A stretch of DNA of 32,083 nt, taken from Gammaproteobacteria bacterium (GTDB lineage Bacteria > Pseudomonadota > Gammaproteobacteria > CAIRSR01). The DNA lies in assembly GCA_963575655.1 (NCBI GenBank), contig CAUYTY010000198.1, positions 1-32,083 of the forward strand. Reading direction: 5' to 3'. This document shows, one piece after another, positions 1 to 32,083 of this stretch (within the stretch, counting starts at the first letter, position 1; the number at the start of each line of letters is the position of its first letter). The translations under genes and the position numbers were made by a program. The notes under the pieces were generated by a model. The model saw only the letters and a program-made list of their open reading frames with translations. It made no database searches and was not told the origin of the DNA.

Positions 1-54
1 CGTCCCCTTTCCTCCCCGCCCTCAAGGGCCGGGTTTCTCGGGGACACTGATGAT
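1..54 (+). mobile_element. Terminal fragment (right end) of an IS200/IS605-like hairpin-ended element
   Basis: These 54 bases are an exact reverse complement of 12960-13013, one end of the 383-bp element in the middle of the window; identity stops at base 55. The sequence folds into a nested hairpin (outer TCCCCG/CGGGGA, inner GCCCT/AGGGC). The opposite end of the element, seen at 32030-32083, has different hairpins, so the two ends are not inverted copies of each other. That fits the IS200/IS605 group better than DDE elements. The body of this copy lies to the left of the window. Family assignment is inference, since no TnpA or TnpB is visible. Confidence 0.6.
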
Positions 55-889
55 CGGAATCTCCCCTTCTCGCCTTCCAAGCAATCCGTCGGCCTATGTA
101 CCGACAGCGCTTAGTACGGCCCGGGGAAGCAACACCACAGGTCGAGGCACAGAAGGGGCGCCGGAAACAGATACCTCGTCGTATCTTCCTGAAAAACCGA
201 CGACAGACAACCAGGAAGAGAAAAAAGGGAAGGTGACGGGTACCTCATCAACCCCTTCCGAGGGACGAACCACCAGCAACAAAACGGACCAAAGTAAAAA
301 CGACGATGTCATTAAAAAACTTAAAAACAGGGATAGTGAGGTACGAGCCCATGAAGCCGCCCATCTAGCCACAGCAGGCGGACTGGCCCAGGGAGGTCCC
401 CACTTTACTTATCAACGTGGACCCGATGGCCAGATCTACGCTATCGGTGGGTCGGTCTCCATTGATGTAAGCCCAGTCTCAGGAGACCCCAGTGCGACGA
501 TCAATAAGGCGCGCATTATTCGCTCCGCTGCCTTGGCTCCAACCGAACCTTCTGGACAAGACCAAGCGGTGGCCGCTGCGGCAGCCCAAATGGCCCAAAA
601 AGCCCAGCATGAGATCTCCCAACAACAAACTGGAAGCGGAACAACCCATAGCAATGGAAAGAGTACCGATAAAACAAGAATTGAGAAAGCTGGACAATGC
701 TCAGAGAATGACTCTGCCAGTTTCAACCAGACAAAAACTCCCGCCTCATCGTCTTCAATAAGCAGTGACGGAAAGTTATCCTACGGTTCTAACGAAACAA
801 TGATCTCAGCCGCAGGACGGCGTCTACAATCGGCACTGGTCTCGATAGGAAGCACTACCTCAGCACCAATATTGAACATTTTCGCCTGA
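50..889 (+). CDS. SprA-related putative metalloprotease
   Basis: This 279-residue protein has a low-complexity, Ser/Thr/Pro/Lys-rich N-terminal half (to about residue 85). A conserved core follows, with a zinc-protease-type HEAAH motif near residue 101, then a Tyr/Gly-rich stretch ending in GGSVSIDVSPVSGDP and an Ala/Gln-rich helix. The HExxH motif and the Gly-rich stretch after it match the SprA-related family of putative metalloproteases; the substrate is unknown. The C-terminal ~80 residues are again low complexity. No signal peptide or membrane segment is obvious. The ATG lies inside the last bases of the mobile-element end at 1-54, and GGGGA at about 40-44 within that element is the only ribosome-binding site, so the insertion may have replaced the native 5' region. 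The original start could have been further upstream. Confidence 0.75.
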   Translation: MIGISPSRLPSNPSAYVPTALSTARGSNTTGRGTEGAPETDTSSYLPEKPTTDNQEEKKGKVTGTSSTPSEGRTTSNKTDQSKNDDVIKKLKNRDSEVRAHEAAHLATAGGLAQGGPHFTYQRGPDGQIYAIGGSVSIDVSPVSGDPSATINKARIIRSAALAPTEPSGQDQAVAAAAAQMAQKAQHEISQQQTGSGTTHSNGKSTDKTRIEKAGQCSENDSASFNQTKTPASSSSISSDGKLSYGSNETMISAAGRRLQSALVSIGSTTSAPILNIFA

Positions 890-915
890 AAATATCGATT
901 TCTTTGCGATCCAAG

Positions 916-958
916 GGAAATAAAAAAGGCGACCTTACCGGTCGCCTTTTTTATTTCC
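916..958. terminator. Bidirectional Rho-independent terminator
   Basis: A perfect GC stem, GGCGACC (928-934) with GGTCGCC (940-946) and a 5-nt loop, is flanked by six A on the left and six T on the right and extends with further A/T pairing to 916-958. It sits between the convergent ends of the SprA-like gene and hppA and can terminate transcription from both sides. Confidence 0.92.
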
Positions 959-1002
959 TACAGGCGGCGGAATTACCCCACCACCGTATCCATTCACCAT
1001 CA

Positions 1003-3048
1003 TTAACCAAGCAAGGGTACGATCAGCAACGCAACGATATTGATGATCTTGATCAGCGGGTTAATGGCGGGGCCAGCGGTGTCTTTGTAGGGATCACCGA
1101 CAGTATCACCAGTAACGGCGGCCTTGTGGGCATCCGAACCCTTACCACCAAAATGACCATTTTCAATGTACTTCTTGGCATTGTCCCAGGCACCACCACC
1201 GGTGGTCATCGAGATAGCCACGAACAACCCAGTGACGATGGTACCTAGCAGCACACCACCCAACGCCCTAGGACCAGCACCGTCGCCCATCATCCAACCC
1301 ATCAACACCACGACCACAACCGGCACAACTACCGGCAGGAGAGAGGGCACAATCATCTCTTTGATGGCAGCACGCGTCAGCATATCCACGGCGCGAGAAT
1401 AGTCAGGCTTAGTCGTACCCTCCATGATGCCAGGAATCTCACGAAACTGGCGACGCACCTCAACCACCACCGAACCCGCAGCACGACCCACCGCCTCCAT
1501 CGCCATGGCGCCAAACAGATAGGGCACCAAACCACCCACGAATAACCCAATAATTACCGCAGGATCGGACAGGTCAAAGAAAGTCTGCTTATGGGTAACA
1601 CCTTCCAACGCATGGGTATAGTCAGCAAACAACACCAGGGCGGCCAATCCAGCAGAACCAATGGCATAGCCTTTGGTCACGGCCTTAGTGGTATTGCCCA
1701 CGGCATCCAACGGGTCAGTAACCTCACGAACTTCTTTGGGAAGTTCGGCCATCTCGGCAATACCACCCGCATTGTCGGTAATGGGACCGTAGGCATCCAA
1801 GGCCACAACCATGCCTGTCATGGAAAGCATCGAGGTAGCAGCAATAGCAATACCGTAAAGACCAGCCAGCTCAAAAGATCCCCAAATGCTCAGACAGATA
1901 ACCAACACTGGCAGGGCAGTAGACTTCATGGATACGCCGAGACCGGCAATAACGTTAGTTCCATGACCCGTAGTGGAGGCCTCGGCAATATGACGTACCG
2001 GTGCGTACTCAGTAGCGGTGTAGTATTCAGTGATAACGATAATCACCGCAGTAAGCGCCAGACCGATCAGAGCAGAACCATAGATAGCTCCCCAGGTATA
2101 ACCCTCAACTCCTTTCATCATTATCATGGTGACAGGCAGGAAGGCAAGCGCAGCAATCACTCCAGAAACAATCACACCCTTGTATAGAGCAGTCATAATC
2201 TTCTTGCCTTCTTCATATTTGACGAAGAAGGTACCAATCACTGAGGCGATGATAGAGACGCCACCCAATACTAAGGGATAGACAATCGCAGTATCGCCCG
2301 CATTCTTGAGTAGCAAAGAACCCAAGAGCATGGTAGCAATAGTGGTCACTGCATAGGTTTCAAACAGATCGGCGGCCATACCGGCACAGTCGCCAACATT
2401 GTCACCCACGTTGTCGGCAATTACTGCAGGATTACGGGGATCATCCTCGGGAATACCTGCTTCCACTTTACCCACCAGGTCAGCGCCAACATCCGCACCC
2501 TTGGTGAAAATACCGCCACCGAGACGAGCAAAGATAGAGATCAACGAACCACCAAAGCCCAGACCCACTAGAGCATGAACAGCCTCCATTGAGGACAGAC
2601 CAAAGATGTGCACCAACACGGCGTAATAACCTGCTACACCGAGCAATCCCAGACCCACCACCAACAATCCGGTTATAGCACCACCACGGAAAGCCACCTG
2701 CAGAGCAGCATCGATTCCACCCCGTGCCGCTTCAGCAGTACGCACATTGGCCCGCACCGAAATATTCATCCCGATAAAGCCAGTGAGGCCCGACAAAATC
2801 GCACCTAGAGCAAAACCAATGGCGGTTGGCCAGCGCAAAAACCAAAGAATAGCAACGAACAATACCGCACCAGCTATGGCAATGGTGGTGTACTGCCGCT
2901 TCAGATAGGCTTGCGCCCCTTCCTGGATCGCCGCAGCAATTTCCTGCATCCGGGCGTTACCTGCCGGCAAACTCAAGATCCACTGCCGTGAATATAGCCC
3001 ATAGCCAATAGCGACCAGAGCACAGAGTAAAGCAAAGACCAAACTCAT
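1003..3048 (-). CDS. hppA: K+-independent proton-pumping membrane pyrophosphatase
   Basis: The 681-residue protein is a full-length membrane-bound pyrophosphatase with about 16 hydrophobic segments. It couples pyrophosphate hydrolysis, or synthesis in reverse, to H+ movement across the inner membrane. The acidic substrate-binding block is intact around residues 182-222 ([13 protein letters not shown], then [19 protein letters not shown]). The diagnostic position reads GNTTKA near residue 455: Lys here, rather than Ala, marks the K+-independent H+-pumping class. A second acidic block ([18 protein letters not shown]) lies near the C terminus. GGGGAGG sits about 6 bases before the ATG. The gene lies downstream of pfp on the same strand, a pairing known from methanotrophs and sulfur-oxidising autotrophs, where PPi made or used by Pfp is linked to the proton gradient. 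Confidence 0.96.
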
Positions 3049-3342
3049 TTTAACCTCCCCTCAAGGGTTGCACCCAACCGATTATTAAATAACAGACCCC
3101 AAAACCTAAATAGTCCGCGTCAAACTATCGCCCTACACTACATAAACACGACATGTGCTGGAATACACCCACACATGAATCATAAAATAATTTTAACCTT
3201 CAACACCCAAATCCCCATAATGCTAAACAACAATATCAATAAACAGTTATGCCGAACATATCTTTAACACTCATTCGACAGCAATTACCTCGCAGAAAAC
3301 TACTTCTCCCATTCATTCCAACGAAGGAAGAAACAGTTACCA
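3049..3342. other. Intergenic region between pfp and hppA
   Basis: This 294-bp, AT-rich gap lies between the pfp stop and the hppA start, both on the minus strand. It holds the hppA ribosome-binding site and presumably its promoter, but no clear -35/-10 pair can be named. No hairpin terminator for pfp is evident, so read-through from pfp into hppA is possible. No gene was seen. Confidence 0.5.
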
Positions 3343-4602
3343 TCACTTCACATCAAACGCCGGTAATTTCTTGGGAACCGCATTATTCGCAAGCCGCACA
3401 TAAAGCGGCATTCCATCTCCATAAGGCGGATAATCTTCGCCAAGAATTAGAGGTAGCAGATAGCGGCGACAGATCTCGGTAATCCCGAAGCCATCGGGAG
3501 TAATAAAATCACGAGGCATCTTCTTCTCTACATTAGCAACCTCAGCAAGCGGCGCCTTGCCTATCTCCCAGCGATAGGGATCATCGGAGAGCCGTATCAC
3601 GGCAGGCATAACCGCATTGTCACCCGCAATAGCAAATTCTACCGCAGCCTGACCCACGGCATAGGCCTGCTCCACATCGGTCAGGGAGGCCAAATGACGA
3701 GCTGCACGTTGCAAATAATCCGCTACCGCCCAGTGATACTTATATCCCAATCGATCCTTGACCAGCGACGCAATAACCGGTCCTACCCCACCCAGTTGAG
3801 CATGACCAAACGCATCCTTTCCTCCTGCCTCAGCTAAAAACTGACCACTCGCATTGCGCACCCCTTCGGATACGACAATCGTACAGTAACCGTATTGCGT
3901 TACCTTGGCCTGGACCAAATCCAGAAAACGCTTTTCATCGAAGGGCACCTCGGGAAATAGGATAACAATAGGAATCTCGGTATCCGCCGAAGAAGCAAGT
4001 CCACCCGCCGCAGCAATCCAACCAGCATGTCGCCCCATTACTTCAAGAACAAAGACCTTGGTCGAAGTCTTCGCCATGGAAGCTACATCAAAAGACGCCT
4101 CGCGCGTAGACACCGCGATGTATTTGGCTACAGAACCAAAGCCGGGACAGTTATCGGTAATGGGTAGGTCGTTATCTACGGTCTTGGGGACGTGAATTGC
4201 CTGGATCGGAAAACCCATGGTTTCGGAAAGCTGGGAAACCTTATGGCAGGTATCCGCAGAGTCTCCTCCGCCGTTGTAAAAGAAATATCCGATATCATGG
4301 GCCTTAAATACCTCCATAAGTCGCTCGTACTCGGCTTTATTCTTATCCAACCCCTTGAGTTTGTAGCGACAGGAACCAAACGCACCCGATGGGGTATGGC
4401 GCAACGCGGCAATTGCAACATCGGACTCCGTACTGGTATCAATAAGATCTTCTGTCAATGCTCCAATGATACCGTTACGCCCCGCGTAAACTTTACCAAT
4501 CTTATTTGGATAGCGGCGTGCGGTCTCAATAATGCCGCAAGCTGAGGCATTAATAACAGCGGTTACACCACCAGATTGGGCATAAAAGACGTTTTTTGGC
4601 AT
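3343..4602 (-). CDS. pfp: Pyrophosphate-dependent 6-phosphofructokinase
   Basis: This 419-residue PfkA-superfamily enzyme uses PPi as phosphoryl donor to interconvert fructose 6-phosphate and fructose 1,6-bisphosphate reversibly. The N terminus has the donor-binding AQSGGVTAVINAS. The donor-specificity site reads NGGGDSADT, the form seen in PPi-dependent enzymes rather than the GGDGS of ATP enzymes. The catalytic PKTVDNDLP and the sugar-phosphate-binding MGRHAGW are intact. The ATG at 4602 was preferred over an upstream in-frame TTG at 4626 because family members begin with MxKNxFYAQSGG and GGAAC lies upstream of it. Related enzymes also act on sedoheptulose 7-phosphate and ribulose 5-phosphate, which has led to the proposal of a PPi-saving Calvin cycle. 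The hppA neighbour supports that role. Confidence 0.93.
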   Translation of the reverse strand: MPKNVFYAQSGGVTAVINASACGIIETARRYPNKIGKVYAGRNGIIGALTEDLIDTSTESDVAIAALRHTPSGAFGSCRYKLKGLDKNKAEYERLMEVFKAHDIGYFFYNGGGDSADTCHKVSQLSETMGFPIQAIHVPKTVDNDLPITDNCPGFGSVAKYIAVSTREASFDVASMAKTSTKVFVLEVMGRHAGWIAAAGGLASSADTEIPIVILFPEVPFDEKRFLDLVQAKVTQYGYCTIVVSEGVRNASGQFLAEAGGKDAFGHAQLGGVGPVIASLVKDRLGYKYHWAVADYLQRAARHLASLTDVEQAYAVGQAAVEFAIAGDNAVMPAVIRLSDDPYRWEIGKAPLAEVANVEKKMPRDFITPDGFGITEICRRYLLPLILGEDYPPYGDGMPLYVRLANNAVPKKLPAFDVK

Positions 4603-4713
4603 AGGCTTTGTTCCATAATCAGGCAATAAGCAATACAGTATTAGAGGGCTGTAATTATCCCAAAATACAAATACGGGACAAAACCAACCCTCCGCCAGTT
4701 AGAACACGGTGGG

Positions 4714-5055
4714 TCACAATTCTCCACCCTTGGATTCGTGATCGGCTTGAACCTGCAAGAGATGGTTTACACATGTCTTGAGGTCGTGGTACTCGAGGAC
4801 ACCGGTTCCATACTGGGTACGAAGTCGATAAAAGAACAGACTTCGAAAACAGTCCACACCGGTCTTGCAGATTAGAAAACCGGCGTTGCGTCCTTCCCAG
4901 TAAAGCCCAGAACAAGAGGTAAGATCTTGATCTTCTGGATATAATCGCAGCTCGGTGGTTACTTGCTGGACTTCCGTCGGAGATCCATAACGTCGGTCAA
5001 CAACCTCCTGAACAAGTTGTAGTTCGGCGTCGCTAAAGTCGAGTATTTGGCTCAT
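4714..5055 (-). CDS. Conserved-looking hypothetical protein, 113 aa
   Basis: A 113-residue soluble protein of unrecognised family. It opens with an amphipathic acidic helix (MSQILDFSDAELQLVQEVVD), has three Cys (near residues 48, 63 and 69) and ends with a hydrophilic tail. There is no signal peptide or membrane segment. The ATG has only a weak ribosome-binding site. It lies 111 bp upstream of pfp on the same strand and could be co-transcribed with it. The compact length and codon use look genuine, but no function can be assigned. Confidence 0.6.
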   Translation of the reverse strand: MSQILDFSDAELQLVQEVVDRRYGSPTEVQQVTTELRLYPEDQDLTSCSGLYWEGRNAGFLICKTGVDCFRSLFFYRLRTQYGTGVLEYHDLKTCVNHLLQVQADHESKGGEL

Positions 5056-5227
5056 GAATTAACTGTCGGGGCAATCAGATGGGGCAATGAGGAGGCGGTA
5101 ATTTACTCTATGAGTACGGAATTGACCAGTACCGAAAGGCGAAACAAAGCTTGAAGTCTATGCACCGCACGGACACCACGATATAAGACTTTTTTATAGG
5201 TATTGCAGGGTATTTAGATAATTTGCC

Positions 5228-5870
5228 TTCCTGTGGATAACTATCCCCCTTTTGCCTGTTATACGGTGGATAACTCGTAAAATTTTCCACTTTCTGTCAT
5301 CCGTCTACTTATCCACAATTCATACACCTAACAACTTATTACTTATCCACAACGTTTCTTTGTTAAATTATTCACTAGATCCAACTAGTTATGATCTTAT
5401 ACACAGATCGGGCGGTGCCTTATTAGTGTAGTTATCTTTTAAATCTTTAAGTATTTTATAAATACAATGCGATCGAACCTACCGATAGGTAGCATTGTTG
5501 GATCTCCTGAGATGACAAGATGCCCAGAAAAAATTACGCATATTCTCCTCGTAAAACGCGCAATTTTAGAATTGTTTTATCGGTCACTAGGTTAATCGTC
5601 GTTTTTAATAAACCTAAGACCTTATCAGGTAATACCTCTTGTGGATAACTATCCCGTATTATGCCCCTATGCGGTGGATAACTCGTAAAATTTTCCACTT
5701 TGTTGCCATGCGTCTACTTATCCACAATTCATGCGCTCAACAATCCCTTGTTTACCCACAGCGTTTCTTTATCGAATTGTTTATTGGATCCAATTGGTTA
5801 TGATCTTATCCACAGATCGGGCGGTGCCTTATTGATGTAGTTATCTTTTAAATCTTCAAATCTTTTATTA
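5228..5870. other. DnaA-box cluster in two direct repeats: candidate replication origin or DnaA-titration locus
   Basis: Ten 9-mers match or nearly match the DnaA box TTATCCACA. Exact copies lie at 5309, 5343, 5718 and 5806 on the plus strand and at 5232 and 5640 on the minus strand. TTATACACA is at 5397. One-mismatch boxes are at 5265 and 5673 (minus) and 5752 (plus). They form two sets of five with the same order and orientation, offset by 408-409 bp, inside diverged ~230-bp direct repeats (about 5228-5460 and 5636-5870). The fifth box of each repeat is framed by GATC on both sides and followed by a conserved AGATCGGGCGGTGCCTTATT. Each repeat ends in an AT-rich tract (about 5428-5465 and 5838-5875) that could unwind. 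No gene was found in 5056-6050. No dnaA, dnaN or mnmG is nearby. Confidence 0.8.
5464..5498. repeat. Interrupted palindrome between the two DnaA-box repeats
   Basis: ACAATGC (5464-5470) pairs with GCATTGT (5492-5498), and an inner CTACC/GGTAG stem lies inside. It sits in the spacer between the two DnaA-box repeats and has no counterpart after the second repeat. It could be a protein-binding site or a cruciform; no function is established. Confidence 0.35.
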
Positions 5871-6050
5871 AATCTAGCGTTGCTCACTCCGAATCATGAA
5901 CATTTCCCTATATTTATCCTAACGTCATGTATTTGAAATAGTTTCAGACAGAACTTGGACACAAACAACCAGTTAGCACTACCTTTTTCAACCGCCCTAA
6001 CCTCGATATATACTTGCCCTCTTAAAATTATCTCTGATGGAGTTAGCCCC

Positions 6051-7307
6051 GTGTTTAGTAGGCAGATAACGATTGAGGACTTTGACCCGGAACTGTGGAA
6101 TGCAATTCAACAAGAAACTCGGCGCCAAGAGGAGCACATTGAACTCATCGCCTCGGAGAACTACGCAAGCCCGCGAGTGTTGGCGGCACAAGGTTCTCTG
6201 CTGACCAACAAGTACGCTGAAGGCTACCCAGGCAAGCGTTACTACGGTGGTTGTGAGTATGTTGATGTTGCCGAGCGGCTTGCCATCGAACGTGCCAAAC
6301 AACTTTTTGGCGCTGCCTACGCTAACGTCCAACCCCACTCTGGTTCCCAGGCCAACGCTGCCGCTTATATGGCGTTGATTAATCCGGGTGATACGATTTT
6401 AGGGATGGCCCTAGATTCTGGAGGTCATCTTACTCATGGGGCAAAACCGAATTTTTCTGGACGCATCTACCGTGCCGTTCAATACGGTGTACGTGCTGAG
6501 GATGGGCTCATTGACTATGACCAAGTAGAACGTCTTGCTAATGAGCATCGACCCAAACTCATCGTGGCGGGTTTTTCTGCCTACTCACGATGGGTAGATT
6601 GGCAGCGGTTTCGGAAAATCGCAGATGATGTAGGGGCTTACCTGTTAGTGGATATGGCCCATGTGGCAGGTCTGGTGGCAGTAGGATTGTATCCGAGCCC
6701 GGTAGGAATTGCCGATGTAACCACCACAACTACCCATAAGACTTTACGTGGTCCGCGTGGTGGCATGATTCTGGCCCGTGCTAATCCCGACCTTGAAAAA
6801 CGTCTTTCTTCTTTAGTTTTCCCCGGTACTCAGGGAGGGCCGTTGATGCATGTTATCGCAGCCAAAGCAGTTGCCCTTAAAGAGGCACTGGCCCCTGAGT
6901 TTCGAGACTATCAAGCCCAAGTCATCGCGAATGCCCGAACGATGTCTGCAACCCTCATCGAGCGTGGTTATCGGATAGTTTCAGGGGGCACCGATAACCA
7001 TTTATTTCTGTTGGATCTTATCCAACGTGGCATTACTGGCAAAGCCGCTGATGCGGCTCTAGGGGCGGCCTATATCACGGTCAATAAAAATGCCGTGCCC
7101 AATGATCCACAATCTCCCTTTGTTACCAGCGGTATCCGAATCGGCACTCCCGCGATGACGACGCGTGGTTTCGGTGAGCATGAGGCACGTATCCTTACGG
7201 GCTGGATCGCGGATATTTTGGATGATGTGAACAATACAGATCTCCAAACCCAGGTTAAGACCAAAGTTCTCGAACTCTGTATGCGCTTCCCGGTATACGA
7301 AAATTAG
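6051..7307 (+). CDS. glyA: Serine hydroxymethyltransferase
   Basis: This 418-residue PLP enzyme interconverts serine plus tetrahydrofolate with glycine plus 5,10-methylene-tetrahydrofolate in the cytoplasm. Family signatures are intact: [23 protein letters not shown], the HVAGL block, and the PLP-lysine motif [14 protein letters not shown]. The GTG at 6051 was chosen because it gives the family's normal N terminus ([15 protein letters not shown]) and has GGAG about 9 bases upstream. An in-frame start at 5955 would add 32 residues with no counterpart in the family. nrdR follows after 3 bp, a common proteobacterial order (glyA-nrdR-ribD). The region upstream is the DnaA-box cluster, so DnaA could influence transcription, but this is speculation. 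Confidence 0.97.
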
Positions 7308-7310
7308 ATT

Positions 7311-7766
7311 ATGCGCTGCCCCTTTTGCCTAGCCCCTGATACTCGAGTCATTGATTCTCGTTTGAGCGGGGAAGGGGATCAGGTGCGTCGGCGTCGAGAA
7401 TGCGCAACCTGCGAAGAACGGTTTACTACGTTTGAAAGTGCTGAGTTGGTGATGCCTCGAGTTATCAAACGGGAAGGAACCCGTCAGCCTTTTGATGAGG
7501 ACAAACTGCGCACTGGAATGATGCGGGCTTTGGAGAAGCGCCCGGTAGCAACAGAGATTGTGGAAGCTGCCATTGCTCGAATTGAACACCGATTGCGGAC
7601 GAGTGGTGAACGGGAGATACGTTCGCGAGTTTTGGGGGAGTGGGCCATGGAGGAGTTGCGTGGGCTTGATCAAGTGGCCTATGTACGCTTCGCTTCGGTC
7701 TATCGTAGCTTTAAGGATGTAAATGATTTCCGTGAGGAGATCGAACGATTGGAAAAGAGCTGTTAA
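7311..7766 (+). CDS. nrdR: Transcriptional repressor NrdR
   Basis: A 151-residue regulator of ribonucleotide reductase operons. The N-terminal zinc ribbon has CPFC (residues 3-6) and CATC (31-34). The ATP-cone domain begins at about residue 48 ([16 protein letters not shown]) and senses ATP/dATP. NrdR binds paired NrdR boxes upstream of nrd genes; none were found in this window. The length is the family norm. It starts 3 bp after glyA and is surely co-transcribed with it. Confidence 0.97.
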
Positions 7767-7852
7767 TGAACGTCAAATGATGGGTGTTTGTTATTTTATC
7801 AATTGCCCAGGAATTGAGTGATAAACAATTACGCAAGCACTATTGAGGCCAG

Positions 7853-8983
7853 ATGTCCATCTTTAATCCTGATGACCACCGATTCATGTCCCGGGCGTTG
7901 CGGCTTGCTGCGCGAGGTATGTATACCACCGATCCCAATCCCCGCGTTGGTTGTGTTCTGGTACGTGATAACGAGATAGTAGGTGAGGGGTGGCATGAGC
8001 GTGCCGGTGAGGGGCATGCCGAGGTGCGGGCTCTAGCGCAGGCGGGTGAACGTGCGCGTGGTGCTACTTGTTATGTGACGCTAGAACCCTGTTGTCATCA
8101 TGGCCGCACTCCTCCTTGCGTACGATCCTTGATTAAGGCTGGAGTAAAGCGGGTGATTGTCCCAATGGAAGATCCCAATCCCTTGGTAGGTGGGCAGGGA
8201 CTGGCAGAACTCAAGGCTGCGGGGATTGTAACAACGGTGGGATTGATGGCTACTGAGGCGGCGGCTCTTAACCCTGGGTTCATCAAGCGTATGCGCTCCA
8301 AACGGCCTTACGTACGTTGCAAACTCGCCATGAGTATGGATGGTCGTACCGCCATGGCCTCTGGTGAGAGTTGGTGGATTACCGATGCCCCTGCACGTGC
8401 GGATGTGCAACGCCTTCGGGCGCGTAGTTCAGTGGTGATGATGGGGATTGGTACCGTGCTTGCCGATGACCCACTCGGTACGGTGCGTATTGAGACATTC
8501 CCCGATGATTATCCAGGGGGAGCTGGAGCGGTGCGGCAGCCTCTGCGGGTGGTGGTAGATCCTCGTCTAAGCCTGCCGGAAAATGCCCGGATACTTTCTG
8601 CCCCAGGTCGAACCTTAGTTGCCACCGCTAGTGATGATACCGAGATCATAGAATTGTTGAGCGAACGCGGAGCGGAAGTGGTATGTCTGCCGGGAGGTCA
8701 CGATAAAGTGAATTTGGAGGCATTACTCGATTTTCTGGGTGGTCGAGAGATCAACGAAGTACTTCTGGAGACCGGGGCCATTCTGAGTGGGGCGATGCTT
8801 CAGGAAGGATTGATTGACGAATTAATAATTTATATGGCGCCGTTGTTATTGGGGGATGGGGCTCGTGGTTTGTTTCATCTTCCAGGATTGAGCCTTTTGG
8901 CAGATGCCTACCATATTGAGATCCGTGATCTACGAGCGGTAGGGCGGGATTGGCGGATCGAGGCGACCATACAGTACCGTTAA
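7853..8983 (+). CDS. ribD: Bifunctional riboflavin biosynthesis deaminase/reductase
   Basis: This 376-residue fusion catalyses the second and third steps of riboflavin synthesis. The N-terminal deaminase (about residues 5-145) has the zinc site HAE near residue 54 and the PCCHHGRTPPC motif near 81-91. The C-terminal pyrimidine reductase (about 150-372) has the NADPH-binding MGIGTVLADDP and a closing LLGDGARGLF. The start ATG has TGAGG upstream. The gene opens a rib run (ribD, ribE, ribBA, ribH), though ribE is separated from it by 571 bp containing a gene relic. Confidence 0.96.
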   Translation: MSIFNPDDHRFMSRALRLAARGMYTTDPNPRVGCVLVRDNEIVGEGWHERAGEGHAEVRALAQAGERARGATCYVTLEPCCHHGRTPPCVRSLIKAGVKRVIVPMEDPNPLVGGQGLAELKAAGIVTTVGLMATEAAALNPGFIKRMRSKRPYVRCKLAMSMDGRTAMASGESWWITDAPARADVQRLRARSSVVMMGIGTVLADDPLGTVRIETFPDDYPGGAGAVRQPLRVVVDPRLSLPENARILSAPGRTLVATASDDTEIIELLSERGAEVVCLPGGHDKVNLEALLDFLGGREINEVLLETGAILSGAMLQEGLIDELIIYMAPLLLGDGARGLFHLPGLSLLADAYHIEIRDLRAVGRDWRIEATIQYR

Positions 8984-9554
8984 GATGTTGGTCGATGTCT
9001 TGGTGTTAGGATACTTGGCAACTGGATGACACTGACTCAATTCGCCTATTAACAATTGAAAATACTGCCGAACGAACAAATTAGAGAAGTTATTGATTTT
9101 TGAGTGGTTTCTCAAGGCTACGATGGAGAGGACAGAATGGAAGAATTTGATGAACACACAAGCCGAATTCATGCAAACCGTTTGGGGCAATTAAGGAAAA
9201 CGAGGTGTGGAATGATTTGTAAGCGGGGCGACATCGTTCAAGTACCATTCCCATTCTCCTTCCCTCCGATTCAACTCCGAACACTAGAGCAGATTCCTCC
9301 TCCGGTGCATTACCCATAGATCGCTGGGCAGAGGAAGAATTGTGGAATGTGCAATTCGCCGAAAACCGATAATGCTCAATCAAGTGTGTACTTTAGAGTG
9401 ATTCTAAATGGTTTTAGGTTTCAAGGTGCGCGTTGGTTTAAGATACAATCTTGGGCTTGTTATGGAAGGCAGAATAGCTTGGATGGTTGATCTTGACGAC
9501 TAATCCCGAAGAAAAGATTGTAGTTACACCACACTATTAATTTAATCCATCGTT
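8984..9554. other. Intergenic region between ribD and ribE
   Basis: These 571 bp interrupt the rib run. They contain the toxin-like relic described separately and several short open frames in different phases (for example one ending at about 9372 in DRWAEEELWNVQFAENR) that look like shattered coding sequence. No FMN riboswitch motif and no convincing terminator are visible. No clear ribosome-binding site precedes ribE. Confidence 0.5.
9212..9319 (+). pseudogene. Relic of a MazF/PemK-family toxin gene (N terminus only)
   Basis: The frame from the ATG at 9212 begins MICKRGDIVQVPFPFSF, the usual start of MazF/PemK mRNA interferases (first beta strand and PFPF turn). Similarity is lost after about 17 residues; the frame ends at 9319 in unrelated-looking sequence, and the rest of the ~110-residue toxin is missing. 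No antitoxin is recognisable upstream. It is probably a decayed toxin-antitoxin locus lodged in the rib cluster. A coincidental match over so few residues cannot be excluded. Confidence 0.4.
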
Positions 9555-10217
9555 ATGTTCACAGGCATTATTCAAGCGATAGGTGAGGTGGCGGCCTTGG
9601 AATCTCGGGGCGGCGACCTGCGTCTGCGTATCCGTACCGGTAGGCTTGACCTTGGAGATGTTGTGCTGGGTGATAGTATCGCCGTGAACGGGGTTTGTCT
9701 GACCGCAGTAGACCTGCCTGGAGATGGTTTTTGGGCGGATGTCTCATCGGAGACCCTCTCTCGTACCCTACTCCGACATTTGAATCGTGGCAGCCGGGTC
9801 AATCTGGAAAAGGCTCTGACTCCCACCACCCGTTTGGGTGGGCATCTGGTGAGTGGGCATGTGGATGGCGTAGGAACGATTGTCTCGCGGCGTGCGGAGG
9901 CACGCTCGATACGTTTTGTTATCGCCGCTCCCGCCGCTATTGCCCGTTATATTGCTGAAAAGGGTTCAATTTGTGTAGACGGAGTGAGCCTGACCGTCAA
10001 CGGTGTGGATGGCGCGATGTTCGATCTCAATATCGTGCCTCATACCTTGGTCGAGACGATCATCGGGGAATATGTTCCAGGGCGTGCGGTTAATCTGGAG
10101 GTGGATGTCATTGCTCGCTATCTGGAACGCTTGCTTTTGGGAGAGCGCGCCGCTCAGCCTCAAGGCGGAATTACTCGAGAGATGTTGGCGGAGGCTGGTT
10201 TTATCGATGCGAGATAA
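9555..10217 (+). CDS. ribE: Riboflavin synthase, alpha subunit
   Basis: A 220-residue enzyme that dismutates two molecules of 6,7-dimethyl-8-ribityllumazine to riboflavin, usually as a trimer. It has the family start MFTGIIQAIG and two tandem lumazine-binding domains. The first carries VNGVCLTAVDL (near 45-55) and ends in HLVSGHVDGVG. The second carries VDGVSLTVNGVDG (near 142-154). The length is normal. The ATG is chosen from the invariant MFTGI start even though no good ribosome-binding site precedes it. Confidence 0.97.
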   Translation: MFTGIIQAIGEVAALESRGGDLRLRIRTGRLDLGDVVLGDSIAVNGVCLTAVDLPGDGFWADVSSETLSRTLLRHLNRGSRVNLEKALTPTTRLGGHLVSGHVDGVGTIVSRRAEARSIRFVIAAPAAIARYIAEKGSICVDGVSLTVNGVDGAMFDLNIVPHTLVETIIGEYVPGRAVNLEVDVIARYLERLLLGERAAQPQGGITREMLAEAGFIDAR

Positions 10218-10395
10218 TGTTTACCTATTAAAATAAAAAGCGTGAAGACTAGCGCTTATCGGAAGGTTTTTCCGTCACATGCTGCGTGATGTATTAATTG
10301 TCAGTAGATTATGTGGAAGTTGTTTGGTAATGGTTAATGTTATGCTTTTTGAGCGTGGCCCCTATTAATATTATTTACCTTGAGCAGGTTTAGTT

Positions 10396-11505
10396 ATGCC
10401 ATTGAGTACCATTCCCGAGATCATCGAGGACATCCGCCAAGGACGTATGGTGATCCTGATGGACGATGAGAATCGAGAGAACGAGGGCGATCTGATTATG
10501 GCCGCCTCCCTGGTTCAGTCCGAAGATATTAATTTCATGGCCCGTTACGGGCGAGGTTTGATCTGTCTTACCCTGACTCAATCGCGTTGTCAGCAATTAC
10601 GCCTACCCTTGATGGTGAGGGATACCAACGATAAACACGCCACCAATTTTACCGTCTCGATTGAGGCTGCTCATGGTGTGACCACGGGGATCTCTGCGGC
10701 GGATCGCGCCCACACAGTGCGTACGGCAGTAGCTGCCGAGGCTCGGCCTGAAGATTTGGTTCACCCTGGTCATATTTTTCCCCTGATGGCCCAACCGGGT
10801 GGGGTATTGAGTCGGGCTGGTCATACGGAGGCGGGTTGCGATCTGGCGCGTTTGGCAGGTCTAGTGCCTGCCACGGTAATTGTTGAGATTCTTAACGAAG
10901 ACGGCACGATGGCGCGTCGTCCCGATTTAGAGATATTTGCTGTCCGCCATGGTTTGAAGATGGGTACAATTGCTGACCTTATTCACTATCGTACCCTCCA
11001 CGAGCGGAATATCGAGCGCGTGGCGGAAACTCCGTTGCATACCGATTACGGTAGCTTTCGCCTAATTGCCTATTTGGATAGCCTGGACCAGGTTCTGCAC
11101 TTTGCGTTGGTAAATGGTTCTTTGGACCCGGATCATCCTCCTTTGGTGCGCGTGCACCTACAAGATGACCTTTGTGACCTCCTCGGAGGAAAATCGGTGG
11201 GGTGTACCTGGTCATTGCAGGATGCAATGCGTCGAATCAGTCAAGATGGGGGGGTGCTCGTCATCCTTCGTAAATCTCAACATCAAAAAGAGATTATTCA
11301 CCGTATTAAGGATTTAGAGCTTCGTGAGCGGGGTGTTCAGCTTCCGGCACAGGAGCGAGGTGAAGATCTTCGCAGTTATGGTATTGGTGCGCAGATTCTG
11401 GTAGACCTGGGAGTGCATCGAATGCGCGTACTCAGTTCTCCCAAACGAGTACACGCCCTTTCTGGCTTTGGATTGGAGGTTATGGAATACGTGGGGCATG
11501 ATTAA
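10396..11505 (+). CDS. ribBA: 3,4-dihydroxy-2-butanone-4-phosphate synthase with degenerate GTP cyclohydrolase II domain
   Basis: The first ~200 of 369 residues form an intact RibB domain that converts ribulose 5-phosphate to the four-carbon riboflavin precursor. It has the acidic metal/substrate motif [15 protein letters not shown] (residues 23-37) and [14 protein letters not shown] near 139-152. The C-terminal ~165 residues align in position with GTP cyclohydrolase II. They lack the three zinc cysteines: where active RibA has a HSECLTGD...RCDCG pattern, this protein has [17 protein letters not shown]. The second half is therefore probably not catalytic, as in many proteobacterial RibBA-like proteins, and a separate ribA should exist elsewhere. 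No FMN riboswitch fold was recognised in the 178 bp upstream. Confidence 0.93.
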
Positions 11506-11576
11506 CGGTTGATTTGTTCTTTGGTGTGAGTTTAGGTTGGTAAGCTTTATCTATAGTCTTCTAGCGAGGTAACAAC

Positions 11577-12062
11577 GTGACTGAAGTGAGAGATGTCAGG
11601 AGTGTGGAAGGAAAGTTGAGCGCCGAAGGTATTCGTTTCGGAATTGTGGCGGGGCGTTTTAATAGTTTTATCGTAGACAGTCTGGTGACGGGGGCGTTGG
11701 ATACTTTGGTGCGTCACGGCGCGACACCTGCCAATATTGTGGTGGTACGGGTACCGGGGGCCTTTGAGATTCCACTGGCTGCGGCACGGATGGCAACTAG
11801 TGGTCGTTATGACGCTTTGTTAGCCATTGGTGCGGTGATTCGTGGCGGGACTCCCCATTTCGAATATGTGGCCTCAGAGTGCGTCAAGGGATTGTCCCAA
11901 GTGATGCTCAAACATGAAATTCCTGTTGCTTTTGGGGTACTCACGGTAGATACCATTGAGCAGGCCATTGAGCGAGCCGGGACCAAGGCGGGTAATAAAG
12001 GGGCAGAAGCGGCTCTTTCGGCCATTGAGATGGTTCAGGTTCTACGTGGACTTGGCGAGTGA
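11577..12062 (+). CDS. ribH: 6,7-dimethyl-8-ribityllumazine synthase
   Basis: This 161-residue enzyme condenses the RibBA and RibD products to lumazine and normally assembles into pentamers or icosahedra. The substrate-binding GRFN lies near residue 27, VPGAFEIP near 60, and the catalytic His is in [11 protein letters not shown] near residue 90. The GTG start has GCGAGG about 7 bases upstream. The stop overlaps the nusB start (GTGA), so the two are translationally coupled. Confidence 0.97.
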
Positions 12063-12517
12063 ATTCAGGACCTCCCGGACATAGACGCGGACCTTCTCCC
12101 GCGCAGGCGCGTACCAAATCGCGGCGCGCGGCCTTACAAGCCCTTTACCAATGGCAAGTTGGGAAACAATCCATTGTTGAGATCGAGGCGTGGTTTCTCG
12201 CCGAACAAGATCTACGCGGTGCGGATTTGAGTTACTTCCGAGAATTGTTATACCGGATACCAGCCTGTGTTGGGGAGCTAGATGGGGCGATCCTGCCGCT
12301 GGCCGAGCGAGTGCTGAATGACATCGATACGGTGGAGCTAACAGCATTACGGATTGGAGTCTACGAATTGTCCTACCGACGTGATATCCCATATCGCGTG
12401 GTAATCGATGAGTCCATCGAGCTGATTAAGCGTTTTGGTGCCGAGGAAGGTTATCGTTTTGTTAACGGTATTATCGATCGGCTTGCGCGTCAATTACGTT
12501 CGGCAGAGATCGAGTAG
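12059..12517 (+). CDS. nusB: Transcription antitermination factor NusB
   Basis: A 152-residue all-helical RNA-binding protein that joins NusE (S10) at BoxA sequences in rRNA leaders. Visible signatures are the basic N-terminal helix [18 protein letters not shown], the central [26 protein letters not shown] and the C-terminal [23 protein letters not shown]. The GTG start overlaps the ribH stop by four bases. The ribH-nusB order is standard in gammaproteobacteria. Confidence 0.96.
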
Positions 12518-12959
12518 TCTATTGTGAAATAACTGGTAGATTTTGTGAATCTGTTGTGCGAATTAATGTGAGGTGGGTTGGAATTTTTTTAACAGATTGG
12601 CGATAAATTTTTTCGTATTGGATCTATTTGGGATCTTTATTGTTTTTAGTGTTCTGGCGACAGTGTTTTATGGCTTTTATGGGGTGTTGGGTATTGTTTC
12701 TGGAGATTCTCGTTTTGGTTTTCATCGCTTGGTTGTAATAACTAAACGTTATTTGAATAACTTTTGACGTTGATTGTCGCCTCGTTATTCCAGCAGGGAT
12801 ACTGGATCGAGTCGCGTAGACTGGGTTGCGAAGCCCCGCAATTCAGCTTTGTTACCTGTCGTTTTAATCCGACTATTTAGGATAACCGAATGGCACTTCT
12901 TGTGGTCTGGTTCCTTCCAGTTCAGCTCTGCCGGTTAGGTCAGCGTAAGGGATCACTTA
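12518..12959. other. Intergenic region between nusB and the mobile element
   Basis: No gene can be supported in these 442 bp. A 64-codon hydrophobic frame from a GTG at 12573 (rich in Phe, Val and Leu) has no good ribosome-binding site and reads like AT-rich noncoding DNA. A weak hairpin (AGATT/AATCT near 12538-12552) could be a poor terminator for nusB. The promoter for the dab operon may lie here or in the element that follows. Confidence 0.45.
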
Positions 12960-13342
12960 ATCATCAGTGTCCCCGAGAAACCCGGCCCTTGAGGGCGGGG
13001 AGGAAAGGGGACGGTTTTTTCCGCCCCATTGGATAGCAAAATCTTTAAAGTTGCCGGTCTTTCCCGGCTGTCAGCCCGTAAGGGCCTAGTGACGCACACC
13101 TTACGGTGTGGCTCCCCTCGCCAATGTTGCAACGCAGCTTCGATTCTTGCGAACCTTGCAGCAGACCGTTTCGTGCGTACCCGTCGCGTGTCTGCTTCTG
13201 CTGCTTTCAGAGCTTGGAGTTGAGGAAGCGCCCCAAGGTGAGTCTTGTACTTCGTTGCAACGTAGTCCGATTTCTCGGACTAAGGCTGGTCAATCTCGGG
13301 CTTGCTTTCACAAGCCACGGGCTTTAGCCCGGGGTGATTGAC
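12960..13342 (-). mobile_element. 383-bp hairpin-rich, non-autonomous IS200/IS605-like element
   Basis: Bases 12960-13013 are the exact reverse complement of 1-54, and 13289-13342 are the reverse complement of 32030-32083 with one mismatch. The segment therefore has both ends of the element seen at the window edges, in opposite orientation, and is a short, apparently complete copy. It carries no transposase. Perfect small stems occur at 13053-13068 (GCCGG/CCGGC), 13074-13085 (GCCC/GGGC), 13095-13110 (CACACC/GGTGTG), 13264-13281 (AGTCCG/CGGACT) and 13299-13316 (GGCTTG/CAAGCC), plus the end hairpin at 13315-13334. Short open frames inside it appear to be chance. Confidence 0.65.
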
Positions 13343-13368
13343 ATATACCGAAACTAAAAGCTGAATCC

Positions 13369-14829
13369 ATGTCGTTGTTGACCCTTCTACTGGTTCTTCC
13401 CCTCCTGGGGGCGATGCTGATTGCCCTGGTCCCCCCTCAACGGGAGCGGTGGATCAGAAACCTAGCTCTGACGGTTTCGGTCGCCACCATGATACTGGCG
13501 GTCTGGATCGCCCACCTTTTCGACCCACTCCTGGGTGGTTTGCAGTTCTTCGTCAAGGTTCCTTGGCAGCTTCGCCTGGGTAGCTATTTCTCCTTGGGAG
13601 TAGATGGGCTTTCTTTGCCTTTAGTACTTCTTGCCGTCGTGCTCAATGTGGTTGCTCTGCTTGCCTCGGTTCAGGACCGCATTAAGGGTTACACCATCGC
13701 CATGTTGCTCCTAGAGTCCGCCTTATTGGGGGTGTTCATGGCCCAGGATTGGTCCCTGTTCTACGTCTTCTGGGAGTTGACCCTGTTGCCCCTGTTTATC
13801 CTTATCAATCGTTGGGGGGGGAAGCGACGAGGGCAGGCAGCCCTCAATTTTATGCTCTATACCATGGGCGGATCGGTGTTCATGCTCATTGGCCTATTGA
13901 TTGCCTTTGACGCTGCTGGAGTCCACACCTTCGCCATGGCGGAAATGAGCGTGGGTCTGCAAAATGCCTCTCCCAGAACTCAGCTTCTGATCTTCTTAGG
14001 TTTCTTTATTGGTTTCGGCGTCAAGATGCCAATCTTTCCCCTCCACGGTTGGCTACCACTTGCCCATGTGGAGGCCCCCAGCTCGGTAAGTATCCTGCTC
14101 TCTGGTGTGCTTTTGAAGATGGGTTCCTATGGACTCATCCGTGCTGGGGCGATGTTGCCCCACGCCATGGTGTCGATGCAGGGCGTGCTTGGTACCCTGG
14201 CTCTAATCAACTTGCTCTATGGTGGCCTCCTCGCTTGGCGGCAGAGTGACCTCAAGGCGATGATTGCCTACTCCTCGATCAGTCACATGGGCGTGGTGCT
14301 TCTGGGTCTCGCCGCCCTCAACACTGCTGGTGTTACCGGTGCCGTGGTACAGATGGTGGCTCACGGTTTAGCGGCTGGGGCGCTTTTTCTCATCGTTGGC
14401 CTACTTTACCAGCGCACCCACACCCGTGATGCGAGCCACTATGGTGGCTTGGTCCATGTCACCCCGCGCTTCGCTCTGTTTACCACCATGGCCTTTCTGG
14501 GAGCGGTGGGTATTCCTGGTACCGCTGGTTTTGTGGCGGAACTTCACGCCATCGTCGGTAGTTTCCAGCGCTGGGGTGGCGTGGCGGTGGTACTTAGCTT
14601 GGGTATGTTGATTAGCGCTGCCTATGGGGTGCGTACCGTGGGCTACCTTTTCAGCGGTTCCGTTGCCCCAGGTATGAACAAGATCTCCGACCTCAACCGC
14701 AGTGAGTTGGTGGCGGTGGGTATGCTAACCACGGGCATGGTGGGATTGGGTCTGGCGCCCCTCCCTTTGCTTTCTATGATCGAGACTTCGGTGACCCGCT
14801 TTAACTCGCTATTTGCGGGATACTTGTGA
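13369..14829 (+). CDS. NuoM/MrpD-like proton-translocating subunit of a DAB-type complex
   Basis: A 486-residue, 13-14 helix member of the proton-conducting antiporter family (NuoL/M/N, MrpA/D). The key charged residues are present: Glu in YVFWELTLLPLF (near residue 139), Lys in GFGVKMPIFPLHGWLP (near 212) and Lys in LLSGVLLKMGSYGLIR (near 249). This suggests a working ion path. It is the first gene of the dab operon and ends by overlapping dabA (TGATG). No good ribosome-binding site precedes the ATG, and only 26 bp separate it from the mobile element upstream. No other complex I genes (peripheral arm, NuoH) are nearby, so it belongs to the DabA complex rather than a full complex I. Confidence 0.88.
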   Translation: MSLLTLLLVLPLLGAMLIALVPPQRERWIRNLALTVSVATMILAVWIAHLFDPLLGGLQFFVKVPWQLRLGSYFSLGVDGLSLPLVLLAVVLNVVALLASVQDRIKGYTIAMLLLESALLGVFMAQDWSLFYVFWELTLLPLFILINRWGGKRRGQAALNFMLYTMGGSVFMLIGLLIAFDAAGVHTFAMAEMSVGLQNASPRTQLLIFLGFFIGFGVKMPIFPLHGWLPLAHVEAPSSVSILLSGVLLKMGSYGLIRAGAMLPHAMVSMQGVLGTLALINLLYGGLLAWRQSDLKAMIAYSSISHMGVVLLGLAALNTAGVTGAVVQMVAHGLAAGALFLIVGLLYQRTHTRDASHYGGLVHVTPRFALFTTMAFLGAVGIPGTAGFVAELHAIVGSFQRWGGVAVVLSLGMLISAAYGVRTVGYLFSGSVAPGMNKISDLNRSELVAVGMLTTGMVGLGLAPLPLLSMIETSVTRFNSLFAGYL

Positions 14830-17800
14830 TGGCAGCATATTCCTCACGCCGGGAGAGGTTGATCCACGCTGTCCACCACCTGGAGCACATCCTTCCAGAT
14901 CAGGCCCCACTCCAGGATTTCGTGCATCACAATACCCTGCACGGCTATCAACACCTACCTTTTCCCGATGCCTTGGTTGCGGCATACAAGGTCACCGGTA
15001 TTCTTGGTTATTTGTCCCCGGAGAGTTTCCGCGCCCTGTTAGCCCAGGAGCGTATCACCATGTCCGACCTGGAGGCGGTGCTCCAGGCCACTCCTTGGCT
15101 CAATGCCGAAGAGTCCCTAGGACCGTGTCGGCGGTTGGATGTTTACCGAACGGCTCTACTCCAGGATCTGGACCCGATTCCCCCCTCTCGGTTGGCTTGG
15201 GAGCTAGAAAGGGTAACGGAGCATGGATTGTGGCAAGGGTGCCTTGATGTTTTACACCTCCCCCATGACCCTAATCACATCGAAGAAATCCTGCACCTGA
15301 GCGAGGAGCGAGCCCAAGCCCTCCTTGATCGTTTACCTGGGGAGAAAGCCGACGGTACCTCCCGTAGTGCTGCTGAACTGCATCGAGAATCAGAACACCT
15401 ACTTCATCTCCTGATAGACCAGGTGGGGGTTACCCTTACCGTGAGGGGGCTGCTAATGGCCCTAACCGGTCAAGACATCCTGGTTGAGGTGCGTCCCTAT
15501 CTGGTGCGGCAACTGGCGGCCTTCCTGGATCAGGGCCTCTCTCCTTGGCCCTTACCCGGGCGGGAAAAAGGGTTCTATGCGGCCTGGCGGCAGGTGGCTT
15601 TGGCCGACCCCAACTATCGGTTGGAAGAACTCCCTGACTGGTACGAGACCATTGAACAGCTTCCCGAAGAGGCTGTGGACGCAGTGGAACAACTGCTCTC
15701 CCAGTTGGGATTGCCAGAGAAGCGCTGGGAGGGGTATTTAAAGCGTCTGGCCTTGGAATTACCCGGCTGGTCCGGCATGGTCCAGTGGCGACGCAACCGC
15801 CCCGGTTATCTGGGTTTTACCTCGCCCACGACGGTGGACTACCTAGCGGTGCGCCTGGTGCTCGAACAGCTCACCGCCGTGCGTCTGTGTCGAGCGCACT
15901 GGCGATTGGGACCCCGTCTGGACCTGCTCTCCTGGCACTTCCGTCGCGCACGCGCCGAGCTGGTGATGCGTTGGTACCTATTCAACGATGAGATCCCCGA
16001 ATACCTGGCCAGTCGCGTACAAATGTTCCTGCGTCGGGCGAAAGAAAACCCGGTGAGTAACGAGGAATGGCAGCGATTGGCCCATCTGTATCTGACTTGG
16101 CGGTTAAGTCAGGGTGAGCAGGGGAAGTTCAGCGTTTGTCGTCATGCCTGGCCGTTATTTCTGCTGACGCGCAGCCTGGGACTGACGGAAGACAAACTCC
16201 GGCAGGGTGGGTATCCCTTGGCGAAGGTGCTACTGGATACCCTCTCGCGCCTGACCCCGGAACGGGTAGGTTACCTCTGGCTTCAGGCCTACGAACGTCC
16301 CTATCGGGAGGCAATCCTCGCCGGGGTGGCGGCCAATCACGGGCGAGGACGTTGGGCCTTTCGCAAGGAATGTCCGGTGGCGCAGGTGGTCTTCTGCATG
16401 GATGATCGAGAAGAGGGCTTCCGTCGTCATCTGGAGGAGCGCAACCCTTCTGTGGAAACTCTTGGGGCTGCAGGATTTTTCGGCGTCCCCATGAATTGGC
16501 AAGGGCTAGATGATGCAGGGTTCACCGCCTTGTGTCCGGTGGTGGTGACCCCGGTAAACATAGTACGAGAACAGCCTCAAGGGAACGCTGCCGATCTATC
16601 TCGGCGTCATAGTCACCGGCGGGGGTTACGCTTACGTTGGCGAGATCGGTTTCTGCGTCTTTCTCACCGAGGCGTGGTAACTCCGGCACTACTCTCCCTG
16701 TTGATGGCGTCATGGGCGTTGATAGGCTTGGTCGGAAGGCTTATGGCCCCTCTGGGGATGGGGCGGTTACTCTCCGCCCTTCGGGTACGTTTCGACTTGA
16801 CCGTGCCCAGTACCTTGAATTTCATCGCCCCGGCGGAAGATCGTACCCCTAGCCCGGAACAACCCCGTGAAGGTTTTACCGATACCGAACAGGCCACCCG
16901 TGTGGAGGGAATGCTACGTACTATGGGGTTGACCTATGGCTTCGCCCCCCTGGTGGTAATTATGGGGCACGGCTCTAGCAGTCAGAACAATCCCCACCTG
17001 TCGGCCTACGATTGCGGTGCCTGTAGTGGTCGTCATGGTGGTCCCAATGCTCGTCTCTTTGCTGCCATGGCCAACCGTCCAATAGTGCGCGACATATTGG
17101 CCACTCGAGGCATCACCATCCCCGATACGACTTGGTTTTTAGGGACAGAGCGCGACACTGGCAGTGAGGAGATCACCTGGTACGACCTGGACCAACTCCC
17201 CACCGGGTTACGGGAGGGGTTGGCGGTGCTACGCCACGACCTGGACGCGACCCGGGCACTCTCTGCCCATGAACGCTGCCGCCGTCTTGCTTCCGCCCCT
17301 CGCCACCCAACCCCGATCCAGGCGTTGGCCCATGTGGCGGGTCGAACGGTGGACTTTAGTCAGGCCAGACCCGAACTGGGCCACGTTACCAACGCGGTGG
17401 CCCTGATTGGCCGCCGTTCGGTCACCCAAGGGGTATTTTTCGACCGCCGCATGTTTCTCATCTCCTACGACCCGACCCAAGACCCGGAGGGAAAGATCGT
17501 GGAGGGCATCCTCCTTGCCGCTGGACCAGTGGGCGCGGGGATCAGTCTGGAATACTATTTTTCTACTGTGAATAATGACCGCTTTGGCTGTGGCACTAAG
17601 GTGGTACACAACGTTACCGGCTTTTTTGGCGTTATGGAGGGGACGAGTTCCGATCTGCGTACTGGCCTGCCTCGGCAGATGGTCGAGATTCACGAGGCCA
17701 TGCGCCTATTGGTGATCGTGGAGCAGAAACCCGGGGTACTTACCGCCATTTGCCAGCGTCAGCGCATCGTGGCGGAACTGGTACTTAATGCCTGGATCCA

Positions 17801-17990
17801 ACTGGCGGCCCTGGATCCCGAAAACGGTGACATTGCCGTTTTCAATCCTGAAATGGGCCGGTGGGAGTCTTGGCAAGGTAGCAACACCCCCCTGCCCCGT
17901 GCGGAGAGTTCTCCTGCTTGGTATGGCGGTTGCGACGGTCCACTCGCGCCTGCCCTTATTCGTCAACCTGAGGAACGTACCCATGGTTGA
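14829..17990 (+). CDS. dabA: DabA, DUF2309 carbonic-anhydrase-like subunit for inorganic carbon uptake
   Basis: This 1053-residue protein belongs to the DUF2309/UPF0753 family. DabA is a zinc protein that, with a membrane partner, is thought to hydrate CO2 vectorially using the ion gradient. The N terminus has FVHHNTLHGYQH (near residue 31). The beta-carbonic-anhydrase-like site is visible: C-x-D in VVFCMDDREE (near 521-530), His in VVIMGHGSSSQNNP (near 714) and Cys in YDCGACSGRHGG (near 727-738). There is no signal peptide; it should sit at the cytoplasmic face of the membrane. The ATG at 14829 overlaps the previous stop, and an adjacent GTG at 14826 is possible. Many characterised DabA proteins are nearer 800 residues and this is a longer member. 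Confidence 0.95.
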   Translation: MAAYSSRRERLIHAVHHLEHILPDQAPLQDFVHHNTLHGYQHLPFPDALVAAYKVTGILGYLSPESFRALLAQERITMSDLEAVLQATPWLNAEESLGPCRRLDVYRTALLQDLDPIPPSRLAWELERVTEHGLWQGCLDVLHLPHDPNHIEEILHLSEERAQALLDRLPGEKADGTSRSAAELHRESEHLLHLLIDQVGVTLTVRGLLMALTGQDILVEVRPYLVRQLAAFLDQGLSPWPLPGREKGFYAAWRQVALADPNYRLEELPDWYETIEQLPEEAVDAVEQLLSQLGLPEKRWEGYLKRLALELPGWSGMVQWRRNRPGYLGFTSPTTVDYLAVRLVLEQLTAVRLCRAHWRLGPRLDLLSWHFRRARAELVMRWYLFNDEIPEYLASRVQMFLRRAKENPVSNEEWQRLAHLYLTWRLSQGEQGKFSVCRHAWPLFLLTRSLGLTEDKLRQGGYPLAKVLLDTLSRLTPERVGYLWLQAYERPYREAILAGVAANHGRGRWAFRKECPVAQVVFCMDDREEGFRRHLEERNPSVETLGAAGFFGVPMNWQGLDDAGFTALCPVVVTPVNIVREQPQGNAADLSRRHSHRRGLRLRWRDRFLRLSHRGVVTPALLSLLMASWALIGLVGRLMAPLGMGRLLSALRVRFDLTVPSTLNFIAPAEDRTPSPEQPREGFTDTEQATRVEGMLRTMGLTYGFAPLVVIMGHGSSSQNNPHLSAYDCGACSGRHGGPNARLFAAMANRPIVRDILATRGITIPDTTWFLGTERDTGSEEITWYDLDQLPTGLREGLAVLRHDLDATRALSAHERCRRLASAPRHPTPIQALAHVAGRTVDFSQARPELGHVTNAVALIGRRSVTQGVFFDRRMFLISYDPTQDPEGKIVEGILLAAGPVGAGISLEYYFSTVNNDRFGCGTKVVHNVTGFFGVMEGTSSDLRTGLPRQMVEIHEAMRLLVIVEQKPGVLTAICQRQRIVAELVLNAWIQLAALDPENGDIAVFNPEMGRWESWQGSNTPLPRAESSPAWYGGCDGPLAPALIRQPEERTHG

Positions 17991-19548
17991 GTCTCTCGTG
18001 GTCTGGATCCCCGGTTTACCCGCCCTAGTCGCTGCCAGCATTGTCGTGGGGTGGTTCACCGGTCGAAATCGTGAGGAGGCGGGAGAAAGGGCTACTGCCC
18101 TGTTGGCTACGGGGGCGACGGTGCTTTCCTTGCTGTTGCTCCTGGTGCTGGATGCTGCTGCCCTGATGATGGAAAACGCCCCGGGCCAGGTGTCGTATCG
18201 CCCCTGGCTGGAAAGTGGAGACTTCCAGGTAATGTTTAGCTTTACCCTGGACCGGTTGAGTTTGGCCATGGCAACTCTGGTGGCAACGATTGCCGTCCTC
18301 ACCCTGCGTTTTTCGGTCAACTACATGCATCGAGAGGGGGGATTTCAGCGTTTTTTCGCCGTGCTCTGCCTATTCGTGGCCGCCATGTTGCTCATTGTGT
18401 TGGCTGGCAACGGGGTAATGATGTTCGTGGGTTGGGAGGTGGCGGGGCTTTCCTCCTACCTCCTCATCGGCTATGCCTATGACCGTTCTATCGCTACCGG
18501 CAATGCCGTTCGTGCCTTGGTTACCAATCGATTTGGTGATGCGGGTTTTATCGTGGGTATTGTCCTTACCCACCACTGGTTGCTGGGTCTGGAATGGCCG
18601 CAGATCGTTGCCCATGTTCAGCAAGTCGATAATCTTCATGTAGGATTGATCGCTGGTGGATTTATGCTGGCGGCCTTGGCCAAGTCTGGCCAATTCCCTT
18701 TTGTCGGATGGTTGCCCCGCGCCCTGGAAGGTCCCACCCCTTCAAGCGCCATTTTCTATGGGTCTCTCATGGTCCACGCTGGGGTCTATCTGCTGCTCCG
18801 ATTGGAGCCCCTGTTGGTGGAGGTGCCGGTGATAATGGGCCTCCTCGTCTGTCTAGGGGGAGTGACCACTTTCTACGGCTTTTTCTCCGGTTTGGCTCAG
18901 ACCGATGTTAAAAGTGCCCTGCTCTTTTCTACTCAGAGTCAGGTGGGGATGATGTTTCTAGCCTGTGGTATGGGGTGGTTCGAGTTTGCTTTCTGGCACA
19001 TGCTAGCCCACGCCGCTTGGCGGGCTTACCTCTTCTTGAACGCCCCGGCTTACATGCATTTGGTGCATGGTCCAGTGCGGCACGTACCCTCCTGGTTGGC
19101 GAATAACCTCTTTCTGTATGCAGCGGCGACGCGACGCTTTTGGGTGGACACCTTAGAGGAACAACTCATCATCCGTCCTACTCAGGCCCTGTCCCAGGAC
19201 GTACAGACCTTTGACGATCTGGTGATTGACCGCATGGTGGGTCACATCCACGGTGGTCGTAATCCCTCTTCTCTGGAGGAGTGGGAGGCGCAACGTCAGA
19301 AGTTTCACGAAAATGAAGGCATTGATATTGATTTCGCCTGGGGCCGTGGGATCCTGGGCAATATGTTGGAACGGATTGCCTCCCAGTTGCATCGCTTTGA
19401 GGAGCGCCTGTTATTGGGGAGCGGTGGGGATGGTCTCTTGCAGAGTTTGCGACGCCTGGGTCACATTCTGGAATTAACGGATAATTTGTTGGAACAGCCG
19501 CGTTATTTGTTGCTTCTCGTGGTTCTGACCTTCGTCGTAATCCTCTAA
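17983..19548 (+). CDS. dabB: NuoL/DabB-like ion-translocating subunit
   Basis: A 521-residue NuoL-like membrane protein, the type that pairs with DabA as DabB. Conserved residues include Glu in MMFVGWEVAGLSSYLLIGY (near 151), Lys in LAALAKSGQFPFVGWLP (near 231) and the following GPTPSSAIFYGSLMVHAGVYL. After about residue 360 it leaves the antiporter core for a hydrophilic, charged stretch (about 390-500). It then closes with one hydrophobic helix, recalling the lateral arm and final anchor of NuoL. The ATG at 17983 overlaps the dabA stop by eight bases and has GAGG about 9 bases upstream. A longer in-frame opening from 17788 lies inside dabA and was rejected. A 250-bp relic of a close paralog lies at 22851-23104. 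Confidence 0.88.
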   Translation: MVESLVVWIPGLPALVAASIVVGWFTGRNREEAGERATALLATGATVLSLLLLLVLDAAALMMENAPGQVSYRPWLESGDFQVMFSFTLDRLSLAMATLVATIAVLTLRFSVNYMHREGGFQRFFAVLCLFVAAMLLIVLAGNGVMMFVGWEVAGLSSYLLIGYAYDRSIATGNAVRALVTNRFGDAGFIVGIVLTHHWLLGLEWPQIVAHVQQVDNLHVGLIAGGFMLAALAKSGQFPFVGWLPRALEGPTPSSAIFYGSLMVHAGVYLLLRLEPLLVEVPVIMGLLVCLGGVTTFYGFFSGLAQTDVKSALLFSTQSQVGMMFLACGMGWFEFAFWHMLAHAAWRAYLFLNAPAYMHLVHGPVRHVPSWLANNLFLYAAATRRFWVDTLEEQLIIRPTQALSQDVQTFDDLVIDRMVGHIHGGRNPSSLEEWEAQRQKFHENEGIDIDFAWGRGILGNMLERIASQLHRFEERLLLGSGGDGLLQSLRRLGHILELTDNLLEQPRYLLLLVVLTFVVIL

Positions 19549-19559
19549 GTAAAACCGCC

Positions 19560-21086
19560 ATGATCATTTCCGAGATCCCCTGGTCGAGCCAAATAGGTTT
19601 TCCTATTCTGGGAGTAATGCAATTCCTTCCTGTCTTGGGGGCGATTCTGCTCGTTGTCACTCGTCGGAGCCAACTGGCGGTATTCATGGCCTTAGTTCTA
19701 GGTCTCGTCGAGCTAGGGTTGGCCCTAACTCTTCGTCACACCTTCGTCCCTAACCAACCTGGTCTTCAGTTGGTGGAACGGCTGCCCATCATCGGTCTCC
19801 TGAACTACCATTCTGGAGTGGATGGTATTGGTGTGCTGTTCATGCTGCTCACGGCCTTTCTCTCGTTTATGGTGGTGGTGTACGGCATTTTTATTCGTCG
19901 TTTTGAGTTTCTTCCGCGCTATCTTGCCGTGGTGCTGGCCATGGAGGCCCTGATCATGGGCCAGTTTGCGACCGTGGACCTGCTCTGGTTCACCCTGCTT
20001 ACCCTGACGCAAACAGTATTTTCTGGGCAGCTACTCAGGGTGTGGGCCACTTCTTCAGAGGAGGGTCCGGCGGTGGCGCGTTTCTACCAATTCATGGGCG
20101 TGTCTCTGCTCTTGCTCATCACTGCGACCCTGCTTCTAGGTTGGCAACATGCGATGGCCAGCGGTGGTTTCTGGTGTTCTGACCTTCCGAGTCTCTCTGC
20201 CATTGAACTGCCGCCAGCTTTGCAATCGGTGATCTTCTACCTGTTGCTTTATGGTTTGGCCATTCGTATCCCTATGTTTCCCCTTCACGCTTGGTTGCCC
20301 CTTGTAGCGGAACATGGCACGGTGGCTTCGGCCATGGTGCTGCTATTGGGGTTGAAGACCGGGGTGTATGGCTTGATTCGCTTCGTCTTTCCGTTGCTGC
20401 CATACGCGGTGGAGCAATGGCACGGTTATGTCATTGCCATTGCCGCCACTGGTATTTTTTATACCGCTCTCCTTGCTCTCATGCAGCAGAACCTGCGTCG
20501 ACTTGTGGCCTACGCCGTGGTGAGTCATACCAGCATCTTGGTGATTGGTCTGTTCAGTCTTCAGGCCCCCGCTTTTCAGGGAAGTATCATCCTGGCGGCG
20601 AATTTTGGTTTGGCGATCTCCACCCTGCTTTTCACTCTAGGCATGGTGTACATGCGTACCAATACCATGCAGTTATCCAAACTGGGGGGAATATTTGACT
20701 TCCTACCCGGGATTGCTATTGCTTTTCTGGTGGCCAGTTTGGCTATCGCTGGTATGCCGGGTACCCCTGGTTTTGACGCCGCCCATCTCATACTAGATGC
20801 CGCGATTCACACCTTTGGCGCCCTGGTGACCATTACTGCCGCTTTGGGTAATGTCGCGGCGGTAAGCTGTCTGCTGTGGGCCTTTCAGCATACTTTTCTC
20901 GCCCACCCGTCCCCCAAAGAGGTGATTACCTTGGCACGGGCTAGTGCCGTGGAGACGGCCTTCGTCGTGGTGATGATTGTGGTGCAGCTAGTGGCGGGGT
21001 TTCACTCGGAACCGTGGTTAGGGTTAGTAGATCGGGCCAGTCGAGAGTTGGCCACGCCTTACCAGAGCGAAAGGAAACCAGAATGA
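19560..21086 (+). CDS. NuoM/N-like subunit lacking canonical Glu and Lys
   Basis: This 508-residue antiporter-like membrane protein has about 14 helices. The motif positions are recognisable but altered. Where pumping subunits have FWELTL, it reads WFTLLTLTQTVF (near 143-154), with no Glu. Where they have GVKxPxFPLHxWLP, it reads LAIRIPMFPLHAWLP (near 237-251), with Arg for Lys. The next Lys is kept (LLGLKTGVYGLIRF, near 264-277). It may be a structural or modified ion channel subunit rather than a standard pump. It starts 11 bp after the NuoL-like gene and overlaps the next gene by ATGA, so it is translationally coupled and unlikely to be decayed: the reading frame is intact throughout. Confidence 0.82.
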   Translation: MIISEIPWSSQIGFPILGVMQFLPVLGAILLVVTRRSQLAVFMALVLGLVELGLALTLRHTFVPNQPGLQLVERLPIIGLLNYHSGVDGIGVLFMLLTAFLSFMVVVYGIFIRRFEFLPRYLAVVLAMEALIMGQFATVDLLWFTLLTLTQTVFSGQLLRVWATSSEEGPAVARFYQFMGVSLLLLITATLLLGWQHAMASGGFWCSDLPSLSAIELPPALQSVIFYLLLYGLAIRIPMFPLHAWLPLVAEHGTVASAMVLLLGLKTGVYGLIRFVFPLLPYAVEQWHGYVIAIAATGIFYTALLALMQQNLRRLVAYAVVSHTSILVIGLFSLQAPAFQGSIILAANFGLAISTLLFTLGMVYMRTNTMQLSKLGGIFDFLPGIAIAFLVASLAIAGMPGTPGFDAAHLILDAAIHTFGALVTITAALGNVAAVSCLLWAFQHTFLAHPSPKEVITLARASAVETAFVVVMIVVQLVAGFHSEPWLGLVDRASRELATPYQSERKPE

Positions 21087-22546
21087 TGGATATGCCCTAT
21101 CTGAGTCTGTTGATCGCGTTGCCGCTAGTGGGGGCGGTGTTGCTGGGGGTGGTTCCAGTGAGAGGTCGAATTCGGGAGGTAGCCCTGCTTGTGACTCTGG
21201 TGGAATTGGCCTTGGCCCTGGCCACCCTGATGGCGGTGGATCCTAATTCCCACGCCTTTCAATTACAGGAAGAACTCCCCTGGATCCCAGACCTGAACAT
21301 CCATTACCGAGTAGGGGTGGATGGCCTCTCCGCGCTTTTTCTGCCATTTACCGCCCTGCTCTTTGCTGGGGTGATCGTTGCCTCTCCGGTGATTCAAATC
21401 TTGCCTCGGCTTCACTTCTCTATGCTTTTGTTCTTAGAGGGGGCCACCATAGGGGTGTTTACCGCCTTGGACACGATGCTCTTCTTTCTGTTTTGGGAGC
21501 TGACCTTGGCACCGGTCTACTTTCTAGTGAGCTTGTGGGGTATCGGTCCTCGCCGTCGGGAGGCAGCGACTAAGTACACACTGCTGATGTTAGTCGGGGG
21601 TGTACCCCTTTTATTCGGTTTCCTGATGGCTGCCTTGGCTCATGTCGAGCCGCTGTTCGATCTACCCTCCCTCCTTGCGCATCCTTTGCCTCCCTCTCTC
21701 CAGACCATGGTTTTTCTGCTCTTACTGGTGGGATTTGGGGTAAAGACCCCGGTTTTGCCTTTTCATACCTGGCTACCCAGCGTGGCGATGCAAGGTCCAA
21801 CTGGGGTGGTGGCAGTGATGACCGGTCTCAAACTGGGGGCTTACGGGCTGCTGCGCTTTGCCATTCCCATGGCCCCGGAGGCGGCTCGTAGCTTTCACTG
21901 GTTGCTGGCGGGATTGGGGGTGACGGGTATTGTCTATGGCGTTTTGGTTGCCCTAGCGCAGACCAATCTTCGCCGTTTGCTCGCTTACTCCAGCATCAGT
22001 CATGTAGGTCTAGTGGTGCTGGGGCTTGCTTCGTTCTCACTTCAGGGGGTGCAGGGAGCAGTATTCCAGCTTCTCAATTTCACCCTGGTGGCGGGTGGGC
22101 TCTTTTGTTTGGCGGGATTTCTTCAGCATCGTTTCGGCTCCACCGACCTTATCCACCTAGGGGGGTTGGCGCGTCCTATGCCAAAGGCCGCCATTTTTTT
22201 CCTACTGCTGGGATTAGGTGGTCTAGGGATGCCACTGACCTCGGGTTTTCCTGCCGAGTTACTTCTTTTGCAGGGTGCCCTGTCCTCTCACATGGGGGCC
22301 GGTCTGGCCGCTCTAGGTGGAGGCATCATCAGTGCGGCCTATTTCTTGGGTTTCTACCGTCAAGCCTTTCTTGGTCCGCTTCGTCACCCCTACCTAAGCC
22401 GAGGACCAGACTTACTACCTCGGGAGTTTCTGGTGCTGGGGGTGCTGGGTATTTTGTTGTTGGTCGGTGGATTCTTTCCGAGATTAATCCTTGGTTTTAC
22501 TCGAATGGCCGCTGAGGGATGGATCCAAAGATTAACAACACCGTAA
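21083..22546 (+). CDS. NuoM-like proton-translocating subunit, last gene of the dab operon
   Basis: A 487-residue antiporter-like membrane protein with all key residues: Glu in LFFLFWELTLAPVYF (near 140), Lys in GFGVKTPVLPFHTWLP (near 222) and Lys in GLKLGAYGLLRF (near 258). The ATG at 21083 overlaps the previous stop (ATGA) and follows AAAGGA at a good distance; the 23 extra residues of a longer frame from 21014 lie inside the upstream gene and were rejected. It closes a gapless five-gene set. No terminator with a T-run follows; palindromic repeats begin within 25 bp. Confidence 0.87.
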   Translation: MMDMPYLSLLIALPLVGAVLLGVVPVRGRIREVALLVTLVELALALATLMAVDPNSHAFQLQEELPWIPDLNIHYRVGVDGLSALFLPFTALLFAGVIVASPVIQILPRLHFSMLLFLEGATIGVFTALDTMLFFLFWELTLAPVYFLVSLWGIGPRRREAATKYTLLMLVGGVPLLFGFLMAALAHVEPLFDLPSLLAHPLPPSLQTMVFLLLLVGFGVKTPVLPFHTWLPSVAMQGPTGVVAVMTGLKLGAYGLLRFAIPMAPEAARSFHWLLAGLGVTGIVYGVLVALAQTNLRRLLAYSSISHVGLVVLGLASFSLQGVQGAVFQLLNFTLVAGGLFCLAGFLQHRFGSTDLIHLGGLARPMPKAAIFFLLLGLGGLGMPLTSGFPAELLLLQGALSSHMGAGLAALGGGIISAAYFLGFYRQAFLGPLRHPYLSRGPDLLPREFLVLGVLGILLLVGGFFPRLILGFTRMAAEGWIQRLTTP

Positions 22547-22568
22547 CCAGTGGCAGCAGGACTTTGTC

Positions 22569-22670
22569 GGGCGCAATAGCGAAGCGTATTGTGCCGAATA
22601 TTAAACTCGCTCGGTTGCTGGTGAGCGCGAAGAATAGCTATTATTGGCAAGGCTAACCGCTATTGCGCCC
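22569..22670. repeat. MITE-like palindromic repeat (GGGCGCAATAGCG ends)
   Basis: GGGCGCAATAGCG (22569-22581) is matched by its perfect reverse complement at 22658-22670, with 76 bp between. The left arm continues as AAGCGTATTGTGCC, itself a partial palindrome around AGCGAAGCG. It has no coding content and lies just after the dab operon. Confidence 0.7.
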
Positions 22671-22694
22671 TACACGGGCTTATTTTTATTCGTG

Positions 22695-22847
22695 GTAGGA
22701 TGGGTAGAGCGAAGCGAAACCCATCGAATCCCGTTCCAATATTCCAAATCCGCGCCCAACACGCCCCCGGTGTCCCGAGGGCGTTCAAGTCAATCAATCA
22801 AGTTGGTACAGTGAAAGATGGGTTTCGCTTCGCTCTACCCATCCTAC
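22695..22847. repeat. 153-bp MITE-like element with 31-bp perfect inverted repeats
   Basis: The arms 22695-22725 and 22817-22847 are perfect 31-bp reverse complements, starting GTAGGATGGGTAGAGCGAAG and separated by 91 bp. Each arm contains the core AGCGAAGCG shared with the repeat at 22569. The element ends 3-4 bp before the duplicated dab gene fragment. No transposase is present; it is presumably mobilised in trans. Confidence 0.75.
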
Positions 22848-22850
22848 GCT

Positions 22851-23104
22851 TGCTGGAATGGCCGCAAGTCGCCGCCCACGTCCAGCAGACCGACAATCTT
22901 CATGTGGGATTGATCGCTGGTGGATTTATGTTGGCGGCCTTGGCCAAGTTTGGTCAATTCCCCTTTGTTGGATGGCTGCCTCGCGCCTTGGAAGGTCCCA
23001 CCCCGTCAAGCGCCATTTTCTATGGGTCTCTCATGGTCCACGCTGGGGTCTATCTGCTGCTCCGATTGGAGCCCCTGCTGATGGAGGCGCCGGTGATAAT
23101 GGGG
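22851..23104 (+). pseudogene. Fragment of a second NuoL/DabB-like gene
   Basis: This segment matches 18589-18840 of the NuoL-like dab gene at roughly 90% of bases. It encodes the TM7-TM8 region (LEWPQVAAHVQQTDNLHVGL through LEPLLMEAPVIMG) in an open frame. Many differences in the first half are synonymous, while a run of about 70 bases near the end is identical. That suggests a paralog that once evolved under selection, perhaps with gene conversion, rather than a fresh copy. It has no start, ends abruptly in unrelated sequence at about 23105, and its left edge abuts a MITE. It cannot be functional alone. Confidence 0.85.
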
Positions 23105-23148
23105 CCACCAGCGTAAAGTTGCGCAGAGAGAGTATCGTAATTCTTTTA

Positions 23149-23193
23149 GACACGCCAACGGCGTGTCGGCATATCAGCCCAGGGCAACGCCCT
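23149..23193. repeat. Paired short hairpins
   Basis: GACACGCC/GGCGTGTC (23149-23167, 3-nt AAC loop) is followed by AGGGC/GCCCT (23181-23193, again an AAC loop). The matching loops and close pairing resemble a REP-type intergenic element. No T-run follows either, so termination is unlikely. Confidence 0.5.
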
Positions 23194-23240
23194 CACGGCC
23201 ATTAAGTTAAGGGAATCTCTCCTAAAACAAATAGTTACAT

Positions 23241-23290
23241 CATTCCCACGCTCCGCGTGGGAATGCATCCCGCGACGCTCCTGCGTCGCG
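23241..23290. repeat. REP-like hairpin pair downstream of the RAYT remnant
   Basis: CATTCCCACGC/GCGTGGGAATG (23241-23265, 11-bp stem) is followed by CGCGACGC/GCGTCGCG (23271-23290, 8-bp stem). A close relative of the first hairpin, in a 14-bp-stem version, occurs at 31872-31902. These lie just downstream of a REP-associated tyrosine transposase fragment, the usual arrangement of REPs with their RAYT. Confidence 0.7.
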
Positions 23291-23403
23291 TGTCTCGAAA
23301 CACGGCCCATCCATTGTGGTGATTCCGTTCCATACGGTCATATACTGCGATGACTTCCGACTTGTTCGTGATCTTCACCAATACGCGACGCTGGGGCGTC
23401 GAG

Positions 23404-23946
23404 TTATTTAGGGGGCTGCCCTCCTTTTTCGAATATATGGCGAGGTCTACCACGAAACGGAAATCCCACTTTGCGAGCCAGCACATCTTCAATTTCCGTT
23501 TTGAACTTCTCATTGCTCAACGGTGTTCCCGTTTGCAAGGCGCATCTTAGCTGCACTAATTCATCAGCATCCGAACAGTCATGGAGAAAGCTACGATAAA
23601 CAGATTGGCAATCCATGAGAGAATGTCCTAAAGAAAAATATTCCCCGTGTGGTGTCAAGACAGAATTACTCACCCCCAGCGCGTTAGCCGCGTAGCTAGA
23701 CCAACGATACTTGGTCGGGTGATCCACCATTCCTGCTCTGACTGGGTTCAATTCGATATAACGCATGCAGGACAGTAAATAGATCTGCGATTGAATGATG
23801 TTGCTCTTGTATCTTCCCTCCCACAAAGTGCCATGTCGCTGATAGACCTTGTTCACATACCTCACATAATCCCGCCCCACACTTTGGAACAAGCGCCCAA
23901 CGGAATTGGAAGATTCTGGTGTCAATAACAAATGTACATGGTTGGT
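23404..23946 (-). pseudogene. REP-associated tyrosine transposase (RAYT, Y1_Tnp), 5'-truncated
   Basis: The frame begins, without a start codon, at TNHVHLLLTPE, the HUH metal motif of Y1 transposases. It continues through the tyrosine-helix region (SVGRDYVRYVNKVYQRHGTLWEGRYKS) and the RAYT signature CMRYIELNPVRAGMV to a full C terminus. The ~40-50 residues that normally precede HVH are missing: the reading frame meets a TGA two codons upstream of TNHVH, where IS30-like terminal sequence starts (23947). It is therefore inactivated by that insertion. A TTG could restart translation just after the HUH motif but would leave an inactive enzyme. Confidence 0.85.
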
Positions 23947-24052
23947 GCGGATTCAAACTCGAAGTGCAACTCTTGAATTAACAGTTAGTTGAGTGATCGA
24001 GGTACTCTAATTTCTGTATCAGACGAATCCTCGCAGCGTCAAGGGACCGTGG

Positions 24053-24575
24053 GTGGTGTTTCAGACCTGGATATTGCGGTAGCCATTCTTCAAACATGGG
24101 TATCGGGTGACTTTCTGCCATAATTTTGAAGTATTATCGTGCGCAACGAGAACTTTACTTGGAAAGAACCTCCAATGGCTAACAGAGCTGTTTTGTGTCC
24201 ATGCTGTAAATGTGATCATGTCGTTAAACGCGGCAAGACGGAACTTGGAAAACAACGCTATCTCTGCCTGAAGCCGGAATGTGGTAGGAAGACATTCATT
24301 TTAGATTATACCTACCAGGGGTATTTGCCAGAAGTCAAGGAGCAGATCATCGACATGGCAATGAACGGCAGCGGGATCCGTGATACTGCGCGGGTATTGA
24401 GAATTAGTCCAGGGACGGTTATTAGCGAAATAAAAAAACAAGAACCCTATATTGAGGCAGTCAATCAGTCACTACTGAAAAGACTGAATGCAGATGACAT
24501 TGTTGTTGATATTCAAAAGGTTGAAGGTGCTGAAGTGGATGAAATGTGGAGCTATAGCAAAGCCACCATAAAATG
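24053..24575 (+). mobile_element. IS1-family element, 3' part lost
   Basis: The left end is placed near 24053 (GGTGGTGTTTCAGACCTG), which resembles IS1-type termini beginning GGTG; this boundary is approximate. The element carries an IS1 transposase gene that breaks at about 24573, where IS630-like sequence begins at a TA. The IS1 right end was not found before 25090. Confidence 0.5.
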
Positions 24576-24576
24576 A
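24175..24576 (+). pseudogene. IS1-family transposase, C-terminally truncated
   Basis: From the ATG at 24175 the protein reads like IS1 InsA: MANRAVLCPCCKCDHVVKRG with a zinc-finger Cys pattern (CPCC, then CLKPEC), then IIDMAMNGSGIRDTARVLRI, a helix-turn-helix. It runs without a frameshift into the start of the InsB-like catalytic part (EGAEVDEMWSY), where the first catalytic Asp lies. It then enters foreign sequence and stops after 133 residues. The rest of the DDE domain is missing, so it is inactive. GGAAAG upstream supports this start over an in-frame one at 24139. Confidence 0.85.
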
Positions 24577-24731
24577 TTACGCATAATTTGCGAAGACTTC
24601 CTCGGTAGTACGGCGTTCTCTTTTGTCAATCGCCTTTAATTGCGCCCACTTATGTTCGATGGGATTGAAATCTGGTGAATAAGGGGGTAAATATTCCAGA
24701 ATATGGCCCGCATTTTTGATGGCTTGTTGAA
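24577..24731 (-). pseudogene. IS630-family transposase, C-terminal fragment
   Basis: The minus-strand frame contains AIKNAGHILEYLPPYSPDFN followed by PIEHKWAQLKAIDKRERR, the hallmark end of IS630 DDE transposases (YSPDxNPIE, with the last catalytic Glu), and stops at 24577. The upstream ~80% of the gene is absent; the 5' break coincides with the 101-bp element starting at 24732. The right junction (TATAGCAAAGCC near 24563) begins with TA inside the IS1 gene, as expected for IS630 insertion at TA. Confidence 0.8.
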
Positions 24732-24832
24732 TAGACCTTATCGGAAACCCCCTACCTAGCTCTGCCGGACAACGCAACCTCATGATTTATATTGACTGTG
24801 GTGGGTGATGAGGAGGTTTCCGATAAGGTCTA
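24732..24832. mobile_element. 101-bp MITE with 18-bp perfect terminal inverted repeats
   Basis: TAGACCTTATCGGAAACC (24732-24749) and its exact reverse complement (24815-24832) bound a 101-bp element whose ends begin and finish with TA. This fits a Tc1/IS630-type MITE inserted at TA. It has no coding capacity. It truncates the IS630 transposase fragment. Confidence 0.7.
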
Positions 24833-24989
24833 TTATCGGAAACCTCACCCCCCGCCCCCCTCTCCTTAACAGGAGAGGGGGAGAATTATTCCGTTGTTAT
24901 GCTTAACTCCTGGACGGAACAGGCAAAAAATCTCCCCCTCTCCTGTTAAGGAGAGGGGGGCGGGGGGTGAGGTTTTGGGTTTCCGATAA
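24833..24989. repeat. 157-bp element with 44-bp perfect inverted repeat inside MITE-type ends
   Basis: The outer ends TTATCGGAAACC (24833-24844) and GGTTTCCGATAA (24978-24989) share the terminal motif of the 101-bp MITE. Inside, 24841-24884 and 24931-24974 are perfect 44-bp reverse complements, and each arm itself contains CTCTCC/GGAGAG around TTAACA. A 46-nt loop separates them. As RNA it would form an extremely stable stem. No coding sequence was seen. Confidence 0.75.
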
Positions 24990-25089
24990 TGTCTAATGTT
25001 TCAGGATTTCTCATTGCCCGTAAGAAAATGGCTCATTTGAGCTAGCAGGCCGCCCCTCTTCTAACAACGCATTTCATTGGAGGAACAAA

Positions 25090-25488
25090 ATGAATTACAC
25101 GCATATCACTCATGACACGATGATTTCTTTACTCAAGCCTTTTACCGATCATGTTCATACTATCACGACCGACAATGGCAAGGAGTTTTCCCAACATCAA
25201 CAGATCGCCAAAGAACTGAATGCAGGGTTCTACTTCGCACACCCATATTCCTCCTGGGAGCGTGGCGCTAACGAGAATATGAATGGACTGATCCACCAGT
25301 TTTTTTCAAAGAAGATGAGTCTTAAATTCATCCCTGAAAAATTCATCAAGAGGGCAAAGGATCTCCTAAATCACCAGCCACGAAAATGCCCCGGATTAAA
25401 AACTCTTTTTGAAGGGTTCAATAATGAGTTAAAATTGGGCAACCCATCCGTTGCACTTCAAGATTGCAATCCGCCGTTCAGCATTTAA
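25090..25488 (+). pseudogene. IS30-family transposase, C-terminal half
   Basis: This fragment carries the end of an IS30 DDE domain: the second Asp in TTDNGKEF and the Glu in SWERGANENMNGLIHQFF, then RAKDLLNHQPRKCPGLKT. The N-terminal DNA-binding part and the first Asp are missing. An ATG at 25090 with GGAGG upstream would translate it, but catalysis is impossible. The normal stop, expected inside the right terminal repeat after VALQ, is bypassed by sequence change, so the frame runs 14 bases past the element end. Confidence 0.85.
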
Positions 25489-25611
25489 TTCGGCGAAACG
25501 GAACTGACGCAGCAATTCTAAATTACGTTGAAGCCAAGCGTCGTAATCGACTTCGTAAAGGTTCGTCAGTTCACCAATACACGCCAACGCCGCCATAGCT
25601 TTGCCTCTCAA
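25475..25611 (-). pseudogene. DUF29-family protein, N-terminal fragment
   Basis: Reading on the minus strand from just after the carB stop, the frame contains NLYEVDYDAWLQRNLELLRQ followed by FRFAELNAE, the N-terminal signature of the DUF29 family. It then runs into IS30 terminal sequence at 25474 and loses similarity. The missing part would be about 100 residues. DUF29 has no established function and is common in bacteria rich in mobile elements. Confidence 0.65.
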
Positions 25612-28600
25612 TCAATTTCGTGCCGCCGCCTGCCGATGCAGATCCTGAAGGCGATGTACTGTAACGTTATCCAAATGTCCGAGGGCCAACGCTGTTGCCA
25701 GCGCCCCTGCCATGGTGGTGGTGTAACTCACTTTACGTTGTAAGGCGGTACGTCGAATGGTGTAGGAATCGGCGATGGCCTTGCGGCCCTCAGTGGTGTT
25801 GACCACGAAACTCACCTGGTCGTTCTTGAGTAGATCGACGACGTCGGGCCGTCCCTCTCCAACCTTGGCCACCACCTGACACGGTATTCCTGCCGCTGTT
25901 AACGTCGCGGCGGTGCCACGAGTGGCGAGGATCTCGAACCCTTGGGCCAGGAAGGCGCGCCCAACTTCCTTGAGATAGGGACGATCGGCGGTGCGTACGC
26001 TGATAAAGACCCGTCCCCCACGCGGCAGGGCCATTCCGGCGCCGAGTTGTGCCTTGGCAAAGGCCTCTTCGAAACTCGCCCCTACACCCATCACCTCACC
26101 AGTAGATTTCATCTCTGGCCCCAGGATGGGGTCTACGCCAGGAAACTTGATGAACGGGAAGACCGCCTCCTTCACTGAAAAATAGGGCGGCACCACCTCC
26201 TCGGTTACTCCCTGTTCTGCCAAAGTCCGACCAACCATGCAGCGCGCCGCCACCTTGGCAAACGGGATGCCAGTTGCCTTGGATACAAAGGGTACGGTCC
26301 GCGAGGCCCGTGGATTGACCTCCAAAACGTAGATGTTGTCCCTTTGAACGGCAAACTGGGTATTCATCAGGCCCACCACCCCCAAAGCACGCGCCATCTG
26401 CTCTACCTGGGTACGCAATGTCGCCTGAATGGCGGGGGAGAGACTGTAAGGCGGTAGTGAACACGCCGAGTCGCCCGAGTGAACACCGGCTTGCTCGATG
26501 TGCTCCATGATGCCCGCGATGACCACTTGTTGACCGTCGCAGATGGCATCGATATCCACCTCGATGGCGTCATCCAGAAAACGGTCGAGCAACACCGGCG
26601 AATCGTTGGATACCCGCACCGCCTCGCGCATGTAACGGGCGAGGTCCTCCTCGTCGTGGACGATCTCCATCGCCCGGCCACCTAACACGTAGGAAGGGCG
26701 CACCACCAAGGGGTAGCCGATGTGTTCCGCCAAACGCACCGCCTCTTGGGGGTCGCGAGCGGTGCGGTTGGGCGGTTGGCGCAGGCCAAGCTGGTCCACC
26801 ATCTTTTGGAAACGTTCGCGGTCTTCGGCCAAGTCGATGGAGTCAGGGGTGGTGCCGATGATCGGGGCACCAGCCGCTTCCAATGACCGGGCGAGTTTGA
26901 GCGGGGTCTGGCCACCGTACTGGACGATTACCCCCTTGGGCTTCTCTAAGTGGATGACTTCTAGGACATCTTCGAGAGTCAGTGGCTCGAAATAGAGTCG
27001 GTCAGAGGTGTCGTAGTCGGTCGAGACCGTTTCCGGGTTGCAGTTGACCATGATGGTCTCGTAACCATCCTCACCGAGGGCCAATGCCGCATGGACGCAG
27101 CAATAATCAAACTCAATACCCTGTCCAACGCGGTTGGGTCCGCCGCCCAATACCATCACCTTCTCGCGCTCAAACGATGGAACTGATTCGCACTCCTCCT
27201 CATAGGTGGAATACATATAGGCGGTGGTGGCTCGAAACTCCGCAGCGCAGGAATCCACCCGCTTGTAGACCGGACGCACGCCGAGGGTGTGGCGTAACGC
27301 CCGAATCTCGCCCTCGTGGGTACCCAAAAGATGGGCCAGACGACGGTCGGAGAAACCGCGACGCTTGAGGCCGAATAAGCCCTCTCGATTCAGGGCTGCG
27401 CTCCCCCCCAAGCGGACTTGGTCTTCGATCTGGACCAATTCTTCGATCTGGGCCAGGAACCAGGGGTCAATGTGACAGTAGCCGTGGACCTCGGTAAGCG
27501 TCATTCCCACGCGGAAGGCATCCGCCACGTACCACAGACGGCTTGCCCCCGGTACCCGCAATTCCTGACGCAGCCGACGTAGCGCCGTCTGGTCGCGGCC
27601 TTCCAGGTGCTCATTTAGACCGTCGGTACCAATCTCCAAACCACGCAGCGCCTTTTGTAGCGATTCCTGGAAGGTACGACCAATCGCCATAATCTCACCC
27701 ACCGATTTCATTTGGGTGGTGAGATGGGCATCAGCCTGAGGAAATTTTTCAAAGGTGAAACGCGGCACCTTGGTTACGACGTAATCAATAGTGGGTTCAA
27801 AAGAGGCCGGCGTTGCCCCGCCGGTAATCTCATTACGTAATTCGTTGAGGGTGTAACCCACCGCAAGTTTGGCAGCGACTTTGGCAATTGGGAAACCAGT
27901 GGCCTTGGAGGCCAGCGCCGAGGAGCGTGATACGCGCGGATTCATCTCGATGATGACCATGCGCCCATCGGCAGGATTGATGGCGAATTGAACATTCGAC
28001 CCACCAGTATCCACCCCAATCTCGCGAAGCACCGCAATCGAGGCGTTGCGCATGATTTGATATTCTTTATCGGTCAGCGTCTGGGCGGGGGCAACCGTAA
28101 TCGAATCACCGGTGTGGATCCCCATCGCATCCACATTCTCGATTGAACAGATAATGATGCAATTGTCGTGGCGATCGCGCACCACCTCCATCTCGAATTC
28201 CTTCCAACCAATCACCGATTCCTCTAGCAGCAATTCGTGGGATGGGGAGAGATCCAGACCACGCCGGCAGATCTCCTCCAACTCTTCGCGGTTATAAGCA
28301 ATACCCCCCCCCCGAGCCGCCCATCGTAAACGAGGGGCGGATAATAGTCGGATAGCCGATAGTGGGCTGAACCTGATGAACTTCCTCCAAACTATGGGCG
28401 ATAACCGAGCGCGGCATATTGAGCCCGATGCGACGCATTGCCTGACGGAACAAGTCACGGTCTTCAGCCTTGGCAATTGCCTCGCGCGAGGCACCGATCA
28501 GCTCCACATTAAAACGCTCTAGCACCCCCTCGCGACCTAGGTCCATCGCGGTATTGAGTGCGGTCTGGCCCCCCATGGTGGGCAATAAAGCGTCTGGGCG

Positions 28601-28843
28601 TTCCTGCTCAATAATCCGCGCCACCGTTTGCCAGGTGATCGGTTCGATATAGGTGGCGTCCGCCATTTCCGGATCAGTCATGATGGTCGCCGGGTTGGAA
28701 TTCACCAGGACTACCCGGTAACCTTCCTCGCGCAACGCCTTGCACGCCTGTGCGCCAGAGTAGTCGAATTCGCAGGCCTGGCCGATAATAATCGGACCAG
28801 CGCCGATGATGAGGATGGTATGAAGGTCGGTACGTTTTGGCAT
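25612..28843 (-). CDS. carB: Carbamoyl-phosphate synthase large subunit, with a one-base frameshift
   Basis: This enzyme makes carbamoyl phosphate from bicarbonate, ATP and ammonia delivered by CarA, for pyrimidine and arginine synthesis. The ~1076-residue product is full length, with two ATP-grasp halves ([17 protein letters not shown] in the first, [15 protein letters not shown] in the second), an oligomerisation region between them and a C-terminal allosteric domain. The frame breaks at a run of ten G (C on the plus strand, 28304-28313). Ten give GGSGGG-YCL-stop; nine would restore [14 protein letters not shown]. All else is intact, so a sequencing or assembly error in the homopolymer, or slippage, is more likely than loss of an essential gene. 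Confidence 0.93.
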
Positions 28844-29043
28844 GGGTATCTGTTGGGGTATGTCCTGCCCATCACATCAAATCGATCTTTATGACTGAGC
28901 GAGGACGGAGTGACAATTTTAAGAAGGCGCAAGGGTTAAATGAGATGTAATCGTTCATTTTCTTCCGTTGAAGCAACCGCTCACTCCCCCTCCCAACGGG
29001 AGGGGGTGAATGATTACCCCAATAGTTACGATCGGCGCATCTC
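28844..29043. other. Spacer between the Uma2-family gene and carB
   Basis: These 200 bp contain a GC-rich hairpin (CCCCCTCCC/GGGAGGGGG, 28986-29006, 3-nt loop) similar in style to the CTCCCC/GGGGAG palindromes at 24841-24974. No T-run follows on the minus strand. It may be an intergenic repeat rather than a terminator. No clear carB ribosome-binding site was seen. Confidence 0.45.
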
Positions 29044-29616
29044 TTATATTCCTGTTCGTTGATAGAGTTCGTCCAAACCTAACGATATCTTTGCCGTTCC
29101 GCATTCCAGCAAGACGATATCGTTTTCACCTAGAGTCTGTTCCAACCAATCGGTTCCGTCACGATTACGCAAACGGACATAGCATCGCTCAGCGTTAATT
29201 AGCAGATAATAACGGAGCACGGGAATATCTCGGTAATGAAACCACTTTTCGCGCTCGTCGATATTGACGGTGGAAGGAGACAGTACCTCAGCGAGAAGAC
29301 AAGGGGCAACCCGATAAAGCGGGTGATCGTCATCTTCTCGGAGGTCTGGACAAGTCAGCATGACATCCGGGTAATAGTAGGCGCGCTGGATATCGATACG
29401 CACCTTCATATCGGCCATGAAGACTTCACAAGAGGTATTACGAGTGGCTGCGTCCAGTTTGACGGTGAGGTTGATGGAAATGCGATTACGTCGAGCACCG
29501 ACCCCGGCCATGGCGTAGACCTCGCCAGCGACGAATTCATGCTTGCTTTGGGCGTTCTCTTCGCTAACAAGGTAATCTGCCTCCGTGAGATAGAGCCTCT
29601 TTAGTGCGTTACCCAC
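29044..29616 (-). CDS. Uma2-family (DUF820) putative nuclease
   Basis: A 190-residue protein of the Uma2/DUF820 family, which has a PD-(D/E)XK-like restriction-endonuclease fold. Visible family blocks are the start LYLTEADYLVSEE, KHEFVAGEVYAMAG (near 24-37), YYPDVMLTC (near 80-88), APCLLAEVLSPST (near 103-115) and the following D-E-R-E-K-W helix. Function is not established; the family is abundant in cyanobacteria and large sulfur bacteria. The GTG start at 29616 has GGGA upstream and lies 22 bp after the carA stop, so it is inserted within the carA-carB unit on the same strand. Confidence 0.85.
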   Translation of the reverse strand: MGNALKRLYLTEADYLVSEENAQSKHEFVAGEVYAMAGVGARRNRISINLTVKLDAATRNTSCEVFMADMKVRIDIQRAYYYPDVMLTCPDLREDDDHPLYRVAPCLLAEVLSPSTVNIDEREKWFHYRDIPVLRYYLLINAERCYVRLRNRDGTDWLEQTLGENDIVLLECGTAKISLGLDELYQRTGI

Positions 29617-29638
29617 GTAAGTTTTCCCATTCGCTTCA

Positions 29639-30775
29639 CTAGGTTTGCTGCGCCGCCATCATCTCCGTAAATTGATCGAACAGCATTCCCACATCGTGAG
29701 GGCCAGGACTGGCCTCGGGGTGCCCCTGGAAACTAAAGGCAGGCGTATCTACACGCCGAATACCTTGCAGACTACCATCGAAGAGCGAGCGATGGGTTGC
29801 CTCTAAGCTCGTCGGCAGTGTTGTCTCGTCCACCGCGAAACCATGGTTCTGACTGGTGATCATTACCTGTCCAGTATAAAGGTCTTGTACCGGATGGTTG
29901 GCGCCGTGGTGGCCGAACTTCATCTTGACGGTGCGTGCCCCACTCGCCAGTCCTAGGAGTTGATGACCTAGACAGATGCCGAAGAGAGGGATGCGATGCG
30001 TGGCAATCTCGCGGATGGCGTCGATGGCATAGTTGCAGGGCTCAGGGTCACCAGGCCCATTGGACAGAAAGACGCCATCGGGCTTCATGGCCAATACATC
30101 CTGTGCAGTGGTTTTGGCCGGTACCACGGTGACCTGGCAGCCACGATTCACCAGCATCCGTAGGATATTGCGCTTGATGCCGTAGTCGTAGGCCACGACC
30201 CGGAAGCGGGCATCTCCTGGATCAGGAGACTGGTGGCCGTGACCGAGGCTCCAAGTCCCTTCGGTCCAGGGGTAGGGGATGGTACTGCTCACCACCTGTG
30301 CCAGATCCATCCCCTTGAGTCCAGGGAAGCTACGCGCGGCAGCCAGCGCCTCCTCGATGTCGATCCGGGGACCGGCCATGATCGCGCCGTTTTGGGCGCC
30401 TTTCTCGCGCAAGAGACGGGTCAGGCGCCGCGTATCAATGCCCGCGATCGCTACCAGACCATGGATGGAAAGGTACTCCGGCAGGGAGTGGCGCGCCCGA
30501 AAGTTGGATACCAGAAGCGGCAGGTCGCGGATCACCAGCCCAGTGGCGTAGACCTGAGGCGACTCCTCGTCTTCCAGGTTGCAACCGACGTTGCCAATGT
30601 GGGGATAGGTGAGGGTAACTATTTGTTTACAATAGGAGGGATCCGTGAGGATCTCCTGGTAACCGGTGATCGCGGTGTTGAACACCACTTCACCCACCGA
30701 CAGGCCCTCCACGCCGATAGATTCGCCGCGGAACAGGCTGCCGTCCTCCAGGGCCAGCAAGGCTGGTTGACGCAC
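29639..30775 (-). CDS. carA: Carbamoyl-phosphate synthase small subunit (glutaminase)
   Basis: This 378-residue subunit hydrolyses glutamine and channels ammonia to CarB. The N-terminal domain has [13 protein letters not shown] and [19 protein letters not shown]. The class I glutaminase has the nucleophile Cys in [13 protein letters not shown] and the His/Glu pair in FQGHPEAS. The GTG at 30775 is preferred because GGAGG lies 5 bases upstream and it matches the family start; an in-frame ATG at 30802 would add nine residues. A hairpin AGCGGG/CCCGCT (30804-30819) precedes the gene and might influence expression. Confidence 0.95.
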
Positions 30776-31062
30776 ATTCACCTCCGAGGGCCAAACATAC
30801 AAAGCGGGAGGACCCGCTATGGAGTACTCCCGCCAACTAAAAAATCGGATTTCTTCTACGAGAAATAGGCGCGGAACCGTAGAGGCTCTTCCTCGTTTCG
30901 TATACCAATTTCACCTGTTTTCCGATATAAACGGAGATAAAATCTATATTAGGATACTGGTTCCGACCGCGAGCCGGAATTCTATCGACCTACCTTCCCG
31001 CTGTCCAACCGCCGTGTGGTTGGGCGGTCCCTTCCCATGTAAGAACTAGCGAATTAAACCCT

Positions 31063-31794
31063 GTGGCATCGTTTTCCGTACACCTATCCGTTGCGATGAG
31101 TGCGAGTGGCGTTTGTGCAACCAGTCTGCTCGTCGCTGGGGTGGCTACGCCCCCCGAGGTCGCCCTCTACTTCACCCTGGGAGCGATGGGAGGGGTCGCT
31201 CCCGACGTAGACTCGGATGGTTCTACGCCGTTACGCATCAGTTTCGAGACGCTCTCTCTGTTGGGCGCCTCATTTTTGATGTTCAGTCTAGGTACCCAGC
31301 TCTCAGTGGCGGAGTTATGCCTGGTGTGGCTAACAATATTCCTCTCGCTACGTTACGGATTATTCCATGCATTTAATCGTCTTACTGTCCATCGAGGGGT
31401 GTTTCATACTATTCCTGCGGCATTTCTCAGCGGTTTTTTGACTGCCACAATTTCTCATCGATTGGGAGGAGTGGCATCACTTCAGTCATGGATTGCGGGG
31501 GCCTTTGTAACCTTGGGTTACCTGGTTCATTTAATCTTGGACGAGATCTATAGCGTCAATCTCTACGGGGCGCAGATAAAACGTTCCTTTGGAACCGCCC
31601 TCAAAATCTTTGCGCCGCATAGCCCGCTGGCTTCTCTGCTTTTATACGTGGCCTTGGTTGCCTCTTGGCAATTTACCCCAGATGCCCGACCGTTTGTAAA
31701 TATTTTTACTAATCCCCAATTCTGGCAACACATCGAGACGCGCTTGTTACCCCATAATGGATGGTTTCACAATTTTCGAGCGAATAGTGCGTGA
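31063..31794 (+). CDS. YdjM-like inner-membrane metal-dependent hydrolase
   Basis: A 243-residue membrane protein of the YdjM/COG1988 (DUF457) family of predicted metal-dependent hydrolases. It starts SFSVHLSVAMSASG, has the acidic block GAMGGVAPDVDSD (residues 42-54) and the His-rich HRGVFHTIP near 110-118, with HLILDEIYS near 156. These His and Asp residues are the presumed metal ligands. Roughly five hydrophobic helices surround them. The GTG at 31063 gives the usual family N terminus; an ATG at 31096 is an alternative. It is divergent from carA, and its cellular substrate is unknown. Confidence 0.8.
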   Translation: MASFSVHLSVAMSASGVCATSLLVAGVATPPEVALYFTLGAMGGVAPDVDSDGSTPLRISFETLSLLGASFLMFSLGTQLSVAELCLVWLTIFLSLRYGLFHAFNRLTVHRGVFHTIPAAFLSGFLTATISHRLGGVASLQSWIAGAFVTLGYLVHLILDEIYSVNLYGAQIKRSFGTALKIFAPHSPLASLLLYVALVASWQFTPDARPFVNIFTNPQFWQHIETRLLPHNGWFHNFRANSA

Positions 31795-31871
31795 CAGTTT
31801 TTTTGGTTACCCACCAAAACTATGACGCCTATTCTTACACATCGTTCTTCACCGCATCGGTGACAACTTTA

Positions 31872-31902
31872 CATCATTCCTACGCGGAGCGTGGGAATGA
31901 TG
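31872..31902. repeat. REP-like hairpin
   Basis: A 14-bp stem with one G-T mismatch (CATCATTCCTACGC with GCGTGGGAATGATG, 3-nt loop). It is almost the same sequence as the first REP hairpin at 23241-23265, with the loop inverted. It lies downstream of the YdjM-like gene, with no T-run. Confidence 0.65.
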
Positions 31903-31956
31903 TATCCTGCGCAGGTCTTACTTGACAAAACGATGACCAAAGCCGGAGATTGAAAC

Positions 31957-32029
31957 ATGTACCCCTTAATTCCGTACGCGATGACCCGCGACGAATACCT
32001 GATCATGGACGAGACATCAGATGAAAGGC
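31957..32029 (+). pseudogene. Uma2-family gene, 5' end only, cut by mobile element
   Basis: From the ATG at 31957 (CCGGAG upstream) the frame reads MYPLIPYAMTRDEYLIMDET followed by SDER, the normal beginning of Uma2/DUF820 proteins, which would continue HEFxxGEVYAM. At 32030 it enters the hairpin-ended element and stops at about 32064 in element sequence. It is a second Uma2 gene besides the complete one at 29044-29616, and it is disrupted by the insertion. The remainder may lie beyond the element, outside the window. Confidence 0.7.
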
Positions 32030-32083
32030 GTCAATCACCCCGGGCTAAAGCCCGGGGCTTGTGAAAGCAAGCCCGAGATTGAC
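32030..32083 (+). mobile_element. Terminal fragment (left end) of the IS200/IS605-like element
   Basis: These 54 bases match the reverse complement of 13289-13342 with one mismatch. They contain a perfect hairpin CCCCGGGCT/AGCCCGGGG (32038-32057, 2-nt loop) and a second stem GCTTG/CAAGC. The sequence begins GTCAATC and ends GATTGAC. The body of this copy lies to the right of the window. Confidence 0.65.

Follow-up and report, generated by a model that had tools for sequence, protein, structure and literature searches.

For oriC of Escherichia coli it is established that DnaA assembles on the origin, opens an AT-rich stretch and loads the helicase, and that replication proceeds from there in both directions. 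As a rule, bacteria have one origin, and it is linked to dnaA or mnmG. The bipartite origins of Bacillus subtilis and Helicobacter pylori consist of two sub-regions separated by dnaA, and the datA and DARS sites of E. coli are not start sites. The bipartite configuration has been described (PMC4403523), as have chromosomes with more than one oriC, namely that of Mycobacterium bovis BCG Pasteur DU1 and the putative double origins collected in DoriC (PMC2448323, PMC4403523), and in gammaBOriS 105 gammaproteobacterial chromosomes are entered with two oriC sequences and 355 with one (PMC7174414). In a literature search of incomplete coverage we found no report of an oriC linked to glyA or of a tandem duplication of the oriC core alone.

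Here we analyse a stretch of 32,083 nucleotides (the window), which is the whole of contig C198 in the 4.2-Mb, 261-contig draft of a gammaproteobacterium (genome G000) and which carries ten DnaA boxes in a duplicated array upstream of glyA (Table 1). We propose that this site is very probably the chromosomal replication origin, present in two tandem copies, and its identification from sequence as a displaced gammaproteobacterial oriC, away from dnaA, dnaN and mnmG, is strongly supported. As in the E. coli type of origin, the boxes form two opposed groups, the site is intergenic and coincides with a switch in GC skew, and an R1-like box is followed by G and 13 nt, TTATTA or TAATAA and an AT-rich unwinding element. 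The complete E. coli genome shows the same succession of box, 14 nt and TAATAA junction in oriC, between mnmG and mioC. Unlike that origin, the array lies away from mnmG/mioC and from dnaA, and it consists of two complete tandem copies. With the dnaA-linked gammaproteobacterial origins, found in the dnaA-dnaN interval or upstream of dnaA, it shares recognition by one sequence profile (21 loci outside the family, see below), whereas here dnaA stands beside parC on another contig that has no box cluster.

Table 1. Features of the duplicated DnaA-box array and its surroundings, in window coordinates; origin and unwinding functions are predicted
Feature	Start	End	Strand	Remarks
Phosphofructokinase-family gene, left neighbour	3343	4626	-	Pfam PF00365; transcribed away from the putative origin
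Nearest left open reading frame, 113 aa	4714	5055	-	no Pfam match
Putative oriC copy A, five DnaA boxes and DNA-unwinding element	5229	5462	+	direct repeat; profile R1 105.3 bits; profile R2 29.7 bits, E = 4e-7
DnaA box A1, exact TTATCCACA	5232	5240	-	
DnaA box A2, TTATCCACC	5265	5273	-	
DnaA box A3, exact TTATCCACA	5309	5317	+	-88 relative to box 5; counterparts in copy B, G001 and G003 at -87/-88
DnaA box A4, exact TTATCCACA	5343	5351	+	-54 relative to box 5; counterparts in copy B, G001 and G002 at -53 to -55
DnaA box A5, TTATACACA	5397	5405	+	adjoins unwinding element; equivalent in position to E. coli R1
Unwinding element A, TTATTA...ATCTTTTAAATCTTTAAGTATTTTATAAA	5420	5479	.	dG -66.0, rank 1, least stable 60-bp stretch of the window
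Putative oriC copy B, five DnaA boxes and DNA-unwinding element	5637	5871	+	direct repeat; profile R1 105 bits; profile R2 32.3 bits, E = 6.4e-8
DnaA box B1, exact TTATCCACA	5640	5648	-	
DnaA box B2, TTATCCACC	5673	5681	-	
DnaA box B3, exact TTATCCACA	5718	5726	+	
DnaA box B4, TTACCCACA	5752	5760	+	
DnaA box B5, exact TTATCCACA	5806	5814	+	adjoins unwinding element
Unwinding element B, TTATTGATGTAGTTATCTTTTAAATCTTCAAATCTTTTATTAAATC	5828	5887	.	dG -68.5, rank 2, second least stable 60-bp stretch of the window
Minimum of the window's cumulative GC skew	6034	6034	.	
glyA, right neighbour	6051	7307	+	transcribed away from the putative origin

The initial annotation had described two direct repeats with five boxes each in the same order and orientation, and the coordinates and the alignment bear this out: the repeats are 234 and 235 bp long, lie at an offset of 408-409 and align in two gapless blocks with identities of 83% and 80%. 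Six of the ten boxes match TTATCCACA exactly and four carry one mismatch (TTATCCACC twice, TTATACACA and TTACCCACA). Within the window, boxes with at most one mismatch number 16 against 6.5 expected, a count reached in none of 100 shuffles. The array is the densest DnaA-box cluster in the 0.75 Mb of the genome examined and holds 6 of the 38 exact boxes found genome-wide, and the paired-box pattern occurs nowhere else in this genome. It had also been argued that the spacers diverge while the boxes are conserved. This is correct for the boxes, which agree between the copies at 43/45 positions versus 152/191 of the remaining positions (Fisher p = 0.008), but not for every spacer, as conservation extends to the side of the unwinding element (51/57) and to the box 2-box 3 spacer (32/35), and most differences fall in the other spacers.

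Each repeat had been said to end AT-rich, as an origin would, and the two least stable 60-bp stretches of the whole window are indeed the two predicted unwinding elements, both of which start 14 nt past box 5; element A is 84% AT over 50 bp. GATC sites bracket box 5 in both copies as initially reported (5393/5406 and 5802/5815), which had implied regulation of the SeqA type. That implication is unsupported: SeqA was found in none of the four family genomes under conditions in which the E. coli control was detected, and the bracket is absent in the congener G001, where the sequence reads TTATAGACTTATTCACAGG. Given the absence of SeqA and the lack of these GATC sites in the congener, those flanking box 5 probably do not serve SeqA-type sequestration, and a SeqA-regulated origin of the enterobacterial kind was rejected on the same two grounds, which also set this origin apart from that of E. 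coli.

A GC-skew analysis, one of the checks initially proposed, places the strongest switch at the ten-box array. Among 2165 test positions in 748 kb of the genome (about 18%), the largest 5-kb skew jumps all fall at this site (0.27, sd 0.054; largest elsewhere 0.19), the comparison being with part of a draft and not with a closed chromosome, and the jump partly tracks gene direction, so that on third codon positions alone the site ranks 3 and not 1. The skew passes from about -0.14 on the left to about +0.13 on the right. The array occupies the intergenic region between the 113-aa reading frame, which ends the left gene group, and glyA, and the genes diverge from it. The left group also contains an H+-pyrophosphatase gene beside the phosphofructokinase-family gene, and the order to the right is glyA-nrdR-ribD-riboflavin synthase-ribBA-ribH-nusB. 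No parS-like site was found in the window with up to 3 mismatches allowed. Further along the window (13369-23116) lie a gene for a DabA inorganic-carbon transporter and several genes of proton-antiporter type (DabB/Mrp-like), a cluster that suggests an autotroph.

The usual neighbours of an origin were noted from the start as absent, and they lie on other contigs: dnaA on C247, mnmG on C241 and dnaN on C192. A search for a second box cluster near these genes, likewise proposed with the initial annotation, returned none in the parts of the three contigs examined; on the 16-kb dnaA contig two boxes with one mismatch lie about 10 kb from dnaA, and there is no cluster. The DnaA protein itself carries the usual box-recognition motif GGRDHTTVLHA, read from its translation. 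On its contig dnaA stands head-to-head with parC (locus L090 on C247, 12131-15898), away from dnaN, and the dnaA-parC pairing is also found in the sister-genus genomes G002 and G003. As the pairing is common to them, dnaA and the origin became separated no later than when the two genera diverged, or did so repeatedly.

The four family genomes are that of the window, its congener G001 and the two of the sister genus. Because blastn of the 656-bp stretch against 37 relatives gave only chance-level matches apart from the window's own site, we turned to sequence profiles. Profile R1 was built from five family cores, using sequence only and no gene information, and was run over 95 genomes. It matches the window's genome exactly twice, at copies A and B, and outside the family it gives weaker but significant matches (best 42.5 bits, E = 9e-11). 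Among the 26 out-of-family loci returned from the 95 genomes, dnaA adjoins the match in 21. As a profile that holds no gene information nevertheless lands beside dnaA, the element belongs with genuine dnaA-linked origins, that is, it is related in sequence to recognised ones. Profile R2 was built from G001, G002 and G003 alone, with the window held out, and still scores both copies far above the next best match in 805 kb (13.8 bits). Two full-length R1 matches in direct tandem occur only in the window's genome among the 95 scanned. G027, G071 and G003 have a second, weaker match nearby in inverted orientation; in G027 (C138:8508-8786) and G071 (C30:5967-6269) these inverted pairs lie beside dnaA and are back-to-back, not tandem, origin halves.

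Whether the repeat is conserved upstream of glyA in relatives had been put forward as a further check, and the answer differs between the two genera. The congener has a single six-box cluster directly upstream of glyA that aligns with both copies. At its homologous site the skew does not switch clearly (+0.03 on the left, +0.075 on the right), which perhaps reflects a recent rearrangement of the left side; in this region (locus L142 on C221, 1-7000) the genes to the left of the cluster are transcribed in its direction and the skew keeps its sign. In both genomes of the sister genus the box cluster instead lies between suhB and a COG2308 ATP-grasp gene and there is none at glyA, which in G003 is preceded by a coding sequence resembling rpoC (read from its translation), with no origin between. 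G002 has nine exact boxes in this cluster; the boxes of G003 are more degenerate, and its module likewise coincides with a skew switch (about -0.2 to about +0.1). The nine TTATCCACA boxes of G002 (locus L163 on C179, 1093-1281) are packed into less than 200 bp, several of them 11-12 bp apart.

The architecture largely recurs across the family in both orientations and offsets. Measured from box 5 the boxes stand at 0, -54, -88, about -132 and about -165, with ranges of -53 to -55 where that box is present, -87/-88 or a series at -77/-66/-55, and -124 to -180 for the inverted boxes. All members show the box, 14 nt, TTATT or TAATA and then an AT-rich stretch of the TCTTTAAA type. In the window's genome suhB, the COG2308 gene and a DUF403 gene are still adjacent. 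The suhB-COG2308 gap there is about 0.19 kb, compared with about 0.4 kb at the origin-bearing junction of G002 and G003, and contains no remnant of an origin, neither boxes nor any match to the unfiltered profile. As this junction is intact and origin-free in one genus and occupied in the other, it is the module itself that has moved, and on the sequence evidence it is gained or lost on its own, as a compact unit.

Based on these features we propose that in each copy DnaA would occupy box 5, at the position of E. coli R1, together with boxes 4 and 3, which point toward the unwinding element, and that boxes 2 and 1, in the opposite orientation, would hold the other half-complex. The AT-rich element, 14 bp past box 5, would then be melted by the DnaA filament, which would load the helicase, and forks would depart both ways. 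DnaA binding, opening and firing at the array are what we infer from this layout. Two starts separated by 0.4 kb would be redundant, so presumably each chromosome initiates from just one copy in any cycle, and the second copy may raise DnaA loading.

Among the readings offered initially was that of a displaced bipartite oriC. The displaced oriC is upheld by the skew switch, the unwinding elements, the uniqueness of the site, the relatives and the profile. The word bipartite fits only loosely, because the array comprises two complete modules, each with its boxes and an unwinding element, and not complementary halves. Two DnaA-box clusters are what it has in common with the origins of B. subtilis and H. 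pylori, in which dnaA separates two sub-regions; here each copy has the full box set and its own unwinding element, the copies are direct repeats 409 bp apart, and neither dnaA nor any other gene lies between them. The chromosome of BCG Pasteur DU1 likewise has more than one oriC, but by a 29.7-kb duplication that includes genes, whereas in the window the core of about 0.23 kb alone is duplicated and the copies are about 20% diverged.

That only one copy is the working origin and the other a remnant of the duplication is a reading to be taken seriously, although we consider it somewhat doubtful. Both the congener and the sister genus carry the module in single copy, and each copy here has one weakened box (A5, TTATACACA; B4, TTACCCACA). 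Against decay of either copy, all boxes and both unwinding elements are retained at an overall identity of about 80%, the held-out profile scores the two almost equally (29.7 and 32.3 bits), and the copies differ less at positions that are invariant in the relatives: columns invariant in G001, G002 and G003 agree between A and B at 65/72 and the other columns at 69/100 (p = 8e-4). Both copies are thus apparently maintained under selection.

The assembly is a fragmented draft, so a tandem copy could in principle have been made by joining two strain variants; we regard such an artefact as very unlikely. Joined variants should share their flanks, and the flanks of the two copies are dissimilar (left 12.0 versus a shuffled mean of 9.9 and maximum of 15; right 9.0 versus a mean of 10.6); in addition the array is internal to its contig, and the copies share no identical run longer than 30 bp.

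The initial annotation also considered a sink for DnaA, and a titration or recycling site like datA or DARS, which binds DnaA and starts no replication, would share with the array its dense, high-affinity, duplicated boxes away from dnaA, datA and DARS being chromosomal DnaA-box clusters of that kind. This reading is disfavoured to the point of being highly improbable, as both copies have complete unwinding elements at a conserved distance, the skew switches at the site, the profile matches dnaA-linked origins in other families, and no other origin candidate was found in the window's genome. Moreover, that genome holds a better candidate for titration, which lacks a skew switch. Between a purL-like gene (1118 aa) and a kup-like gene (642 aa), both named from their translations, C206 carries at about 51100-52060 three diverged repeats of about 325 bp with several DnaA-type boxes each, 8 of them within 700 bp, the second densest cluster found, and we consider this array a candidate datA/DARS-like site of DnaA titration or recycling.

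The third initial reading, a DnaA-responsive promoter region controlling glyA-nrdR and thereby nucleotide supply, draws on the position of the array directly upstream of glyA in the window's genome and the congener and can be all but set aside, as the 700 bp upstream of glyA are free of boxes in 69 of 76 gammaproteobacterial loci, R1 matches none of 80 gammaproteobacterial glyA loci, and the sister genus has its module between suhB and COG2308 with no box cluster at glyA. With most glyA loci lacking boxes and none matching the profile, the linkage is peculiar to the window's genus and does not reflect a general control by DnaA, and a secondary effect of the array on glyA may exist beside the origin function that we favour.

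The displaced, duplicated oriC proposed here belongs to a family in which two sister genera carry a compact origin between different pairs of genes, which raises the question of how an essential origin changes its address without loss of the chromosome. With the family profile, origins can be located in further draft genomes as well. We tentatively suggest that this is a natural chromosome that begins replication at two complete oriC modules, both kept by selection and separated by 0.4 kb, and that belongs to a family whose oriC module relocates independently of dnaA and leaves the old junction clean. Such a chromosome would raise the question whether neighbouring origins work together, compete or act as backups for each other.

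Follow-up and report, generated by a model that had tools for sequence, protein, structure and literature searches.

Five packed genes around dabA in a gammaproteobacterial contig: a candidate DAB-type complex with an enlarged complex-I-like membrane arm

The DAB systems described so far are small. DAB2 has two subunits and DAB1 three, and single-subunit forms exist too (PMC13144422). The contig studied here, 32,083 nucleotides from a gammaproteobacterium (the window), places DabA among four antiporter-type membrane subunits. An earlier note on this DNA had proposed that the five genes act together, with four ion-conducting modules serving one CO2-hydrating head. Do the five genes form a unit, and are all four modules channels?

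The interval 13369-22546 is filled by five tightly packed genes on the same strand, in the order M1-DabA-L-N4-M5:

M1: 13369..14829, plus strand, 486 aa, NuoM-type antiporter-like subunit (PF00361, 234 bits; TIGR01972, 470 bits)
DabA: 14826 (GTG) or 14829 (ATG)..17990, plus strand, about 1054 aa (PF10070, 793 bits, full profile)
L: 17983..19548, plus strand, 521 aa, NuoL/DabB-type subunit (PF00361 and PF00662)
N4: 19560..21086, plus strand, 508 aa, NuoM-derived subunit (PF00361; TIGR01972, 266 bits)
M5: 21083..22546, plus strand, 487 aa, NuoM-type subunit (PF00361; TIGR01972, 429 bits)

M1 and DabA overlap in a GTGA, and DabA and L overlap by 8 bp. An 11-bp gap separates L from N4, and N4 and M5 share an ATGA. 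Reading frames, Pfam and NCBIfam matches, and junctions agree, so the packed five-gene cluster is real.

The NuoM model TIGR01972 (NDH_I_M) has a cut-off of 264. M1 and M5 lie well inside it; N4 barely reaches it, and scores only 73 bits with the NuoN model. L is the NuoL-type PF00361 protein adjoining DabA, as in DAB systems; its nearest NCBIfam model is NuoL, with a score under the NuoL cut-off. For all four subunits, the best curated matches are NuoM or NuoL, far above Mrp. The cluster thus contains antiporter subunits of the NuoL/M/N type (TIGR01972 and NuoL models). Its five genes include no redox arm and no NuoA/H/J/K between 13369 and 22546. Likewise, no ORFs for the small subunits of an MrpA-G operon are present in the cluster. 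In the tree, M1 is a clade of its own beside complex I NuoM. N4 groups with M5 inside the NuoM clade, as a diverged relative of M5, and L falls near NuoL instead of ordinary DabB, with moderate support. The earlier labels for M1, DabA, L and M5 are therefore kept. N4, described before as NuoM/N-like, is NuoM-derived and not NuoN-like.

We consider it probable that the products of the five genes assemble into a single DAB-type membrane complex whose arm is enlarged and resembles that of complex I, and in which the proton-motive force (PMF) would drive CO2 hydration through a lateral relay. The hydration reaction would take place in DabA, at a buried zinc site like that of beta carbonic anhydrases. 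L would act as the DabB, the membrane subunit that binds DabA directly and receives its finger hairpin. M1, M5 and N4 would attach to L in the way that NuoM and NuoN attach to NuoL in complex I. Protons would flow inward down the PMF through M1 and M5, perhaps N4. This flow, relayed laterally to L, would make hydration one-way and yield cytoplasmic bicarbonate. We infer the physical assembly, the PMF as driver, the direction, the lateral relay and the use of more than one proton per CO2. The PMF coupling is proposed because of the published work on DAB2, which is described as PMF-driven (PMC13144422).

The key residues of M1 are E136 (TM5), K219 (TM7), K250 (TM8) and E391 (TM12), kept in 62-63 of 63 homologues. 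M5 also has the canonical TM5 Glu, TM7 Lys, TM8 Lys and TM12 Glu (58-60 of 60 homologues). In contrast, the charges of N4 are rewired. Its TM7 Lys is changed to Arg236 in all 59 homologues, and the TM8 Lys is kept. A gap-free alignment places the TM5 site at residue 149, with Glu or Gln displaced by two, at 151. The same alignment ruled out F144 as the TM5 site, so the Glu is displaced and not lost. The TM12 Glu site is Ala408, mostly Ala or Val in the homologues, between the invariant Asp406 and His409.

These substitutions bear on one alternative. The five proteins could form one assembly with only one or two conducting subunits; N4, perhaps with others, would be a spacer derived by duplication, and the protons per CO2 would be as in DAB2. 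The missing acidic residue at the TM12 site, the displaced TM5 Glu and the relationship of N4 to M5 fit this picture. Nevertheless, the kept TM8 Lys and the invariance of D406, H409 and R236 indicate that N4 is constrained and not decaying. Moreover, M1 and M5 are fully canonical. We regard the alternative as rather unlikely.

L and DabA also show changes. The AlphaFold model of L (pLDDT 85.4) has 11 core TM helices followed by a helical C-terminal region, and aligns with NuoL chains at Z 39-51. It presents no equivalent of NuoL TM12-14; therefore, L is without a second half-channel of its own. L retains Glu152 (TM5), Arg183, Asp186 and Lys234 in 70 of 70 sequences. The two- and three-gene DabBs examined in the same class have I, A, G, T, H or Y at the TM5 site, and Glu in none. 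DabB2 has 15 TM helices and Ile151 at this position, and a Glu placed there halved the growth yield with DAB2 (PMC13144422). Because the charges of N4 are rewired and L is without TM12-14, four channels is too simple a description; only M1 and M5 are canonical. The Rubrobacter protein encoded in place of N4 retains the TM7 Lys and the TM12 Glu, and the Rubrobacter L continues with extra helices beyond TM11. For this reason, N4 and L look like later modifications.

The catalytic site of DabA is preserved. Aligned to DabA2 (9rd0_A), it consists of C524, D526, R528, H715 and C730. All five zinc and relay residues of DAB2 (C351, D353, R355, H524 and C539; PMC13144422) are thus kept. The C/D/H/C set is retained in 74 of 74 homologues, and R528 is invariant in a 60-row alignment. 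The AlphaFold model (pLDDT 85.7) keeps the long finger hairpin, with helices 586-614 and 618-640. A Foldseek search with this model against a library to April 2026 gave no significant match. DAB2 was not among the matches either, so this null result says nothing on the fold of DabA.

The finger itself differs. Glu444 in the DAB2 finger is essential (PMC13144422). The corresponding site is Glu or Asp in 16 of 16 two- and three-gene DabAs and Glu in none of the 74 five-gene DabAs, with an uncertain alignment in which 15 of the 74 may carry Asp. An alternative alignment puts Pro at the site in 66 of 74, a column that shifts when DabA2 and the two- and three-gene DabAs are added. In every version of the alignment, a conserved finger Glu is absent from the five-gene DabAs. 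Its loss could mean that the five-gene DabA is not coupled as DAB2 is, or not proton-driven at all. Considered together, the two changes are reciprocal: L keeps the TM5 Glu and DabA is without the finger Glu. This swap suggests lateral coupling like that of complex I, and not the DAB2 proton path.

A more specific proposal is that the chain of NuoM-type subunits drives hydration, with obligatory coupling to several protons through M1, M5 and N4. It would be a second solution beside that of DAB2. The obligatory multi-proton coupling is suggested because L gave up its second half-channel and DabA its finger glutamate. We hold this proposal tentatively, as possible but short of probable.

Is the five-gene set found elsewhere? 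Scanning named genomes for DabA yielded 76 loci; because such a sample is biased to close relatives of the query, the frequency was measured separately. The exact order M1-DabA-L-N4-M5 occurs in 41 of them, and most others are cut by contig ends; the compared genomes are mostly draft or metagenome assemblies. Flanking of dabA by several Proton_antipo_M genes, which the earlier note had suggested looking for, is thus confirmed, and an identical order in dozens of genomes excludes a chance arrangement. The 41 loci belong to gamma- and betaproteobacteria, Magnetococcales and Nitrospirota. Among their sources are Methylococcales, Crenothrix, Accumulibacter, Azonexaceae/Dechloromonas, Magnetococcales and one Nitrospirota MAG. 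Rubrobacter has an equivalent layout with two M5-type genes. Among 185 genomes of the same class, DabA is present in 46 and N4 in 8 (E below 1e-120, a threshold that misses a diverged five-gene version in G054). The five-gene type is therefore found in roughly one sixth of the DabA genomes of the class. All eight genomes with N4 also have DabA (hypergeometric P 8.9e-6).

Some loci vary in composition. Three Thiothrix loci (L071, L073 and L027) have a second DabA-L pair inside the cluster, M1-DabA-L-DabA-L-N4-M5, and the zinc residues are present in both DabA copies. In a Thiothrix MAG, DabA and the next L are separated by a large NTPase carrying HEAT-like repeats (L070, 13197-17216), a possible defence-type insertion. 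M5 seems split into two overlapping ORFs at 5212-6730 of locus L115 (G037), possibly by a frameshift. DabA adjoins SulP-type transporters in Alphaproteobacteria and Planctomycetes (L094, L095 and L096), and the SulP beside DabA in Rhodopirellula has a C-terminal P-II domain. Loci L093 and L096 have DabA-L and one diverged NuoM-like gene; the alphaproteobacterial L has 778 aa.

Broken clusters are informative about the unit. In the family of the window's genome, G002 has M1-DabA; its L lies about 36 kb from this pair, and a different contig carries N4-M5. In G003, the set is spread over four contigs: M1, DabA, L and N4-M5. The Methylococcales G056-G058 carry M1-DabA apart from L-N4-M5, and G059 has M1, DabA and L-N4-M5 separately. 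All five genes are retained in these six dispersed sets. N4 and DabA lie on separate contigs in G085. Conversely, G001, from the window's genus, is without DabA and without all four partner genes. In two methanotrophs (G056 and G058), the PF00361 genes number exactly four, each from the five-gene set, and no complex I antiporter genes were found. In these genomes, the additional subunits therefore cannot be part of complex I. Among 44 complete sets, the nearest relative of the window at all five genes is G002. G003, of the same genus as G002, is outside the five nearest at every gene. Each set thus looks inherited as a block. Mirror-tree correlations of 0.87-0.94 were set aside as evidence of co-evolution, since shared species history yields them too. 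Synteny, co-retention after dispersal, joint absence and presence without complex I antiporter genes support the five genes as one unit, as the earlier note had proposed; its view of the modules as channels is only partly right.

These data also weigh on the idea that DabA and L are an ordinary DAB, and that M1, N4 and M5 are a separate antiporter or extra complex I subunits, neighbours by chance. The three are NuoM homologues, and methanotroph clusters can split. However, the split pairs M1 with DabA and keeps L beside N4-M5, contrary to this idea. N4 occurs only together with DabA, G056 and G058 have no further PF00361 genes, and the window's genome has its own NuoL/M/N elsewhere, on contig C111. 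An L without TM12-14 and a DabA without finger Glu do not make an ordinary DAB. We find this explanation improbable.

We also judge it quite improbable that the one complex is coupled to Na+ instead of H+, or is an Mrp-like Na+/H+ antiporter with a CO2-hydrating head. The homologue MpsAB has been argued to use sodium (PMC13144422), and the Mrp subunits are homologous; both points would favour it. Nevertheless, the small Mrp subunits are missing from the cluster, the curated matches are with NuoM and NuoL, and DAB2 activity has no sodium requirement (PMC13144422).

Finally, the one complex could work as a pump in which the hydration of CO2, or a different reaction of DabA, powers the export of ions. 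This was proposed in 2017, before DAB was characterised (text of PMC5700660), and the TM5 Glu/TM7 Lys pairs considered to gate pumping in complex I are present in M1, M5 and L. We reject this direction on energetics as highly improbable: at pH 7.5 and equal concentrations of CO2 and bicarbonate, hydration releases about 6.5 kJ/mol by our calculation, less than the 14.5 kJ/mol of one H+ at 150 mV. Moreover, DAB2 is described as driven by the PMF (PMC13144422).

Returning to the single PMF-driven complex, the same calculation limits the reasons for its large arm. The 14.5 kJ/mol of one H+ per CO2 corresponds to a ratio of about 300-fold, so extra channels need a reason other than the stronger accumulation suggested in the earlier note. 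Four H+ are far beyond any accumulation need. If several protons are used, likelier benefits are operation at low PMF, speed, and strict irreversibility or gating.

The genome of the window has a single DabA and a form II RuBisCO. Family searches detected neither a beta carbonic anhydrase of PF00484 nor a BMC shell protein. The carbonic anhydrase search covered PF00484 and the alpha family, and gave one alpha enzyme with an apparent signal peptide. DAB may thus be the main source of cytoplasmic bicarbonate in the host.

Directly upstream of M1, positions 12980-13345 have GC-rich inverted repeats that resemble a mobile-element end. Just past the cluster, 22853-23103 is a decayed partial duplication of the L gene (251 bp, 91% identical to 18589-18839) within a larger mosaic ORF. 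Several transposase-like ORFs and repeats follow at 23404-25488, before carB/carA (25612-30802, minus strand). The carB/carA product uses bicarbonate; its nearness to the cluster may be chance.

How energy is transferred along the antiporter-like chain of complex I is a long-standing question. If the proposed complex is true, it would be a relative with such a chain, no redox chemistry and a simple hydration reaction, in which the relay could be studied in isolation. It would also define a distinct type of CO2 uptake in methanotrophs, Thiothrix and polyphosphate-accumulating bacteria. The automatic annotation of three subunits as NADH dehydrogenase would then need correcting.

The general idea that more membrane subunits mean more ions is not new. 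For the DabA family, Klimchuk et al. 2017 (COGNAT) proposed that the ion count per turnover depends on how many membrane subunits there are, and reported that NuoM and SulP often neighbour DabA where it lies upstream of nuoL (PMC5700660). The earlier note had left it undecided whether the composition was already described. In the searchable text, that is, apart from subscription papers and supplements, this 2017 work was the only one found to touch on it. The searchable text gave no description of the defined five-gene set, of its residue signature, of its co-retention or of its modular splitting. More precisely, the COG3002/COG1009 "clade C" operons resemble our cluster in having DabA upstream of NuoL and neighbouring NuoM, and SulP neighbours and the ion-number idea are also given for them; the text of PMC5700660, apart from its supplementary figure S1, gives no five-gene composition, residues, co-retention or function.

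Compared with known systems, the cluster is like DAB2 of Halothiobacillus neapolitanus, DAB1/DAC and MpsAB in the DabA zinc site, the NuoL-type partner and the DabA finger hairpin. Unlike DAB and DAC, which have one to three subunits, it has five. The TM5 Glu is replaced in the 15-TM DabB2, which has Ile, and DabA2 has Glu444; here, L has 11 core TM helices with the TM5 Glu, and the finger Glu is absent. The membrane arm of complex I, including the Nitrospira 2M complex I with its extra NuoM copies, has similar NuoL- and NuoM-type chains. In contrast to it, the cluster has no redox arm and no NuoA/H/J/K, L is without TM12-14, and the head would be CO2-hydrating. Cyanobacterial NDH-1MS (CupA/CupB) also has a CO2-hydrating subunit on a complex-I-type membrane arm. 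It is driven by electron flow, and its hydrating subunit is of an unrelated kind, whereas the cluster described here combines DabA with four antiporter-type subunits and no electron-transfer subunits.
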